NCBI RefSeq assembly: GCF_019168305.1
Contig: NZ_JAHTBI010000045.1
Location: 1-64,000, forward strand
From: Pseudomonas aegrilactucae
GTDB taxonomy: Bacteria; Pseudomonadota; Gammaproteobacteria; Pseudomonadales; Pseudomonadaceae
DNA: 64,000 nt
Direction: 5' to 3'
Positions 1 through 64,000 of this stretch are shown here, piece by piece. A program made the translations under genes and the position numbers. Every line of letters begins with the position of its first letter. The stretch's first letter is position 1. The notes under the pieces were generated by a model. That model did no database searches and was not told where the DNA came from. It worked only from the letters and a program-made list of their open reading frames with translations.

Positions 1-143
1 CGCAGCAGGCTGGTCTTGCCGCTGCCGTTGGGGCCGCTGATCTGCAGCATGTCACCGGCCGCCAGCTGCAGTTCGAGGTGCTCGAAGAGCATTCGCCAGT
101 CACGCTCGCAGGCCAGGCCCACAGCTTCGAGTCGAGGAGTCAC
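1..143 (-). CDS. ccmA: CcmA, heme exporter ATP-binding subunit (N-terminal part, runs off the window)
   Basis: Only the first 47 or so codons are present; the rest lies left of base 1. The peptide starts [16 protein letters not shown] and reaches a Walker A motif (GPNGSGKTS) at the window edge. That combination is typical of CcmA, the ABC ATPase that works with CcmB in the cytochrome c maturation (ccm) system at the inner membrane. The GTG at 143-141 is the only usable start upstream of the Walker motif, because an in-frame TAA lies just before it at 155-153; AAGG upstream can act as ribosome binding site. It is divergent from the FliK-domain gene. The family assignment rests on a short fragment, but the motif and the flagellar-cluster-next-to-ccm arrangement known in Pseudomonas agree. 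Confidence 0.85.
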
Positions 144-279
144 AGGTTCGCCTTATTGGTTCGGATGACAGTCTCAAGTCGGCCCCGGCCTTGCCGTTAT
201 ACTGGACAACGGATCCACAGCCCGGCCGGTCTGATCGGGCGCGCCGCTGCACCGGGCACGCCCGCAAAGATCGGGCGGC

Positions 280-308
280 ATTATACATGGCATGTCCTAC
301 TGCAAAGA
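280..308 (-). promoter_or_regulatory. Possible sigma-70 promoter for ccmA
   Basis: On the minus strand a perfect -10 hexamer TATAAT lies at 285-280. The -35 region is poor (TCTTTG at 308-303 with a 17-base spacer). It would give a leader of about 130 bases before ccmA. The 144-334 intergenic region shows nothing else convincing, and no clear promoter was found for the plus-strand gene. Confidence 0.35.
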
Positions 309-334
309 GGGCTATTTCCACAGGTTGTGACGTG

Positions 335-1906
335 ATGACAGGCGAGATCAACAGCCTTGGCCCGCAGGCTGCGGCCAATCCCCAGGCACGCAGCGCGGCC
401 ATGACAGGCGAGCTGCTCAAGCTGCTGCAACCCCAGGCTGCGCTGCTCGCCCCGGGTGAAACCGCGCAGGCAAAGGTGCTGTCCTTGCGTCAGGTCGGCC
501 AGGATTTCCAGCTGCTGCTGCAACTGACCCAGAACAACGGCCGCCAGACCACCGTGCAGACCAGCGTCAGCCAGCCGTTGCCCCAGGGCAGCGAACTGAC
601 CGTCAGCCAGCCCAATGCCAGCAATCTGGCCATCACCGTGCAGCAGGCGATCGCGCGCAACGTTGCCAGCCTGACGCAGCTCGACACCCGCCAGCTACCG
701 CCCGGCACCCTGCTGCAAGGCAAGGTGCTGACCACCCAGGCGCTGCCCCAGGCCGCCGGGCAACCGGCGCTGTTCCGCTCGCTGGTGACCCTGCTCAACA
801 CCGCCCAGGCCGGCGCCACCCTCAACATCGACAGCCCGCGCCCGCTGGCGCTGGGCAGCCTGCTCAGCGCGCGGGTGCAGGGTGAACAGTCGATCAGCTT
901 CGTGCCCCTGAGCGGTCGCCAGGAACAACTGGCGATCACCCAGCACCTGAGCACCCAGCAGAGCCGCCAGGCATCGCTGCAGGGGCTGCTCGCCAGCCTG
1001 CAGCAACTGAGTGGCCAGCAACGCCTGCCCGTCGAGGTGCGTGCCAGCGTCGACACCCTGCTGGCCAGCCTGCCCGACCTGCGCCAGCTCAGCGATGCCA
1101 AGGGGCTGGCCCAGGCACTCCACAACAGTGGTGCGTTTCTGGAGGCCAAGTTGTTGAGTGGCGCACCCGGCGGCCTGACGCCCGACCTCAAGGCACAGGT
1201 GGTTCGCCTGGTGGCACAGTTGCTGCCTGGTTTGCCCAGCAGTACCCAGTTCAACCCGGCGGCCGCAGCCAGCACACTGGCCCAGGCGATGCCGGGCATG
1301 GTGCGCAACGCCCTGGGCATGCTCGGTCAGGTCAGCCCGCGCCCTGCCCCAGGCAACTTCCCGCTCCCCTCCAGGCTGCTGCAAAGTGCCGATGGCGAAG
1401 ACGACCTGGAACATTTGCTGCGCCTGGCGGCGGCGGCCATCTCACGCTTGCAGAGCCACCAGTTGGCTGGCCTGGAGCAGACCCGCACCACCGCCGAAGG
1501 CAACCTGCAGACCACCTGGCAACTCGAAATTCCGGTACGCAACGGCCAGGAGTTCATGCCGCTGCAGATGAAGTTCCAGCGCGAGGAAACCCCGGAGCAA
1601 CAGGCAGACGCAGAGCGCGAGCGGCGTGACCCGCTGGAGATGCTCTGGCGCGTCGAACTGTCCTTCGACCTCAGCCCGCTGGGGCCCTTGCAGGTGCAGG
1701 CACAGATCAGCCAGGGCAACCTGTCGAGCCAGCTGTGGGCGGAGCTGCCGAGTACGGCGCAGTTGATCGACAGCCAGCTCGACAGCTTGCGTACCCGCCT
1801 GGTGGAGCGCGGACTGACGGTCGGCGAGTTGCGCTGCCATCACGGCACGCCGCCGCAGGGGCCGCGAACGCACCTTGAACAACGCTGGGTGGATGAAAAC
1901 GCATGA
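335..1906 (+). CDS. FliK-domain protein (second hook-length-control-like protein)
   Basis: 523 residues when read from the ATG at 335; a GTG directly before it at 332 is also in frame. The protein is Gln/Leu/Ala-rich and poorly structured over its first 400 residues. It ends with a FliK C-terminal-like (Flg_hook) domain at about 420-510, recognisable by the alternating strands around WQLEIPVRNG and ELSFDLSPLGPLQVQ and by the segment LDSLRTRLVERGL. In true FliK this domain touches FlhB to switch export specificity. The stop overlaps the next gene by four bases (ATGA), so the two are translationally coupled, and the partner is itself an FlhB-C-domain protein. The protein is well separated from the main fliK at 22082-23382. 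Whether it controls hook length or acts elsewhere is not known from the sequence. Confidence 0.8.
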   Translation: MTGEINSLGPQAAANPQARSAAMTGELLKLLQPQAALLAPGETAQAKVLSLRQVGQDFQLLLQLTQNNGRQTTVQTSVSQPLPQGSELTVSQPNASNLAITVQQAIARNVASLTQLDTRQLPPGTLLQGKVLTTQALPQAAGQPALFRSLVTLLNTAQAGATLNIDSPRPLALGSLLSARVQGEQSISFVPLSGRQEQLAITQHLSTQQSRQASLQGLLASLQQLSGQQRLPVEVRASVDTLLASLPDLRQLSDAKGLAQALHNSGAFLEAKLLSGAPGGLTPDLKAQVVRLVAQLLPGLPSSTQFNPAAAASTLAQAMPGMVRNALGMLGQVSPRPAPGNFPLPSRLLQSADGEDDLEHLLRLAAAAISRLQSHQLAGLEQTRTTAEGNLQTTWQLEIPVRNGQEFMPLQMKFQREETPEQQADAERERRDPLEMLWRVELSFDLSPLGPLQVQAQISQGNLSSQLWAELPSTAQLIDSQLDSLRTRLVERGLTVGELRCHHGTPPQGPRTHLEQRWVDENA

Positions 1907-2238
1907 CCCTCAAGACCCCACGCCAGGCCATCGCCCTGACCTATGACGGCCAGCAGGCACCGACGTTGAGTGCCAAGGGCGAGGATGAACTGGCCGAGGC
2001 GATCCTGGCGATCGCCCGCGAGCATGAAGTGCCGATCTACGAGAATGCCGAACTGGTGCGCCTGCTCGCACGCATGGAACTGGGGGATCAGATCCCCGAG
2101 GCGCTGTACCTGACGATTGCCGAGATCATTGCCTTTGCGTGGCAGCTCAAGGGCCAGGTGCCGGCAGGGTTCGTGGACAATCGCGCGCCGGAACGCGACA
2201 TCACCCCGAACCCGCACAGCCTGCCGGCCCCTGACTGA
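1903..2238 (+). CDS. Free-standing FlhB C-terminal-domain protein (FlhX/EscU-type)
   Basis: 111 residues. It matches the cytoplasmic domain of FlhB after the self-cleavage site: the order AIALTYDGQQAPTLSAKG, then EVPIYENAELVRLL and a helical end IPEALYLTIAEIIAF. It has no membrane part and no NPTH motif, so it resembles the small FlhB-C proteins found in many flagellated bacteria, some of which can replace the cleaved FlhB-CC fragment. It overlaps the FliK-domain gene by four bases (ATGA), which suggests the two proteins act together. It converges on the DUF2802 gene; the two stop codons lie 25 bases apart. Family membership is clear, but a role in export is inferred. Confidence 0.85.
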   Translation: MTLKTPRQAIALTYDGQQAPTLSAKGEDELAEAILAIAREHEVPIYENAELVRLLARMELGDQIPEALYLTIAEIIAFAWQLKGQVPAGFVDNRAPERDITPNPHSLPAPD

Positions 2239-2255
2239 AGCCGCGCAAGCCTGCC

Positions 2256-2273
2256 CCGCGGTTTCAACCGCGG
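2256..2273. terminator. Inverted repeat between convergent genes, possible bidirectional terminator
   Basis: CCGCGGTT, a 2-base loop, then AACCGCGG: an 8-bp perfect stem. It is centred on the stop codon of the DUF2802 gene and lies 18 bases after the stop of the FlhB-C gene. No T-run follows in either direction, so Rho-independent function is uncertain. It is the only candidate terminator for these convergent units. Confidence 0.4.
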
Positions 2274-2656
2274 TGCAACTTGCTCATCAACTCCGCCTCG
2301 GCCTGGGTCAGGCCGCAGGACTGGGTGAGCTCGTCGACACTGGCGCCCATGCCCACCAGCCGCGCCGCCTGGGCGAACGACAGGCTGTTGGGGTCGCGCT
2401 GTTCCAGTTGCAGCAGCTTGTCCGGCAGGGGCGCCACCACGGCGCGCAGCTCATGCAGCGCGTCGCCCATGCGTACGGTGCCATTCTGGTAATCGTCCAG
2501 GCGCTTGGCCAGGTCCTTGATGCGCTGATCGCGCAGCGCATCCCCCTGGGCCTGCTGCGAGGCCAGCTCGCGCTGGCGCTTGCTGTACCCGTAGAACAAC
2601 CAGAGGCTCACGGCCCAGACCAGCGCCAGAAATATGACTGCAACCTCGAGAATCAA
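2264..2656 (-). CDS. DUF2802 domain membrane protein
   Basis: 130 residues, function unknown. One N-terminal membrane helix (about residues 3-23, MILEVAVIFLALVWAVSLWL) is followed by a coiled stretch and a conserved C-terminal part with SLSFAQAARLVGMG and LTQAEAELMSKLH. The C-terminus looks like a small helical, helix-turn-helix-like motif typical of DUF2802 proteins found beside cheW in Pseudomonas. The apparent start is TTG at 2656, one base after the cheW stop; GGAG inside the end of cheW has usable spacing, and no ATG lies closer. It is the last gene of the chemotaxis operon. The position suggests a link to chemotaxis arrays or motility, but nothing in the sequence proves it. Confidence 0.8.
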   Translation of the reverse strand: MILEVAVIFLALVWAVSLWLFYGYSKRQRELASQQAQGDALRDQRIKDLAKRLDDYQNGTVRMGDALHELRAVVAPLPDKLLQLEQRDPNSLSFAQAARLVGMGASVDELTQSCGLTQAEAELMSKLHRG

Positions 2657-2657
2657 A

Positions 2658-3137
2658 TCAGATGTTCTCCAGCTCGGACCACTCTTCCTCGGTCATCATC
2701 TTGTCCAGCTCGACCAGGATCAGCAGTTCGTTGTTCTTGTTGCACACGCCCTGGATGAACTTGGCCGACTCTTCGTTACCGACGTTCGGCGCGGTCTCGA
2801 TCTCCGACTGACGCAGGTACACCACTTCGGCGACGCTATCGACCAGAATGCCGACGACCTGCTTGTCCGCCTCGATGATCACGATGCGGCTGTTATCGGT
2901 GATATCGCTCGAGCTCAGGCCGAAGCGCTGGCGCGTATCGATCACGGTGACCACGTTGCCGCGCAGGTTGATGATGCCCAGTACGTAGCTTGGCGCACCC
3001 GGTACAGGGGCGATCTCGGTATAGCGCAGCACTTCCTGCACCTGCATCACGTTGATGCCGTAGGACTCGTTGTCCAGCTTGAACGTCACCCACTGCAGGA
3101 TCGGATCGTCGGAACCCTGCGCAGTCATGTTTTTCAT
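2658..3137 (-). CDS. cheW: CheW, chemotaxis adaptor
   Basis: 159 residues, normal for CheW. It couples receptors to CheA in polar chemosensory arrays. A single CheW (SH3-like) domain fills the protein, with the conserved VLGIINLRGNVVTVIDTR segment, IVIIEAD and the C-terminal IQGVCN..LLILVELDKM. The start was set at the ATG at 3137 (MKNMTAQ); a second ATG three codons on at 3128 is also well placed relative to AGGGG, so the exact start is open. The longer reading from 3152 would place the start inside the leader next to a hairpin and is unlikely. It lies downstream of parC and parP, in the same operon. Confidence 0.95.
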   Translation of the reverse strand: MKNMTAQGSDDPILQWVTFKLDNESYGINVMQVQEVLRYTEIAPVPGAPSYVLGIINLRGNVVTVIDTRQRFGLSSSDITDNSRIVIIEADKQVVGILVDSVAEVVYLRQSEIETAPNVGNEESAKFIQGVCNKNNELLILVELDKMMTEEEWSELENI

Positions 3138-3150
3138 TCCCCTAACCCTC

Positions 3151-3168
3151 AAAAGCCGCCTTCGGCGG
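3151..3168 (-). terminator. Small hairpin with T-run between parP and cheW
   Basis: On the minus strand CCGCC-GAA-GGCGG followed by C and TTTT. The stem is only 5 bp but very GC-rich, and the T-run is short. It ends 13 bases before the cheW start, so it may lower read-through from the long upstream operon into cheW or protect the transcript end of parP. Confidence 0.45.
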
Positions 3169-3201
3169 TGTGCTCAGTGCAGTCGCGGCAGATGCGACCG
3201 A

Positions 3202-4101
3202 TTATTTATGCGTGTTGTGCAACTGCTTGACGGCGCCACTGGCAATCAGCTCGGCCAGTTCGGCGACGTCCAGCAGTGCACACATGTGTTCAATCACGGT
3301 GCCGGCCAACCAGGGCCGCTGGCCGCGCTGGGTTCGCCACTTGATCTCGCTCGGGTCCAGGCGCAACGAGCGGCTGACCTGATGCACCGCCAGCCCCCAC
3401 TCATAGCCCTGCACCGAAATCACGTATTGCAGGCCCTGGCGGAAATCATCGCGGTAGCGGTCGGGCATCACCCAGCGTGCCGTATCCAGCACCTTGAGGT
3501 TGCCGGCCTGGCTGCGCAGGATGCCAAGAAACCAGTCGGGCTGGCCGAACAGCGGTGTCAGCTCCTGGCCGGCAAGCGAGTAGATCGACCCCAGACACAC
3601 CAGCGGCACGGCCAGGGTGAGGCCCGCCACATCGAACAACAGGCATTCGAAGGGCTCGGCGGCCCAGGCCGGGCGGCCGTCCCCGCGAAGCGGTGGCACG
3701 GGCTGATCAGTGCCAGCCGGCAGGTAGACGTCCACCAGGGGCTCGACCGGTGCCGGCGCCTGAGGCACGGGCGCAACGCGCTCGACAGCCTCGAGCACTT
3801 CAGCCACTTCAGCGATCAGCGGCGGCGCGATGACCGGCATGACCAGCCGCGGCGGTTCGGCGAACACCGGCACTGGCGCCTTGAGCCGGGCATCGCGGGC
3901 CTGCTCCTCAAGCACGGCAGCCTGAAAGTCGTCGAGCACCGCAGGCGCATCAGCCACCACAGCGGCCGGTGCCTCGATGACACGGGCGACGGCAACCGGC
4001 GCAGGCGGCTCGAATGCTTCGGTAGCCTCCTGCAGCAAGCCGTCCAGGTAGGACTGCAAGGCAAGTTGAGGCTTGGTGGCGACCAGCTCGGGGCGATTCA
4101 T
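3202..4101 (-). CDS. parP: ParP-like CheW-domain protein, chemotaxis array anchoring
   Basis: 299 residues from the ATG at 4101, which overlaps the parC stop as TGATG; a GTG one codon earlier is possible. Residues 1-150 are low-complexity, rich in Pro, Ala and Val. Residues 155-285 form a CheW-like domain (FECLLFDVAGLTLAVPLVCLG, FLGILRSQAGNLKVLDT, WLAGTVIEHMCALLDVAEL). This layout, next to a ParA-type ATPase in a che operon, matches ParP of Vibrio and Pseudomonas. There ParP uses its CheW-like (AIF) domain to enter the array and its N-terminal part to bind ParC, keeping CheA at the pole. It is called a second CheW in older annotations. Function is inferred from architecture and neighbourhood. 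Confidence 0.85.
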   Translation of the reverse strand: MNRPELVATKPQLALQSYLDGLLQEATEAFEPPAPVAVARVIEAPAAVVADAPAVLDDFQAAVLEEQARDARLKAPVPVFAEPPRLVMPVIAPPLIAEVAEVLEAVERVAPVPQAPAPVEPLVDVYLPAGTDQPVPPLRGDGRPAWAAEPFECLLFDVAGLTLAVPLVCLGSIYSLAGQELTPLFGQPDWFLGILRSQAGNLKVLDTARWVMPDRYRDDFRQGLQYVISVQGYEWGLAVHQVSRSLRLDPSEIKWRTQRGQRPWLAGTVIEHMCALLDVAELAELIASGAVKQLHNTHK

Positions 4102-4889
4102 CACGCCACCTGCGCAACGGCAGTCTGCGTCAGCAGATGCTTGAGCAAGGCCCGGTAAGCCACCACACCACGGCTCTTGCCGTCGAATTGCGACGGCGTC
4201 AGCCCTGCGCGACTGGCATCGCGCAGGCGCGTATCGACCGGGATATAGCCTTGCCAGATGGACTCGGGGTAGGCATCACGCAGCACCCGCAAGGTGCCCA
4301 TCGAGGCCTGGGTGCGGCGGTCGAACAAGGTTGGCACGATGCTGTAGGGCAAGGCCTGCTTGCGCGAGCGGTTGACCATCGCCAGGGTGCTGACCATGCG
4401 TTCCAGGCCCTTGACCGCCAGGTACTCGGTCTGCACCGGGATCACCAACTGCTGGCTGGCCGCCAGCGCATTGACCATCAGCACGCCGAGCAACGGCGGG
4501 CTGTCGATGATCGCGTAGTCGAAATCTTGCCACAGCTGCGCCAGACTCTTGGCGATCACCAGCCCCAGGCCACTCTGCCCCGGCGACTGGCGCTCCAGCA
4601 CGGCCAGTGCGGTACTTGAGGGCAGCAGCGAGATCCTGTCGTCGCTGGTGGGCAGCAGCAGTTGGCCCGGCAACCCTTCGGGCACCGTACCCTTGTGCAG
4701 GAACAGGTCGTAGCTGCTGTGCTCCAGTGTGTCCGGGTTATGGCCGAAGTAGCTGGTCATGGAGCCGTGCGGGTCGAGGTCGACGACGACCACGCGCTTA
4801 CCTGCCTCGGCCAGCAAACCGGCCAGGGCGATGGATGTGGTGGTCTTGCCGACACCACCTTTTTGATTGGCTACTGCCCAGACTCTCAT
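4101..4889 (-). CDS. parC: ParC, ParA-family ATPase for polar placement of chemotaxis proteins
   Basis: 262 residues. Deviant Walker A motif KGGVGKTT at about residues 10-17 (after MRVWAVANQ), Walker A' VVVVDLDPHGSMTSYFG, and Walker B-like FDYAIIDSPPLLG. This is the ParA/MinD ATPase fold. Its position between motD and parP identifies it as the ParC type, which recruits chemotaxis arrays to the cell pole, rather than a chromosome or plasmid ParA; there is no parB or parS-like array nearby. Starts with ATG at 4889, 43 bases after motD. Its product is expected to work with ParP and CheA. Confidence 0.88.
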   Translation of the reverse strand: MRVWAVANQKGGVGKTTTSIALAGLLAEAGKRVVVVDLDPHGSMTSYFGHNPDTLEHSSYDLFLHKGTVPEGLPGQLLLPTSDDRISLLPSSTALAVLERQSPGQSGLGLVIAKSLAQLWQDFDYAIIDSPPLLGVLMVNALAASQQLVIPVQTEYLAVKGLERMVSTLAMVNRSRKQALPYSIVPTLFDRRTQASMGTLRVLRDAYPESIWQGYIPVDTRLRDASRAGLTPSQFDGKSRGVVAYRALLKHLLTQTAVAQVA

Positions 4890-4932
4890 TGCGCTGCTTC
4901 CTCCCGGTCGGGTCGGACCCTGCCGGGATCGA

Positions 4933-5820
4933 TTAAAAGGTCGACGACGGAGAATTGACGGGATTGCGCCCGGCCGTCGGTGCTACGGCTGGCGGTGCAG
5001 TTTGTGTGCCAGCACGCTTCATCGCCGCATCCGGCGTGGCATTGGCGCTACCCGTGGCGGTCAGGCTACGGCGCACTTCAAGGTTGCGCGAGATCACCAA
5101 TACCACCCGGCGGTTCTGCGCACGCCCTTCGGCACTGCTGTTGCTGGCAATCGGCTGGAACTCGCCATAGCCCACCGAGGCCATGCGTGCCGGGTTCACC
5201 CCCTCCATGGCCAGCAGGCGCACGATGCTCGCGGCACGTGCCGACGACAGCTCCCAGTTGGTGGGGTACTGCGCGGTACGAATCGGCTGGTCGTCGGTAA
5301 ACCCTTCGACGTGCACCGGGTTGGCGAATGGCTTGAGAATGTTGGCGACCTTTTCGATGATATTGAATGCCTTGTCGCTGGGCATCGCATCGCCGCTGCC
5401 AAACAGCAGCGAGGAGTTGAGCTCGATCTCGATCCACAGTTCGTTGCCACGCACGGTCATCTGGTCCGACTTGATCAGGTCGCCAAAGGCATCGCGCACA
5501 TCGTTGGCGATGGTCTGCAACGGGTCGCTGGAGGTCTGCGCCAGGCCAGCATCGACCTGCTCGCTGTCCTTGATCAAGGGTTCGGCGGGCTTGACGCTGA
5601 GCGGGCGCTCGTCGCCGATGGGGATCGGCTTCATGCTGCGTTCGGGGTCGTTGAACACACCGATCAGGGCCTGTGAAATGACCTTGTACTTGCCCTCGTT
5701 GATCGAGGAAATCGAATACATGACCACGAAAAAAGCAAACAGCAAGGTGATGAAGTCGGCGTACGACACCAGCCAGCGTTCGTGGTTTTCATGTTCCTCG
5801 GGTTGACGACGACGGGCCAT
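4933..5820 (-). CDS. motD: MotD, MotB-type stator protein
   Basis: 295 residues. A short basic N-terminus is followed by one membrane helix around residues 17-40 containing the proton-binding aspartate D22 (YADFITLLFAFFVVMYS). A periplasmic OmpA-like peptidoglycan-binding domain fills about 130-255 (VHVEGFTDDQPI, NWELSSARAASIVRLL, GYGEFQPIASNSSAEGRAQNRRV). The C-terminus is low-complexity. It pairs with motC just upstream, three bases apart. In Pseudomonas the MotCD stators are a second set beside MotAB and are needed for swarming. MotB is the parent family, and the chemotaxis-operon location distinguishes MotD. Confidence 0.95.
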   Translation of the reverse strand: MARRRQPEEHENHERWLVSYADFITLLFAFFVVMYSISSINEGKYKVISQALIGVFNDPERSMKPIPIGDERPLSVKPAEPLIKDSEQVDAGLAQTSSDPLQTIANDVRDAFGDLIKSDQMTVRGNELWIEIELNSSLLFGSGDAMPSDKAFNIIEKVANILKPFANPVHVEGFTDDQPIRTAQYPTNWELSSARAASIVRLLAMEGVNPARMASVGYGEFQPIASNSSAEGRAQNRRVVLVISRNLEVRRSLTATGSANATPDAAMKRAGTQTAPPAVAPTAGRNPVNSPSSTF

Positions 5821-5823
5821 GGC

Positions 5824-6564
5824 TTACTCCATGAAGCCCTGAAGCTTCAGTTCGATCGAACGTGGGTTCTCGCCTTCGGCAATCGACAACAAGCCTTCCA
5901 GGAGCATTTCGCGGTAGCGCGACTGGCGCATTGCCAGGGCCTTGAGCTTGCTGGCGACCGGCAACAGGATCAGGTTGGCACTGGCCACGCCGTAGATGGT
6001 GGCGACGAAGGCCACGGCGATGCCGCTGCCCAGTTGCGACGGATCGGCCAGGTTGCCCATCACATGGATCAGGCCCATCACGGCGCCGATGATACCGATG
6101 GTCGGCGCGTAGCCGCCCATGCTCTCGAACACCTTCGCAGCCTGGATATCGCGACTTTCCTGGGTGTAGAAATCCACTTCCAGAATGCTGCGAATGGCCT
6201 CGGGTTCGGCACCATCGACCAGCAGTTGCAGGCCTTTGCGTGCATACGGGTCAGGCTCGGCATCGGCCACGCCTTCAAGGCCCAGCAGGCCTTCCTTGCG
6301 TGCGGTGAGGCTCCAGTTGACCACCCGATCGATGCCGCCGGCCAGGTCCACGCGCGGCGGAAAAATGATCCAGCGCACGATCTGCAACGCGCGCTTGAAC
6401 GCACTCATCGGCGACTGCAGCAGCGAGGCTGCCAGGGTTCCGCCGATCACGATCAACGCTGCCGGGCCATTGAGCAGCGCCGACAGGTGGCCGCCTTCGA
6501 GGTAGTTGCCGCCGACAATGGCGACAAACGCCAGGATAATCCCGATCAGGCTCAAGACATCCAT
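5824..6564 (-). CDS. motC: MotC, MotA-type stator protein
   Basis: 246 residues from the ATG at 6564, which overlaps the cheB stop as TGATG. Starting there gives [21 protein letters not shown] and matches the usual Pseudomonas MotC length; the upstream GTG at 6573 would lie inside cheB without better signals. Four membrane helices: about 5-22, 28-48, and a pair near 145-200 including the conserved GGYAPTIGIIGAVMGLIHVM segment. A large cytoplasmic loop between the second and third helices carries the residues that contact FliG. It forms the proton-conducting stator with MotD. Confidence 0.95.
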   Translation of the reverse strand: MDVLSLIGIILAFVAIVGGNYLEGGHLSALLNGPAALIVIGGTLAASLLQSPMSAFKRALQIVRWIIFPPRVDLAGGIDRVVNWSLTARKEGLLGLEGVADAEPDPYARKGLQLLVDGAEPEAIRSILEVDFYTQESRDIQAAKVFESMGGYAPTIGIIGAVMGLIHVMGNLADPSQLGSGIAVAFVATIYGVASANLILLPVASKLKALAMRQSRYREMLLEGLLSIAEGENPRSIELKLQGFME

Positions 6565-7685
6565 CAGATGCACGCCTCCACCAGGTGCCGGCCAATGTCA
6601 TCCAGGCCGTACACCGCATCGGCCAGGTTGGCCTTGGCGATGGCCATCGGCATGCCGTAGATCACGCAGCTGGCTTCATCCTGCGCCCACACCTGGCTAC
6701 CGCCCTGCTTGAGCAGACGCGCGCCTTCACGGCCGTCGGCGCCCATGCCGGTCAGCACTACCGCCAGCACCTTGTCGCCGTACGACTTGGCGGCCGAACC
6801 GAAGGTGATGTCCACGCAAGGCTTGTAGTTCAGGCGTTCGTCGCCCGGCAGGATTTTCACCGTGCCACGCCCGTCCACCATCATCTGCTTGCCGCCAGGC
6901 GCCAACAGCGCAAGGCCGGGACGCAGTACATCACCATCCTCGGCTTCCTTGACGCTGATCTTGCACAGCTTGTCGAGGCGCTCGGCGAAGGCTTTGGTGA
7001 AGGCCGCCGGCATGTGCTGGATCAGCACGATCGGCGCCGGGAAGTTGGCTGGCAACTGGGTCAGCACCCGCTGCAGTGCCACCGGGCCACCGGTGGAGGT
7101 ACCGATTGCCAGCAGCTTGTAGGCCTTGCGCTTGGGCGCAGGCGAACTCGGTGCGACGGCACGCGCGGGTGCCGGGGCAGGCGCTGGCGTACGTGCCGGG
7201 CTCGGGGTGGCCAGGCTGCTGACACTCGGCGCGGCGGCAGGTGCCGGAGCGCTCGGCGCAGGGCTGGAATAGGCACTGAAACGACGATTGCTGCGCGAAA
7301 TGGTATGCACCTTTTCACACAGCAGTTGCTTGACCTTCTCGGGGTTGCGCGAGATGTCTTCGAAGTTTTTCGGCAGGTAGTCCACCGCACCGGCATCCAG
7401 TGCGTCGAGGGTGACCCGCGCGCCTTCATGGGTGAGCGAGGAGAACATCAGCACCGGGGTCGGGCACCGCTGCATGATGTGACGCACGGCAGTGATGCCA
7501 TCCATCATGGGCATTTCATAGTCCATGGTGATGACGTCGGGCTTGAGCGACAGCGCCTGATCGATCGCTTCCTTGCCATTGGTCGCGGTACCGACCACCT
7601 GGATAGTCGGGTCCGCTGAAAGAATTTCCGAGACACGGCGGCGGAAAAAACCGGAATCATCCACCACCAGGACCTTGACTGCCAT
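6564..7685 (-). CDS. cheB: CheB, chemoreceptor glutamate methylesterase
   Basis: 373 residues from the ATG at 7685, preceded by GGAG with a five-base gap. Receiver domain 1-120 with acidic pocket D9/D10 and phosphoacceptor D55 ([12 protein letters not shown]), K at DYLPK. A Pro/Ala-rich linker (about 135-182) follows. The methylesterase domain has the catalytic motifs [10 protein letters not shown] (Ser), [10 protein letters not shown] (His) and TGMGADG (Asp). It removes methyl groups from chemoreceptors after phosphorylation by CheA. cheR is not in the window. It lies 45 bases after cheA and overlaps motC. Confidence 0.96.
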
Positions 7686-7730
7686 AAACACTCCATTACG
7701 GGGCGCGACCACGTGGCCGCGCCACCGGGA

Positions 7731-9962
7731 TCAGATACGCCGTGCGGCGTAACGCTTGAGCATGCTCGGCACATCGAGAATCAGCGCGATGCGCCCGTCA
7801 CCGGTAATGGTGGCGCCCGACATGCCCGGGGTGCCCTGCAGCATCTTGCCCAACGGCTTGATGACCACCTCTTCCTGGCCCACCAGTTGGTCGACCACGA
7901 AGCCGATGCGCTGGGTGCCTACCGAAAGGATCACCACGTGGCCTTCGTGCTGCTCTTCATGCGCCGCCGAGCTGACCAGCCAACGCTTGAGGTAGAACAA
8001 CGGCAGGGCCTTGTCCCGTACGATCACCACTTCCTGGCCGTCGACCACGTTGGTGCGCGACAGGTCCAGGTGGAAGATCTCGTTGACGTTGACCAGCGGG
8101 AAGGCGAAGGCCTGGTTGCCGAGCATGACCATCAGGGTGGGCATGATCGCCAGGGTCAACGGCACCTTGATGACGATCTTCGACCCCTGACCCTTGGTCG
8201 AGTAGATATTGATCGAGCCGTTGAGCTGGGAAATCTTGGTCTTTACCACGTCCATGCCCACGCCGCGGCCGGACACGTCGGAGATCTCGGTCTTGGTCGA
8301 GAAACCCGGGGCGAAGATGAGGTTGTAGCATTCGCTGTCGCTCAGGCGATCGGCGGCGTCCTTGTCCATCACGCCGCGCTTGACCGCAATGGCGCGCAAT
8401 ACGTTCGGGTCCATGCCCTTGCCGTCATCGGAGATCGACAGCAGGATGTGGTCGCCTTCCTGTTCGGCGGCCAGGATTACCTTGCCGCTGCGCGCCTTGC
8501 CCGAGGCCTCGCGCTCTTCGGGGGTTTCCACGCCGTGGTCGACCGCGTTGCGCACCAAGTGGACCAACGGGTCGGCCAGGGCCTCGACGAGGTTCTTGTC
8601 CAGGTCGGTCTCTTCGCCCACCAGTTCCAGGTTGATCTCTTTCTTGAGCTGGCGGGCCAGGTCGCGAACCAGTCGCGGGAAGCGTCCGAAGACCTTCTTG
8701 ATCGGCTGCATGCGGGTCTTCATGACCGCGGTCTGCAGGTCGGCGGTGACCACATCCAGGTTCGACACGGCCTTGGACATGGCCTCGTCGCTGCTGTTCA
8801 GGCCCAGGCGCACCAGGCGGTTACGCACCAGCACCAGTTCGCCGACCATGTTCATGATTTCGTCCAGGCGCGCGGTATCGACCCGCACGGTGGTCTCGGC
8901 TTCGCTGGCCGGATGCTTCTCGGCAGGCGCTGCAGCCTGGCGTGCAGGGGCCGCGGCCGCAGCCTTGGCCGGGGCGGGTGCAACCGCAGGCGCCGGTGCA
9001 GGCTTGGCTACCGGCTTGGCTGCAACCGCCGCCGCAGCAGCCGGGGCAGCGGATGCCGGGCTTGCCGTATCGGCGGCGAACTTGCCCTTGCCGTGCAGCT
9101 CGTCAAGCAGCGCTTCGAATTCGTGCTCGGAGATATGATCCCCCGCCGCCGGCGCTGTCGCGGCGGGCGCCGCAGCACCTGGCAACGCATCGGCAGCGAA
9201 TGTGCCCTTGCCATGCAACTGGTCCAGCAGTGCTTCGAATTCGTCGTCGGTGATATCGCCACTGGCAGGCGCCGCACTGGAATCGACTGGCGCAGCCGTC
9301 GCCACGGCGCCAACACCGTCAGGGGCAAACTGCCCCTTGCCGTGCAACTGATCCAGCAGCGACTCGAACTCTGCGTCGGTGATTTCGTCGCTGGCGTTCG
9401 CCTCGACCGCCACCGGCGTCGGCGCCTCGGCCTGGGCCTGGGCCTGGGCCTGGGCAGCATTGAGCGAATCGAGCAGTTGTTCGAACTCGCTGTCGGTGAT
9501 GTCGCCAGAATCGGCTTCGGCCACCGGCTCAGGCTCTGGCGCCACGGCAACAGGCGCCACTTCATCGGCGCCGCCAGGTTCGGCCAGGCGCGCCAGGGCA
9601 GCCAGCAGTTCAGGCGTGGCAGCCGTGATATCGGTACGCTCGCGCACCTGGCCAAACATGCTGTTGACGGTGTCCAGGGCTTCCAGGACCACGTCCATCA
9701 GTTCGGCATCGACACGCCGTTCGCCCTTGCGCAGGATGTCGAAGACGTTCTCGGCGATGTGGCAGCACTCCACCAGCTCATTGAGCTGGAGGAAGCCGGC
9801 GCCCCCTTTTACAGTGTGAAAACCGCGAAAAATTGCATTGAGCAGGTCGGCATCATCCGGGCGGCTTTCCAGCTCGACCAGTTGCTCGGACAGTTGCTCA
9901 AGAATTTCGCCGGCTTCTACCAGGAAATCCTGAAGGATTTCTTCATCGGCGCCGAAGCTCAT
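7731..9962 (-). CDS. cheA: CheA, chemotaxis histidine kinase
   Basis: 743 residues. P1 phosphotransfer domain 1-105 with H49 (RGFHTVKGGAGF). A long Ala/Pro-rich linker, about 130-360, follows. Then come the P3 dimerisation domain (RLDEIMNMVGELVLVRNRL), the P4 kinase with N box HLVRNAVDHG and G boxes DDGKGMD and GRGVGMDVV, and a P5 CheW-like regulatory domain to the end. Instead of a clear P2 domain the linker holds four copies of a short motif of the form D-I-T-D-x-E-F-E-x-L-L-D-x-L, at about 154-169, 192-215, 235-258 and 274-298, three of them followed by HGKG and F-A-x-D. It phosphorylates CheY and CheB. It lies 12 bases after cheZ. Confidence 0.97.
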   Translation of the reverse strand: MSFGADEEILQDFLVEAGEILEQLSEQLVELESRPDDADLLNAIFRGFHTVKGGAGFLQLNELVECCHIAENVFDILRKGERRVDAELMDVVLEALDTVNSMFGQVRERTDITAATPELLAALARLAEPGGADEVAPVAVAPEPEPVAEADSGDITDSEFEQLLDSLNAAQAQAQAQAEAPTPVAVEANASDEITDAEFESLLDQLHGKGQFAPDGVGAVATAAPVDSSAAPASGDITDDEFEALLDQLHGKGTFAADALPGAAAPAATAPAAGDHISEHEFEALLDELHGKGKFAADTASPASAAPAAAAAVAAKPVAKPAPAPAVAPAPAKAAAAAPARQAAAPAEKHPASEAETTVRVDTARLDEIMNMVGELVLVRNRLVRLGLNSSDEAMSKAVSNLDVVTADLQTAVMKTRMQPIKKVFGRFPRLVRDLARQLKKEINLELVGEETDLDKNLVEALADPLVHLVRNAVDHGVETPEEREASGKARSGKVILAAEQEGDHILLSISDDGKGMDPNVLRAIAVKRGVMDKDAADRLSDSECYNLIFAPGFSTKTEISDVSGRGVGMDVVKTKISQLNGSINIYSTKGQGSKIVIKVPLTLAIMPTLMVMLGNQAFAFPLVNVNEIFHLDLSRTNVVDGQEVVIVRDKALPLFYLKRWLVSSAAHEEQHEGHVVILSVGTQRIGFVVDQLVGQEEVVIKPLGKMLQGTPGMSGATITGDGRIALILDVPSMLKRYAARRI
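9429..9455. repeat. Hexanucleotide microsatellite GGCCTG x4.5 inside cheA
   Basis: Four and a half tandem copies of GGCCTG, encoding alternating Ala and Gln in the CheA linker at about residues 169-178, between linker motifs 1 and 2. As the unit is six bases, gains or losses stay in frame and would only alter linker length. Confidence 0.8.
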
Positions 9963-9974
9963 TAAACGTGCTCC

Positions 9975-10763
9975 CTAAAAACCCAGGCTGGACAACAGAT
10001 CGTCGACATCGTCCTGACCGGACACAACGTCTTCACGTTTATCGGCATGAATCTGTGGACCTTCACCCCGAGTCGGATGTTTTTCTTGATCTTTTTCAGC
10101 ACGCAGCTGGTCGTGGTCATGTTCGATACCGGCAAACCGGTCGACCTGACTCGCCATCAATACGAGCTTGAGCAGATTGCTTTCTACTTCGGTGACCAAT
10201 GCCGTGACGCGCTTGATCACCTGGCCGGTCAGGTCTTGGTAGTCCTGGGCCAGAAGAATATCGTTGAGGTGCCCGGCGACCTTGCGGTTGCCTTCAGCAC
10301 TGTGCGTCAGAAAACCGTCTACACGCTTGGCCAGCTCGCGAAACTCCGCTGCAGACACTTCACGCCGCATGAAACGCTGCCAGTCAACGCTCAGGCTGGC
10401 CGCCTCGGCGCCCAGTTCGTTGAGCACCGGCGTGCTTTCCTCGACCAGGTCCATGGTGCGGTTGGCAGCGCCCTCGGTGAGCCTGACCACATAGGACAAG
10501 CGCTCGGTGGCATCGGTAATCTGCGAGACTTCCTCGGCCTGCGGCATGTGCGGGTCGATCTGGAAGCTGACGATCGCACTGTGCAGCTCGCGGGTCAGCT
10601 TGCCCACTTCCTGATACAGGCCAAGATCACGGGTCTGGTTCAGCTGATGGATCAGTTGCACCGCGTCGCCGAATCGGCCTTTTTCAAGGCTGCTGACCAG
10701 CTCCTGGGCATGTTTCTTCAGTGTCGACTCGAAGTCGTCCAAAGATGATTTTTTTTGCTCCAT
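9975..10763 (-). CDS. cheZ: CheZ, CheY-P phosphatase
   Basis: 262 residues. Mostly helical, with the catalytic segment QDYQDLTGQVIKR; Q176 corresponds to the essential glutamine of E. coli CheZ. The C-terminal peptide DDVDDLLSSLGF is the conserved CheY-tethering helix, connected by a charged flexible linker (about 215-245). It accelerates dephosphorylation of CheY-P and so resets motor bias. It sits 19 bases after cheY and 12 before cheA. Near its 3' end (10039-10065) the sequence resembles a sigma-28 promoter reading toward cheA. Confidence 0.97.
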   Translation of the reverse strand: MEQKKSSLDDFESTLKKHAQELVSSLEKGRFGDAVQLIHQLNQTRDLGLYQEVGKLTRELHSAIVSFQIDPHMPQAEEVSQITDATERLSYVVRLTEGAANRTMDLVEESTPVLNELGAEAASLSVDWQRFMRREVSAAEFRELAKRVDGFLTHSAEGNRKVAGHLNDILLAQDYQDLTGQVIKRVTALVTEVESNLLKLVLMASQVDRFAGIEHDHDQLRAEKDQEKHPTRGEGPQIHADKREDVVSGQDDVDDLLSSLGF

Positions 10764-10782
10764 AGCGCCCCCGTGGCGTACC

Positions 10783-11157
10783 TCAGCTATTGACGCGCTC
10801 GAAGATCTTTTCGATCTTTTCTTTCAGCACCTGGGCGGTGAACGGCTTGACCACATAGCCGTTGACGCCGGCCTGGGCCGCTTCGATGATCTGTTCGCGT
10901 TTGGCTTCGGCAGTCACCATCAGCACCGGCAGGTGCTTGAGGCGCTCATCGGCACGCACTTTGCGCAGCAAATCGATACCGGACATGCCTGGCATGTTCC
11001 AGTCGGTCACCAGGAAATCGAAGTGGCCGCTTTCGAGCATCGGCAACGCCGTGGTGCCATCGTCGGCTTCCTGAGTGTTGGTGAAGCCCAGATCACGCAG
11101 CAAGTTCTTGATGATCCGCCGCATCGTCGAAAAATCGTCGACGATGAGGATTTTCAT
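10783..11157 (-). CDS. cheY: CheY, chemotaxis response regulator
   Basis: 124 residues from the ATG at 11157, the usual CheY length. Single receiver domain with D7/D8, phosphoacceptor D52 (VTDWNMPG), the conserved T of MVTAEAK and K of VVKPF. Binds FliM and FliN when phosphorylated to reverse the motor. A strong ribosome binding site (GGAGG) lies five bases before an in-frame TTG at 11169 but 17 bases before the ATG, so translation may really start at the TTG and add MNKD. The upstream 93-base gap from fliA holds a 20-bp palindrome. Confidence 0.96.
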
Positions 11158-11192
11158 GTCTTTGTTCAATTAGACCTCCAAGCAGTCTTTAA

Positions 11193-11212
11193 CGCGTTCA
11201 GCGCTGAACGCG
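11193..11212. repeat. 20-bp perfect palindrome between fliA and cheY
   Basis: CGCGTTCAGCGCTGAACGCG reads the same on both strands. It lies 51 bases after the fliA stop and about 35 bases before cheY. With no spacer at the centre it is a poor RNA hairpin unless the central bases form the loop, and only a weak TTAAAG tract follows. It may be a transcription-factor operator or an mRNA stabilising or attenuating stem. Confidence 0.7.
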
Positions 11213-11262
11213 CATTCAATCAATTCGGGCACTACATTTTCACGACTGCATCGAACGGCTGC

Positions 11263-12003
11263 TCAACGCGCCCGCCATTCCACCAGGCGACCACGCAAAC
11301 GTGCCGCGCATTGGCTGTGCAACTGGCTGACACGCGACTCGCTGACCCCCAGCACCTCGCCGATTTCCTTGAGGTTCAGCTCTTCGTCGTAGTACAGCGC
11401 CAACACCAGGCGCTCGCGTTCGGGCAGGTTGGCGATCGCATCCGCCAAGGCCGCCTGAAAGCGCTCGTCTTCCAGATCGCGCGAAGGCTCGAGCTGGGCA
11501 CTGGCACCGTCCTCGTGCAGCCCTTCATGTTCGCCGTCCTGCAGCAGGTCGTCGAAACTGAACAGGCGGCTGCCCAAGGTATCGTTCAAAATCCCGTAAT
11601 AATCATCGAGACTCAATTGAAGTTCGGCAGCAACCTCGTGATCTTTAGCGTCACGACCGGTTTTTGCTTCAATCGCACGAATCGCGTCGCTGACCATGCG
11701 GGTATTGCGGTGTACCGAACGCGGCGCCCAATCGCCCTTGCGCACCTCGTCGAGCATGGCGCCACGGATGCGAATGCCGGCGTAGGTCTCGAAACTGGCA
11801 CCCTTGCTCGCGTCGTACTTGTTGGAGACTTCAAGCAGGCCGATCATGCCGGCCTGGATCAGGTCTTCCACCTGCACACTGGCCGGCAGACGCGCCAGCA
11901 GGTGGTAGGCGATGCGCTTGACCAACGGCGCGTAACGCTCGATCAGTTCATATTGCGCGTCACGCGAAGCCTTGCTGTACATCCGATACCCGCTCGCACT
12001 CAT
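11263..12003 (-). CDS. fliA: FliA, flagellar sigma-28 factor
   Basis: 246 residues. Sigma regions 2 (YAPLVKRIAYHLLARLPASVQVEDLIQAGMIGL, YDASKGASFETYAGIRIRGAMLDEVR), 3 and 4 (LKEIGEVLGVSESRVSQLHSQ) are all present, in the group 3 sigma layout. It directs RNA polymerase to late flagellar promoters such as fliC at 40021-40047. Its start overlaps the fleN stop by four bases (ATGA). Its anti-sigma factor flgM is not in the window. Confidence 0.97.
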   Translation of the reverse strand: MSASGYRMYSKASRDAQYELIERYAPLVKRIAYHLLARLPASVQVEDLIQAGMIGLLEVSNKYDASKGASFETYAGIRIRGAMLDEVRKGDWAPRSVHRNTRMVSDAIRAIEAKTGRDAKDHEVAAELQLSLDDYYGILNDTLGSRLFSFDDLLQDGEHEGLHEDGASAQLEPSRDLEDERFQAALADAIANLPERERLVLALYYDEELNLKEIGEVLGVSESRVSQLHSQCAARLRGRLVEWRAR

Positions 12004-12833
12004 AGCACTGGTCCCGCACTGGTCGGCTGCACCAACCGCTCGACGAAGAACTCCAGGTGCCCGCGTGGGTTGGCAGGCAGCGGCCAGCTATCGACCTTCT
12101 GAGCAATGGCCTTGAACGCCAGCGCGCACTTGGAACGCGGAAAGGCTTCGTAGACAGCTCGCTGCTTCTGCACGGCCTTGCGGACACATTCGTCGTAGGG
12201 CACAGCACCGACGTATTGTAGGGCGACATCGAGGAAGCGATCCGTGACCTTGGTCAACTTGGCGAACAGATTGCGACCCTCCTGAGGGCTTTGTGCCATG
12301 TTCGCCAGCACACGGAAGCGGTTCATGCCGTAGTCACGGTTAAGCAACTTGATCAGCGCGTAGGCATCGGTGATCGAGGTGGGCTCATCGCACACCACCA
12401 GCAACACTTCCTGGGCCGCGCGAACGAAACTGACTACCGAATCACCAATACCCGCAGCCGTGTCTATCACCAGCACGTCGAGGTTGTCGCCGATCTCACT
12501 GAACGCCTGGATCAGCCCGGCATGCTGCGCGGGGGCCAGGTGCACCATGCTCTGCGTACCGGACGCGGCGGGCACGATACGCACCCCGTACGGCCCCGGC
12601 AGCAGCACGTCACGCAGTTCGCAACGCCCCTCGATGACATCGGCCAGGGTGCGCTTGGGGGTCAGACCGAGCAGGACGTCGACATTGGCCAGGCCCAGGT
12701 CGGCGTCCAGCAGCATGACGCGACGGCCAAGCTCGGCCAGTGCCAATGACAAGTTCACTGACACGTTGGTCTTGCCGACGCCACCTTTGCCGCCGGTCAC
12801 GGCGATCACCTGTACGGGATGCATGCTGCCCAT
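12000..12833 (-). CDS. fleN: FleN (FlhG), flagellar number regulator ATPase
   Basis: 277 residues. MinD/ParA-type ATPase with deviant Walker A GGKGGVGKTNVSVNL at about 14-28, Walker A' VMLLDADLGLANVDVLLG, and Walker B LDVLVIDTAAGIG. In Pseudomonas FleN binds FleQ and limits the number of polar flagella, acting opposite to FlhF. It lies downstream of flhF after a 119-base gap and overlaps fliA by four bases. The gap holds no clear terminator or promoter. Confidence 0.96.
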   Translation of the reverse strand: MGSMHPVQVIAVTGGKGGVGKTNVSVNLSLALAELGRRVMLLDADLGLANVDVLLGLTPKRTLADVIEGRCELRDVLLPGPYGVRIVPAASGTQSMVHLAPAQHAGLIQAFSEIGDNLDVLVIDTAAGIGDSVVSFVRAAQEVLLVVCDEPTSITDAYALIKLLNRDYGMNRFRVLANMAQSPQEGRNLFAKLTKVTDRFLDVALQYVGAVPYDECVRKAVQKQRAVYEAFPRSKCALAFKAIAQKVDSWPLPANPRGHLEFFVERLVQPTSAGPVL

Positions 12834-12952
12834 GTTTGTTCTTTACCTTGTCTTACTTAGACCGAGGCCACATGACTGGCTGCGCTTTCAACACCTGAAA
12901 AATGCCTGGCAGACCATTGATGTAGGTACTTTGCAACGGATACATATTTACC

Positions 12953-14263
12953 TCAGCCGACACGCTTGCCGTCACTGTGGTAGAGATCAGCGAACATGTC
13001 GGCCATGGCCTCTTCGCTCGGATCGTCCTGCATTTGCACACTCACCGCGCGACTCACCAGCTGGTGTCGGCGTGGCAGGTGCAGGTCGTCAGGAATGCGC
13101 GGGCCATCAGTGAGATACGCCACCGGCAATTCGTGACTGATGGCCAGGCTCAATACTTCACCAAGGCTGGCGGTTTCATCGAGTTTGGTCAGGATGCAGC
13201 CGGCCAGGCCACAGCGCTTGTAGCTGTGGTAGGCAGCGGTGAGCACCTGCTTCTGGCTGGTGGTGGCCAGCACCAGGTAGTTCTTGGCCTGTATGCCGCG
13301 ACCAGCCAGGGTTTCGAGCTGCATGCGCAGCGCCGGGTCGCTGGCCTGCAGGCCGGCGGTGTCGATCAGCACCACGCGCTTGCGCAGCAGCGGGTCGAGG
13401 GCCTGGGCCAGCGACTGGCCTGGGTCGACGTGGGTCACCGATACGTTCAGGATGCGCCCCAGGGTCTTGAGTTGCTCCTGGGCACCGATGCGGAAGCTGT
13501 CCATGCTCACCAGCGCGATGTTCTGCGCGCCGTACTTGAGCACATAACGCGCCGCCAGCTTGGCCAGGGTGGTGGTCTTGCCCATGCCGGCAGGGCCGAC
13601 CATGGCAATCACGCCCCCCTCTTCGATCGGCTCGATCTCAGGCACCTGGATCATGCGCGCCAGGTGTGCCAGCAACATGCGCCAGGCCTGACGCGGCTCT
13701 TCGATGTCAGCGGTGAGGCCCAGCACTTCACGTGCCAGCGGCCCCGCCACGCCAATGCGCTGCAGACGACGCCAGAGGTTGGCCTGCTGCGGCTTGCTGC
13801 CTTGCAGTTGCGTCCAGGCCAGCGAGCCGAGTTGAACCTCGAGCAATTCGCGCAACCCCGACAACTCCGAGCGCATGGAGTCGAACAGACGCTGATCGAC
13901 CGGCGCGGGGGCCGCGGCCTGAGGGCGCAATGGCGCCTCCAGCTGCGGCTCTACCAGCGGCTCGGAGGCTGTCAGCGGCAGGCCGGCGAACAACTGGCGG
14001 TTGCCCTCCTCGCCTTCCACGCGACTGCTCAGTTCGGCCTGGGCGGTGACGATGCGCGACTGGGTCTTGCGCAGCTCGTCCTCAAGCTCGACATTCGGCA
14101 CCCGTGGCGCCAGCGCGGACAGCTTGTAGTCCAGCGCAGCCGTCAGCTCGACACCGCCAGCAATCCGTCGGTTGCCGATGATGGCGGCTTCGGCCCCCAG
14201 CTCATCACGAACCAGCTTCATGGCCTGACGCATATCGGCTGCGAAAAAACGCTTAACTTGCAT
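12953..14263 (-). CDS. flhF: FlhF, SRP-type GTPase for polar flagellar placement
   Basis: 436 residues. An N-terminal B domain (MQVKRFFAADMRQAMKLVRDELG) and a variable, Pro/Ala-rich stretch are followed by N and G domains of the signal-recognition-particle GTPase type. Motifs: G1 GPAGMGKTTTLAKL, the G3-like VLIDTAG and the G4-like TKLDE. It marks the pole for MS-ring assembly and is counteracted by FleN. It starts 11 bases after flhA, with which it is probably cotranscribed. Confidence 0.96.
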   Translation of the reverse strand: MQVKRFFAADMRQAMKLVRDELGAEAAIIGNRRIAGGVELTAALDYKLSALAPRVPNVELEDELRKTQSRIVTAQAELSSRVEGEEGNRQLFAGLPLTASEPLVEPQLEAPLRPQAAAPAPVDQRLFDSMRSELSGLRELLEVQLGSLAWTQLQGSKPQQANLWRRLQRIGVAGPLAREVLGLTADIEEPRQAWRMLLAHLARMIQVPEIEPIEEGGVIAMVGPAGMGKTTTLAKLAARYVLKYGAQNIALVSMDSFRIGAQEQLKTLGRILNVSVTHVDPGQSLAQALDPLLRKRVVLIDTAGLQASDPALRMQLETLAGRGIQAKNYLVLATTSQKQVLTAAYHSYKRCGLAGCILTKLDETASLGEVLSLAISHELPVAYLTDGPRIPDDLHLPRRHQLVSRAVSVQMQDDPSEEAMADMFADLYHSDGKRVG

Positions 14264-14274
14264 ATCCCACTACC

Positions 14275-16404
14275 TCAGCCGTTGGGGCCTACTGTGGCAA
14301 CGATGGTAACTTGCTTGTTGTCAGGTATTTCCTGATACGCCAAAACATGCAAATTCGGTACAGCCAGGCGGCCAAAACGCGACAGCATCTGCCGAACGGG
14401 TCCTGCGACCAGCAGGATTGCCGGTTGCCCTTGCATCTCCTGACGCTGGGCAGCCTCGATCAACGAACGCTGAAGCTTTTCAGCCATGCTCGGCTCAAGA
14501 AGAACACCATCTTCCTGACCCTGCCCGGCCCTTTGCAAACTATTGAGCAAAATCTGTTCCAACCTTGGCTCAAGGGTGATCACAGGCAGCTCCGACTCAG
14601 TTCCTACAATGCTTTGCACGATTGCACGGCACAATCCGACGCGCACCGACGCCACCAGCGCGGCGGTATCTTGACTCTTGCCGGCATTGTTGGCGATGGC
14701 TTCGGCGATGGTACGAATGTCGCGCACCGGCACCTGCTCGGCGAGCAGCGCCTGCAGCACCTTGAGCAGCCCCGACAGTGGCAGCACGCCGGGCACCAGT
14801 TCCTCGGCAAGCTTTGGCGAGCCCTTGGCCAGCACCTGCAGCAGTTGCTGGACCTCTTCGTGACCGATCAGCTCATGACAATGCTTGTACAGAATCTGGT
14901 TGAGGTGGGTCGCGACCACCGTGCTGGCGTCTACCACGGTGTAGCCGAGCGATTGCGCCTGGCTACGCTGGCCGACATCGATCCACACCGCTTCCAGGCC
15001 AAAGGCCGGGTCCTTGGCGGCAATGCCGTTGAGGCTGCCGAACACCTGGCCGGGGTTGATCGCAAGCTCGCGGTCGGGGTAGATCTCGGCCTCGGCCAGG
15101 ATCACGCCCATGAGGGTCAGGCGGTAGGCACTGGGGGCCAGGTCGAGGTTGTCACGGATGTGCACCGTCGGCATCAGGAAACCCAGGTCCTGGGAGAGCT
15201 TCTTGCGCACCCCCTTGATCCGTGCCAGCAATTGCCCGCCCTGGTTGCGATCGACCAGCGGGATCAGCCGGTAACCGACCTCCAGGCCGATCATGTCGAT
15301 CGGGGTAACGTCGTCCCAGCCCAGCTCCTTGGTCTCCTGGGCACGCTGCGGCGACGGCAGCAGGTCCTGCTGACGCTGCACTTCCTGCTGCGCCTTGACC
15401 TTGACCTGATGCTGCTTGCGCCACACCAGGTAGGCGCCACCGGCGGCCAGAAGGCCCAGGCTGAGAAACGCCACGTGCGGCATGCCGGGCACCAGGCCCA
15501 TCACGATCATGATGCCGCCAGACACCGCCAGCGCCTTGGGCGAATCGAACATCTGCCGGTTGATCTGCTTGCCCATCTCCTCGGAGCCCGAGGCACGGGT
15601 CACCATGATCGCGGCCGCAGTGGAAAGCAGCAGTGATGGCAATTGCGCCACCAAACCGTCACCGATGGTCAGCAGCGCGTAGACCCGGCCGGCATCACCA
15701 AAGGTCATGCCGTGCTGGAAGATACCTACGGCCATGCCGCCGATCAGGTTGATGAACAGGATCAGCAGGCCGGCGATGGCATCACCGCGCACGAACTTGC
15801 TGGCACCGTCCATGGAACCGTAGAACTCGGCTTCCTGGGCCACCTCGGTACGCCGCGCCTTGGCCTGGGCCTGATCGATCAGGCCGGCGTTGAGGTCGGC
15901 GTCGATGGCCATCTGCTTGCCGGGCATGGCGTCGAGGGTGAATCGCGCACTCACTTCGGAGATACGCCCGGCACCCTTGGTGACCACCACGAAGTTGATG
16001 ATCATGAGGATCGCGAAGACCACGATACCCACCACGTAGTTGCCGCCGATCACCACCTCGCCAAAGGCCTGGATCACCTTGCCCGCGGCCTCGTGGCCAT
16101 CATGACCGTGGAGCATCACCACACGCGTGGAGGCCACGTTCAGCGCCAGACGCAGCAGCGTGGCCACCAGCAGGATGGTCGGGAACACGGCGAAGTCCAG
16201 CGGCCGCAAGGCGTACACGCACACCAGCAGGACCACGATGGACAGGGCGATGTTGAACGTGAAGAACACGTCGAGCAGGAACGGCGGGATCGGCAACATC
16301 ATCATTGCCAACATAATCAGCAGCAGCAGCGGCACCCCCAGGTTGCCCCGGCCGAGCCCGGACAGGTTGCTACGGGCGCTGTTGATTAACTGAGAGCGAT
16401 CCAC
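14275..16404 (-). CDS. flhA: FlhA, flagellar export gate protein
   Basis: 709 residues, starting with GTG at 16404. The N-terminal half carries about eight membrane helices (about 25-330), including the FHIPEP signature around GRISEVSARFTLDAMPGKQMAIDADLNAG. The C-terminal cytoplasmic domain (about 370-700) forms the nonameric ring that receives chaperone-substrate complexes. It leads its transcription unit, with a sigma-54-type site at 16475-16460 about 56 bases before the start codon. Confidence 0.97.
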   Translation of the reverse strand: MDRSQLINSARSNLSGLGRGNLGVPLLLLIMLAMMMLPIPPFLLDVFFTFNIALSIVVLLVCVYALRPLDFAVFPTILLVATLLRLALNVASTRVVMLHGHDGHEAAGKVIQAFGEVVIGGNYVVGIVVFAILMIINFVVVTKGAGRISEVSARFTLDAMPGKQMAIDADLNAGLIDQAQAKARRTEVAQEAEFYGSMDGASKFVRGDAIAGLLILFINLIGGMAVGIFQHGMTFGDAGRVYALLTIGDGLVAQLPSLLLSTAAAIMVTRASGSEEMGKQINRQMFDSPKALAVSGGIMIVMGLVPGMPHVAFLSLGLLAAGGAYLVWRKQHQVKVKAQQEVQRQQDLLPSPQRAQETKELGWDDVTPIDMIGLEVGYRLIPLVDRNQGGQLLARIKGVRKKLSQDLGFLMPTVHIRDNLDLAPSAYRLTLMGVILAEAEIYPDRELAINPGQVFGSLNGIAAKDPAFGLEAVWIDVGQRSQAQSLGYTVVDASTVVATHLNQILYKHCHELIGHEEVQQLLQVLAKGSPKLAEELVPGVLPLSGLLKVLQALLAEQVPVRDIRTIAEAIANNAGKSQDTAALVASVRVGLCRAIVQSIVGTESELPVITLEPRLEQILLNSLQRAGQGQEDGVLLEPSMAEKLQRSLIEAAQRQEMQGQPAILLVAGPVRQMLSRFGRLAVPNLHVLAYQEIPDNKQVTIVATVGPNG

Positions 16405-16459
16405 CGGTATTCCTCTTCAAGCAAACTTTTGACGCCATGCGGGCGCTTGGCGCTGCTAT

Positions 16460-16475
16460 TGCAAGAAGCTTTCCA
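16460..16475 (-). promoter_or_regulatory. Sigma-54 promoter for flhA
   Basis: TGGAAAGCTTCTTGCA on the minus strand: GG and GC elements with exact 10-base separation as in TGGCAC-N5-TTGCW, but AAA in place of CAC. The following 55 bases would be the leader. FleQ-dependent sigma-54 promoters upstream of flhA are known in Pseudomonas. Confidence 0.7.
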
Positions 16476-16496
16476 ACTTTGGATACGTGGCCATGC

Positions 16497-16523
16497 GTTC
16501 GCCGGCAAGGCCGGCTCCTGCAG
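16497..16523 (+). repeat. REP element (P. putida type)
   Basis: GTTCGCCGGCAAGGCCGGCT followed by CCTGCAG: an imperfect palindrome CGCCGGC-AAG-GCCGG with the conserved CTCCTGCAG tail, as in REP sequences of the P. putida group. It lies between the flhB stop and the flhA promoter and may stabilise or terminate the fliK-flhB transcript. Confidence 0.8.
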
Positions 16524-16555
16524 AGGGGGGGGCACCGGCGCAGGCGGCCAGGCGA

Positions 16556-17692
16556 TCAGGAATCGCGCCGCAGGTCCGGCGGGATCGGCAGGTCCTTGAG
16601 CGGCTCTGGCGGTTTGCCCTTGCCCGCCCGATGCTGGCGGATCTGGTACACGTACGCCAGCACCTGGGCGACTGCCAGGTACAGGCCGGCCGGAATCTCT
16701 TCCTCGAGCTCGGTGGAGTAGAAGATCGAACGCGCCAGTTCCGGCGACTCCAGCACCTGGATGTTGTGCGCGTTGGCGATTTCACGAATCTTCAAGGCCA
16801 GGAAGTCCGTGCCCTTGGCCAGCAGCATCGGCGCATTGCCCTTCTCGGGGTCGTACTTGAGCGCCACGGCATAGTGGGTCGGGTTGGTGATGATCACGTC
16901 GGCATCCGGAATCGCCGCCATCATGCGCCGCTGCGACATCTCGCGCTGCAACTGGCGAATGCGCTGCTTGACCTCCGGCTTGCCCTCGCTGTTCTTGTAC
17001 TCGTCGCGCACTTCCTGCTTGGTCATCAACAGCTTCTTGTGCGACTGGTACAACTGCAGCGGTACGTCCACCAGGGCGATCAGCAGCAACCCGGCCGCCA
17101 TCCACAGCGCACTCCAGCCCACCACCTGGACACTGTGGATGATCGCCTGCTCCAACGGCTCGTTGGCAATCGCCAGCAGGTCATCGCGGTCGGACGACAA
17201 CACCACCAGCGCCACGATCAGGATCACGAAGAACTTCGCCAGGGCCTTGAGCAGCTCGGTCAGCGCATGCATGGAAAACATGCGCTTGATCCCGGACAAC
17301 GGGTTCATGCGACTGAACTTGGGCGCCAGGGTGCCACCGGCAAACAGCCAGCCGCCCAGCGAGATCGGCCCGATGAAGGCCACGATCAGCGCCACCAGCA
17401 ACACCGGCTGCAACGCCATCAGCGCCATCTTGCCCGACGCCAGCAGGAAGGCACCCATCGAGCGCTCGTCGACCAGCACCTCGCGCGACAGGGTGAAGTT
17501 GATGCGCATGAGGTCCATCAGCACCTCGGCCAACCCACCACCGAACACCAGCAGGCCGCCCGCCCCGGCCAGGGTCACGACGACCGTGTTGAGCTCCTTG
17601 GAACGGGCAATCTCGCCTTTTTCGCGGGCGTCCTTTTTCTTTTTGTCCGTGGGGTCTTCTGTCTTGTCCTGACCGCTCTCGCTCTCTGCCAT
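16556..17692 (-). CDS. flhB: FlhB, export specificity switch protein
   Basis: 378 residues. A basic N-terminus (DKTEDPTDKKKKDAREKGE), four membrane helices (about 38-58, 85-110, 150-168, 188-212) and a cytoplasmic domain with the self-cleavage site NPTH at N270/P271. After cleavage the C-terminal part interacts with FliK to switch export from hook to filament subunits. It is the last gene of the fliK-flhB unit, two bases after fliR. The small FlhB-C protein at 1903-2238 resembles its region after the NPTH. Confidence 0.97.
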   Translation of the reverse strand: MAESESGQDKTEDPTDKKKKDAREKGEIARSKELNTVVVTLAGAGGLLVFGGGLAEVLMDLMRINFTLSREVLVDERSMGAFLLASGKMALMALQPVLLVALIVAFIGPISLGGWLFAGGTLAPKFSRMNPLSGIKRMFSMHALTELLKALAKFFVILIVALVVLSSDRDDLLAIANEPLEQAIIHSVQVVGWSALWMAAGLLLIALVDVPLQLYQSHKKLLMTKQEVRDEYKNSEGKPEVKQRIRQLQREMSQRRMMAAIPDADVIITNPTHYAVALKYDPEKGNAPMLLAKGTDFLALKIREIANAHNIQVLESPELARSIFYSTELEEEIPAGLYLAVAQVLAYVYQIRQHRAGKGKPPEPLKDLPIPPDLRRDS

Positions 17693-17694
17693 GC

Positions 17695-18471
17695 TCAGCT
17701 CGCCCGCGCCAGCTCACGCAGCCACTGCAGGGCCTCGGAGGCCAGCGCCTGGTAATGGGGAAGGATGTCGGCCAGGCCGACCCAGAAAATCCCGAGCCCC
17801 AGCACCAGGGTCAGCGGGAAACCGATGGAGAAGATGTTCAACTGCGGCGCCGCCCGAGTCATCACGCCGAACGCGATGTTCACTACCAGTAGCGCGGTGA
17901 TCGCCGGCAATACCAGCAACAGTGCCGCCCCCAGCACCCAGCTCAGGCGCCCGACCAGGTCCCAGAAATGATTGACCAGCAGCCCGCCGCCCACCGGCAA
18001 GGTGGTAAAGCTCTCGGTGACCACCTCGAACACCACCAAGTGCCCATTCATCGACAGGAACAGCAGCGTCGCGAGCATGCTCAGGAACTGGCTGAGCACC
18101 GCCACGTTGACCCCGTTGACCGGGTCGACCATGGACGCGAAGGCCATACCCATCTGGATCGCCACCACCTGCCCGGCGATCACGAAGGCCTGGAACAACA
18201 TCTGCAGAGACAAACCGAAGAGGGCGCCGATGATGATCTGCTCGGCGATCAGCAGCAGGCCGCTGAGCGACAGCGGATTGACTTCGGGTATCGGCGGCAG
18301 GCCTGGCACCACCACCACGGTGATGGCCACGGCAAAGTACAGGCGGATCCGCGTCGGCACCATCTTGGTCCCGAAGATGGGCATGGTCATCAAGACCGCG
18401 GCAATGCGAAACAGCGGCAGGATGAAACTCGCCACCCAGGTAGCGATCTGCGCATCGGTCAGCTCGAGCAT
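17695..18471 (-). CDS. fliR: FliR, flagellar export gate component
   Basis: 258 residues with six or so membrane helices, beginning MLELTDAQIATWVASFILPLFRIAAV. Conserved internal segments: AEQIIIGALFGLSLQMLFQAFVIAGQ and PQLNIFSIGFPLTLVLGL. With FliP and FliQ it forms the helical export pore under FlhA and FlhB. It follows fliQ by seven bases and is almost joined to flhB. Confidence 0.96.
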   Translation of the reverse strand: MLELTDAQIATWVASFILPLFRIAAVLMTMPIFGTKMVPTRIRLYFAVAITVVVVPGLPPIPEVNPLSLSGLLLIAEQIIIGALFGLSLQMLFQAFVIAGQVVAIQMGMAFASMVDPVNGVNVAVLSQFLSMLATLLFLSMNGHLVVFEVVTESFTTLPVGGGLLVNHFWDLVGRLSWVLGAALLLVLPAITALLVVNIAFGVMTRAAPQLNIFSIGFPLTLVLGLGIFWVGLADILPHYQALASEALQWLRELARAS

Positions 18472-18478
18472 CGCAGGC

Positions 18479-18748
18479 TCAGCCGATCAACTGCGGAATG
18501 CTGCCGTACAACGACAGGATGTATTCCATGAACTTCTGCACCAGCCACGGCCCGGCAACGATCAGCGTGATCAGCATCACCAGCAGCCGCGGCAGGAAAC
18601 TCAGGGTCTGTTCGTTGATCTGGGTAGCGGCCTGGAACATCGCCACCATCAGACCCACCAGCAGGCTGGGCACCACCAGCACGGCCACGATCAGGGTGGT
18701 CAGCCACAGCGCATCACGGAACAGGTCGACAGCAACTTCTGGGGTCAT
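18479..18748 (-). CDS. fliQ: FliQ, flagellar export gate component
   Basis: 89 residues, the normal FliQ length, with two membrane helices (about 14-38 and 52-75). Typical segments are LIVAVLVVPSLLVGLMVAMFQAATQINEQTL and FLPRLLVMLITLIVAGPWL. Forms the pore with FliP and FliR. Confidence 0.96.
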   Translation of the reverse strand: MTPEVAVDLFRDALWLTTLIVAVLVVPSLLVGLMVAMFQAATQINEQTLSFLPRLLVMLITLIVAGPWLVQKFMEYILSLYGSIPQLIG

Positions 18749-18766
18749 GTTGTTCTCCTCGGCGCG

Positions 18767-19519
18767 CTAGACGCCACCGAAACTGCCGGCCAAGGTACCC
18801 ATGATCAAGGCCCAGCCATCCACCAGCACGAACAGCATGATCTTGAACGGCAAGGAGATGATCAACGGCGACAGCATCATCATACCCATGGCCATCAGCA
18901 CGCTGGCCACCACCAGGTCGATGATCAGGAACGGGATGAAGATCATGAAGCCGATCTGAAACGCGGTCTTGAGCTCGGAGGTGACAAACGCCGGCACCAC
19001 GATGGTCAGCGGCGCATCGTCCGGGGTGGCGATGTCGGTGCGCTTTGACAGACGCATGAACAGGTCCAGGTCGCTTTCGCGGGTCTGCGCCAGCATGAAG
19101 TCCTTGATCGGCACTTCGGCCTTGGCGATCGCCTGCTGCGCCGTCAAGGTTTCGGCCAGATAAGGCTGCAGCGCATCCTTGTTCACCCGATCGAACACCG
19201 GCGCCATGATGAACATGGTCAGGAACAGCGCCATGCCGGTGAGAATCTGGTTCGACGGCGTCTGCTGCAGGCCCAGGGCCTGACGCAGAATCGAGAACAC
19301 GATGATGATCCGCGTGAAGCTGGTCATCAGGATGACGAACGCCGGAATGAAGCTCAGCGCGGTCATGATCAGCAGGATCTGCAGGCTGACCGAATACTCC
19401 TGCTGCCCGTCCGCCCCGCTGGACAGGGTAATGGCCGGGATCGACAGCGGATCGGCAGCCAGGGCCAGTGGCGCTGCGAACATCAGCAGCAGCGTCAACA
19501 TCATGCGCAATGCGCCCAT
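18767..19519 (-). CDS. fliP: FliP, flagellar export gate component
   Basis: 250 residues from the ATG at 19519, which overlaps the fliO stop as TGATG; a GTG one codon earlier also fits. A cleavable signal peptide ([21 protein letters not shown]) is followed by four membrane helices. The FliP family signatures [20 protein letters not shown] and [23 protein letters not shown] are present. It is the core of the FliPQR export pore. Confidence 0.97.
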
Positions 19520-19962
19520 CACGACTTGTCCTTATGATCCTTGCCCAACAGCTCCATCAGGCGCTGGGCGAATTCGGGCGTGGGCTGACGCGCAGCCACC
19601 GGCACCTGTACCGGCTCGGCCAGCACGTGCAATGCGCTCAGCGTACCCGGCGTATGCCCGATCAGTATCTGTTCGTTGCCGACCTGCACCAGCAGCAGCC
19701 GATCACGCGGCCCGACCACCCGGCTGCCGATGATCTCGATGACCTGCTGGCCGCGCGGCGCGGCGTTCTGAACGCGGCGCAGCAGCCAGGCCAGGAAAAA
19801 GATCAAGCCCAGCACCAGCAGCAGGCCGAGTACCAGTTGGGTCAGTTGACCACTGGCGCTTGGGCCGCCGGCAGTGGCAGGCACGGCAGGTTGTGCCGCC
19901 CGCGCCAGATCAAGCCACAACAGGCTGACCGCGGCCAGCCCTATGCGCAGAAGACGCTTCAC
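19519..19962 (-). CDS. fliO: FliO, flagellar export assembly protein
   Basis: 147 residues. A signal-like N-terminus, a short periplasmic stretch, a single membrane helix at about 41-61 ([20 protein letters not shown]) and a small cytoplasmic domain with [29 protein letters not shown]. It helps FliP complexes assemble. It lies directly after fliN with no gap and overlaps fliP. Confidence 0.93.
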
Positions 19963-20427
19963 TCAGCGCAGCTTCTTGATGCGTTCGCTCGGGCTGATCA
20001 CGTCGGTCAGGCGGATGCCGAACTTCTCGTTGACCACGACCACTTCGCCATGCGCAATCAGGGTGCCGTTGACCAGCACGTCCAGCGGTTCGCCGGCCAG
20101 GCGATCAAGCTCGATCACCGAACCCTGGTTCAACTGCAGCAGGTTGCGGATGTTGATCTCGGTGCTGCCCACTTCCATGGAGATGCTCACCGGAATGTCC
20201 AGGATCACGTCCAGGTTCGGGCCGTCCAGGGTCACCTGCTCATTGCTGCGCGGCGAACTGCCGAACTCTTCCATCGGCAGCCGATTGGCGCCGCCCGCCC
20301 CACCGTCGCCCGCCATCAGTGCATCGATGTCGGACTGGCCGGCGTCGCCGGTTTCGGTCAGGGCAGCAGCCCACTCGTCGGCCAGGGCCTGTTCTTCCAG
20401 GGAAGTGATATCGTTTTCGTCAGCCAT
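19963..20427 (-). CDS. fliN: FliN, C-ring switch protein
   Basis: 154 residues. An acidic N-terminal tail (MADENDITSLEEQALADEWA) precedes the SpoA/surface-presentation domain at about 75-150 (LDVILDIPVSISMEVGSTEINIRNLLQLNQGSVIELDRLAGEPLDVLVNG). It builds the lower C-ring with FliM and binds FliH. It lies 48 bases after fliM. Confidence 0.97.
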   Translation of the reverse strand: MADENDITSLEEQALADEWAAALTETGDAGQSDIDALMAGDGGAGGANRLPMEEFGSSPRSNEQVTLDGPNLDVILDIPVSISMEVGSTEINIRNLLQLNQGSVIELDRLAGEPLDVLVNGTLIAHGEVVVVNEKFGIRLTDVISPSERIKKLR

Positions 20428-20475
20428 CTTGTCCTCGACGGGGCAATCAATTCGGAGTTAAAGCCAGGGCACCGA

Positions 20476-21444
20476 TCAGCGGCGGCCGATCGGCTCGGTT
20501 ACTTGCAATGCCAGCGTGCCCTTGTGCGAGCCCAACTTGGCTTTGAATGACGGCACGCCGTTGGCGCGCAGCACCAGCTCATCAGGCAGCTCGACCGGAA
20601 TCACGTCGCCCGGCTGCATGTGCAGGATGTCGCGCAGGCGCAGCTCACGACGCGCCACGGTGGCACTGATCGGCACGCTGACATCCAGCACGTCTTCGCG
20701 CAGCGCCTTGATCCAGCGCTCGTCCTGGTCGTCGAGGTCGGACTGGAAGCCGGCATCGAGCATCTCGCGTACCGGCTCGATCATCGAATACGGCATGGTC
20801 ACGTGCAGGTCGCCGCCACCGCCATCGAGTTCGATATGGAACGTCGACACCACCACCGCCTCGCTCGGCCCGACGATGTTGGCCATGGCCGGGTTGACCT
20901 CGGAGTTGATGTACTCGAAGTTGACCGGCATGATCGCCTGCCAGGCTTCCTTGAGGTCGACGAAGCACTGGTCCAACACCATGCGCACCACGCGCAACTC
21001 GGTCGGCGTGAACTCGCGACCCTCGATCTTGGCGTGACGACCGTCACCGCCAAAGAAATTGTCCACCAGCTTGAACACCAGCTTGGCGTCGAGGATGAAC
21101 AGCGAGGTGCCGCGCAACGGCTTGATCTTCACCAGGTTGAGGCTGGTGGGCACGTACAGCGAATGCACGTACTCGCCGAACTTCATCACCTGCACGCCGC
21201 CCACGGCCACGTCCGCCGAGCGCCGCAGCAGGTTGAACATGCTCACCCGGGTATAACGGGCGAAACGCTCGTTGATCATTTCCAGGGTCGGCATGCGCCC
21301 GCGCACGATCCGGTCCTGACTGGTCAGGTCATAGCTTTTGATGCTGCCGGGTTCGGCGCCGCTATCGGTTTGCACCAGACCATCGTCGACGCCATGCAGC
21401 AGGGCATCGATTTCATCCTGGGACAGCAGGTCCTGCATGGCCAT
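20476..21444 (-). CDS. fliM: FliM, C-ring switch protein
   Basis: 322 residues. The N-terminal CheY-binding peptide (DLLSQDEIDALLHGV) is followed by the middle CheC-like domain (about 45-230) and a C-terminal SpoA domain (about 245-320: ISATVARRELRLRDILHMQPGDVIPVELPDELVLRANG). It receives CheY-P and reverses motor rotation with FliG. It lies nine bases after fliL. Confidence 0.98.
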   Translation of the reverse strand: MAMQDLLSQDEIDALLHGVDDGLVQTDSGAEPGSIKSYDLTSQDRIVRGRMPTLEMINERFARYTRVSMFNLLRRSADVAVGGVQVMKFGEYVHSLYVPTSLNLVKIKPLRGTSLFILDAKLVFKLVDNFFGGDGRHAKIEGREFTPTELRVVRMVLDQCFVDLKEAWQAIMPVNFEYINSEVNPAMANIVGPSEAVVVSTFHIELDGGGGDLHVTMPYSMIEPVREMLDAGFQSDLDDQDERWIKALREDVLDVSVPISATVARRELRLRDILHMQPGDVIPVELPDELVLRANGVPSFKAKLGSHKGTLALQVTEPIGRR

Positions 21445-21453
21445 CTTGGGCTC

Positions 21454-21951
21454 CTACTGCAATACGAAATTGGTGAACAGCAACTGGTCAATGACCAGCT
21501 TGCCGACTTCCTTCTGGGCTACTTCCTGGACACTGGCGGTGGCCTTCTGGCGCAGCATTTCCTGGCCTACCGGAGTCGACAGTGCCTCGAACGGCTGCCC
21601 GGAAAACAGCATCACCAGGTTGTTGCGGATCACCGGCATGTGCACCTTGAGTGCATCCAGCGCGGCCTGGTCACGGCCCTGCATGGTGATGCTCACCTGC
21701 ATGTAGCGCTGACGGCCATTCTGGTTGAAGTTGACCACGAAAGCAGGTGCCAGCGGCTCGTAGATCGCCACCGGCTTCACGTTGCTGACGGTTGCCGGGT
21801 CGACCTCCGGCTTGCTGTCGGCCTTGTGCAGGAAGAACCAGGTAGCGCCCACCGACAGGCCGATGGCCAGCAGCAATGCCACCACCAGCAGCAGGATCAG
21901 CTTGAGTTTGCCTTTTACCGCGGGGTCGTTCACTGCTTCGCTCGTCGCCAT
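21454..21951 (-). CDS. fliL: FliL, stator-associated membrane protein
   Basis: 165 residues. Cytoplasmic N-terminus, one membrane helix at about 17-38 (LILLLVVALLLAIGLSVGATWFFL) and a periplasmic stomatin-like domain with NFNQNGRQRYMQVSITMQG. It surrounds and supports stators. It follows fliK after a 130-base gap that contains a strong REP-like hairpin. Confidence 0.95.
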   Translation of the reverse strand: MATSEAVNDPAVKGKLKLILLLVVALLLAIGLSVGATWFFLHKADSKPEVDPATVSNVKPVAIYEPLAPAFVVNFNQNGRQRYMQVSITMQGRDQAALDALKVHMPVIRNNLVMLFSGQPFEALSTPVGQEMLRQKATASVQEVAQKEVGKLVIDQLLFTNFVLQ

Positions 21952-22036
21952 GCCAATAATCCGTCACTCACAAGAGGTTTGTTCCACATGGCGAGGGGTG
22001 GAGCAAGTGTTATGCCAGATTTGCAGAAAGCGCAGA

Positions 22037-22061
22037 CCTTCGCCGGCATGGCCGGCGAAGG
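22037..22061. repeat. REP-like perfect hairpin between fliK and fliL
   Basis: CCTTCGCCGGC, loop ATG, GCCGGCGAAGG: an 11-bp perfect stem. The core matches the REP palindrome seen at 16497 and 28606. No T-run follows on the minus strand. It may limit read-through from fliK into fliL or stabilise the 3' end. Confidence 0.75.
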
Positions 22062-22081
22062 GCACAACCTCACGGGGATGA

Positions 22082-23382
22082 TCAGGCGTAGAAATCGACC
22101 GCGCTGGAGCCCACCACCACCTGCTGCTCGACCGGGGCGACGCCAGCTTCGGGGTCAGCCTCGATGCCATCGGCCGCATTACGCCGCGCCGCCACACCAC
22201 TGAGGCCCGAAGCCTGCTCCTGCGAACCCTGCTGCTGGCCACGGGACTGGTCCGCGACGTTCACGTCAGGCTGCCCCAGGCCTTGCTGAGCGAACATTTC
22301 CTTGAGCCGGCTGGCCTGGTTCTCCAGGGCCTCACGCACCACCACGTTAGCGCTGGTGAAGGTGATCTGGGCCTGCTGCTCCGGGGCCATGTGCACACGG
22401 ATATCGAGGCGCCCCAACTCGGCCGGCTCAAGCTTGATCTCGGCGACTTGAGGTTCTGGCTGGACAGGTACATCACCCGGTTGACCAGGCCTTCGGTCCA
22501 GCCGTTCTGCTGCATCGCCAACGGCTGGTTCAAGGGCGTGGCCACCGGCACTGCATTGGCGGTCTTGGCGGTTGCAGCCTGGGTCAGCGCACTGAGGCGA
22601 TCGGCGAAGTCATCGACGCGGGTATCGCTGGAAGCGCCCTTGAGATCCTTGAGGCCGTCTTCGATCAGGCCACTGAAGGCTTTTTCGCCAGGCTCACCCT
22701 CGCCCGGGTCAGCCTGGCGCGGATCGAGCATGGCCGCCAGGGTATTGACGGCCGGCTGTGCCTGCGCCGCCTCGGGTTGCGCCGGGGCTGCCTTGCTGGC
22801 GTGTGCCGAAGTCGTCCCCTGCGCCTGAGCGTTCTGCTCAAGCGCAAGGCGCAACACCGGCAGGTCTTGCAGCACGTCGCCCTCGGGGTCGAACGCCGGC
22901 TCCTGCGGCTCGGGCTGCGCCACCACGGCAGGCGCCTGCACCTGCGCCTGCAACTGCGCCGCGGCAGCCTGCACCACCGGTGCCACGGCCTCGGCCTGCG
23001 CCTGGATCAGCTGCGCACCGCCTTGCGCGTCAGTAACCTGACCCGCCACAAGGCTGGAGTCGAGCAGTTGCGGGTCAGCGGTGAGCGCCTCGGCCGGTTC
23101 GGCATTCGCGTTGTCGTCAGGCAAATCATTGCCGCTGTCGGCAACCTTGCGCTCATCCTGGGTCGCCGGTTTGCCGGCAGTTGCCGCCTCGCCCGCCTTG
23201 TCGCCACCCGGCACGTCTGCCTTGGCCTGGGGCTTGTCACGGGATTGCTCGGCATACACCCTGGAAAAGCCCGAAGCCTTGTCGTTGGCGGCCTGCGGCA
23301 CTTTGTCCGGCGTACTGGCGGCAGCCCGCGAGGGCTTGGCCACGCCAGCAGGTTGCAGCAGTGGGTTTGAAGCGACAGGCAT
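22082..23382 (-). pseudogene. fliK: FliK, hook-length control protein, split by a one-base deletion
   Basis: Reading from the ATG at 23382, the frame runs through the disordered Ala/Gln/Pro-rich ruler region and into LVNRVMYLSSQNLKS. It then shifts at about 22443/22444 and continues as Arg/Ser-rich nonsense to a stop at 22261. The expected FliK C-terminal domain continues in the next frame: residues equivalent to AEIKLEPAELGRLDIRVHMA, then ITFTSANVVVREALENQASRL, ending VGSSAVDFYA at 22082. Adding one G after the TCG codon restores a protein of 433 residues. As written, the product lacks the domain that binds FlhB, so hook-to-filament switching should fail. It may be a sequencing error or a real mutation. 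A sigma-54 site lies 48 bases upstream of the start codon. Confidence 0.85.
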
Positions 23383-23429
23383 GGGAAGGGTCTCCGCTAC
23401 AGAAGCACGAACTCGAATAGCGAAGAGAT

Positions 23430-23445
23430 AGCAAAAGTCGCGCCA
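23430..23445 (-). promoter_or_regulatory. Sigma-54 promoter for fliK operon
   Basis: TGGCGCGACTTTTGCT on the minus strand, one mismatch from TGGCACG-N4-TTGCT. It sits in the 72-base gap between the hptB stop and the fliK start. It implies that fliKLMNOPQR-flhB is expressed with the other FleQ/sigma-54 class genes rather than only from upstream. Confidence 0.75.
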
Positions 23446-23454
23446 GGTTTTGCA

Positions 23455-23820
23455 CTAGACAGGATGACCGGCGCTTTCGAGCACCGCACGCGTGCGCTCG
23501 GCCTCGTAGGCCGGGCGTATGAGGTGGTACTCCTGACCGATCTGGTTGATCAGGTCTTCAATGCCACACAACGGCTGGACCTTGATCCGCTCTTCAAGCT
23601 GGCGGCACAGTTCGGCCAGCCCCATCGCCCCCATGTTGCTGCAACTGCCCTTGAAGCTGTGGGCTGCGTAGCCCAGCCCATCGGCATCCTTGGCCTGCTG
23701 CAGTTGCGCAATGCGCACTTCGCAATCTTCAAGGAAGGTGTCGAGCAGCTTGACGTACAGGTCACCCATGACGTCCTGCAGGTCGCGCAACACCTCGCCA
23801 TCAATCGGTTGATCGGACAC
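23455..23820 (-). CDS. hptB: HptB-like histidine phosphotransfer protein
   Basis: 121 residues. A single Hpt four-helix domain with phosphorylatable H54 in YAAHSFKGSCSNMGA and a following ELCRQLEE helix. In P. aeruginosa HptB takes phosphate from hybrid kinases and passes it to HsbR. The gene order hsbA-hsbR-hptB here matches that pathway, which in P. aeruginosa connects to FlgM, biofilm and swarming. It lies 25 bases after hsbR. Confidence 0.9.
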   Translation of the reverse strand: MSDQPIDGEVLRDLQDVMGDLYVKLLDTFLEDCEVRIAQLQQAKDADGLGYAAHSFKGSCSNMGAMGLAELCRQLEERIKVQPLCGIEDLINQIGQEYHLIRPAYEAERTRAVLESAGHPV

Positions 23821-23845
23821 TTGTTCACTCCTTGATCAAGTTCAA

Positions 23846-25561
23846 TTATGCCAGAGCCTCCCAGGCAAACTCCACGCGGGCACGGCGCCCCTCGTCGGCC
23901 CATTCGGCGTGCCGGCTCAAGCGGCGGATCAGGCTCAGGCCACGCCCGCACAGACACTGCTCCGGCAACGGCCGTGCCAGCACCGTACCTACATCGAAAC
24001 CCTGGCCACTGTCTTCGATCTCAATAACCAGACGCCCGCCCTGGGGCAGGGGTTCCACGTGCAGGTGCAAGCGAATGTAACCATGCTGCAATGCCGTCAA
24101 GCGCTGGCTGCGCTCCTGATAATAGGCGCCAAATCCCTGCGCGTCGCGCTTGAGGCCAGAGTCCAGGCCCAGCACCCCATGCTCCAGCGCGTTGGCGTAC
24201 AACTCATTGAGCACTGTATGCAACGCACCGCTTTGCGCGCGCAGGCCGTGCACCTCCTGAAGTACTTGCAACAAGTAGGGCAAGGGGTTGAAGCGCTTGA
24301 GTGTCTGCGCCCTAAACTCGAACGACATGGACCAGTCCAGCGGGCTCGATTGCCCACTGTCGGAATAGATCATCGGCGCGGGTGCCAGCACCTGCGGGGC
24401 GACGACAAGAATGTCCAGCATGCTGACATCGTCGCGGGACTGGCCGCGAAAATCCTCCAGGGCCTGCAGCACATCCTCGAACAGGCGCTCAGGCAGCCGA
24501 TTGCGCGCAAACACCTGCTTCAGGCGCTGCACGCCAAAAAACTGCTCGTCTTCATTGCAGGTATCCACCACACCATCGGACAACAGGAACAGACGGTCAC
24601 CCAACGCCAGTGGCAGCACTTCGGTGTGCTCATCGAAGCGCTCCGGCGCCAACACCCCCAGCGGCAAGTGCCGGGAGACCAGCGGCAGCGGCTCGCCGCC
24701 CGCCGCGGGCAGCAGGTAGCCGTCGGGCATGCCGCCGTTCCACACCTCGACCAGGCGGCGCTCGAAACTCAGGTTGAGCATCATGGCGCAGCAAAACATG
24801 TCGACCGGCAGGATGCGCTTGAGCTTGGCATTCATCTCGCGCAGGGTCTCGGCCAGGCCATAGCCCTTGGCCGTCATGCCATAGAACACCTCCGCCAGAG
24901 GCATGGCGCCGACCGCCGCCGGCAGCCCGTGGCCGGTAAAGTCGCCAAGCAGCACGTGCATCTCGCCTGTCGGGGTAAAGGCGGCCAGCAGCAGGTCACC
25001 GTTGAACAAGGCATAGGGCGATTGCAGGTAGCGAATGTTCGGCGCGCCCAGGCAGCCAGAATGCGCCACCTGGTCGAAGACGGCCTTGGCCACCCGCTGC
25101 TCATTGAGCAGGTGACCGTGATGGCGGGCAATTTCGTCGCGCTGCTCCAGCACGATGGCCTGCAGACGCCGCAAGCGGTCCATCGCCTTGATCTTGGCGG
25201 CCAGGATCACCGGCCGGTACGGTTTTGCCAGAAAGTCGTCACCACCGGCCTCCAGGCAGCGCACCAGGGCTTCGTCCTCGCTCAGCGAGGTCAGGAAGAT
25301 GATCGGTACGAGGGCTTCTCCCGCCATGGCCTTGATCTGGCGGGCCGCCTGAAAACCGTCCATCACCGGCATCAAGGCGTCCAGCAGCACCAGGTGCGGG
25401 CGCCGCTCGGCGAACAGGGCCACCGCCTGCGCCCCGTTCTCGGCGGTGATCACCGAATGCCCCTGCTTGCGCACGATACTGGCCAGCAACAGGCGGTCTG
25501 CCGCACCGTCCTCGGCAATCAGTATGCTTAACGGCTGCAGGCCATCCAGGAGCGCACTCAA
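23846..25561 (-). CDS. hsbR: HsbR-like response regulator with PP2C phosphatase and HATPase domains
   Basis: 571 residues. Receiver domain 1-130 with phosphoacceptor D61 (LVLLDALMPVMDG). A SpoIIE/PP2C-type phosphatase domain at about 170-390 carries LLGDFTGHGLPAA and LFLLSDGVVD. A C-terminal histidine-kinase-like ATPase domain, about 430-570, has LNELYANALEHG and IEIEDSGQGFD. In P. aeruginosa HsbR acts on HsbA as phosphatase or kinase depending on its phosphorylation by HptB. It begins with TTG at 25561, overlapping the hsbA stop by four bases (TTGA); no better start exists. Confidence 0.92.
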   Translation of the reverse strand: MSALLDGLQPLSILIAEDGAADRLLLASIVRKQGHSVITAENGAQAVALFAERRPHLVLLDALMPVMDGFQAARQIKAMAGEALVPIIFLTSLSEDEALVRCLEAGGDDFLAKPYRPVILAAKIKAMDRLRRLQAIVLEQRDEIARHHGHLLNEQRVAKAVFDQVAHSGCLGAPNIRYLQSPYALFNGDLLLAAFTPTGEMHVLLGDFTGHGLPAAVGAMPLAEVFYGMTAKGYGLAETLREMNAKLKRILPVDMFCCAMMLNLSFERRLVEVWNGGMPDGYLLPAAGGEPLPLVSRHLPLGVLAPERFDEHTEVLPLALGDRLFLLSDGVVDTCNEDEQFFGVQRLKQVFARNRLPERLFEDVLQALEDFRGQSRDDVSMLDILVVAPQVLAPAPMIYSDSGQSSPLDWSMSFEFRAQTLKRFNPLPYLLQVLQEVHGLRAQSGALHTVLNELYANALEHGVLGLDSGLKRDAQGFGAYYQERSQRLTALQHGYIRLHLHVEPLPQGGRLVIEIEDSGQGFDVGTVLARPLPEQCLCGRGLSLIRRLSRHAEWADEGRRARVEFAWEALA

Positions 25562-25863
25562 GTGATCTTGAACAGCTTGTCGAAGTTGGAAATGGCGAGA
25601 ATCTTGCGCACATCAGCGTTGGAGTTGATCACCCTGACGTCAGCCTTGTCACCGCCGACATGATCACGCAACAGCAACAGCATGCCCAGCGCGGAGCTGT
25701 CGAGGTAGGTTGCTCCCTTGAGATCCACCACCACCACGTCCGGCCGTACCAGCCCGCTCTCGTAAGAGGTGCGAAAATCATGGTGCCGGCCGAAATCGAA
25801 ACGCCCGGTGATATTGATAGTCAGCATCTTCCCGTCCAGGGAAACCTCACGACTCACTGCCAT
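25558..25863 (-). CDS. hsbA: HsbA-like anti-sigma factor antagonist (STAS)
   Basis: 101 residues from the ATG at 25863, preceded by GGAG with correct spacing. STAS fold with the phosphorylatable serine segment ATYLDSSALGMLLLL (S56/S57). In P. aeruginosa HsbA binds the anti-sigma factor FlgM, or a diguanylate cyclase, depending on its phosphorylation. A longer frame upstream to 25932 is unlikely, as it lacks a ribosome binding site. It follows fliJ after a 92-base gap in which I see no clear terminator or promoter. Confidence 0.9.
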   Translation of the reverse strand: MAVSREVSLDGKMLTINITGRFDFGRHHDFRTSYESGLVRPDVVVVDLKGATYLDSSALGMLLLLRDHVGGDKADVRVINSNADVRKILAISNFDKLFKIT

Positions 25864-25955
25864 AGGCTCGACTCCTTCGATAATGGCGATGACAGACTCA
25901 ACAGGTGTAGCAGCCCGCCGGCACCCCGGCAACCCGCACCGACCAATGCCTTGCC

Positions 25956-26408
25956 CTAGAAGCGGTCATGGCGCGGCAAACGCTGGGACAACTCGTCGAG
26001 CAGCTTCTGCTCGCGCTTGTCTTCGAGCACGCGGGCTTCATCGATATAGCGCTGCACCAGCTTGCGCAAGCCCTCGACGCGCGCGTAGGCCTGCTGCCAG
26101 TTGGCGCGTGCGTTATTGAGGTTGGTCTGGTGCCACACCAGGCTCTGGTGCTGCTGCGCAACGGCAGTATCGAGCTGGCTGAGGAAGCGCTGATAACCCA
26201 TGAGCCAGCTGCCGGACACGCCCTGCCCGCCCTTCTCCATCCACTGGTTCTGGTACTCGCTGCGAAACTGGTCGAGCTCGCGCAACTTGGTTTCAGCCAT
26301 GCTCACCTGCTGCTGAAACTGCCCCAGGCGCTGCACGGCCTTGCGCTCTGCCTCTTCGGCCATTTCCACCACCGGCACCAGGCGTGCCGCACGACTTGGC
26401 TGAGCCAT
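25956..26408 (-). CDS. fliJ: FliJ, flagellar export chaperone/ATPase stalk
   Basis: 150 residues, almost entirely coiled-coil helices with many Gln, Glu and Arg residues (EMAEEAERKAVQRLGQFQQQV, VRNP-free helical hairpin). Length and position directly after fliI match FliJ, the gamma-subunit-like stalk of the export ATPase that connects it to FlhA. It follows fliI by six bases and closes the fliEFGHIJ group. Confidence 0.93.
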   Translation of the reverse strand: MAQPSRAARLVPVVEMAEEAERKAVQRLGQFQQQVSMAETKLRELDQFRSEYQNQWMEKGGQGVSGSWLMGYQRFLSQLDTAVAQQHQSLVWHQTNLNNARANWQQAYARVEGLRKLVQRYIDEARVLEDKREQKLLDELSQRLPRHDRF

Positions 26409-26414
26409 GGCCTA

Positions 26415-27779
26415 TCAGCCTGCAGGCGCGGGCGCGGGCGCGAACACGCTCGCCAACTGTTCGCGGCTCTGCTCGTGGCTGACATTTTCATTCAGCCCCT
26501 GACGCAGGAACTGCACGAGCTTGGGTTGCAGGGCGATCGCCAGGTCGGTTTCGCGATCACCGCCCGCCACATAGGCACCCACGCTGATCAGGTCCCGGCT
26601 TTGCGACAGGCGCGACCACAACTGCTTGAACTGCTGGGCCTGGGTCATCTGCTCGGGGCTGACCACCTGCGGCATGACCCGGCTGATCGAGGCCTCGATG
26701 TCGATGGCGGGGTAATGGCCCTCTTCGGCCAGGCGCCGCGACAGCACGATGTGACCATCGAGCACACCCCGCGCCGAGTCGGCGATCGGGTCCTGCTGGT
26801 CGTCACCTTCGGACAACACGGTGTAGAACGCGGTGATCGACCCCCCACCGGCCTCGCCGTTACCGGCTCGCTCCACAAGCTTGGGCAACTTGGCGAACAC
26901 CGAAGGCGGATAACCCTTGGTGGCCGGCGGCTCGCCGATGGCCAGTGCGATTTCCCGCTGGGCCTGGGCAAAACGGGTCAGCGAGTCCATCAGCAGCAGG
27001 ACGTTCTTGCCCTTGTCACGGAAGTATTCGGCAATGCGCGTGCAATACATGGCGGCGCGCAAACGCATCAGCGGCGCATCATCGGCAGGCGATGCCACCA
27101 CCACCGAGCGCTTGATGCCCTCCTCACCGAGAATGTGCTCGATGAACTCCTTCACCTCCCGCCCCCGCTCACCGATCAGGCCCACCACGATGATGTCGGC
27201 CTCGGTGAAGCGAGTCATCATGCCCAACAGCACACTCTTGCCCACGCCGGTACCGGCGAACAGGCCAAGACGCTGGCCGCGCCCCACCGTCAACAGGCCG
27301 TTGATGCTGCGAATACCGACATCCAGCGGCTGACTGATGGGGTCACGATTGAGCGGGTTGATGGTCGGGCCATCCATGGGCACCCAGTCTTCAGCCCTCA
27401 TTCCGCCCTTGCCGTCCAGTGCGCGACCGGCACCATCGAGCACCCGCCCGAGCATGCTCATGCCCATCGGCAGGCGACCACTTTCAGGCAGCGGGACCAC
27501 GCGTGCGCCGGGCGCAATGCCGGCAACGCTCCCCACAGGCATGAGGAACACCCGATCACTGGCAAAGCCCATGACTTCGGCCTCGACCTGTACCGGATGG
27601 TAACTGTCATCATTGATCACCAGGCAGCGGCTGCCCACCGCAGCGCGCAAACCTTCGGCTTCCAGGGTAAGGCCGACCATGCGTAGCAGACGCCCTTCCA
27701 CCACCGGCTGTGCCGGCAGGCTCACCACATCGGCGTAGCCCCCCAGACGCTTGCCGAAGCTGGTCCGATCAAGGCGCAT
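26415..27779 (-). CDS. fliI: FliI, flagellar export ATPase
   Basis: 454 residues. RecA-like/F1-beta-type ATPase with Walker [18 protein letters not shown] near residue 175, the [10 protein letters not shown] segment and Walker [20 protein letters not shown]. It energises unfolding and release of export substrates with FliH and FliJ. Its start lies 11 bases inside the end of fliH, so the two are translationally coupled. Confidence 0.97.
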
Positions 27780-28527
27780 CGGGACCGTCCAACTCGATGT
27801 GCAGGTCGGGCGCAGCAGGGTGCAGGCCCTGGTCGTGCATCTGGTCGAACAACTGCGCCATGGCCTTTTCTATGCGGGTCTCGACGGTGGCATCAATGCG
27901 ACTGTGCACTGTTTCAATGCGACAGCCCCCAGGCTGCAGGGCTTCGTCCTCAAGCAGGCGCCAGTTTTCCTCATGGCGTTCGCGCAGGGCCTTGGCCAGC
28001 AGGAAGTCCTGCGGGTTGACATGGATACGGATGTTCTCGGCCCCCATCGGCAGCAGCTTGAGGGCTTCGCGCAGCACGTGGGTGATCTGGCTGGAATCGG
28101 TTTTCAGTTCACGCCCGATCACCTCCCGGGTGATGCGGCTGACCAGGTGCACCAGGGCCTTTTCAATCTGGTTGTCCTGTTCGGCAATCGGATCGAGCAG
28201 GTTGCCCATCAATTGCTCCAGGCTCGCCAGCTTGGCGCCCAGCGCCTCTTCGGCCTCCTGGCGAACCTTGAGCTGGGTACTGTGGAAACCTTCGCGCTCA
28301 CCGGTGGCAAAGCCTTCGTTGTAGGCTTCCTGGCGGATGCTTTCGAGCTCTTCAAGGGTCAGCGGCTGGACGTCCTCCAGCGGAACCTCTTCGACCTCTT
28401 CGATGATTTCGGGCTCAGGCTCCGGGACCGGCTCGGGCTCCGGATCGAAGCTGGGCAGCGCCCAGCGATCAAAGCCCTCGACGTCGCGGGCGGGGATCAG
28501 TTCACTCAGGTGCTCGTTGCTCGACAT
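27769..28527 (-). CDS. fliH: FliH, negative regulator of the export ATPase
   Basis: 252 residues. An acidic, Pro/Glu-rich N-terminus (about 25-50, [20 protein letters not shown]) precedes a coiled coil and a C-terminal domain of the FliH/V-ATPase E type ([39 protein letters not shown]). It holds FliI near the C-ring by binding FliN. It is separated from fliG by 130 bases that contain an inverted REP pair. Confidence 0.95.
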
Positions 28528-28546
28528 GATTCCACGCGCTCAATAG

Positions 28547-28633
28547 GTAGGAGCCGGCGTTGCCGGCGCTGCGGACAGCACGCACCGGCGGGTACCGCGT
28601 TGATGCCTTCGCCGGCAACGCCGGCTCCTGCAG
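28547..28633. repeat. Inverted REP pair (REPIN) between fliG and fliH
   Basis: Left copy at 28547-28568 (GTAGGAGCCGGCGTTGCCGG) and right copy in opposite orientation at 28606-28633 (CGCCGGCAACGCCGGCTCCT then GCAG), about 37 bases apart. This is the two-headed REP arrangement common in P. putida. It lies within the fliEFGHIJ operon, where it may partly uncouple fliH expression from fliG. Confidence 0.85.
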
Positions 28634-28657
28634 CAAGCCGGGGCCGGCGATGGGGCT

Positions 28658-29677
28658 TTAGATCATTTCTTCGGCGCCCTTGCCGCCAAGCACGATCTCG
28701 CCGGCTTCGGCCATGCGACGGGCGATGGTGAGGATTTCCTTCTGCGCCGTTTCCACGTCGCTGACCCGGACCGGCCCCTTGGCCTCCAGATCGTCGCGCA
28801 GCAGTTCCGACGCACGCTTGGACATGTTCTTGAAGACCTTGTCCTTGACCTTCTCGTCGGCGCCCTTGAGCGACACCACCAGCACATCCGAGGACACTTC
28901 GCGCAACAGTGCCTGGATACCGCGGTCGTCGACATCGGCCAGGTTGTTGAACACGAACATGAGGTCTTCGATCTGCTCGGACAGCTCGCCGTCGACGTCG
29001 CGAATCGCGTCCATCAGCTGACCTTCGACCGAACTGTCGAGGAAGTTCATGATATCGGCCGCGCGCTTGATGCCGCCCAGGGTGGTACGCGCCGCATTGG
29101 AGTTGCCCGAGAACTGCTTCTCGAGGATCTGGTTCAGCTCCTTGAGCGCCGCCGGTTGCACGGTGTTGAGCGACGAGACGCGCAAAATGATGTCCAGACG
29201 CACCTTGTGGTCGAAGTTGCCCAGCACCTCGCCCGCCTGGTCGGGGTCCAGGTAGGCCACCACGATCGCCTGGATCTGCGGGTGCTCGTAACGGATCACA
29301 TCCGCCACCGCACGCGGCTCCATCCATTTCAGGCTGTCCAGGCCGCTGGTGTTGCCCCCCAGCAGGATCCGGTCGATCAGACCGTTGGCCTTGTCCTCGC
29401 CCAGGGCTGCGGTCAGCATCTTGCGGATGTAGCCGTCGGAACCGACGCCCAGGCTGGTCTGGTCGCCGACGATCTCGACGAACTCGCTCATCACCTGCTC
29501 GACCTGTTCGCGATGGACGTTACCCACCTGCGCCATGGCCACGCCGACCCGCTGCACTTCCTTGGGGCCCATATGGCGCAGCACTTGTGCCGCGTCGGTT
29601 TCTCCCAGCGACAAGAGCAGGATGGCTGCCTTGTCGACACGGGTAAGTTTGGCGGTAAGGGCTCGATTATCACTCAT
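28658..29677 (-). CDS. fliG: FliG, rotor switch protein
   Basis: 339 residues. N-terminal FliF-binding, middle and C-terminal domains all present (AAILLLSLGETDAAQVLRHM near the start; KWMEPRAVADVIRYEHPQ in the middle; MFVFNNLADVDDRGIQALLREV with charged residues of the torque helix). It transmits torque from the stators and links the MS ring to FliM. Its start overlaps the fliF stop by eight bases. Confidence 0.98.
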   Translation of the reverse strand: MSDNRALTAKLTRVDKAAILLLSLGETDAAQVLRHMGPKEVQRVGVAMAQVGNVHREQVEQVMSEFVEIVGDQTSLGVGSDGYIRKMLTAALGEDKANGLIDRILLGGNTSGLDSLKWMEPRAVADVIRYEHPQIQAIVVAYLDPDQAGEVLGNFDHKVRLDIILRVSSLNTVQPAALKELNQILEKQFSGNSNAARTTLGGIKRAADIMNFLDSSVEGQLMDAIRDVDGELSEQIEDLMFVFNNLADVDDRGIQALLREVSSDVLVVSLKGADEKVKDKVFKNMSKRASELLRDDLEAKGPVRVSDVETAQKEILTIARRMAEAGEIVLGGKGAEEMI

Positions 29678-31448
29678 CGGCGTTGATCCACTCTTTCACG
29701 ACCTGGGCCACACGGCCCGGGTCTTCGGCCACCAGGCTCTTGATTGCGTTCAGCTGAGCGTCATAACCCTCGCTCGGGCTCGGCAACAGAATACTTTGCG
29801 GACCACCCAGGCTGACGCGGTCGTTGGCCAGATCGCCATCCAGACCGAGCATGCCACCCAGCTCCATGTCGCCATCGGCACCGGCGCCCTGCTTGCCGTT
29901 GCCGGTGATGTTGTTGAGTACCGGGCGCAATACGCCGAACACCAGTACCAGGATGAACACCACGCCCAGCACCTGCTTGACGATATCCCAGAACCACGGC
30001 TGCTGGTAGAACGGGATCTCGGTGAACACCTCGCCGCGGTCGGCGGCGAACGGTACGTTGATCACGCTGACACTGTCACCGCGGCTGGCATCGAAGCCCA
30101 CTGCGTCCTGCACAAGGCGGGTGAAGCGAGCCAGGTCTTCTGCGCCCCACGGGGCACGGGTCGACTCACCGGTGGCCGCGTCCAGCTTGACCTGATCGTC
30201 GACCACGACCGCCACCGACAGACGGCTCAAACGGCCCTGCTGCTGACGGGTGTGGCTGATCGAGCGGTCCAGCTCGAAGTTCTTGGTCGACTGCTCGCGC
30301 TTGTCGGCCGGGTAGGGCGCCAGCATGGGCTGACCGGTGGCCGGGTCCATGATCTGCTGGCCGTTGGCATCCAGCAGAGGCTGGCCTGGCTGGATCATGC
30401 CGGCGGCGGCCTGGGCCTGACCGGTTTGCTGTGGCGCAGTGGCCGGACCGGGCGGCTGGTTGCTCAAGGCACCGGGCACGCCTTGCGGCCCAATGCTGCT
30501 GGTGCGTTGTTCGTTGACCGACTGCTCGCTGCGCAAGGCCGGCTGGTCAGGGTTGAACTGCTCGGAGGTCGACTCGACCGCGCTGAAGTCGACATCGGCC
30601 GACACTTCAGCCTTGTAGCGATCGTTGCCCAGCACCGGCAGCAGGATGTTGTGCACACGCTGGGTGAGCATGCCTTCCATGCGGCGGCTGTAGTCGAACT
30701 GCTTGCCGGCCATGCTCAGCTCGGAGTTCTCGCCCTGGTCGGACAGCAGGTTGCCCTTCTGGTCGACGACCGTGACCTGCCCCTTGTTCAGTTCCGGCAC
30801 GCTGGCCGCCACAAGATTGACGATCGCCATCACCTGGCCGGGCTCGAGCGAACGGCCGGAGTACAGTTCGACCAGTACCGAGGCACTGGGCTTGCGCTCG
30901 TCACGCACGAACACCGAGCTCTTCGGGATCGCCAGGTGCACACGGGCACCCTTGACGTTGTTGAGGCTGGAGATGGTGCGTGCCAGTTCGCCTTCCAGGC
31001 CGCGACGATAGCGCGTCGCCTCCATGAACTGGCTGGTACCCAGGCCCTGCTCCTTGTCGAGAATCTCGAAGCCGACATTGCCGTCACCCGGCGCCACACC
31101 GGCGGCGGCGAGTTTCAGGCGGGCTCGGGACAGGTCTTCGGACTTGACCAGCAAGGCACCGGAATTGGGCTCGACGTTGTACGGGATATCGGCAGCGGCC
31201 AGGGTATCCATGACCTGCTTGGTGTCCATGCCCGCGAGGCTCGCGTACAGCGGACGGTAATCAGGCTGCTGTGACCAGAGCACCACGGCAAAGCCGATCG
31301 CCACGCTCGCCGCCAACCCGACCAGCAGGCCGACCTGACGCAGCATGGGCATCTGTGAAATGTTTTCCAGAAAGGACATGCCGAACAGCGGCGGCTTGGG
31401 GGCCGGGCTACCTTTGGCGGGCACGTTATCGACGACTGCTTCGGCCAT
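29670..31448 (-). CDS. fliF: FliF, MS-ring protein
   Basis: 592 residues. Two membrane helices (about 38-60 and 480-505) flank the periplasmic ring-building domains (TMDTLAAADIPYNVEPNSGALLV-like, RVHLAIPKSSVFVRDERKPSASVLVEL). The cytoplasmic C-terminus binds FliG (EDPGRVAQVVKEWINADE). A Pro/Gln-rich insertion lies around 300-380. It forms the base of the flagellum. Confidence 0.98.
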   Translation of the reverse strand: MAEAVVDNVPAKGSPAPKPPLFGMSFLENISQMPMLRQVGLLVGLAASVAIGFAVVLWSQQPDYRPLYASLAGMDTKQVMDTLAAADIPYNVEPNSGALLVKSEDLSRARLKLAAAGVAPGDGNVGFEILDKEQGLGTSQFMEATRYRRGLEGELARTISSLNNVKGARVHLAIPKSSVFVRDERKPSASVLVELYSGRSLEPGQVMAIVNLVAASVPELNKGQVTVVDQKGNLLSDQGENSELSMAGKQFDYSRRMEGMLTQRVHNILLPVLGNDRYKAEVSADVDFSAVESTSEQFNPDQPALRSEQSVNEQRTSSIGPQGVPGALSNQPPGPATAPQQTGQAQAAAGMIQPGQPLLDANGQQIMDPATGQPMLAPYPADKREQSTKNFELDRSISHTRQQQGRLSRLSVAVVVDDQVKLDAATGESTRAPWGAEDLARFTRLVQDAVGFDASRGDSVSVINVPFAADRGEVFTEIPFYQQPWFWDIVKQVLGVVFILVLVFGVLRPVLNNITGNGKQGAGADGDMELGGMLGLDGDLANDRVSLGGPQSILLPSPSEGYDAQLNAIKSLVAEDPGRVAQVVKEWINADE

Positions 31449-31463
31449 GACTCAATCTCGCCC

Positions 31464-31790
31464 TTATACCGGCATCTGCATGATGTCTTGATACGCCTGA
31501 ACCAGTTTGTTACGCACCTGGGTCAAGGCCTGGAACGACACACTGGCCTTCTGCGAGGCGATCATCACGTCGGTAAGGTCGACGCCGCTCTTGCCGATCT
31601 CGAAGGCATTGGCCAACTGATTCGACGCCTGCTGGGTATCGCTGACCTTGTTGATGGCCTGGCCAAGCATGTCGGCAAAACCACTCTGGCCAAGCTCTGG
31701 CGCAGGGGCAGCCTTCGACATCGACATGGCGTCCATCTGCATGGCCCGCATGTCCAACATCAATCGATTAAATTCAACACCTTGGCTCAT
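31464..31790 (-). CDS. fliE: FliE, MS-ring/rod junction protein
   Basis: 108 residues from the ATG at 31790 ([18 protein letters not shown]). An upstream in-frame extension to 31826 lacks support. The typical C-terminal half is present ([39 protein letters not shown], given here only as its family landmark region around residues 70-108). It connects MS ring and rod. It leads the fliEFGHIJ operon, with a sigma-54 site 60 bases upstream. Confidence 0.95.
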
Positions 31791-31849
31791 GGACTCTCTC
31801 TCCGGCGACCCGCATTTTTTTGACACTACGCAGCGGACACGCAGAACTT

Positions 31850-31865
31850 AGCAACAAGAGTGCCA
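31850..31865 (-). promoter_or_regulatory. Sigma-54 promoter for fliE
   Basis: TGGCACTCTTGTTGCT on the minus strand: TGGCAC, five bases, TTGCT, a full match to the conserved -24/-12 elements. It lies in the 116-base gap between the fleR stop and the fliE start. FleR is the expected activator in Pseudomonas. Confidence 0.88.
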
Positions 31866-31906
31866 GCTCTACCCTATTGTCCAACAAAAAACCCAACAGC
31901 GGTCGT

Positions 31907-33292
31907 TCAAAGACCACTGGCGTAAAGACTCGCCTCGACGTCCAGCCCCGCATCGCGCATCTGCGCCAACTTGTAGCGCAAGGTGCGTGGGCTGATGCCC
32001 AGGCGCTCGGCAGCTTCCTTGCGCCGGCCACGCTCGGCGCGCAGGGTGTCGATGATCATCTGGAACTCGTGACGGCGCAGGTCATCACCCAGGCCGGCAG
32101 GCTCGGCCGCCTCGACCCCGGGCGCCACCGGCTCGACGAGGCTCGACGCCAGCAGGGGCAGCACCCCGGCAAGGCAGAAATCCGCCGCCTCGATCACTCC
32201 ACCCTGCTGCAGGATCAACGCACGCTGGATGGCATTGTCCAGCTCGCGCACATTGCCAGGCCAGGGGTACTCGGTCAGGCACGCCTGCGCCTGCACCGAC
32301 AGCCGCACCGGCGCATGCTTCATTTTATTGACGTGGCGCGCCAGCAAGCGCTCGGCCAGCGGCAGAATATCGGCGCTGCGCTCGCGCAACGGACGCCAGG
32401 CCAACGGAAATACCGACAACCGATAGAACAGGTCCTCGCGAAAACGCCCCGCCGCCACTTCGCCCGCAAGGTCGCGGTTGGTGGTGGCGACCACGCGGAT
32501 GTCCAGGGCGATCGGCTTGCGCCCGCCCACACGCTCCACCTCCCGTTCCTGCAACACGCGCAGCAGCTTGGCCTGCAACCCAAGGGGCATCTCGGAAATC
32601 TCGTCGAGCAACAGCGTGCCGCCGTCGGCCTGCTCGAACTTGCCGGCCTGCGCGGCAATCGCACCGGTGAAGGAGCCCTTCTCATGCCCGAACAGCGTGG
32701 CCTCGAGCATGTTGTCGGGGATCGCCGCACAGTTGATCGCCACAAATGGCTGGCTGGCACGCAGGGACTGCTGGTGAATGTAGCGTGCCAACACCTCCTT
32801 GCCGGTGCCCGACTCGCCGGAGATCAGCACCGTGGAATCGCTGCGCGCCACCCGTGCGGCCAGTTCGAGCAACTGCGCACTGGCAGGCTCGCGCGCCACC
32901 GGGCCGTCGGCATCGGCACCACTGGCCACCCCCAGCGCATGGCGCGCCACCAGGTCCAGCAGCGCACGCGGCTCGAACGGCTTGACCAGGTAGTCCGCCG
33001 CCCCCTGGCGCATCGCATCCACGGCCCGCTCCACCGCCGCATGTGCAGTCATCAGCAGCACGGGCAACTGCGGCTGGCGCGCGCGCAGCGCCGCCAGCAA
33101 CTGGTGGCCATCCATGCCTGGCATGTTCACATCACTGACCACCAGGCTGAAACCCTGGCGCCCAGCGGCGTCGAGCGCCTCCTCGGCCGAGCCCACCGCC
33201 TGGTAGGCGAAACCGCCCAGCTCGAGCGTGTCAGCCAGCGCCTGACGCAATACACGGTCATCCTCGACCAGCAGGACCTTGATCGCACTCAT
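31907..33292 (-). CDS. fleR: FleR, sigma-54-dependent response regulator
   Basis: 461 residues from the ATG at 33292, which overlaps the fleS stop by four bases (ATGA). Receiver 1-120 with D54 (VVSDVNMPGMDG), AAA+ domain about 135-370 with Walker A GESGTGKE and Walker B TLLLDEI, and a C-terminal Fis-type HTH (RRKEAAERLGISPRTLRYKLAQM). The sigma-54 contact loop reads GSFTGA rather than the usual GAFTGA. It activates class III flagellar genes after phosphorylation by FleS. Confidence 0.96.
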   Translation of the reverse strand: MSAIKVLLVEDDRVLRQALADTLELGGFAYQAVGSAEEALDAAGRQGFSLVVSDVNMPGMDGHQLLAALRARQPQLPVLLMTAHAAVERAVDAMRQGAADYLVKPFEPRALLDLVARHALGVASGADADGPVAREPASAQLLELAARVARSDSTVLISGESGTGKEVLARYIHQQSLRASQPFVAINCAAIPDNMLEATLFGHEKGSFTGAIAAQAGKFEQADGGTLLLDEISEMPLGLQAKLLRVLQEREVERVGGRKPIALDIRVVATTNRDLAGEVAAGRFREDLFYRLSVFPLAWRPLRERSADILPLAERLLARHVNKMKHAPVRLSVQAQACLTEYPWPGNVRELDNAIQRALILQQGGVIEAADFCLAGVLPLLASSLVEPVAPGVEAAEPAGLGDDLRRHEFQMIIDTLRAERGRRKEAAERLGISPRTLRYKLAQMRDAGLDVEASLYASGL

Positions 33293-34497
33293 GAGCGGGC
33301 CTGCGCCTGCGCACCGATCAGCGGCAGCGTCACCACCGCGCACGTGCCGCGCCCCACACGCGAGTACAGTTGCACGGCGCCTTGATGCGCACGCGCAACC
33401 GCCATCACCACGGCCAGGCCCAGCCCGGTACCAGTGGCCTTGGTGGTCAGGAACGGCTCACCCAGGCGGGCCAGCAACGCAGGCTCGATACCCGGCCCGG
33501 CATCACTGATGCACAGGCGCAGGTTCTGCTCGCGTCGATACAGGTGCACCTTGAGGCGCGCAGCATCGGGCGAGGCCTGCAGGGCGTTTTCGATCAGATT
33601 GAGCAGCGCCCCCACCAGCGTGTCGCGATTGCACAGCAACTCGCCCAGGTGGCTGTCACACTGCCAACGCACCGAATGCCCTTGCACCTGCACCTGCGCG
33701 GCCTGCTGCAGGGCCTGGAACAGCGCCTTGGGCGTGATGCGATCGGTCAATGGCAACTCGCCACGGGCAAATACCAGCATGTCGCGCACCTGGTGCTCCA
33801 GCTCATGCAGACGCTCCTTGAGGCTGCCGGCAAAGCGTTGCTGCGTTTCCAGCGGCAAGCTCTGCTCGGCCAAGTGACTGGCGTACAGCAATGCCGCCGA
33901 CAAGGGCGTGCGGATCTGATGCGCAAGGGACGCAACCATGCGCCCCAAGGTCGACAGACGCTCGTGACGAGCCAGTTGGCTTTGCAGGTGACGGGTTTCG
34001 GTGAGGTCGGTCAACAGCACCAACTGACCAGGCTCGGCATCCAGCGAGCGCGTGGCGATCGACAGCCGGCGACCATCACGCAACGACACTTCATGCCCAT
34101 CGTCTTCGCGCGGTGCGAAGCTGCGGGCGATGACCTGACGCCACAGCTCGCCCACCAGCGGTGCGCCGAGCAGCTCGCAAGCTGCCGGATTGGCCTCGCG
34201 CACCTTACCCTGACCATCGATCACGATCACACCGCCCGGCAACAGCGTCAGCAGGTTCTGCAAGCGGTTGGCCAGGCGCTCCTTCTCGGCCAACTCCGCC
34301 ATGCGCTGGGCACTGACCACCGCCAATTCGCCTTTGAGCTCGGTGACTCGGGCCTCGAGCAGGTTGTAGGACTGACTGAGTTGAGTCGATACCTGGTCGA
34401 ACAGGGCAAACGCCTGCTCCAGGCCCTGCCGACCTTGCAGTTCGGCGGCATCGGAGCGCTGAGGCTCGGTAGCAGGAATGTGGGCGGCGTGGGGCAT
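33289..34497 (-). CDS. fleS: FleS, flagellar sensor histidine kinase
   Basis: 402 residues, with no membrane helices, so cytoplasmic. A coiled N-terminal region, a PAS domain (about 75-165, GGVIVIDGQGKVREANPAA), the H box ASLAHQIRTPLSAAL, N box LLNLIENALQAS and G boxes DAGPGI and GTGLGLAVV. It phosphorylates FleR. The fleSR pair is preceded by a strong sigma-54 site and follows fleQ. Confidence 0.96.
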   Translation of the reverse strand: MPHAAHIPATEPQRSDAAELQGRQGLEQAFALFDQVSTQLSQSYNLLEARVTELKGELAVVSAQRMAELAEKERLANRLQNLLTLLPGGVIVIDGQGKVREANPAACELLGAPLVGELWRQVIARSFAPREDDGHEVSLRDGRRLSIATRSLDAEPGQLVLLTDLTETRHLQSQLARHERLSTLGRMVASLAHQIRTPLSAALLYASHLAEQSLPLETQQRFAGSLKERLHELEHQVRDMLVFARGELPLTDRITPKALFQALQQAAQVQVQGHSVRWQCDSHLGELLCNRDTLVGALLNLIENALQASPDAARLKVHLYRREQNLRLCISDAGPGIEPALLARLGEPFLTTKATGTGLGLAVVMAVARAHQGAVQLYSRVGRGTCAVVTLPLIGAQAQARS

Positions 34498-34549
34498 GGT
34501 GCTCTCTCGCGTGGCTCACCGTCATAAAACGGTATGTTGCCAGCGATAT

Positions 34550-34565
34550 AGCAATAGACGTGCCG
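34550..34565 (-). promoter_or_regulatory. Sigma-54 promoter for fleSR
   Basis: CGGCACGTCTATTGCT on the minus strand: one mismatch from TGGCACG-N4-TTGCT with exact spacing. It lies 53 bases before fleS, in a 205-base gap after fleQ that otherwise holds only weak inverted repeats and a T6 run near 34649. Confidence 0.82.
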
Positions 34566-34702
34566 AATACTGTCGAGAGGAGGTCGGCCTGGCCGCGAGA
34601 CCCGCAGCAAAGCCAGCCAGGGCAGGCGTTACAGCCCTGCAAAAAACAAGGGTATAGAGCCTCAGCGGGCCTCGACCGAGGACCCACTGCCAGGAGCAGG
34701 CG

Positions 34703-36178
<1,476 letters not shown>

Positions 36179-36267
36179 GCAATAGCAACTTCCCTAGTCA
36201 ACTCGACACCCTTCAAGGGCATGCTCGACATCATTCCGACTGAACGGTCAGTGTTCGGACGTCTGAA

Positions 36268-36295
36268 ATTAGAATACAGCCACTAGTTAAGTCAA
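36268..36295 (-). promoter_or_regulatory. Sigma-70 promoter for fleQ
   Basis: On the minus strand -35 TTGACT at 36295-36290, 16-base spacer, -10 TCTAAT at 36273-36268: one mismatch each from consensus. It lies in the 170-base gap after fliT, about 90 bases before the fleQ start. A sigma-70-driven fleQ at the top of the cascade fits the known Pseudomonas hierarchy. Confidence 0.65.
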
Positions 36296-36348
36296 AAAAC
36301 CGCACACAGTCAAATTTATGGCGCATTGCTTTTTCCAACCGTCCAGCG

Positions 36349-36645
36349 TCAGCTGAACAGATGGTATACCTTTGCGGCGTTCTTCGCTTGGCGGATCTGT
36401 GTCATCTCGTCGACTATTGTTTGACGTTCACCACTTGCAACATCAATGAGTTGGCGATAAACGTCAAGCAATTCTTCCAGACTGCTACGCACACCCTGCT
36501 CGTTGGCCGATGCCTCGGCCAGTACGTCCTCGACGCAAACACGGCAGCTCAGGTCCAGCTCGGTGATGGCCTCCCAGTCGCGACTGGCCAGCGCCCCGAG
36601 CAGGGCATCACGGGTTTGTTCGATACGTTCGAGCACGGCACTCAT
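36349..36645 (-). CDS. fliT: FliT-like flagellar chaperone
   Basis: 98 residues, all-helical, acidic, with the sequence RIEQTRDALLGALASRDWEAITELD and the C-terminal EMTQIRQAKNAAKVYHLFS. In length, position after fliS and pattern it fits FliT, chaperone of the cap protein FliD; P. aeruginosa has fleP or another small gene here instead. Low sequence conservation of the family leaves some uncertainty. It lies nine bases after fliS. Confidence 0.8.
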   Translation of the reverse strand: MSAVLERIEQTRDALLGALASRDWEAITELDLSCRVCVEDVLAEASANEQGVRSSLEELLDVYRQLIDVASGERQTIVDEMTQIRQAKNAAKVYHLFS

Positions 36646-36654
36646 GGTGTTCTC

Positions 36655-37050
36655 CTAGGCGTCGGCAGCTTGATCGCCGATCGCATCCCAGCCTTCCTTC
36701 ACGGTGATCAGCAGGCGCGCGACCTCGTTGAGGATCTCGGGATCGTTTTTCACGTTGGCTTCGACCAGTCGCTTGCTCATGTAGGCGTAGAGCGCGTCGA
36801 TGTCGGCCAGCGCCTCGGCCTGGTTGTCCAGGTCCAGACCTTCGCGCAGACCGCCGACGATGCCGATGGCCTTGCCGATCAGAATGCCTTTCTGGGCAAT
36901 GTCATTGCGCGCAATTGCGCCCTTGGCCTGTGCAATACGGTCCAGGCCACCCTGCATCAGCATCTGTACCAGACGGTGCGGGCTGGCCTCGGAGGTCTGG
37001 GCCACGCCGTTGACTTTCTGGTATTGCCGAAGGGCCAACATAGGATTCAT
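36655..37050 (-). CDS. fliS: FliS, flagellin export chaperone
   Basis: 131 residues, helical, with the FliS pattern MLALRQYQKVNGVAQTSEASPHRLVQMLMQGGLDRIAQAKGAI (family landmark around residues 4-45). Binds the C-terminus of flagellin and prevents early polymerisation. It follows fliD after a terminator-bearing gap of 131 bases and precedes fliT. Confidence 0.95.
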   Translation of the reverse strand: MNPMLALRQYQKVNGVAQTSEASPHRLVQMLMQGGLDRIAQAKGAIARNDIAQKGILIGKAIGIVGGLREGLDLDNQAEALADIDALYAYMSKRLVEANVKNDPEILNEVARLLITVKEGWDAIGDQAADA

Positions 37051-37127
37051 GTTCTACCTCGTAACAACGAAAAGGTTCATATACCGCCTGTATCGCCTGC
37101 GCGTCAAAAAACTTTAGCGTTCAAAGC

Positions 37128-37165
37128 GAAAAGCCCGGAGACCCTCTAGGGGTACTGCCGGGCTT
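37128..37165 (-). terminator. Terminator after fliS start side of fliD (fliD 3' end side is at 37182)
   Basis: Stem AAGCCCGG (37165-37158) pairing with CCGGGCTT (37138-37131) on the minus strand, with an inner ACCCCTAGAGGGT extension and a T-run (CTTTTCG) after it. It lies 17 bases downstream of the fliD stop, between fliD and fliS, so it would partly or wholly end fliC-flaG-fliD transcription. Confidence 0.75.
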
Positions 37166-37181
37166 CTGGCGACTCGGTCGA

Positions 37182-38582
37182 TCAGGAGTTCTTCTGCTGC
37201 GCCTCGATGGAGGCAAACATCGAGTTGATGTTCTTGCGCTGCGCCTCAAGCTTGCCGACCAGGGTGTCCATGGCCACGTAGCGCTTGGTCAGGGACTCGG
37301 TCAGCGAGTCGATGCGACGGTCCAGCGCCAGCTTCTGGTTGGCAAGATCGGCTTGCAGTTTGTCCAGGCCATTCTTGCGCGAATCGAGAATGCCGCCGGT
37401 CTGCAGATAGGGTTCGATCGCCTTGTTCATGCGCTCGAACACACCATTGGTGCCCGTGAACAGCTGCTGGACGTCGGCACCGAGCTTCTTGTCCTTCATC
37501 GCAGCATCGTACTTGGTACTGTTGAACTCGAGCGTACCGTCCTTCTGGGTGTTGATGCCCAACTGACTCAAGGTGGTCAGGCGATCACCATCACTCTCGG
37601 TCGCCAATTGCTTGCGCAGATCGGCTAGCAGAGAGCGCGTGGTAGGGTCGTTGGTCAACGAGCCGAGCACGGTGTTGCCTTCCTCATCCTTGCTCACGGC
37701 GGTAAGGGCGTTGGCCGCCTTTACCAGCGTGTTGTAGGCATCGACATAGGCCTGGACCGATTTTTTCAGGCCCTCGGTGTTTTCGCCCACGGTCACGGTA
37801 ACGGTCTTGCCTGACTCTGTCTTCTGCAACAAGTCCAGAGTCATGCCACTGATGGCATTACTGACGGTGTTTGTCTTGCTCGTGACCTTCAGGCCATCGA
37901 TTTCAATGACGGCATTCTGGGCCTGCTTGTCGATATACCCGGCACCGTTGCCAGCCATCTGCACGCCAGCAGGGATCTTGAGCTCGTCGATACCATCGAC
38001 AGAGATGTCCGTTCCCTCGCCCGTCATGGTCGAACTGAATACCAGTCGCGACCCATCCGCACCATTGACAAGGTTGGCACTGATGCCTTTCTCGGCCAGC
38101 GACGTATTGATGGTGTCACGCACGGATTGCAAGGTCGCACCTGCGCCGATCTTCACGGTATGGGTGATACCGTCCTGAGTGATGAGCAGATCACCCTCGG
38201 GAATAGGCGTGGTGGCGCCGGTATCGAAGTTCTGGCTGGCCACCTTGGACGAGGTGGCCAGCTCACCGATGCGAATCGAATACGAGCCCGGTACCGCGGT
38301 GTTGTTCGAGGTTGCCTTGAGCGTAGTGTCACTGCTGGACGTCGCCGTGTAGGCGCTGAAGGCGGGCGCGGTGGAGTCATTGAGCTTTTTCATCGCCGCC
38401 TGGTACACAGACAGCGCACTCTTGAGCGACGCAACACCAGAAAGCATGGCCGTATTGTTGGCGGTCTGGCGCTTGATCTGGTTGGACTTGGCATCGGTTT
38501 CACCCGCCACCAGCGTTTTCACGATAGCGTTGATATCGACGCCAGAACCCAGACCGGTGCCCGGTAAAATTGTACTCGCCAT
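37182..38582 (-). CDS. fliD: FliD, filament cap protein
   Basis: 466 residues. N-terminal (MASTILPGTGLGSGVDINAIVKTL) and C-terminal (LDRRIDSLTESLTKRYVAMDTLVGKLEAQ...INSMF) helical regions match the FliD_N and FliD_C domains that form the leg part of the cap. The variable D2/D3 region (about 95-300) is Thr/Asn/Asp-rich. It caps the filament and folds flagellin, and may bind host mucin. It lies 72 bases after flaG. Confidence 0.96.
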   Translation of the reverse strand: MASTILPGTGLGSGVDINAIVKTLVAGETDAKSNQIKRQTANNTAMLSGVASLKSALSVYQAAMKKLNDSTAPAFSAYTATSSSDTTLKATSNNTAVPGSYSIRIGELATSSKVASQNFDTGATTPIPEGDLLITQDGITHTVKIGAGATLQSVRDTINTSLAEKGISANLVNGADGSRLVFSSTMTGEGTDISVDGIDELKIPAGVQMAGNGAGYIDKQAQNAVIEIDGLKVTSKTNTVSNAISGMTLDLLQKTESGKTVTVTVGENTEGLKKSVQAYVDAYNTLVKAANALTAVSKDEEGNTVLGSLTNDPTTRSLLADLRKQLATESDGDRLTTLSQLGINTQKDGTLEFNSTKYDAAMKDKKLGADVQQLFTGTNGVFERMNKAIEPYLQTGGILDSRKNGLDKLQADLANQKLALDRRIDSLTESLTKRYVAMDTLVGKLEAQRKNINSMFASIEAQQKNS

Positions 38583-38654
38583 TGCTCTTCCCTCTTGGTT
38601 GCGCGCCGCCCGTAGCCGGTGAAGACTAGCGAACTCGCTGCTCGCCCGCCACTG

Positions 38655-39020
38655 TCAGACCTTGGCGTCGAACAGCAGGCTGTTTACATCGCTGAGACTG
38701 TGAGCGATCTTCAACGCCTCTTCCGAAGGAAGTTGGCGGATCAGCTCACCGGTTTCACTGGCGATGACTTTAACTACAATTCGGCCGGATTCTTCATCCG
38801 TGGAAAATTCGAGATTGCGACGCGACGAGGCGAGAAACTTCTCGATGTCCTTGAGCGCGTTCTTTACTTTCTCAGCTTCGGACAGGCCGCTGTCGGCACG
38901 CTCCTTGGCTGGCGTGGTGGCTTCGACGGCCTCTACGGGCTTGACCGCAGGGCGCTCGGTGGGTTGCTCTACCGGCTTTGCAGCCTGGTAGGACAGGTTC
39001 AGCTTGACACTCATATCCAT
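38655..39020 (-). CDS. flaG: FlaG, flagellin-associated protein
   Basis: 121 residues from the ATG at 39020, which is five to six bases from AGGTGG; a second ATG two codons on is also possible. A Pro/Thr/Glu-rich N-terminal half and a conserved FlaG domain (about 60-118, LEFSTDEESGRIVVKVIAS and ETGELIRQLPSEEALKI). Known to affect filament length in related bacteria. It lies 72 bases after fliC behind a hairpin terminator, so it is probably expressed by read-through. Confidence 0.92.
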   Translation of the reverse strand: MDMSVKLNLSYQAAKPVEQPTERPAVKPVEAVEATTPAKERADSGLSEAEKVKNALKDIEKFLASSRRNLEFSTDEESGRIVVKVIASETGELIRQLPSEEALKIAHSLSDVNSLLFDAKV

Positions 39021-39038
39021 GCCAACCACCTCTCAATG

Positions 39039-39076
39039 AAAAAGGCGGAGGAGCGCCACTGGTGCACTCCCCCGCC
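39039..39076 (-). terminator. Rho-independent terminator of fliC
   Basis: On the minus strand GGCGGGGGAG (39076-39067), a 13-base loop, CTCCTCCGCC (39053-39044) and then TTTTT: a 10-bp GC-rich stem with one mismatch. It starts 17 bases after the fliC stop and is well placed to give abundant monocistronic fliC mRNA with some read-through to flaG and fliD. Confidence 0.85.
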
Positions 39077-39092
39077 GATTACCGTCAGACGA

Positions 39093-39941
39093 TTACTGAA
39101 GCAGCTTCAGTACGGCCGATGGCAGTTGGTTGGCCTGGGCCAGAACCGAAGTCGACGCTTGTTGCAGAGTCTGCTGCTTGGTCAGCTGGGCAGTTTCAGC
39201 AGCGAAGTCGGTATCTTGTACACGGCTACGCGCAGCGTCGGCGTTTTCGTTGATGTTTTGCAGGTTGTTGATGGTGCTGGTCAGACGGTTCTGCACGGCA
39301 CCCAGGTCGGCACGAGCGGTACCGATGGTAGCGATGGCGGTGTCCAGAGCGTCCATGGCGGCCGAGAAGTTGGTCTCGGCAGTGGCGCTGTCGCTACCGG
39401 CAATGGTGATTGCGGTAGTGAGGCCCAGGTCGCTGGCCAGGAATTTGCCGGTCAGGTCGATGCTGACCTGGTTTTCGCCGCCAGTGTTGGAGCCAACCTG
39501 GAAGGTCATGGTGCTAGCCGAACCGTCCAGCAGGTTCTTGCCGTTCAGTTGGGTGGACTGAGCGATACGGGTCAGCTCAGCAGACATCTGATTGAACTCT
39601 TTGTTCAACGAGTCACGGTTGGTCTCGTCGTTCGAGTCGTTACGCGATTGCAGAGCCAGTTCACGCATACGTTGCAGGATGTTGACCTGCTCTTGCATCG
39701 CGCCTTCAGCGGTCTGGGCGATCGAGATACCGTCGTTGGCGTTTTTGATAGCCATGGTCTGACCGCGGATTTGCGAGGTCATACGGGTAGCGATCTGCAG
39801 GCCGGCGGCGTCGTCTTTGGCGCTGTTGATTTTCAGGCCGGAGGACAGACGAGTCATCGAGGTGCTCAGAGCGTCGGAAGCGCGGTTCAGGTTTTTCTGA
39901 ACGTTCAGCGAAGTGACGTTGGTGTTTACGGTTAATGCCAT
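39093..39941 (-). CDS. fliC: Flagellin FliC (short type)
   Basis: 282 residues from the ATG at 39941 (MALTVNTNVTSLNVQKNLNR), with GAGGA seven bases before it. The conserved D0/D1 N-terminal (1-140) and C-terminal (about 200-282, ending LAQANQLPSAVLKLLQ) regions are nearly all of the protein. The central variable part is only about 60 residues, Thr/Ser/Asp-rich (SASTMTFQVGS, TTAITIAGSDSATAET). So the outer D2/D3 domains are essentially missing. Ser and Thr residues in this centre are the likely sites for O-linked glycans. An upstream frame extension to 40076 is ruled out by the promoter and ribosome binding site. Confidence 0.97.
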   Translation of the reverse strand: MALTVNTNVTSLNVQKNLNRASDALSTSMTRLSSGLKINSAKDDAAGLQIATRMTSQIRGQTMAIKNANDGISIAQTAEGAMQEQVNILQRMRELALQSRNDSNDETNRDSLNKEFNQMSAELTRIAQSTQLNGKNLLDGSASTMTFQVGSNTGGENQVSIDLTGKFLASDLGLTTAITIAGSDSATAETNFSAAMDALDTAIATIGTARADLGAVQNRLTSTINNLQNINENADAARSRVQDTDFAAETAQLTKQQTLQQASTSVLAQANQLPSAVLKLLQ

Positions 39942-40020
39942 GACGAATTCCTCGTTTGTGGGTATTGCGGCTTCCGGCCCTGGCAACCGCCGGGTGTGGC
40001 CTAGAGAACCTTCGTAATGG

Positions 40021-40047
40021 TTATCGTCGTCGGTGCAAGTTGCTTTA
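40021..40047 (-). promoter_or_regulatory. Sigma-28 (FliA) promoter of fliC
   Basis: TAAA at 40047-40044, 15 bases, then GACGATAA at 40028-40021 on the minus strand; this fits the sigma-28 consensus TAAA-N15-GCCGATAA with one mismatch. The start codon of fliC is about 79 bases downstream. The rest of the 305-base gap up to 40247 holds a REP element and the terminator of the KAS III gene, and nothing else that I can recognise. Confidence 0.92.
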
Positions 40048-40150
40048 GGGCTTTTTTGGAATTTTTTTAATGGCACCCTGCCACCCCAATGAAATCAAGG
40101 GTTTGACGCCAGGTTTCTGACCCCTGTGGTGGGCGCTGGATAGCGCTGAC

Positions 40151-40180
40151 ACCTTCGCCAGCAAGGCTGGCGCCTACAGA
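40151..40180 (+). repeat. REP element upstream of fliC
   Basis: ACCTTCGCCAGCAAGGCTGG followed by CGCCTACAG: the CGCCAGC-AAG-GCTGGCG palindrome and CTACAG tail typical of P. putida REP sequences, slightly diverged from the copies at 16497 and 28606. It separates the KAS III terminator from the fliC promoter. Confidence 0.8.
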
Positions 40181-40197
40181 TCACCGATGTGCCAGGC

Positions 40198-40227
40198 AAA
40201 AAAAAACGCCGCCTTTTCAGGCAGCGT
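40198..40227 (-). terminator. Rho-independent terminator after the KAS III gene
   Basis: ACGCTGCC, loop TGAAAA, GGCGGCGT and then eight or nine T residues on the minus strand; 8-bp stem with one mismatch. It lies 20 bases after the stop of the KAS III gene and should isolate that unit from fliC. Confidence 0.88.
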
Positions 40228-40247
40228 CTTCTGTACGGCAGGCCAGG

Positions 40248-41189
40248 TCAGTCCTGACGCTCGATGATCGCCGAGCCCCACGACAGCCCCACACCGAAAC
40301 CACTCAGCGCCACACGCTTGTGGCTGGAGCCGAGCACGTGCCTTTCAAGCAGCAACGGAATGCTCGAGGACACCGTATTGCCCGTCTCGACCATGTCCTT
40401 GACGAACTTCTCGGCCGTCTCGGACTTGTCTTCCTCGAACCGCCGTGCCACCGCATCGACGATCGCCGCGCTGCCCTGGTGAATGCAGAACAGGTCGATG
40501 TCGTCCGCGCCCAGTCTGCTCGCCTCAAGCAGTTGACGCAGGTGCGCCGGCACCTTGAGCAACGCGAAGTTGAACACCTGGCGGCCGTTCATGAAGAACA
40601 CCCCGTCGCTCACCTTCAAGTGCTCCGCGCCACCACCGTCGGTGCCGAAACTGGATTTACCGAGTTGCCAGGCTGCCCCCTCGCCCATCCAGGTGGCCGT
40701 CGCGGCGTCACCGAACAGCATGGTGGTATTGCGGTCTTCGGGATCGACGATCTTCGAATAGGGGTCGGCGGTGATCAGCAGGCCGTTTTTCAACCCCGCC
40801 GCCTCCATGAAGCCTTTCATGGCATAGATGCCATAGACGTAGCCGGAGCAGCCCAGCGAGATATCGAACGCCGCCACGTGGGTGGGCAGGCCCAGTTTGT
40901 GCTGCACGATCGCTGCGGTATGCGGCAGGCCTTCGGCATCGCCGTTCTGGGTGACGACGATCAACGCATCGATCGATTCGAGGGACAACGAAGGATTGGC
41001 AGCAAACAGGGCCTTGGCGGCCTCTACACACAAGTCCGAGGTTTCCTGGCCTGCATCCTTGCGCGGCAGAAAGGTCGAGCCGATCTTGCCCAGAATGAAA
41101 TCCTGATCCTTGCCGAATTTCGCACCCTGGGCGTAGTTGTTCAAACCCTCGACAGGTACGTAACTCGCGATACTTTTGATGCCAATCAT
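40248..41189 (-). CDS. 3-oxoacyl-ACP synthase III (KAS III/FabH-like) of the flagellin glycosylation island
   Basis: 313 residues from the ATG at 41189, with GGAAG upstream. Thiolase-fold condensing enzyme with the Cys-His-Asn triad of the KAS III group: C114 (DISLGCSGYVYG), H237 (IHQGS) and N271 (ETGNTVSSSIP), plus the C-terminal GFGVGLSWGSA glycine loop. In P. syringae a similar gene (orf3) beside the flagellin glycosyltransferase genes is needed for full glycosylation, probably by supplying the acyl part of a modified 4-amino sugar. The same role is inferred here from position. A housekeeping FabH role is less likely. A sigma-70-like promoter lies at 41326-41298. Confidence 0.88.
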   Translation of the reverse strand: MIGIKSIASYVPVEGLNNYAQGAKFGKDQDFILGKIGSTFLPRKDAGQETSDLCVEAAKALFAANPSLSLESIDALIVVTQNGDAEGLPHTAAIVQHKLGLPTHVAAFDISLGCSGYVYGIYAMKGFMEAAGLKNGLLITADPYSKIVDPEDRNTTMLFGDAATATWMGEGAAWQLGKSSFGTDGGGAEHLKVSDGVFFMNGRQVFNFALLKVPAHLRQLLEASRLGADDIDLFCIHQGSAAIVDAVARRFEEDKSETAEKFVKDMVETGNTVSSSIPLLLERHVLGSSHKRVALSGFGVGLSWGSAIIERQD

Positions 41190-41297
41190 TGTGGCTTCCC
41201 GATAGATATGCGGATTTTCACGGGCACTCACCCCCTTGCAGGCAAGGGATCTCACGCAGCGCCGCTTCTGGCCACCTGCACCGCCCGCTGATTCATT

Positions 41298-41326
41298 AGC
41301 TTAGAGATGCACGTTTCGACTGCCAA
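41298..41326 (-). promoter_or_regulatory. Possible sigma-70 promoter for the KAS III gene
   Basis: On the minus strand -35 TTGGCA (41326-41321), 17-base spacer, -10 TAAGCT (41303-41298). It is followed by a 7-bp inverted repeat CCCTTGC/GCAAGGG near 41228-41244 in the leader. Confidence 0.5.
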
Positions 41327-41396
41327 GTCACGGCATTGTACGCGAAGCCGAGCGATGCTTGTGCACAGCACCTCACAGTCAGCGGCAGAACGGCCA

Positions 41397-41414
41397 GGCC
41401 GGGAGTACCCGGCC
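41397..41414 (-). terminator. Hairpin after the 1193-residue glycosyltransferase gene
   Basis: GGCCGGG-TACT-CCCGGCC, a 7-bp perfect stem 14 bases after the gene's stop. No T-run follows, so it may only stabilise the transcript end. Confidence 0.45.
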
Positions 41415-41428
41415 GCCCTGCCCCTCAC

Positions 41429-44400
41429 TCAGCGCGCCAGCCAGGCCTTGTGCCACAGCGCCAGGCGCTCACCCTCCAGCAACCAGTCGCGGCGCACGCT
41501 GGTTTGCAACAGTTCACCCAGGCTGCCCGAGGCCTGCGCATCACCCAGGTGCATGCGGATCGCCGCTACCCAGTCGGCCGTGGTGTTTGCCACGCGGGTC
41601 AGCGCCAGCACATCGACGCCGGCAAAGCCGGCCACCTTGCTGCAAATCACCGGATAGCCGCAGGCCGCATACTCCAGCAGGCGCACGCTGCCCGAGCACG
41701 CATTGACCAGGCTCTCGACCATGGGCGCCAGTGCCAGGTCCAGGTTCAAAGCCGCCAGCGCCGAAGCATGGCGCTCCGGCGCCACGCTGGCATGGCGCTG
41801 CGTCACATACGGCCAGAGCGCTTGCGGACAGTCCCCCAGCACCACCCACTCCACCTCGTTGGCCAGCAGCGGAACGACCTCAAGCAGCAAGTCCGCATCC
41901 ACCGGCCCCGCCCACCCCACTCTCGGTTTTGCCCCCATCTGGCGCGTGCCTTGCACATTGCGCCAGGCTTCAGCCGGCAGACCGCTCTCGAGCACCTGGA
42001 TATCCTCATGCTGGCCCGCCAGCACTTCAGCCAGCGCCGAGGTGGGCACAAGCACCCGATCGACCTGAATCAAACCCTGATGCAGGCGCGCAATGATCTC
42101 GTCGCTGCCGTAATGCCCCTGGACACCTGGCATCCGTGGCAGGTAGCCGTCCAGGTCATAGACCTTGAACGCCTGCGAAAACGCGCGCATTCGGCGCATG
42201 CCTTGAAGCTGCGCGTCATCGAGCGGACGCTGCAGCAGGACCGTATCAGGTGCGTAGCGCTGCGTCTCTACCACCGACATCAGGTTCGGCGTAACCAGCC
42301 CTTCGACCAGGCCGGCTTCGCGCAAGGCCTTGAACGGCTGGATCACACGGGTATGACCGGCATCCCGCTGGTCGGCCGGGTAGGCCAGCACCCTGTGCAG
42401 CGGATGCCAGCTTTGCAACGGGTTCCAGACCACGGCATTGCTCGCCTTGGCAAAGCCGCCCGGCACCTGCAACGACAGGTTGGCGTTGTATGAAGGATCG
42501 CGGGCCAGCTTCGGCAGCCAGCGCGCATACAGCGCGTCTTCTTCCTGGGCCGTCACTGGCGCCAGTTCAGGCGCATCCTTGAGCAGTTGCACGTGCGGCG
42601 TCCACACGTTCAGGTAACCGGCCTCGTGCAACCTCAGGCACAGATCGACATCGACCCAGCGCGCCAGCAACGGGTCTTCGGCAAAGCCACCGGCTTCCAG
42701 AAACAGCGCCCGGCGCAGCATCAGGCATTCACCGCTGAGCGCTGCGTAGTTCTGATCGACCTGCAACCGTCCAAGGTAGCCCGCCTCACGGTGATCGAGC
42801 CCTTCGAACGCACGCCCTACCAGGCCGCCCAGGCCGAGCACCAGGCCGGCGTGGCGGATCTTGCCCTCGGCCGTCAGCAGTTTGGCCCCCACCGCCCCCA
42901 CTTCGGGACGCTGCGCGTGGTTGAGCAGTTGCTGCAACCAGCCCGCCGCAAGCACACCTGCGGTTGCATCCAGCCACAGCACGAACTCGCCACGGGCCTG
43001 CTGCACGGCATGGTTGCACAGTGCAACGCGCGACTGGCCGGGCGCGTAACGCAGCACCTGCAACTGGTCCCCGCCGATCTGCTCGACACCCGCCAGCCAC
43101 TCGCGTACGGCTTCATCCTGCGTGGCCGGGTCGAGCAACAGTACCTCATAGCCGCCGGCCAGGTCGGTGTTCTGCAGCACGCTGTCGACACAGCGCTGGA
43201 ACTGCCCGAGGCTGCCTTCCAGGGGGATCAGGATGCTGACCGACGGCGCATTGGCATGGCCATAGTCCACGCGATAGCTCCCAGGCAGCGCGGCCTGCGG
43301 CAGCATCTGTGCCTGGGCATAGCCACGAGCCTGCAAGTGGCCCTTGATGACCGCACGCTCATCGGCGCACTCGCTCAGGCGCAGGCTGTCGCCGATCAAC
43401 AGCGGCTCACTGACATGCCCGACGCAGCCAAGCCCCTGCTGCTCGATCAGGCGCAGCTGGTACTCGAGCTCGAAGGCACTGCCGCCAGCAGCGTCGAAGC
43501 CGCCCATCTGCTGCAGGGCCTGACGATTGAACAACCAGTGGCGCGACAGGCCGGCAGGGAAGCTGACCAGCAGGTCGAGGTTCAAGTCCGGACGCAATGC
43601 CACGTCGATGCCGCCATTGCCCATGCGCATCGCTTCATCGGCATACACCGCCAGGTACCCCGGCGGCGCGGCCAGCAGCTCCAATGCCGCCACCATCAGG
43701 CCGCTGGCAGTGAATTCCACGCCAGCCTGCACGATCACCCACCAGTCGCACTGGCCGTCGCCGAGCAGGTCATTGAGCACCTGCGTGCGTTGCGACGCCG
43801 TGCACGGTACATGCTGCACGCGCGGCTCGTTCAAGGTGGCGGGAAGCGGCTCGGTACCCAGCACGCGAACCTGTACACGCGAATACAGGCAGCGCTCCTG
43901 CCCCAGGCTTTGCAGGGTAGTGGCCAGCAACTGGCGATCGCCCCCTTCCTCGAGCACCAGCACGCCGAAAATCGGGGCCTGCGGGCTGCTCAGGCGCTCG
44001 CGGATGAGTTGCAGTTGAGGGGCGTCAGGGTAGCGCTCGCGCAGCCAGGACAGCACGCCGAGCTTCGCGTCAGCCGCCTCCTGCGCGGCAGCGGCCTGGG
44101 TCTTGGCGATGAAGGTGTCCAACTGGTCCCAGAACGACAGGGTGGCCACCACGTAGCGCTCGCGCATTCCTTCCAGCCCGGCCTTCGCGCTGGCAATTGC
44201 ATCCGGCTGGTCGAACAGCGCAAACCCCGCACTGCCCATGAAACTGGTTTCAAGAAACGGCTGGTCGACCGCCGCCCCCGGCATGAAGACCACCGGGCAG
44301 CCGCAGAGTACCGCCATCACGCAGGTCATCGACCATTCATAGGTGTACATCACCTCGGCCGAGCGCAGCACCTGCGCCAGTGCATCCAACGCCAGTGCAT

Positions 44401-45010
44401 CGGCTACGCGCAGCAGGCGCACATCGTCAGGCAGCAGCCTGTAGTCGATGTGCTCCAGCGGGTAGCGGTTCTGGTACAGGTAGCTGCCATGCCTGGCCGC
44501 ACCCGGCGCTGGCGGCTGGAACAGGTCGATGTCGATCACCGGCAGGCGCAGCAGGTCCGGGTTGGCATGACCGCGCTTTTCGGCCAGAGACGGGCCGTAG
44601 TAGAACAGCAGGTCACTGGGTGCCGCCTCCATCGACTTGCCGTTCAGAAAGCCCTCGAAGTTGAGCAGAAAGCGCGAGACCACCTTGCGCCCCAACGGGT
44701 TGCCGATCACCACTTCCGGGTACACCGCAATCGCCACCTTGCCTTGCTGCTGGTGGCGTTTTTCGGTGGCTTCGTCGAGCAACGGGGTCTTCAGGTTCGG
44801 GTTGAGCACCTTGGCGCCGCACAGGTACGCCTCGCGCCCGCTCAGGTTGAGCAGGTGACACAGGTAATGCAGCGACACGATGCCCGACGAGGTCTCGCGG
44901 TAGTCAGGGGCCAGAATGTAATAAGGGTGTTCCGGCTTGGTAAACATCAGGTTGTGGCGAAACATCGCCCGTTCAAGCACCTGCGCGTCGACCTGCGAGG
45001 CGTTCGACAT
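41429..45010 (-). CDS. Multi-domain glycosyltransferase (GT-B + two GT2 + GT-B), 1193 residues
   Basis: Four glycosyltransferase-like modules. About 25-330: a GT-B-like unit (YYILAPDYRETSSGIVSLHY, VMAVLCGCPVVFMPGAAVDQ). About 345-580: a GT2-like unit with YADEAM and RPDLNLDLL, apparently weak. About 595-830: a fuller GT2 unit with SVSILIPLEGS, LWLDATAG and DVDLCLRLHEAG. About 870-1193: a GT4-like GT-B unit (KPRVGWAG, VRLLEYAACGYPVICSK). The last three modules are homologous to those of the 1185-residue protein at 49271. No signal peptide or membrane helix. It lies 37 bases after the aminotransferase gene and three genes before fliC, fitting a cytoplasmic flagellin glycosyltransferase like Fgt proteins of P. 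syringae. Donor and acceptor are unknown. Confidence 0.85.
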   Translation of the reverse strand: MSNASQVDAQVLERAMFRHNLMFTKPEHPYYILAPDYRETSSGIVSLHYLCHLLNLSGREAYLCGAKVLNPNLKTPLLDEATEKRHQQQGKVAIAVYPEVVIGNPLGRKVVSRFLLNFEGFLNGKSMEAAPSDLLFYYGPSLAEKRGHANPDLLRLPVIDIDLFQPPAPGAARHGSYLYQNRYPLEHIDYRLLPDDVRLLRVADALALDALAQVLRSAEVMYTYEWSMTCVMAVLCGCPVVFMPGAAVDQPFLETSFMGSAGFALFDQPDAIASAKAGLEGMRERYVVATLSFWDQLDTFIAKTQAAAAQEAADAKLGVLSWLRERYPDAPQLQLIRERLSSPQAPIFGVLVLEEGGDRQLLATTLQSLGQERCLYSRVQVRVLGTEPLPATLNEPRVQHVPCTASQRTQVLNDLLGDGQCDWWVIVQAGVEFTASGLMVAALELLAAPPGYLAVYADEAMRMGNGGIDVALRPDLNLDLLVSFPAGLSRHWLFNRQALQQMGGFDAAGGSAFELEYQLRLIEQQGLGCVGHVSEPLLIGDSLRLSECADERAVIKGHLQARGYAQAQMLPQAALPGSYRVDYGHANAPSVSILIPLEGSLGQFQRCVDSVLQNTDLAGGYEVLLLDPATQDEAVREWLAGVEQIGGDQLQVLRYAPGQSRVALCNHAVQQARGEFVLWLDATAGVLAAGWLQQLLNHAQRPEVGAVGAKLLTAEGKIRHAGLVLGLGGLVGRAFEGLDHREAGYLGRLQVDQNYAALSGECLMLRRALFLEAGGFAEDPLLARWVDVDLCLRLHEAGYLNVWTPHVQLLKDAPELAPVTAQEEDALYARWLPKLARDPSYNANLSLQVPGGFAKASNAVVWNPLQSWHPLHRVLAYPADQRDAGHTRVIQPFKALREAGLVEGLVTPNLMSVVETQRYAPDTVLLQRPLDDAQLQGMRRMRAFSQAFKVYDLDGYLPRMPGVQGHYGSDEIIARLHQGLIQVDRVLVPTSALAEVLAGQHEDIQVLESGLPAEAWRNVQGTRQMGAKPRVGWAGPVDADLLLEVVPLLANEVEWVVLGDCPQALWPYVTQRHASVAPERHASALAALNLDLALAPMVESLVNACSGSVRLLEYAACGYPVICSKVAGFAGVDVLALTRVANTTADWVAAIRMHLGDAQASGSLGELLQTSVRRDWLLEGERLALWHKAWLAR

Positions 45011-45047
45011 GCTAAGACTCCAGACTCAAATTAGTGGCAGTGACGGC

Positions 45048-46211
45048 TCAGCCGATGGCGCTCGGGCGCTCGGCCTGGAAAAAACGTGCAATACACGCAC
45101 TCACATGCGCGACCTGGCGGCTGCGCATGTCGGAAAACAACGGCAGGCGCAGCAAGCGCTGCGCCACGTCCACCGTGATCGGCAGCTCACCACTGCTGCG
45201 CGAGTAGCGCAGGCCCGCCGGCGAATCGTGCAGCGGCACGTAGTGGAACACGGCATGTACGCCGTGCTCGCGCAGGAAGTTGATCAACGCCGTGCGCTGT
45301 TCGGCACTGCGCATCATCAGGTAGAAGATATGCGCGTTGGCCGGCTTGTCGTCGGGGGTGCGCGGTAGCTGGAACAGGCCATCGGCGGCCAGCGGGCGCA
45401 GCAGATTGAAGTATTTTTCGTACAGGGTTCGGCGGTGCTTGTTGATGCGCTCGCCGTGCTCCAGCTGCGCATACAGGAACGCAGCGGTCAGTTCGCTGGG
45501 CAGGAACGAGGAACCGACATCCACCCAGGTGTACTTGCTCACCTCGCCACGGGCGAACGCCTTGCGGTTGGTGCCCTTCTGCCAGATGATCTCGGCGCGC
45601 TCGATCAGCCGCGGGTCGTTGATCAGCAACGCCCCGCCCTCACCACTGATGACATTCTTGGTTTCGTGAAAACTCAGGCAGCCCATGTGGCCGATGGTGC
45701 CCAGCGCACGTTTTTTATCGCGTGCCAGGATCGCCTGCGCGGCATCCTCGATCAGGAACAACCCATGCTTGTCGCAGATGCGCGCCAACGCCTCCATGTC
45801 ACACGGCTGGCCGGCGTAATGCACGGCCACCACTGCCTTGGTCTTCGGCGTGATGGCGGCCTCGACCAGCCGCTCGTCCAGATTCAGCGTGTCATCGCGG
45901 ATATCCACGAACACCGGCACCGCGCCCCGCAGCACAAACGCATTGGCGGTGGAGACGAAGGTGAACGAGGGCATGATGACCTCATCCCCCGGCCCGACAT
46001 CGGCCAGGATCGCGGCCATTTCCAGCGCGGCCGTACACGAATGTGTGAGCAGCGCCTTGTCACACCCCAGGTTGCTTTCCAGCCACCCCTGGCACAATGC
46101 GGTGAACTGGCCGTCCCCGGCAATCGAGCCGTTCATCACCGCCTGGGCGATATAGAACAGCTCCTTGCCGACCACGAACGGCTTGTTGAACGGGATAGCC
46201 TGCTTGCTCAC
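45048..46211 (-). CDS. dTDP-4-amino-4,6-dideoxyhexose aminotransferase (WecE/VioA-like)
   Basis: 387 residues from the GTG at 46211 (GGAG eight bases upstream); the usual WecE start MxxxAIPFNKPFVVG follows. DegT/DnrJ/EryC1 aminotransferase fold with PLP lysine K185 (SFHETKN), the IEDAAQ motif near 154-159 and PSFTFVSTANAFVLRGA. The close match to the E. coli WecE pattern suggests transfer of an amino group to dTDP-4-keto-6-deoxyhexose. The product could be a 4-amino-4,6-dideoxygalactose or, as in P. syringae VioA, viosamine; sequence alone does not decide. It probably provides a sugar nucleotide for flagellin glycans. It precedes the 1193-residue glycosyltransferase. Confidence 0.9.
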   Translation of the reverse strand: MSKQAIPFNKPFVVGKELFYIAQAVMNGSIAGDGQFTALCQGWLESNLGCDKALLTHSCTAALEMAAILADVGPGDEVIMPSFTFVSTANAFVLRGAVPVFVDIRDDTLNLDERLVEAAITPKTKAVVAVHYAGQPCDMEALARICDKHGLFLIEDAAQAILARDKKRALGTIGHMGCLSFHETKNVISGEGGALLINDPRLIERAEIIWQKGTNRKAFARGEVSKYTWVDVGSSFLPSELTAAFLYAQLEHGERINKHRRTLYEKYFNLLRPLAADGLFQLPRTPDDKPANAHIFYLMMRSAEQRTALINFLREHGVHAVFHYVPLHDSPAGLRYSRSSGELPITVDVAQRLLRLPLFSDMRSRQVAHVSACIARFFQAERPSAIG

Positions 46212-46253
46212 GATAAGGTCTCCAATTGCCCACGCGGTCTGCACGGGCAAGAT

Positions 46254-46282
46254 CAGTCAGGTTCAGGCACCGTCACTGTCAA
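46254..46282 (-). promoter_or_regulatory. Weak sigma-70 promoter candidate for the aminotransferase operon
   Basis: A perfect -35 hexamer TTGACA (46282-46277) with a 17-base spacer to a poor -10 (TGACTG, 46259-46254). It lies in the 218-base gap downstream of a strong terminator, so some promoter is required here. Confidence 0.3.
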
Positions 46283-46385
46283 TAATCCGCCGTACTCCGG
46301 CATGATCCTGACGCATCGACGCGTTGCCCTGCGGCGCCTGCGGCCGGCCCAGGCCATCGCCACCGCGCGCCCGTACGCCGAGCGC

Positions 46386-46414
46386 AAAAAAGCCGGGTAT
46401 GAAACCCGGCTTTT
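46386..46414 (-). terminator. Rho-independent terminator after the 927-residue glycosyltransferase gene
   Basis: AAAAGCCGGGT, short loop, ACCCGGCTTTTTT: an 11-bp stem including the A/T flanks, with six T residues on the minus strand. It lies 16 bases after the stop at 46430 and splits the glycosylation island into two transcription units. Confidence 0.92.
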
Positions 46415-46429
46415 GCAAATCCCGCGCCA

Positions 46430-49213
46430 TCAGCTCAATTCGTCGAGCCACTCCAGCACAGGGGAACCGCCAGCGGCGACCGAGCGTGAAACATCCACAC
46501 CGAAGCGGTCATCGACCCGCCCACGGCTGCTGAAGGCGCCCGGCCAACGCGCCGCCAGCGCCTGGCACTCGGCAGCACCGAGCACCGGCACCTGCTGGCT
46601 GAACAGTTGCGCCTGCGGCGCCCAGATCACCAGCAGGCCGACTTCGGCGGCCTTCAGGCACAGCTCGATGTCCGCACCGGCGAAGGGTTGCAGGCCATCG
46701 CACTGTTCGAACAGCGCCTTGCGCACCATCAGGCAATCGGACGACACCGCCGCACAGCTGCGCACCACGCTCGACCACAGCGAGCCCTTGCCCGATTGCG
46801 CCGACAGCCCCAGCCATGGCGCCTGCACCCGCGGGCCCGCCAGCAACTCGTAACCGGCATGGCTGATGGCAGCCTGGCGATCCACCAGACGTGCACCCAC
46901 CACACCGACTTCAGGGCGCTGCGCCTGGTTGAGCAAGGCCTCGATCCAGGCCGGCGTCACCACCTGGCAACGGCTGGACAGCACCACCAGGTATTCGCCG
47001 CTGGCATTGGCCGCTGCCAGGTTGAACAACTGCGAAGGCGACTCGACCTGCGCGCCGGCCAGCAGCTTGAGGCGTGCGCCGAACCCTTGCAGGGCCTGGG
47101 CAGCGGCTTCGGCCTGGGTGTCGCGGCACGCCACCAGCACTTCGTACCGCGGGTAACGGGTACGTTGCAGCACACTCGCCAGGCACACCTTGAGGTCTTG
47201 GAGGTCGTCTTCGGCGGCGATCAGGATGCTCACCAGCGGGGTGGACTGGTGACGGAAGTCGATCTGCAGCTGGCCCTCCCCCGCGTCACCGACCTGGCCG
47301 CGATAGCCGAGTACCGACAGGTGACGATTGAGCGTAGCCAGTGCGTCCTCGGCCATGGCGGCACGCCCTTGCTGGCCGATGACCAGGTACTCGTCCATAT
47401 GCGCCAGGCAGTTCAGGCCGTTCTGCTCGACCAGGCGCAGCAGCAGGTCGAATTCCACCGCCTGCGGATAGGTTTCGCTGTAGCCACCCAGCTCGACGAC
47501 CGCTTCGCGGCGCACCAGCCAGTGCCTGGACATCAGGTCGGGACGGCTGCGCAGCAGGTCCAGGTTACCCCCCTGACGCACCACGCTGATCAGGCGCCCC
47601 TCACTGTCACGCTGCACTTCGTTGGCGCTGATCGCCAGGCAGCCAGGGGCCCCTTGCAACTCGACCTGCAAACGCAGCACGCCGCCGCGGGTCAGTACAT
47701 CGCCGGCCTGCATCAGCAGCAGCCATTCACTGGGCAGTTGACGCACTACCTGGTTCAGGTGCGACACCACGTTCGCCGGGGTGATCTGGATGAAGTGCAG
47801 GGTATCGCGTGCGGTGGTGATTGCCGGCAATTTTCCGGTCTTCAGCACCACCAGCTTGAAGTCGCGCAAACCGCTGGCCAGCAGGCTGTCAAAGGTGGCT
47901 TGCAGGCCGGCGGCGTCATCACTCAGGTCGGTGACCACAAATGCAATCTGCGCCACGCGCTGCTTGCCCAGGTGCGCAACGACGCGCTGCTGCGCAGCCG
48001 CATCAGGTGTGGCGGCGGCAATCGCTGCCTGCACCTGGCCCGATGCAGTGGCCTGCAGCCAACCGGCCAGATCGGCCTCTGGCGTAGACTCCAGGCGTGC
48101 CAGCCACGGCTGCAGTTCATTCACGAACGCTTCGTCGTCCGGGCCGACCAGCGTCGAGAGCAGACGACGACAGACCTCGAGGTTGAACAGGCTCAGGTCC
48201 AGGGCCTGCCAGTAGCGTGCACGCAGGGTCTGAACGGTATCGTTGGCGTGCTCCTGCAGCAGTTCGAACTGCTGTACCCAGGTGCCTTCGAGCGCATGCC
48301 GATGCGCCTTGCCCGCAGGCCAGGCGTGCACCAGGAACTCGATCGCGCCGAGTTGCTCGAACAGCGGCGCGTTGTAGTACGGCAGCTCGACGAACTGGCG
48401 CGGCTCGAAGCTGCGCTGCGGCTCATCGGTCATGCTGGCCCAGGTGGAGGTGAACAGCAGCGCAGCCTCGGTGCCGGCAGCAGTGCTGCGAACGAACTGG
48501 TCGAGCAGGGCAAAACCTTCGTCATCCGCACACAGATTGTGCTGATCGGCATCCCACTGACGCAGTACACGTGCGGTCTGGACCAATTGCTCGTCACGCT
48601 CCACCGGAGTGAGCGGGCTGGGTGCGTACTGCACCACGGCATCGGTCTGGTCCAGACGCTGGAGTGAGCCCTGGGCCAGCAGCCCATAGGACAGCGCGGC
48701 CAGCCAGGCATCGAAGCCCAGACCAGCCGGCAGCTTGCCCAGTACAGCTTGCAGCACCGGCACACGCACCACCGCGCGCCAGGCCGACTGCCCGGCGGCG
48801 GCGTACTGCCCGATGAGACTGCGTGCGTCGACGCCGGTCGCCGCGCCCAGGGCTGCGCCGATCTTGTGATACGCCACCACGCTGTTACCCGGGTTGTAAC
48901 CCAGCACATAGCCCTGGGCCATGTGGCACTGCGGGTGCGCACGCAGGTGAGCGGCGGCGGCCTCGAGGGCTTCAGCGCGCAAAAAGTCCGTGTCCAGGGC
49001 CAGGCTCACAAAAGGCGAGGCAACCTGCGCCAGCGCAGCCTGCACGCGTTGCGTGCACGCGTCACCCGAGGCCGGCACAACCGGCTCGAGGGCGACGAAG
49101 GCCAGCCCTTGCGCACGGTAGTACTGCGCGGCACGCTCACGATAACCGGGCTCTTCATGCCCCAGCAGGACGACCGTAACGTCGTTGCGCAACCCGATTG
49201 CGTTGTCAGCCAT
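46430..49213 (-). CDS. Multi-domain glycosyltransferase-like protein (TIGR00180-like + two GT2-like), 927 residues
   Basis: Starts at the ATG at 49213, with AGGTAGGTG just upstream. About 1-330: a module resembling TIGR00180-type glycosyltransferases (VTVVLLGHEEPGY, VSLALDTDFLR, AQGYVLGYNPGNSVVAYHKIG). About 330-420: helical. About 425-650 and 665-900: two GT2-like modules homologous to the middle modules of the flanking giant proteins. In both, the expected acidic metal site is altered: AISANEV in place of YxDE, and VVLSSRC in place of LLDAD. DIELCLKAAEVG is retained. No GT-B module. It lies 57 bases after the 1185-residue gene. The two GT2 modules may be structural, leaving the first as the catalytic one; this is inference. 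Confidence 0.8.
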   Translation of the reverse strand: MADNAIGLRNDVTVVLLGHEEPGYRERAAQYYRAQGLAFVALEPVVPASGDACTQRVQAALAQVASPFVSLALDTDFLRAEALEAAAAHLRAHPQCHMAQGYVLGYNPGNSVVAYHKIGAALGAATGVDARSLIGQYAAAGQSAWRAVVRVPVLQAVLGKLPAGLGFDAWLAALSYGLLAQGSLQRLDQTDAVVQYAPSPLTPVERDEQLVQTARVLRQWDADQHNLCADDEGFALLDQFVRSTAAGTEAALLFTSTWASMTDEPQRSFEPRQFVELPYYNAPLFEQLGAIEFLVHAWPAGKAHRHALEGTWVQQFELLQEHANDTVQTLRARYWQALDLSLFNLEVCRRLLSTLVGPDDEAFVNELQPWLARLESTPEADLAGWLQATASGQVQAAIAAATPDAAAQQRVVAHLGKQRVAQIAFVVTDLSDDAAGLQATFDSLLASGLRDFKLVVLKTGKLPAITTARDTLHFIQITPANVVSHLNQVVRQLPSEWLLLMQAGDVLTRGGVLRLQVELQGAPGCLAISANEVQRDSEGRLISVVRQGGNLDLLRSRPDLMSRHWLVRREAVVELGGYSETYPQAVEFDLLLRLVEQNGLNCLAHMDEYLVIGQQGRAAMAEDALATLNRHLSVLGYRGQVGDAGEGQLQIDFRHQSTPLVSILIAAEDDLQDLKVCLASVLQRTRYPRYEVLVACRDTQAEAAAQALQGFGARLKLLAGAQVESPSQLFNLAAANASGEYLVVLSSRCQVVTPAWIEALLNQAQRPEVGVVGARLVDRQAAISHAGYELLAGPRVQAPWLGLSAQSGKGSLWSSVVRSCAAVSSDCLMVRKALFEQCDGLQPFAGADIELCLKAAEVGLLVIWAPQAQLFSQQVPVLGAAECQALAARWPGAFSSRGRVDDRFGVDVSRSVAAGGSPVLEWLDELS

Positions 49214-49240
49214 AAAGCACCTACCTCTATTGTTGGATGC

Positions 49241-49264
49241 CCGGCCAGGCACTGCGCTGGCCGG
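49241..49264 (-). repeat. Hairpin between the 1185- and 927-residue glycosyltransferase genes
   Basis: CCGGCCAG, loop CGCAGTGC, CTGGCCGG on the minus strand: an 8-bp perfect stem placed seven bases after the upstream stop. There is no T-run, so it is more likely a stabiliser than a terminator. Confidence 0.55.
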
Positions 49265-49270
49265 TGAAGA

Positions 49271-52200
49271 TCAATCGGCCAACCAGCCGTTGGCCCATTG
49301 CTGCAGATTGTGTGTATTGAGTACGTAGTCGCGCAGCACCGTGGCGCGCAATGCGTCGCCCTGGCGGTAGCTTGCCTGCGGATCGGCCAGGTGCGCGCGA
49401 ATCGCCTCCAGCCACTGCTCGGTGGTATTGCTCGCCACCCGGGTACACGGCAGGTAGCCGGCGTAGGCCTTGGTGTCGGTACAAATGACCGGGAACCCGC
49501 ACGCACCGTATTCCAGCAGGCGCAGGTTGCTCTTGCAGTCGTTGAACAGGTTCTGCTCAAGCGGTGCCAGTGCCAGGTCGAGGTTGAGGCTGGCGAGTTT
49601 CTGCGGGTACAGGTGCAACGCCACACCGGCATGAAACTCCTTGATGTAGGGGCGCAGCAGGTCCGGGCACATGCCGAAGAATACCCAGTCGACCTCGTTG
49701 GCCAGGGTCTTGACCACCTCGGCCAGCAACTCCAGGTCGCCGCGGTGGCTGGTGCCGCCGGCCCAGCCGACACGTGGCCGTACCGAGGTCTGGCGCCTTC
49801 CCCGCAAGCCGCCCCACAACGCGCCAGACAACATGTTCGGAACCACGCGAATATCGTGGTGCAGGCTGGACAACGCATCGGCCAGCGGCTCGGTCGACAC
49901 CACCACGCGATCGCACAGGGCAATGCCGCGGCCGACCATTTCGCGCATGTTGCTCGGCATGTTGCGCCGGTGTTCGTTCTTTTCCGGCACATCGATGATG
50001 TAGTCATCGATCTCGTAGATGCGGCGCGCCGAGCAGAAGCGCTTGATGCGAGCCATCTCTTCGATGGAGCCTGTGGTGTAGCGGCACTGCAGGATGATCA
50101 CATCCGGCTTGCGGCGCTCCATCTCCACCAGGTTTGGCAACACATAGTTCAACTGCCCCTGAATCCAGCCGGCACGCTCCAGCTCCTTGAAGGGGTGACT
50201 GACGCGATAATGGCCCACGGCAGTGGTGTTGACCGGCAAGGCCATGACGAAGGGCAACACCGGCCGAATGAACGGCGCCCACCCTTCACGCAGGCCCGGC
50301 TCCAGATTGAAGCTGGTCATGCGCAGGCTGAGGTTGTGGTTGTACGCCGGGTCATTGGCCACCTGGGCCAGCCAGCGGCTGTAGAAGTTGTCCTGCTGCC
50401 GGTCATCGACCACCGGTGTGCTCACCCGCGTCTGCGCCACAACCGCATAAGGGGTCCAGACGACCAGGTAACCCTGATCGCGAACCCGCAGGCACAGGTC
50501 GGCATCGCCGAACGCGGTCGGGAACAGCTCGCCATCAAGCCCGCCGACCTCATCGAACAGTTCGCGGCGCACCAGCAGGCAATCACCACTGACGGCACTG
50601 TAGTTCTGCACGCATGCCAGCCGGTTCATGTAGCCATTGGCATCGGCCGGCTGGCCGAAGAACGGGCTGCTGGCCAGGCCGTGCAAGCCCAGCACCAGAC
50701 CTGCGCCAACCACATTGCCTGCCCTGCTGCACAGCTTGGGCCCGACAACCCCCACCTCCGGACGCTGCGCCTGGCGCACCAGCTCATCCAGCCATTGCGC
50801 ATCGAAGCACACGCACCCGGCATCGAGCAGCAGCAGATAGCTGCCCCGCGCCTGCAGGCTGGCCTGGTTGTACAGCAGCGGACCATGCGGTGCGGCCACC
50901 TGTACGATCCTCAACTGATCGCTGCCCAGCCCGTGCATCGCGGCAAGCCACCCTTGCACCTCTGCTGACTCGTCACCATTGGTGACCACCAGGATTTCGT
51001 AGTTGCCGTAGGCGGTGTGCTCGAACACAGACTCGACACAGGCCATCAACGCCGTCACGTCCCGGCCCGCCGCGAGCAGGATCGACACGGCGGGCGTCTC
51101 GGCGTGCTGGTAAAGCACGCGGGAGAACATCGTGCCCTCGGCGCTCTGTACCTGGGCCTCAACGCCCAGTCGATCCAGGTGCGCGCGCAGCACCCGAGGC
51201 GCCTGCAGTGCACAGCTCGGGTCAAGCTGCCAGGTGCTGTAGCCATGGCGGCATTGCACCAGCAGTTCGGCAATATGCTCGACGGCGCCCAGGCCGTGCT
51301 GCTCGACCAGCCGCCAGAGCATGTCTTGCGGAGCCAGCACCTCGAACTGCGGGTCGAAGCCGCCCTGCTCGCGCACCCGCGAACACTCGAACGCAAGCAG
51401 ACGCCCGAGGTAGGGCGCACTGCGCATCAGGTCGAGGTTGAAGTCCGGTTTCAAGATCGGCTGGCTCGGCACCAGGTTGTCGTTGGTGCCTTCATCGAAG
51501 TACAGACACGCGCAGCCGGTGCGCAACGCCATGCGCTCGGCCATGATCACCAGGGCATGCGGGTGCAGACAGTCGCCTGCGCGCAGCAGCAGCACCCACT
51601 CCCCCGCCTGGCTGCGCGCGATGCAGGCATTGATCTGTTCGATCGCATTGCCGTGTGCAACCACATGCTCAACCGTCGCAGGGGGCAACGGCTGGCCAGC
51701 AGGGCCCAGCACGCAGATACGCGCCGCCTCATACGACTGCTGTTCGAGGCTGTCCAGCGTGGCCTTGAGCGCCGACGCATCGCCCTCGGGGCTCGCCACC
51801 AGCACGAGAATGCGCGGGCGCAGCGGCCATTGCGCGATCCGCTTGGGCAGCAGGTTCACCTGCGCCGCCGACAGGGCGCGACAACTCAGCCACTCGCTGT
51901 ACAACTCGGCGAAACTCAGGCTGCCGGTGCCGACCTGCTGCTGGAACCCGGCGACCTGGCGTGCGTGCAGGCGCGTCATCTCCAGCTCTTCCCAGGCCTT
52001 GTCCGGGCCGGGGGTGTAGTGTTCGAGCGGCACATGGCGAACCCAGCCACTGGCCGGTGCCGGCTCGCTGGTACGCGAGGCCAGCATCTGGCGCAGCCAC
52101 TCGGTTTCGCGGGTGAACGCCAGGGTCATGCTGGTGTGGTGGCTCAGGCGCCCGGCATGCACCCGCTCCAGGCTGAGCATGGTGTTCAGGTACGCCAGGT

Positions 52201-52828
52201 GCCCGCGGCGCAACAGGCAGATGAACAAGGCCTCGACCAGGCGCGCACGAAAGCCTTCGCCTTCCTGCACCAACTGCGGCAGGAACTCCTGCACCTGGGT
52301 ACGGCGCAGCAGTGCATGGCTGATCCCGCCGAACAGGTTCGGCAGATTGCTCTCCAGCGCCTCCAGCAAGTCACCGCCGTTGACCACCGCACTGGTGGGC
52401 GAAATCATGCAGTTGGCCGCGCGCATCGGCAGCAAGGTCTCGTCCGCCGCGCAGATCAGACGGTGATGCACCACCACGTTCACGTCCGGGCACTCGAGCA
52501 TCACCGGCACCAATTGGCCGATGCAGTCTTCGACCAGCCAGTCGTCATCGCACAGGAACTTGATGAACGTGCCACGTGCCTGTTCGAGACACATCAGTAC
52601 GTTGCGCGAAAAACCCAGCGTGGCGGGGTTGCGAACATACCGCAGCTCGCACTTGGCCTGCGCCGCCCACAGGTCGAAAACGCCCTTGACCTCGTCGCCC
52701 TGGCTGTCATCGCACACGATCACTTCGATGTTGGCGTAACGCTGGGAGATCGCACTGTGCAGTGCGCGGCTGAGGTATTCGGGGTTGAACGCGGGGATGG
52801 CGATGCTGACGAGCGGCAGTTCGTTCAT
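49271..52828 (-). CDS. Multi-domain glycosyltransferase (three GT2 + one GT-B), 1185 residues
   Basis: Starts at the ATG at 52828 (MNELPLVSIAIPAFN). About 1-250: a canonical GT2 domain with CDDS at 39-42 and the DDDW motif at 94-97. About 340-570: a second GT2-like unit (YFDEGT, KPDFNLDLMRS). About 590-830: a third with PAVSILLAAG, LLLDAGCV and DADLCLRVRDQG. About 865-1185: a GT4-like GT-B unit (RPRVGWAGGTSHRGD, NLRLLEYGACGFPVICTD). No signal peptide or membrane helix. Modules 2-4 are homologous to those of the 1193-residue protein, pointing to duplication and swapping of the first domain. As first gene after flgL and part of an island ending at fliC, it is a likely flagellin glycosyltransferase. 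Upstream hairpins may control its expression. Confidence 0.85.
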   Translation of the reverse strand: MNELPLVSIAIPAFNPEYLSRALHSAISQRYANIEVIVCDDSQGDEVKGVFDLWAAQAKCELRYVRNPATLGFSRNVLMCLEQARGTFIKFLCDDDWLVEDCIGQLVPVMLECPDVNVVVHHRLICAADETLLPMRAANCMISPTSAVVNGGDLLEALESNLPNLFGGISHALLRRTQVQEFLPQLVQEGEGFRARLVEALFICLLRRGHLAYLNTMLSLERVHAGRLSHHTSMTLAFTRETEWLRQMLASRTSEPAPASGWVRHVPLEHYTPGPDKAWEELEMTRLHARQVAGFQQQVGTGSLSFAELYSEWLSCRALSAAQVNLLPKRIAQWPLRPRILVLVASPEGDASALKATLDSLEQQSYEAARICVLGPAGQPLPPATVEHVVAHGNAIEQINACIARSQAGEWVLLLRAGDCLHPHALVIMAERMALRTGCACLYFDEGTNDNLVPSQPILKPDFNLDLMRSAPYLGRLLAFECSRVREQGGFDPQFEVLAPQDMLWRLVEQHGLGAVEHIAELLVQCRHGYSTWQLDPSCALQAPRVLRAHLDRLGVEAQVQSAEGTMFSRVLYQHAETPAVSILLAAGRDVTALMACVESVFEHTAYGNYEILVVTNGDESAEVQGWLAAMHGLGSDQLRIVQVAAPHGPLLYNQASLQARGSYLLLLDAGCVCFDAQWLDELVRQAQRPEVGVVGPKLCSRAGNVVGAGLVLGLHGLASSPFFGQPADANGYMNRLACVQNYSAVSGDCLLVRRELFDEVGGLDGELFPTAFGDADLCLRVRDQGYLVVWTPYAVVAQTRVSTPVVDDRQQDNFYSRWLAQVANDPAYNHNLSLRMTSFNLEPGLREGWAPFIRPVLPFVMALPVNTTAVGHYRVSHPFKELERAGWIQGQLNYVLPNLVEMERRKPDVIILQCRYTTGSIEEMARIKRFCSARRIYEIDDYIIDVPEKNEHRRNMPSNMREMVGRGIALCDRVVVSTEPLADALSSLHHDIRVVPNMLSGALWGGLRGRRQTSVRPRVGWAGGTSHRGDLELLAEVVKTLANEVDWVFFGMCPDLLRPYIKEFHAGVALHLYPQKLASLNLDLALAPLEQNLFNDCKSNLRLLEYGACGFPVICTDTKAYAGYLPCTRVASNTTEQWLEAIRAHLADPQASYRQGDALRATVLRDYVLNTHNLQQWANGWLAD

Positions 52829-52836
52829 TGAGCTAG

Positions 52837-52878
52837 ACCTGGGAGAAAACCCCAGGTGAAGCGAATGCATCACCTGGG
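52837..52878 (-). promoter_or_regulatory. Alternative hairpins (possible attenuator) between flgL and the glycosyltransferase gene
   Basis: On the minus strand three arms occur in order. A is CCCAGGTGA (52878-52870), B is TCACCTGGG (52859-52851) and C is CCCAGGT (52843-52837). A pairs with B over 9 bp, followed by GTTTTC, a terminator-like layout. B can instead pair with C over 7 bp. C overlaps the probable ribosome binding site (CAGGT) of the gene that starts at 52828. So one fold ends transcription and the other hides the translation start. Confidence 0.6.
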
Positions 52879-52901
52879 TAGATACTGCGGGAGAGGGTCA
52901 A

Positions 52902-54485
52902 TCAGAGGCGGTTGAACAAGCCGAGCCCGGCCAGCTTGCTGAACGCCAGTTGCGAGGCTTGCAGCATGTTCTGCTGCAGGTTCAGGCGGATGAGCACCTC
53001 GGCCGAATCGGCGTTGCGAATCGAGCTCTGGGTGACGGTGTTGGCCGACTGCAACGCCTCGTTGGTTTCGGCCTGCACATCCAGCGCGGCGCCACGGCCA
53101 CCGATGGAGCTGATCGCCTCCGACACCTTGTCGGCGCCACTGGCCAGGTTGCCGATTGCCGAATCCAGCGACGCCAGAAAGTTGCGTCGGGCTGCAGGGT
53201 CGTTGTCCACAGGCGTTTTCAGTGCTGTACGCAACTGATGGATGGTATCGAGCACGTTCTGGTTCTGGTGGTTGTTGACCTGAACCGAATACTGGTCGCC
53301 ATCCTTGGGGGTACCGCTGAACGTGAAGTCGACGCCTGCTACACGGTTCGGGGACACGGTGGTGTCACCGCTGCCCACCGGGCGGCTGTCAGCGGTCATC
53401 GGCTGTGCGTAGACATCGAACGTGGTGTCGCTGGTGAACTTGACGATCGCGCCACCACCGGGGAAGGCCGCGTCATACTTGGCCTTGTCGGCGATAGACA
53501 GACCGCTGAGCTGACCGTCGGGCGACACGTTGCCCGGGCTGCGCGTGCCTGTGATCTCGTCCGGCTTTGAGCCGAGTGTGAACGTGTGCCCCCTGACGGC
53601 GTTGTCCGCAGCAGTCTGGTCGGTCACCTCATTGCCCTGCAGCCCCACCTCCATGCGAATGTCGACGCCACGGAAACTGACAATGGTGTTGGTGCCCTTC
53701 GGATCGAAGGTACCGCCATGGGTGGCTTCCAGGGTGCGGTCGACGTTGTTGGCGTCGGTGATCTTGAACTGCGTGCTGCTGGTGAACTCGATCGTGTACG
53801 GCTCGCCGCTGCGGAACGCGTCATTGTAGGTCGAGCTGGCAGACACCTGGCCGTTGGACAGGTTCACGCGCACATCGCCCGGCGCAGTCGGGGCGGTCAT
53901 CGAGGTCTGGCTGCGGCTGGTGTTGAGCGCTTGCTGGAACACGCTGTAGCCGCTTTCGTTGGTTGCCACGCTGAGCATGTCGCCAACCTGCAGGTCAGTG
54001 GTGCTCTGGTCGCCCTTGTACGAGTAGGTGCCGTCGGCATTGCGCTCGAAGGGCTGAGTGTCGCCACGCGAACCAGAGAAGATGTACTTGCCGTTTTCGT
54101 CACGGCTGTTCATCAGGCTGTACAACTGCTCTTCGAGCTGGGAAAGCTCCTGCTCGTTGGCCTTGCGGTCATTGTCGGTCATGCCCGCGTTACCCGAGCT
54201 GATCGCCAGTTCCTTTACCCGCGACAGCACGTTGGTAATGCTGTTGAGGGTGGCCTCGGAGGTGCCCAGGCTGGAGCGTGCGCTGGCGATGTTGCCGCTG
54301 AACTGGTTGATCATGTTGCTCTGCTGTTCCAGTTGCAGCAGGCGCGCGGCGCCGACCGGATCGTCTGCCGCGGTACGCACGCGCAGCATGTCGCTGGCCT
54401 GCTGCTGCGACTCCACGGCCTTGGCGAAGTTGCTCTGGTAGTTGGAAGTGCTGGTCTGGAAGAACTGGGCAGTAGAAATGCGCAC
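52902..54485 (-). CDS. flgL: FlgL, hook-filament junction protein 3
   Basis: 527 residues, starting with GTG at 54485 (GGAG nine bases upstream). Flagellin-like N-terminal (MRISTAQFFQTSTSNYQSNF) and C-terminal (about 440-527) helices, with a long variable centre (about 140-430). The enlarged centre makes it longer than the roughly 300-residue enteric FlgL but is usual for the P. putida group. It joins hook and filament with FlgK. It lies 13 bases after flgK. Confidence 0.96.
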   Translation of the reverse strand: MRISTAQFFQTSTSNYQSNFAKAVESQQQASDMLRVRTAADDPVGAARLLQLEQQSNMINQFSGNIASARSSLGTSEATLNSITNVLSRVKELAISSGNAGMTDNDRKANEQELSQLEEQLYSLMNSRDENGKYIFSGSRGDTQPFERNADGTYSYKGDQSTTDLQVGDMLSVATNESGYSVFQQALNTSRSQTSMTAPTAPGDVRVNLSNGQVSASSTYNDAFRSGEPYTIEFTSSTQFKITDANNVDRTLEATHGGTFDPKGTNTIVSFRGVDIRMEVGLQGNEVTDQTAADNAVRGHTFTLGSKPDEITGTRSPGNVSPDGQLSGLSIADKAKYDAAFPGGGAIVKFTSDTTFDVYAQPMTADSRPVGSGDTTVSPNRVAGVDFTFSGTPKDGDQYSVQVNNHQNQNVLDTIHQLRTALKTPVDNDPAARRNFLASLDSAIGNLASGADKVSEAISSIGGRGAALDVQAETNEALQSANTVTQSSIRNADSAEVLIRLNLQQNMLQASQLAFSKLAGLGLFNRL

Positions 54486-54498
54486 GGTCTACGTCTCC

Positions 54499-56538
54499 TT
54501 AAAGGCTGTTGATCAGCGTGCTGAAAATTTCCTGGGCGATCTTGATGATCTGCGAGGAGGCCGTGTAGTACTGCTGGAACTTGATCAGGTTGCCGGTCTC
54601 TTCGTCGAGGTCGACGCCCGACACCGAGGAACTGGCAGCCACCGCAGATTTCTGCAGGGCGCCGGTGGCCTCGGTATCGAGTTTGGCCTGGGCTGCCTTG
54701 CCACCGACGTTTTCGACCAGCTTGCCGTAGGCATCGGTCAGGCTGATGCCCTTGCCGTTGGCACCGACATCGACCGTGGCCTTGGTTTGCAGGTCGATCA
54801 CGGCCTGGCCGTTGCGGTTGTCGGCAGAGCCGGCACCGGTCATGGCCACGGTGTAGTTGTCGCCGGATTTGGGCGCGCCGGCCACGCTCATCTCGAAGTT
54901 GACGGACTTTTGCGGCGACCCCACCGGGTTACCGTTGGCATCGACCATCGGCACGCTGATCTGCAGCTTGTTTTCCTGCCCGGGGATGATCGTGCCACTG
55001 CCGATTTCATCGCCCTGGGCATTGTGGACCTTGTAGGTCTGGGGGCTGGTGCTGTCGTCGCCAAACACCAGCTTGACCGGCGTGGAATGCTTGAGGCCAT
55101 TCTCCAACTCGACGCGCTGGACAGCGTCGTAGATGTCGATCTGCGAGGTCAGGTTCGGCTGGGTGATGATCCCGGTCCCCTGGTTGCCCGAACCACTGGT
55201 GGCGGTCAGCGGGGCCGCCAATGCGATGCGCTTGGGGTCTGTGAGCACGGTGTCGAGGCTGGCAGCCGCGCCACGGGTCGGGGTGATCTTGAACGAGTCA
55301 CCTGCGCTCGGCAGGCCGCCGTTCATATCCAGGCTGAAGCCGTCGATCACCGGTGGTGGTGTGTCGTCCAGCTTGTAGGAACCCATCGAGGTGCCTTCGG
55401 GCAGCTTGGTGACGGTGTAGTTGTTGTTGTCGCTGAAGGTCACCTGGTAATCGCTGGTGGTCAGCTTGCCAGTGTCCTTGATGTTGACGTTGAGGTTGCC
55501 GGTGGCGACGTTGTTGCCCGCCTTGGCAATGCTGCGCTGGGCCATCATGGTGGCGCTGTTGATATCGTTGAACAGGGTGGCACCGAAGTTGCCGTTCTTG
55601 TCGATACCTTGGGCCAACTGGCTGTTGATGCGGTCGGCGACCACCAGTGCGACACGGCCAAGCTCGTTGAGCGCCGGTTCGAGCACTTCATTGCGGTAGG
55701 TGATCAGGCCACCGATTTCACCACCGCTGACGCTCTTGGTGATATCGATCTTGGTGGTACCGCGATTGAGCACCAGGTTCGAACGGGTCGGGTCGGTCGG
55801 GCTGACCACGGTTTCGAGGGTGTTGGTAGTCTTGCCCAGCACCAGTGACTGGCCGTTCTTGAGGTAGACGTCAAGGTTGCCCTCGCGCTCGACCACGTCC
55901 ACGCCTACCAGGTTGCTGAGCTGGCGTACCGCTTCGTTACGCTTGTCGAGCAGGTCGTTGGGGCTGCCCTGCACGGCACCCACGCGGGAAATCTGGTCGT
56001 TGTAGCTGGCAATGGTCGCCGACAGGTTGTTGACCTGGGTGGCCATCGACGACAGGTTGCCGTTGATGTTGGTGTTCTGCTGGTTCAGTTGCGCGGCGAT
56101 GGTGTTGAAACGCTTGCTCAGCGCCTGGGCGCTGGTCAGCAGCAACTGGCGCGAGGCATCTTCGGTCGGCTTGGCACCGGCACTTTGCAGCGCGGTGAAG
56201 AAGCCCTGCAGGGCGCCGGTGATGCCGGTGTCCTTGTCCGACAGCAGCTTGTCGGTGGGGGTGATCTGGTCGAGGTAGGCGTTGGCCTCGCTGCTCAGCG
56301 AGTTGGTGGTGCGCAGCTGGTTTTCCAGGAAGTTGTTGTACACACGGCGTACGTCGGCCAGCGTGGTGCCGGTACCGATGAACACGTGGCCTTCACGGAT
56401 CGAAGACTTTGAGACTTGAATATTCTGCTGGCGCGAGTAACCAGCGGTATCGACGTTAGCGATGTTGTTACCGGTGGTGTGCATGCCGGATTGGGCAGCA
56501 CTGGCACCGGATAAGCCGATATTGATCAAACTCGCCAT
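54499..56538 (-). CDS. flgK: FlgK, hook-filament junction protein 1
   Basis: 679 residues. N-terminal rod/hook motif (MASLINIGLSGASAAQSGMHTTGNNIANVDTAGYSRQ region at 1-37) and C-terminal helices (about 630-679: LDEETGNLIKFQQYYTASSQIIK). Large variable centre. It is the first junction protein between hook and filament. It lies ten bases after flgJ. Confidence 0.97.
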   Translation of the reverse strand: MASLINIGLSGASAAQSGMHTTGNNIANVDTAGYSRQQNIQVSKSSIREGHVFIGTGTTLADVRRVYNNFLENQLRTTNSLSSEANAYLDQITPTDKLLSDKDTGITGALQGFFTALQSAGAKPTEDASRQLLLTSAQALSKRFNTIAAQLNQQNTNINGNLSSMATQVNNLSATIASYNDQISRVGAVQGSPNDLLDKRNEAVRQLSNLVGVDVVEREGNLDVYLKNGQSLVLGKTTNTLETVVSPTDPTRSNLVLNRGTTKIDITKSVSGGEIGGLITYRNEVLEPALNELGRVALVVADRINSQLAQGIDKNGNFGATLFNDINSATMMAQRSIAKAGNNVATGNLNVNIKDTGKLTTSDYQVTFSDNNNYTVTKLPEGTSMGSYKLDDTPPPVIDGFSLDMNGGLPSAGDSFKITPTRGAAASLDTVLTDPKRIALAAPLTATSGSGNQGTGIITQPNLTSQIDIYDAVQRVELENGLKHSTPVKLVFGDDSTSPQTYKVHNAQGDEIGSGTIIPGQENKLQISVPMVDANGNPVGSPQKSVNFEMSVAGAPKSGDNYTVAMTGAGSADNRNGQAVIDLQTKATVDVGANGKGISLTDAYGKLVENVGGKAAQAKLDTEATGALQKSAVAASSSVSGVDLDEETGNLIKFQQYYTASSQIIKIAQEIFSTLINSL

Positions 56539-56548
56539 AATTCAAACC

Positions 56549-57754
56549 TTATAGTTTCGTTGTAGTAGCGACAGCTGCGTAGCTCTCGTACGACTTCATC
56601 TGTTTTGCGATCTGCGAGATCTTGCTGGCGTAGTCGGGGTCGGTTGCATACCCGGCTTTCTGCAGTTCTCGCACAAACTGTTCAGGCTTATCGGCCGCAT
56701 TCACCGCATCTTTATAGCGAGCGTTGTTTTGCAACAGGCTCACCAGATCGTGGAAGCTGTCCTGGTACGAATCGTAGGAACGGAACGCCGCGGTCTCCTT
56801 GACGAACTGACCGTCGCGGAACTCGCTGGTGATCGCACGCGCCTGGTCACCCTGCCAGTTGCCGGTGGCCTTGATGCCGAACAGGTTGTGGCTGCTGCTG
56901 CCATCGGCCTGGCGCATGACCGACTTGCCCCAGCCGGTTTCAAGTGCGGCCTGGGCCACCAGGTAACGCGGGTCGATACCAATGCGCTTGGCGGCCTGTT
57001 CGGCCATCGGCAGCATGGTGGCAACAAACTCGTCGCTGGAATCGAAAGCGCGCTTGGCCGGTGCCAGTGGCGGCTGCGCCACGGCGCGACCATAGATACG
57101 CATCGCGCCTGGCGCGGCGAAGGTCTGCGCCGGCGCCCAGTCGCCCTTGACCAGCGCATCCGTCGCTGCGGTGGTACGCTGCGGCAATACCGCGGTACTG
57201 GTAGTGGCTGCGTTGCCCCCGGCAGCCGGCACGATGCCCGCCAGCAGGCGGTCGGTCAGCTTGCCTGGCAAGGCAAGGCGCCGCGAGTTGAGCGCGGCCA
57301 TGTCATTGCGCTGGGTAGCAGCAGTGGCATCACGGGCCGGGTCGGCGACCTTGGCCGCCCACAGGCTGCGCTGCTGGATGTCGACCCTCGGGAACGGGCT
57401 GTTGGCGCTCGCCGTGCTGTTGGCGGCCTTCTGCTTGGACAGCTGGCGCATCAACACATCCTGCAGGCCGATGCCGCCGCCCTCGCGGGACATGCTCACC
57501 GCCAGCTGCTGGTCGTACATCTGCTGGTACTGCTTGGTGGTTTCGGTATTGAGCGGGTTGTCCTTGGCCAGCACATCGCTGGCCGAGCGCATCGACTTGA
57601 GCATCTCGTTGAGGAACAGCGACTCGAACTCCTGCGCCACCTTGCGCAGGTTGGCGTCGCTGTCGCGATCGCCGACCTTGAGCGAGTTGAGGCGATTGAG
57701 GTCGGTGTAGGCACCGCTGTCCGCGGCGTTGAAGCCGCTTTTAGGCATATCCAT
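56549..57754 (-). CDS. flgJ: FlgJ, rod cap and peptidoglycan hydrolase
   Basis: 401 residues from the ATG at 57754, which has AGGGGG five bases before it. N-terminal rod-cap domain (about 35-105, VAQEFESLFLNEMLKSMRSA) and a C-terminal glucosaminidase domain (about 235-390) with the catalytic glutamate region AQAALETGWGKSVM, the HNLFGIKATGNW segment and the FRSYDSYQDSFHDLVSLL end. It opens the murein for the rod and helps rod assembly. A Thr/Ala-rich linker joins the domains. Confidence 0.97.
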   Translation of the reverse strand: MDMPKSGFNAADSGAYTDLNRLNSLKVGDRDSDANLRKVAQEFESLFLNEMLKSMRSASDVLAKDNPLNTETTKQYQQMYDQQLAVSMSREGGGIGLQDVLMRQLSKQKAANSTASANSPFPRVDIQQRSLWAAKVADPARDATAATQRNDMAALNSRRLALPGKLTDRLLAGIVPAAGGNAATTSTAVLPQRTTAATDALVKGDWAPAQTFAAPGAMRIYGRAVAQPPLAPAKRAFDSSDEFVATMLPMAEQAAKRIGIDPRYLVAQAALETGWGKSVMRQADGSSSHNLFGIKATGNWQGDQARAITSEFRDGQFVKETAAFRSYDSYQDSFHDLVSLLQNNARYKDAVNAADKPEQFVRELQKAGYATDPDYASKISQIAKQMKSYESYAAVATTTKL

Positions 57755-57764
57755 GGCCGCCCCC

Positions 57765-58874
57765 TCAGATCACGATCAGGTCGGCTTGCAGCGCGCCGGC
57801 CTGTTTCAGGGCTTCGAGAATCGCCATCAGGTCACCGGGGGCCGCGCCCACCTGATTGACCGCACGCACGATCTCGTCGAGCGTGGTGCCGGGGCCGAAC
57901 TTGAACATCGGCTTGGCTTCCTGCTCGGCGTTGACCCGCGAACGCGGCACCACCGCCGTCTCGCCATTGGAGAACGGGCCGGGCTGGCTGACGATCGGGT
58001 CTTCGGTGATGGTCACGGTCAGGCTGCCGTGGGTCACCGCTGCGGGCGATACCTTGACGTTCTGGCCGATCACGATGGTGCCGGTACGCGAGTTGATGAT
58101 GACCTTGGCCACCGCCTGCCCCGGATCGATCTCGAGGTTCTCGAGAATCGACAGGTAGTCGACGCGCTGGCTTGGGTCCAGCGGCGCGGTGACCCGCACC
58201 GAGCCACCGTCCAGCGCCTGGGCGACACCCGGGCCGAGCAGTTCGTTGACCTTGTCGACCACGCGCTTGGCGGTGGTGAAGTCCGGGCGGTTGAGGTTGA
58301 GGGTCAGGCTGTTGCCCTGATTGAAACCGCTGGGCACGGCACGCTCTACCGAGGCGCCGCCAGGAATGCGGCCGGCCGACGGAACGTTGACGGTGATCTT
58401 GGAGCCGTCACGGCCCTCGGCATCGAAGCCGCCGACCACCAGGTTGCCCTGGGCGATGGCGTAGACGTTGCCGTCGATACCCTTGAGCGGGGTCATCAGC
58501 AGGCTGCCGCCGCGCAGGCTCTTGGAGTTGCCGATCGACGACACGGTGATGTCCACCACCTGGCCGGGCTTGGCGAAGGCTGGCAGGTCGGCATGCACCG
58601 ACACCGCCGCGACGTTCTTGAGCTGCACGTTGCCCGAACCCGCCGGCACCTTGATGCCGAACTGCGAGAGCATGTTGTTGAAGGTCTGCAGGGTGAACGG
58701 GGTCTGAGTGGTCTGGTCACCCGTGCCGTTGAGGCCCACGACCAGGCCATAGCCGATCAACTGGTTGGTACGCACGCCGGAAATGCTGGCGATGTCCTTC
58801 AGGCGCTCGGCATGCACGCCAAACGCAGTGGACAACAGCACAGTCGCGGCAATCAGCTGCTTGATGTTGAACAT
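57765..58874 (-). CDS. flgI: FlgI, P-ring protein
   Basis: 369 residues from the ATG at 58874, the usual length for Pseudomonas FlgI; an ATG two codons upstream at 58880 has a slightly better ribosome binding site. Signal peptide [22 protein letters not shown], then the conserved P-ring body ([42 protein letters not shown] end). It assembles in the peptidoglycan layer around the rod. Confidence 0.97.
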
Positions 58875-58886
58875 GGTCATCCGAAC

Positions 58887-59582
58887 CTAGAAAGGCCAAA
58901 GCGGGCTGATGAAGAAACGGTCCAGCCAACCGGGCTGGCTGGCATCGGCAAACGAGCCGGTACCCGAATAGGTGATACGTGCATCGGCGATACGCGTCGA
59001 CGGCACAGTGTTGTCGGTGGCGATGTCATCGGCGCGCACCATGCCGGCAATGCGCACCAGTTCGTCACCGGTGTTGAGCGTCATCCACTTCTCGCCACGC
59101 ACGGCGATGATGCCGTTGGGCAGCACATCGGCCACGGTGACGGTAATCGAACCGGTCAGGGTGTTGCCCTGGGCCGCCTTGCTGTCACCCTTGGTGGTGC
59201 GATCGCCCTCGTAGCCTGCGCTGAGGCTCAGGTCGTTGCTGCCGATCGGGTTGTTGGTGGTCATGCCCGAACCGAACAGCGACGTCAGGCCGATGTCGGC
59301 CTTGCTGTTCTTGGCGATCTGCGAGTTGGCGTTCTTGCTCGCCTGGGTACGCTCGTTCAGGGTGATGGTGATGATGTCACCGACCCGGAACGCCTTGCGG
59401 TCGCCGTACAGGTTCTGCTCGAAACCGGCCTGGTAGATCGAACCATTGTTGGCCGCCGCAGGCAGGGGCGTACGCGGCAATACTGGCGCGTAATACGGGT
59501 CGTTGGGCTTGGGCGTCGGTGCGACGCAACCGGCCAGCAACACCACCCCACCCAGGGCAAATACGGACAACAAACGGCTCAT
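58887..59582 (-). CDS. flgH: FlgH, L-ring lipoprotein
   Basis: 231 residues from the ATG at 59582 ([19 protein letters not shown]). Lipobox LAGC at about 16-19 for acylation, then the L-ring domain ([48 protein letters not shown]-like VRADDI). It forms the outer membrane ring. It lies 12 bases before flgI. A frame extension to 59615 has no ribosome binding site. Confidence 0.97.
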
Positions 59583-59635
59583 GACTCTGACCTCACGGTG
59601 TAACAGGCGCTGCACGAGCGCCCCTGGGACTTCAC

Positions 59636-60421
59636 TTACAGGTTCTGGGTAACGAACGAGAGCATCTGGTCGGCGGTGGAAATCACCTTGGAGTTCATCT
59701 CGTAGGCACGCTGGGTGGTGATCATGTTGACCAGCTCTTCCACGGTGCTGACGTTGGAGTTTTCCAGGGTCTGCTGCAGGGTGGTACCAAAGCCGTTCAG
59801 GCCCGGGGTACCGATCTGTGGCGCGCCGCTGGCGGCGGTTTCCAGGAACAGGTTGCCACCCATGGCCTGCAGGCCGGCCGGGTTGATGAAGTCGGCGGTC
59901 TGGATGTTGCCGATGACCTGGGCCGCCGGGTTGCCGGCGGTGGTGATCGACACGGTGCCGTCCTGGCCTACGGTAAAGGTCTGCGCATCCAGCGGCACGA
60001 CCACGGCAGGCTCCAGGGCAAAGCCACTGGCGGTGACCACCTGGCCATCGGAGTTCAGGTGGAAGGTACCGTCGCGGCTATAGGAAACGGTGCCATCGGG
60101 CTGCAGCACCTGGAAGAAACCGCGGCCATTGATGGCCATGTCCAGCGGGTTCTCGGTGGTTTGCAGGCTACCGGTGCTGAAGTTTTTCTGGGTGCCGACG
60201 ATGCGCACACCCGTACCCACTTGCAGGCCTGACGGCAATTCGCTGTCCTGGGTCGACTGGGCACCTGGCTGGCGCTTGATCTGGTAGAGCAGGTCCTGAA
60301 ACTCGGCACGGTCGCGTTTGAAACCGGTGGTCGAGACGTTGGCCAGGTTGTTGGAAATGGTGCTCAGGTTGGTGTCCTGGGCGGACAAGCCGGTTTTACT
60401 GACCCAAAGAGCCGGAAGCAT
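59636..60421 (-). CDS. flgG: FlgG, distal rod protein
   Basis: 261 residues. Begins with [20 protein letters not shown] and has the rod/hook family motifs [21 protein letters not shown] near the N-terminus and [23 protein letters not shown] at the C-terminus. It forms the distal rod through the rings. It lies 45 bases after flgF. Confidence 0.97.
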
Positions 60422-60466
60422 GCTGTTCTCCTCGTGCGCCTGTTTTACGGCGCTACGCCTGTGTAA

Positions 60467-61207
60467 TTAGGTGATTTGCAAAACCCGAGCCATGGCTTCG
60501 TCGCCTTCCTTGGCCGTGGTCATCATCTTGACGTGCAGTTCGAATTGACGGGACAGCGCCAGCACCGAGGTCATTTCCTCGACGGCGTTGACGTTGCTGG
60601 CTTCCAGAAAGCCCGACACGACCTGCACGTTGGCGTCGACGTCTGCCGGCTGGCCGCTCTTGGTGTGGATCATGCCGTCCAGGCCCTTGGTCATGGTCTT
60701 GACGTCGGGGTTGACCAGCTTGATGCGGTCGACTTCAGCCATCACCCGCGGGCCTTCGCCCATGGCGCGGATACTGATGGTGCCGTCCTGGCCGATCTCG
60801 ACCTTCTGCTCGGGCGGCACGGCAATCGGGCCGCCGTTACCCATCACCGGCATGCCGTTGCCGGCACGCAGCACGCCGAGGGCGTCGATATTGAGGCTGG
60901 CGGTGCGCACATAGGCTTCGCTGCCGTCGGGCGCCTGCACGGCAATGAAGCCGTCGCCGCCGATGGCGATGTCCATGTCACGACCGGTTTCCTGCAGGGC
61001 ACCGGGGCGAAAATCGGTGGCAGGGCGTTCGGTCATGGCATAGGCCCGCGCCGGAAAGCTGTCACCAAACACCGGCATCGACCGCGCCTGCTCTAGGTCG
61101 CGCTGGAAGCCGCTGGTGGAAATGTTCGCCAGGTTGTTGGCATGGGCCCGTTGCGCCAGTGCATTCTGACTGGCGCCGGTCATGGCCACGTAAAGCATCT
61201 TGTCCAC
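60467..61207 (-). CDS. flgF: FlgF, proximal rod protein
   Basis: 246 residues, starting with GTG at 61207, with GGAGG seven bases before it. Rod protein family: MTGASQNALAQRAHANNLANIS near the N-terminus and SNVNAVEEMTSVLALSRQFELHV at the C-terminus. It heads the flgFGHIJKL unit and has a sigma-54-type site upstream. Confidence 0.96.
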   Translation of the reverse strand: MDKMLYVAMTGASQNALAQRAHANNLANISTSGFQRDLEQARSMPVFGDSFPARAYAMTERPATDFRPGALQETGRDMDIAIGGDGFIAVQAPDGSEAYVRTASLNIDALGVLRAGNGMPVMGNGGPIAVPPEQKVEIGQDGTISIRAMGEGPRVMAEVDRIKLVNPDVKTMTKGLDGMIHTKSGQPADVDANVQVVSGFLEASNVNAVEEMTSVLALSRQFELHVKMMTTAKEGDEAMARVLQIT

Positions 61208-61268
61208 TGATCATCCTCCACTGCGCTGGCGAACACTTGCCGTTCACCGCTGCTCTTGGGCTCACTAA

Positions 61269-61284
61269 AGCAAGTTTCAAACCA
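61269..61284 (-). promoter_or_regulatory. Sigma-54 promoter for flgF
   Basis: TGGTTTGAAACTTGCT on the minus strand: TGG and TTGCT with exact spacing, but TTT in place of CAC after the GG. It sits between a strong hairpin and the flgF start, 62 bases from the start codon, so it should restart transcription for flgFGHIJKL. Confidence 0.65.
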
Positions 61285-61301
61285 ACTTCCAGACACACCG
61301 G

Positions 61302-61327
61302 GAAAGCCCCGTAAATGCGGGGCTTTC
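61302..61327 (-). terminator. Strong hairpin after the small secreted-protein gene
   Basis: GAAAGCCCCG, loop CATTTA, CGGGGCTTTC: a 10-bp perfect stem, followed by only CCC, so the T-run is the CTTTC within the stem. It is symmetrical enough to work in either direction. It lies 74 bases after the small gene's stop and just before the flgF promoter. Confidence 0.65.
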
Positions 61328-61400
61328 AGCGCGGGCAATTGATTGCACCGAGGGAGGCACCGTCGAAAATACGGCGCCGGCTTGCCGCTATCGGCAATGC

Positions 61401-61592
61401 TCAACGGTCGCGGCAACCGGCATTGTTGAAAGGCCCGGCAAAACGCTTCCAGCCCTCTCCCGGCGAAAGCTGCGAACAGACCAGGCGACCATCGGCCTGG
61501 CTTTCCCAGCGATACCAGGCGGCCATGTCGGCGCTGGCATTGACCGCCAGCAGCATCAGGATCACCCCGGTAAACTTGAGTGCGCGCTTCAT
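61401..61592 (-). CDS. Small predicted secreted protein between flgE and flgF
   Basis: 63 residues from the ATG at 61592, with AAGGA six bases upstream; a second ATG two codons earlier has poorer spacing. A clear signal peptide (MKRALKFTGVILMLLAVNASA) is followed by about 42 mature residues with DMAAWYRWESQADGRLVCSQ and two cysteines (positions about 39 and 60) that could form a disulfide. No family recognised. The codon use and the ribosome binding site look real. Its place after flgE and before a hairpin suggests cotranscription with flgBCDE. A role in the periplasm or outside the cell, perhaps linked to the rod or rings, is only a guess. Confidence 0.7.
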   Translation of the reverse strand: MKRALKFTGVILMLLAVNASADMAAWYRWESQADGRLVCSQLSPGEGWKRFAGPFNNAGCRDR

Positions 61593-61615
61593 GTCCATTC
61601 CTTCCGAAACAACGA

Positions 61616-61635
61616 ACCCCTTCCGAGAAAGGGGT
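61616..61635 (-). repeat. Inverted repeat between flgE and the small gene
   Basis: ACCCCTT, 6-base loop, AAGGGGT: a 7-bp perfect stem about 30 bases after the flgE stop and close to the ribosome binding site of the small gene. No T-run. Confidence 0.5.
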
Positions 61636-61664
61636 CCGTCCATACTCACGCCATCAGGCAATCA

Positions 61665-63026
61665 TCAGGTCATCTGGATGATGGTCTGCATGATGGTGCT
61701 TTCGGTGGAGATGGTCTTGGAGTTCGCCTGGAAGTTGCTCTGCGCCTTGATCAGCTCGACCAGCTCCATGGTCAGGTTGACGTTGGAGGCTTCCAGCGCA
61801 TTGGACTCGATCGAACCCAGGGTGCCAGTCTTCGGCGTGTCGATGCCCGGGATGCCCGACGCGAAGGTCTCTTTCCAGCGGGTACCGCCCAACTGCTCCA
61901 GGCCCTGCTCGTTGGCGAAGCTGGCAATCGCAACCTGGCCGATGGCACGCGATTGCTGGTTGCTGAAGCTGGCGAACATCACGCCGGTGGAGTCGATGCT
62001 CAGGCTGGACAGGATGCCGGTGGCATAGCCGTCCTGCGACTGGGAATCACGGGCAGTATCGGCGTTGTAGGAACTGGTGCTGGTCATGTTCAGGCGAATG
62101 CCTGCGGCATTGCCTGCCGAGCCGTTGGAGGCCCAGGTATCGGTAGCCTTGTCGTAAGAGGCTGGCACCCAGCCCGTCATGGTGAAGTTGTTGTTGAGCA
62201 CCGTCCAGGACTTAGGCGCAGTAATGCCGGTAGGATCGGCAGCCATAGCCTTGACGCTACCGTCCTGATTGAAGCTGATCGTACCCGTCAGCGGCGTGGT
62301 GCTCGCTGGGTTGAAGGGGTTGCGACCATCAACCAACGTGTACATTGTCCACTCGTTGTCCGCAGTCTTGCGATAGAACTGCTCCATCGTGTGCTCGTTG
62401 CCCTGACTGTCGTAGACCTTGGTCGGGAACGACTTGGTATAGGTAGTTTCGTCAGCCGGGTCGAACACCTTGTTGGGAATCTGCGTACCCGCATTGGCCG
62501 GATCTTCAATGGTCAACGGAATTTTTTCCGCCGAAGAGTTCAGGTTGATACCCTGATCAATCAACGTAGTCGATTTCGGCGCCAGCGCCGACGTATCAAT
62601 CTTCAGGTCGGTCAAAAGACCCTTGATGATCTTGCCGTCGCCATCAGCCGCATAACCTTGCAGACGGATACCGTCCGAGGTCACCACGAAGTTGTCCTTG
62701 TTGGTCTGGAACGCGCCGGAACGGGTGTAGCTCAGCGAGCCATTGTCGCTCAGCACGAAGAAGCCCTGACCCTGGATACCCATGTCCAGCACGTTGCCGG
62801 TGTTGTTGATGTCGCCCTGGCCAAACTGCTGCGAAACAGCCGCCAGACGCACGCCGTTACCGACGGTCTTGCTGCCCACGCCCAGCTTGCTGGCCGAGTA
62901 CACGTCGGCGAATTCGGCGCGCGACGATTTGAAGCCGGTGGTCGAGACGTTGGCGATGTTGTTGCCGGTAACAGCCAGTTGTTTGTTGGCTGCATAGAGA
63001 CCGCTAAGGCCGATATTGAAAGACAT
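61665..63026 (-). CDS. flgE: FlgE, hook protein
   Basis: 453 residues. N-terminal MSFNIGLSGLYAANKQLAVT with [20 protein letters not shown], and C-terminal ALEASNVNLTMELVELIKAQ are the hook-protein landmarks. The outer domains (about 90-370) are Thr/Asn/Asp-rich. Builds the universal joint. It lies 31 bases after flgD. Confidence 0.97.
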   Translation of the reverse strand: MSFNIGLSGLYAANKQLAVTGNNIANVSTTGFKSSRAEFADVYSASKLGVGSKTVGNGVRLAAVSQQFGQGDINNTGNVLDMGIQGQGFFVLSDNGSLSYTRSGAFQTNKDNFVVTSDGIRLQGYAADGDGKIIKGLLTDLKIDTSALAPKSTTLIDQGINLNSSAEKIPLTIEDPANAGTQIPNKVFDPADETTYTKSFPTKVYDSQGNEHTMEQFYRKTADNEWTMYTLVDGRNPFNPASTTPLTGTISFNQDGSVKAMAADPTGITAPKSWTVLNNNFTMTGWVPASYDKATDTWASNGSAGNAAGIRLNMTSTSSYNADTARDSQSQDGYATGILSSLSIDSTGVMFASFSNQQSRAIGQVAIASFANEQGLEQLGGTRWKETFASGIPGIDTPKTGTLGSIESNALEASNVNLTMELVELIKAQSNFQANSKTISTESTIMQTIIQMT

Positions 63027-63057
63027 CTTTCCACTCCTTGTGCCGCGTTAGCCGGCT

Positions 63058-63765
63058 CTATATACCGATGGTTTGGACTTTGGACAGCGCAACGCTGCCC
63101 AGGCCAGCGAGGTTGAGCATCAGCTCGCCGCCGGTCTGACTGATGGTGACGCTGTTGACGGTGGCCGGCAGCAGCGTGTACATCTCGGCCGCCTTGCCAT
63201 CGACCGTGGTCTTGGCCGTGAAGGTGTAGGTGCCCGGATCGACCTTCTCGCCCTTCTCGTTGGTGCCATCCCAGATGAAGTCGGCATTGCCGGCCGCCTG
63301 CGCACCCAGGTCGATGGTCTTGACCGTCTTGCCATCCTTGTCGGTGACAGTGACGGTGCCCGAAGTGATCGACTGCGGTACCACCACCTGCCCCGTGAAG
63401 CTCTTGGTGGTATCGACCACGGCCTTGTCGGCCTGGGTGATCACCGAGCGACCGACCAGCCCCGACGCCTGCAGGGCCTGGGACGAGCCCATGGCACCGG
63501 TGATGGCGTTGACCGAGTCGTTCAGCGAGGTGATGCCCTCGAGGCTGGAGAACTGCGCCAGCTGGGCGACGAATTCGCTGTTGTCCTGCGGATCGAGCGG
63601 GTTCTGGTGCTGCATCTGGGTTACCAGCAACTGCAGGAACGCGTCCTTGCCCAGGGCCTGACCGTTGCCGGACTTGGCACCGGTGCTCGCGCCCAACGCA
63701 CTGGAACCGGTGGAGCTCTTGACGCCGGAATTGGAGATGACGTCGTTGATATTTACATCAGCCAT
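63058..63765 (-). CDS. flgD: FlgD, hook cap/scaffold protein
   Basis: 235 residues. The N-terminal conserved region has GKDAFLQLLVTQMQHQNPLDP and FVAQLAQFSSLEGI. The C-terminal part carries an Ig-like FlgD domain (ADFIWDGTNEKGEKVDPGTYTF region at about 155-180). It caps the growing hook and is removed after completion. It lies 15 bases after flgC. Confidence 0.97.
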   Translation of the reverse strand: MADVNINDVISNSGVKSSTGSSALGASTGAKSGNGQALGKDAFLQLLVTQMQHQNPLDPQDNSEFVAQLAQFSSLEGITSLNDSVNAITGAMGSSQALQASGLVGRSVITQADKAVVDTTKSFTGQVVVPQSITSGTVTVTDKDGKTVKTIDLGAQAAGNADFIWDGTNEKGEKVDPGTYTFTAKTTVDGKAAEMYTLLPATVNSVTISQTGGELMLNLAGLGSVALSKVQTIGI

Positions 63766-63780
63766 GGAAAACGCCCCTTA

Positions 63781-64000
63781 TCACTGACCCAGGGTCAGGA
63801 CCTTCTGCATCATGGTTTTGGCCGTGTTCATCAGCTCGGCATTGGTCTGGAACGAGCGGCTGGCAGAGATCATGTCTGCCATTTCCTCGACCACATTGAC
63901 GTTGGGGTAGTAGACGTAGCCGTCCTTGTTCGCCGCCGGATGGTTCGGCTCGTAGCGTGCTTCAAGGTTGCTCTGGTCTTCGACCACGCCCAGCACCTGC
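63781..64000 (-). CDS. flgC: FlgC, proximal rod protein (C-terminal part, start lies beyond the window)
   Basis: The last 72 or so codons of flgC. Contains the conserved rod-protein ending: YEPNHPAANKDGYVYYPNVN, EEMADMISASRSFQTNAE and a final TMMQKVLTLGQ. In the family this lies at the end of a protein of about 145 residues, so roughly half is missing. It belongs to flgBCDE, whose start is to the right. Confidence 0.95.
   Translation of the reverse strand, partial: QVLGVVEDQSNLEARYEPNHPAANKDGYVYYPNVNVVEEMADMISASRSFQTNAELMNTAKTMMQKVLTLGQ

Follow-up and report, generated by a model that had tools for sequence, protein, structure and literature searches.

Organization of the island between flgL and fliC

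Three giant glycosyltransferases lie between flgL and fliC in Pseudomonas aegrilactucae, and the question they raise is which glycan they would build on flagellin and how many of their modules add a sugar. In the window, by which we mean the whole analysed stretch of 64,000 nucleotides, proteins of 1185, 927 and 1193 residues (GTa, GTb and GTc), a sugar aminotransferase (AT) and a KAS III enzyme were all located between these two genes (Table 1), and the open reading frames agree with the inventory given by the first-pass annotation, as does the domain content apart from two N-terminal modules. The giant frames are not chance ones, because orthologs were found at identities of 49–83% for GTa (14 orthologs), 47–76% for GTb and 54–73% for GTc, the latter two ranges being those of the best matches listed. 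Order, size and domain content place giant fgt1 and fgt2 and a KAS III gene in the flgL–fliC interval, and the island belongs, as a variant, to the flagellin glycosylation islands already known from Pseudomonas; position, size and order likewise support its earlier assignment to the fgt1-fgt2-orf3 type of P. syringae, orf3 (KAS III) presumably holding the same place between flgL and fliC in pv. tabaci. The view that this island surpasses that of P. syringae in giants and in modularity was not upheld: VioT is a third giant there, among 298 Pseudomonas genomes sampled, at least 29 have a full-length third giant no more than 25 kb from the Fgt2 homologue (the genus-wide GTb and GTc counts are lower bounds, taken among the matches listed), and related open frames reach 1429–2061 aa in other genomes. 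That a third giant is exclusive to this strain was ruled out by the same count. Two features look new, namely the DXD-poor tandem core common to the giants and the splitting of the putative terminal-sugar genes between the island and the contig carrying rmlBADC. The hairpin 3' of GTb gave a z of -3.83, with 0 of 200 shuffles as good (positions 46375–46435), and was absent from the list of a terminator consensus scan.

Table 1. Features of the flagellin glycosylation island and its borders (positions in the window).
Feature	Description	Position	Strand	Basis
flgL	upstream island border	52902..54485	minus	family search
GTa	Fgt1-like giant glycosyltransferase, 1185 aa from ATG; GT2 (M1), GT2-like without DXD (M2), GT2-like with DXD rare (M3), GT-B-like (M4)	49271..52828	minus	Pfam, profile comparison, orthologs
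GTa M1	canonical GT2 with FLCDDD	52079..52828	minus	Pfam, PDB, motif count
GTa M2-M3	common GT2-like tandem core	50369..51841	minus	profile comparison, motif count
GTa M4	GT-B-like module	49274..50278	minus	Pfam, ortholog alignment
GTb	Fgt2-like giant, 927 aa from ATG; M1 (D-x-D-F, weakly GT2-like), middle without family, M2, M3	46430..49213	minus	Pfam, profile comparison
GTb M1		48608..49195	minus	family search, profile comparison, motif count
GTb M2-M3	common core	46553..47965	minus	profile comparison, motif count
Hairpin	intrinsic-terminator-like, 3' of GTb, separating fgt1-fgt2 from the AT-GTc pair	46386..46414	minus	shuffle test
AT	WecE/VioA-type dTDP-4-keto-6-deoxyglucose aminotransferase, 387 aa from GTG	45048..46211	minus	PRK11706, TIGR02379
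GTc	third giant, 1193 aa; M1 (no family match), M2, M3, M4	41429..45010	minus	Pfam, profile comparison, orthologs
GTc M1	N-terminal module with invariant PYY, YR, YPE, GNP, CGC motifs	44006..44953	minus	ortholog alignment
GTc M2-M3	common core	42536..43993	minus	profile comparison, motif count
GTc M4	GT-B-like, homologous to GTa M4 but relaxed	41432..42433	minus	profile comparison, motif count
KAS III	KAS III-like (orf3), 313 aa	40248..41189	minus	family search, motifs
fliC	flagellin, presumed acceptor, 282 aa	39093..39941	minus	family search

Modular structure of the three giants

Pfam Glycos_transf_2 matched all three giants above its cut-off, at 96.4 bits in GTa, 33.1 in GTb and 33.5 in GTc, and the GT-B-type matches at the C-termini of GTa and GTc were weak, around or below cut-off. 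Profile comparison of the ortholog modules revealed that M2 (99.7–100% probability) and M3 (100%) are common to GTa, GTb and GTc and that the GT-B-like M4 is common to GTa and GTc (100%). The earlier count of three or four glycosyltransferase modules per giant stands for M2 and M3 throughout, for M4 in GTa and GTc and for the GT2 module M1 of GTa; it fails for GTb M1, which is weakly GT2-like, and for GTc M1, which has no family match. The giants are predicted to be cytoplasmic, the one basis of this being a hydropathy scan (maximum 19-residue mean of 1.68 for GTa, 1.43 for GTb and 2.12 for GTc), and no TPR family was among their Pfam matches at E 0.1.

In GTa, M1 carries DDD in 14/14 orthologs and has a chondroitin synthase as its best PDB match (E 9e-15), chondroitin synthase being a two-domain bifunctional glycosyltransferase, and M4 shows the highest share of invariant columns (46%) of the twelve segments measured. 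Both are strongly conserved; conservation is lower in M2 and M3, which have DXD in 0/14 and 2/14 orthologs, one Asp of the M3 motif being retained in 12/14. GTb M1 has DXD in 26 of 31 orthologs and is weakly GT2-like (TIGR04440 at 32 bits for a cut-off of 70; 34% by hhalign against GTa M1), a PDB profile search with the N-terminal part gave no convincing match, and DXD was found in 0/31 for both M2 and M3. M1 is the least conserved part of GTb (2% invariant columns, mean pairwise identity 0.37) and M2 the most conserved (15%, 0.57). GTc appears VioT/OrfN-like by its size (1193 vs 1173 residues), its partner and its architecture only. For its M1 (residues 20–335), none of 26 members gave a Pfam match at E 0.01, a PDB profile search found nothing convincing (best E 0.28) and profile comparison showed no relation to the other giant modules (at most 3% probability); this M1 tops the GTc modules in invariant columns, not in mean identity (0.50 vs 0.52 for M3). 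DXD occurs in 0/28 sequences for M2 and 4/28 for M3 of GTc, one Asp of the M3 motif is retained in 25/28, and the motif glutamate position of M4 holds Glu in 13, Gln in 14 and Arg in 1 of the 28. Structure predictions were of low confidence for GTa (mean pLDDT 40.5, six sequences) and for GTc M1 (33.2, two sequences).

Over the three giants DXD is present in 0/73 M2 and 6/73 M3 modules, and it is therefore unlikely that every module adds a sugar, which disfavours that part of the stepwise multi-sugar chain proposed in the first-pass annotation. An acidic residue is retained in M2 where the base could sit, and a missing DXD is no proof that a GT-A module is dead. Cap-less P. syringae mutants carry two to four deoxyhexoses on flagellin, according to the accessible text of PMC3927599, so that between them Fgt1 and Fgt2 can attach more than two; these mutants and the two strongly conserved modules of GTa indicate that a single giant may add more than one sugar, the part of the earlier proposal that survives. 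The same two observations would also suit giants that are each truly multi-catalytic, with several modules adding sugars in turn, as would the several glycosyltransferase folds per chain, the chondroitin synthase match, the good conservation of GTb M2 and the lone GT2 of Clostridioides difficile type B, which the accessible literature credits with two rhamnoses; set against the DXD counts and the lower conservation of M2 and M3 in GTa, this arrangement is unlikely. We favour live modules at the ends of the giants, where GTa M1 and/or M4, GTb M1 and GTc M1 would be catalytic, and an M2-M3 core without metal motif that probably holds the acceptor. Counting against live ends and a silent core are the conservation minimum at M1 and maximum at M2 in GTb, the second rank of GTc M1 in mean identity, the single Asp kept in most M3 modules of GTa and GTc, the acidic residue retained in M2 and the missing family match of GTc M1.

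A second locus with rmlBADC

The rmlC gene was matched once in the genome, and together with rmlA, rmlB and rmlD it adjoins genes for a WbqC-like protein, an SDR, an ATP-grasp protein and a phosphoesterase on another contig. AT and GTc make up a cassette whose partner genes adjoin rmlBADC there, which the first-pass annotation had missed, and these four partners likely finish the terminal amino sugar. The ATP-grasp protein of this genome matches ATPgrasp_Ter (50 bits, cut-off 29), and the homologue in locus L079 scores 208 bits against NF009402 'carbamoyl phosphate synthase-like', below the cut-off of 218. The WbqC match of this genome crosses a stop just upstream of the ORF start used.

Homologues of the four genes sit with GTc, a methyltransferase and AT in 6 of the first 20 loci (L070, L075, L078, L079, L081, L082). 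The complete cassette stands directly before FlgF/FlgG-type genes in L079, a layout repeated in L081 and L082, judged by gene size and flgJ-flgK-flgL or flgJ-flgK; in other loci, for instance L071–L074 and L077, GTc is found between Fgt2 and KAS III/fliC. P. palmensis (G226) has the same split layout as our genome, and G127 carries WbqC-MT-SDR-ATPgrasp-PPase-AT-rmlBADC on one contig and, on a second, GTc placed between fgt2 and KAS III/fliC with no AT. For the methyltransferase of the type II cassette, the search of our own genome gave a best match of 25% (E 4e-5), and none was found in the island.

The ATP-grasp gene was detected in 13 of 298 genomes, namely in 12 of the 17 with a close full-length GTc vs 1 of the 281 others (G230, which has the ATP-grasp cassette and no close GTc), an association with a Fisher p of 1e-16 that is not corrected for kinship and overstates independence because the genomes are related. 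The GTc class (n = 17) comprises full-length matches at 54% identity or more and leaves out 21 full-length matches at 47% or less and matches without M1 (e.g., G078, 53%, residues 315–1191 only); the ATP-grasp class (n = 13) comprises matches at 62% or more, with three at 41–48% left out (G076, G028, G280) and one split over two frames (G290) counted as present. AT (E 1e-60 or better) occurs in 17/17 genomes with close GTc vs 7/21 other genomes searched. Five of the 17 are without the ATP-grasp gene; four of these (L071, L073, L074, L076) have WbqC, a methyltransferase, a 255-aa protein, a DAO-type oxidase and AT instead, and the fifth (G096) has AT alone, adjoining neither rml nor ATP-grasp.

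Genes of the rmlBADC and WbqC types occur in O-antigen loci too, and AT-GTc with the rml-linked genes might act in the synthesis of LPS O-antigen, or of some other surface polysaccharide, leaving only GTa, GTb and KAS III to flagellin, an assignment that the position of the donor genes outside the flagellar island and the terminator-like hairpin between AT-GTc and GTa-GTb would suit. It is quite improbable in view of the recurrent proximity of full-length GTc to Fgt2 homologues, the GTc genes placed between Fgt2 and KAS III/fliC, the cassettes beside flagellar genes in L079, L081 and L082, and the modules that GTc has in common with GTa (M2, M3, M4) and with GTb (M2, M3); moreover, family searches found no wzx, wzy or ligase among the five island genes.

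Aminotransferase, KAS III and flagellin

AT matches PRK11706 at 587 bits (cut-off 375) and TIGR02379 at 550 bits (cut-off 434.85), and its frame extends upstream to a TTG at 46250; it is VioA-type at the family level, at which the matches cannot separate VioA (Qui4N) from WecE (Fuc4N) specificity. KAS III carries the motifs GCSG, HQG and GNT, whose Cys, His and Asn we take to be the FabH-type triad, and is 82–94% identical to copies adjoining fliC in other loci. Since it also adjoins fliC in G272 (locus L122), a genome in which no AT was found, KAS III has no fixed link with the amino sugar, and on that ground a role as the source of its acyl chain was rejected. In G127, G096 and G010, KAS III is kept in a flgL–fliC interval without AT, which lies elsewhere in the genome.

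An alternative cap is the one of P. syringae, plain viosamine or mVio; the KAS III of the island would then serve as VioS, and general fatty acid synthesis would provide the acyl chain. This would fit the WecE/VioA type of AT and the presence of the KAS III gene, and it has a slender chance of being right: genes of the vioB, vioR and acp kind were found neither in the island nor in the rml locus, KAS III persists in the AT-less G272, the ATP-grasp gene is what tracks GTc, and unacylated viosamine is not transferred by P. syringae VioT, per the accessible text of PMC3927599. A simple motif check yielded no ACP-like small ORF in the island gaps, and no P. syringae-type viosamine island was recognised in 15 further loci by gene sizes and reference-set matches. 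Because the vioS-vioB-vioR-acp route is absent from the island and the rml locus, the orf3-type KAS III aside, the island was not classed as a viosamine island.

The P. syringae flagellin is printed as A2–Q282 with glycosites at 143, 164, 176, 183, 193 and 201 (PMC3927599, accessible part), and FliC has Ser/Thr at all six numbers (S143, T164, T176, S183, S193, T201) if ungapped 282-residue numbering is assumed, weak evidence because 20 of the 75 residues 136–210 are Ser/Thr.

Proposed pathway

The best explanation, which we hold to be probable, is a short flagellin O-glycan with a rhamnose stem from GTa and GTb, a cap from GTc and a donor pathway split over two loci. It is favoured by the likeness to the P. 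syringae island in position, order and sizes, by the length and Ser/Thr residues of FliC, by the association of the ATP-grasp gene and AT with GTc and by the ATP-grasp gene of the C. difficile type B glycan; the five close-GTc genomes without the ATP-grasp gene, the cassette of G230 and the lack of the type II methyltransferase in our genome count against it. What we observe is gene content and order, homologies, lost motifs and co-occurrence, and from these we infer the catalytic steps, acceptor, sugar identities and order of addition as follows. RmlA and RmlB, encoded on the second contig, would produce dTDP-4-keto-6-deoxyglucose, whose amination at position 4 would fall to the island AT; the four rml-linked proteins (WbqC-like, SDR, ATP-grasp ligase, phosphoesterase) would make an acyl or aminoacyl group and join it to the amine. 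The glycan would be built on flagellin in the cytoplasm prior to export: the first deoxyhexose, a rhamnose donated by dTDP-Rha, is most likely placed by GTa on Ser/Thr in the central part of FliC, GTb would then lengthen the stem, and GTc would add the modified 4-amino-4,6-dideoxyhexose. The best reading of the glycan that the genes suggest is thus a stem of deoxyhexose (rhamnose) with an amide-modified 4-amino-4,6-dideoxyhexose as its cap.

Comparison with known systems

As far as the accessible literature describes it, the a-type island of P. aeruginosa PAK, presumably also located at flgL–fliC, includes orfB, C, D, E and G as viosamine-gene homologues, whereas most donor genes lie elsewhere here and are of another kind. 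It resembles the present island in its VioA-like OrfA and VioT-like giant OrfN within orfA–orfN (Table 1 of PMC3927599). The island of P. syringae pv. tabaci is alike in fgt1-fgt2-KAS III at flgL–fliC, giant glycosyltransferases, a 282-residue flagellin and a VioA-like aminotransferase with a giant of about 1170 residues. In the accessible text of PMC3927599, the giants of P. syringae are Fgt1, Fgt2 and the 1173-residue VioT (40% identical to PAK OrfN), VioT being placed in a separate viosamine island of vioA, vioM, vioT, vioS, vioB, vioR and acp, and the mVio increment is 537 minus two deoxyhexoses of 146. Here, unlike in that account, AT and the third giant lie within the flagellar island, vioB, vioR, acp and a close methyltransferase were not seen in the genes covered, and the acyl group would probably be joined by the ATP-grasp ligase encoded beside rmlBADC.

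The b-type FgtA (PA1091) of P. aeruginosa PAO1 is similarly a GT2-bearing transferase, one being required for the flagellin deoxyhexose; unlike the giants here it also carries a phosphotransferase, and the PAO1 cap is a phospho-linked N,N-dimethylthreonine (PMC11833859, accessible part). C. difficile type B (CDR20291_0244-0247 and rml genes) is alike by description in its rhamnose stem, sugar aminotransferase and ATP-grasp gene, the latter carbamoyl-phosphate-synthetase-like and required for the terminal peptidyl-amido sugar on GlcNAc-Rha-Rha; it differs in separate GT1, GT2 and GT3, GlcNAc as the first sugar, a sulfonated peptidyl-amido cap and a FemAB-like acyltransferase (PMC5207246, accessible part). 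Caulobacter FlmG, as the accessible text of PMC7591256 presents it, is a flagellin glycosyltransferase whose acceptor-binding and catalytic parts are apart, as proposed here, with a TPR domain binding the acceptor, whereas the holder proposed here is the GT2-like tandem.

A more general proposal would combine a common non-catalytic platform, a GT2-like tandem that has lost its metal site and holds flagellin, with swappable catalytic ends (GT2, GT-B, GTc N-terminal module) and a cap in which the ATP-grasp ligase has linked an acid to 4-amino-4,6-dideoxyhexose; taken whole it is possible yet doubtful. Such an acid-joined sugar was not found named as a Pseudomonas flagellin sugar in the accessible text of our literature search. 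Pseudomonad flagellin glycans bear on recognition by plant immune receptors. They also affect virulence, motility and adhesion (PMC3927599, PMC12915359, accessible parts). The giants have posed the puzzle of why one sugar step needs 900–1200 residues, which a DXD-less core with swappable ends makes testable, and the rml-linked ATP-grasp set predicts the cap sugar, so that genomes could then show which strains should carry the cap.

Layout of the flagellin glycosylation island

The sizes given in the first-pass annotation for the three giant glycosyltransferases were exact when ATG starts were used, and its placement of them with an aminotransferase (AT, of WecE/VioA type) and a KAS III enzyme between flgL and fliC was confirmed: on the minus strand, the order from flgL to fliC is GTa (Fgt1-like, 1185 aa), GTb (Fgt2-like, 927 aa), AT, GTc (the third giant, 1193 aa) and KAS III. 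The island itself belongs to a known kind. The closest named match within Pseudomonas, the genus of the window, is P. palmensis BBB001 (GTb 76% identical), and the contig with this match also carries GTa (82%), GTc (73%), AT (92%), KAS III (94%) and FliC (93%). A hairpin with a T tail (z -3.83) lies 3' of GTb, and is absent from the output of a consensus terminator scan. FliC has Ser/Thr at 6/6 P. syringae glycosite numbers, an agreement that is weakly supportive, since Ser/Thr occupy 20 of the 75 positions from 136 to 210.

The interval between flgL and fliC looks like a replacement hot spot around Fgt1 and KAS III. KAS III is found beside fliC in other loci with 82-94% identity, and is present in G272, where AT was not found. 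Other frames follow the Fgt1-like gene at the expected Fgt2 place in two genomes (G073, G045; L130 and L129 in the table).

Module architecture of the giant glycosyltransferases

Ortholog alignments of 14 GTa, 31 GTb and 28 GTc sequences (near-duplicates dropped, the window's own counted) were used to compare the modules, numbered M1 to M4 from the N-terminus, by profile. The GT2-like M2 (99.7-100%) and M3 (100%) are common to all three giants, the GT-B-like M4 is common to GTa and GTc (100%), and M2 and M3 are distant GT2-like relatives (up to 96.8%). M1 is a plain GT2 in GTa, is weakly GT2-like in GTb, and in GTc matched nothing compared. D.D or DD near the position of the metal motif (DXD) was observed in M1 of 14/14 GTa and 26/31 GTb, in M2 of 0/14 GTa, 0/31 GTb and 0/28 GTc, and in M3 of 2/14 GTa, 0/31 GTb and 4/28 GTc; M3 of GTa and GTc mostly retains one Asp, plus a conserved D-L-C-L motif. 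Invariant columns were by far most frequent in M4 of GTa (46%, with 18-26% in M1-M3); in GTc the N-terminal module was highest (14.6%) and M4 lowest (6.6%), its motif glutamate being retained in only 13/28. From the DXD counts and the module conservation of GTa and GTc, the giants may be read as live ends on a putatively non-catalytic core. Against this reading, the DXD-bearing M1 of GTb has the fewest invariant columns (2.0%) and its M2 the most (15.0%), and mean pairwise identity in GTc (M1 0.495, M3 0.523, M4 0.496) does not single out M1. The conserved core could be the acceptor-binding part.

Distribution and partners of GTc

Full-length GTc was detected in at least 38 of the 298 sampled Pseudomonas genomes, at least 29 of which have it within 25 kb of a GTb homologue. 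Its partners differ among the 20 loci read, which come from 19 genomes (L079 and L080 are two pieces of one genome); the type II set of L079 immediately precedes FlgF/FlgG-type genes. Open frames of 1429-2061 residues with a GTc-like M2-M3-M4 part, larger fusions than that of the window, occur at L088, where the frame adjoins fliC, and in G217, G025, G109, G014 and others. GTc-like giants at L117, L119 and L123 stand beside distant homologues of AT (30-31%), WbqC (30-31%) and the methyltransferase (34%), with 185-aa and further ORFs, a gene set that probably serves another cap sugar.

Loci and features around GTc, the flgL-fliC interval and the rml genes
Locus	Coordinates	Feature
L071, L073, L074, L076		Type I set: WbqC, methyltransferase, 255-aa protein, DAO-type oxidase, AT
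L070, L075, L078		Type II set: WbqC, methyltransferase, SDR, ATP-grasp, metallophosphoesterase, AT; after fgt2
L079, L081, L082		Type II set, flgJ side
L072, L077		GTc without local AT
L083-L087		GTc with other partner sets
L088	3801-9890	Giant of 2029 aa
L069 (P. palmensis)		GTc with AT alone, as in the window
L130	11505-12449	314-aa ORF
L129	8633-12103	Inverted 1156-aa giant
L092	4245-5822	Cache-type gene
L104	15678-17251	Cache-type gene
L105	3315-4489	Cache-type gene
L106 (G230)	7518-12354	Type II-like cassette: AT, phosphoesterase, ATP-grasp, SDR, methyltransferase

With the ATP-grasp class set at ≥62% identity and close full-length GTc at ≥54% (next full-length match 47%), ATP-grasp was present in 13/298 genomes, close GTc in 17/298 and both in 12, leaving ATP-grasp in 1/281 genomes without close GTc (Fisher p 1e-16, kinship among genomes ignored). 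By match coordinates, the two lie <2 kb apart in 9 of the 12 shared genomes and are split in 3. Close GTc occurs without ATP-grasp in five genomes, namely the four type I genomes and G096, whose AT (L132) adjoins neither rml nor ATP-grasp. The AT search covered the close-GTc genomes (17/17 positive) and 21 others (7 positive). G230 is the sole ATP-grasp genome without close GTc.

The rml-linked cluster

A query with the type I partner proteins retrieved a WbqC homologue in the window's genome, ~5 kb from rmlC. On this other contig (C57, L092), the minus-strand order is WbqC, SDR, ATP-grasp, metallophosphoesterase, rmlB, rmlA, rmlC and rmlD, with the SDR, ATP-grasp and phosphoesterase 59-74% identical to their type II counterparts. 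The same cluster is found in P. palmensis (L104, 75-97% identical), and G127 (L105) has WbqC, methyltransferase, SDR, ATP-grasp, phosphoesterase, AT and rmlBADC, its GTc being located in the flagellar island without AT there. In all three, the cluster is flanked on one side by a gene for a class-III aminotransferase and on the other by a gene with a Cache domain. The latter, which follows rmlD, resembles a Cache-domain sensor; it may be decaying, since no kinase domain was found by Pfam in the ORF of the window's genome and the match is split into two overlapping pieces in P. palmensis and G127.

Proposed pathway

Based on enzyme families and published comparisons, the most likely working scheme is one in which RmlABCD would make dTDP-rhamnose as the donor for GTa and GTb, AT would aminate the RmlA/B product, the ATP-grasp ligase and WbqC-like protein would join an acid to the amine, and GTc would transfer the resulting cap, a proposed terminal 4-amino-4,6-dideoxyhexose with an amide-linked group. 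The scheme assigns no step to the KAS III enzyme of the island. According to published reports, in P. syringae deletion of fgt1 gives non-glycosylated and deletion of fgt2 partially glycosylated flagellin (PMC12915359), and rhamnose-only glycans remain after deletion of vioA, vioB or vioT (PMC3927599); in C. difficile type B, the amidated sugar that terminates a rhamnose stem requires an ATP-grasp gene (PMC5207246), and a flagellin modification operon of Shewanella also includes one (PMC3765264). Among the titles and abstract openings listed in searches of the open literature, with full texts covered in part, none described a DXD-less shared core or a split ATP-grasp cap route. The apparently new features are a core that the giants have in common and that lacks the metal motif, a proposed cap route by way of ATP-grasp, and the division of this route over two loci, the flagellar island and the rml-linked cluster.
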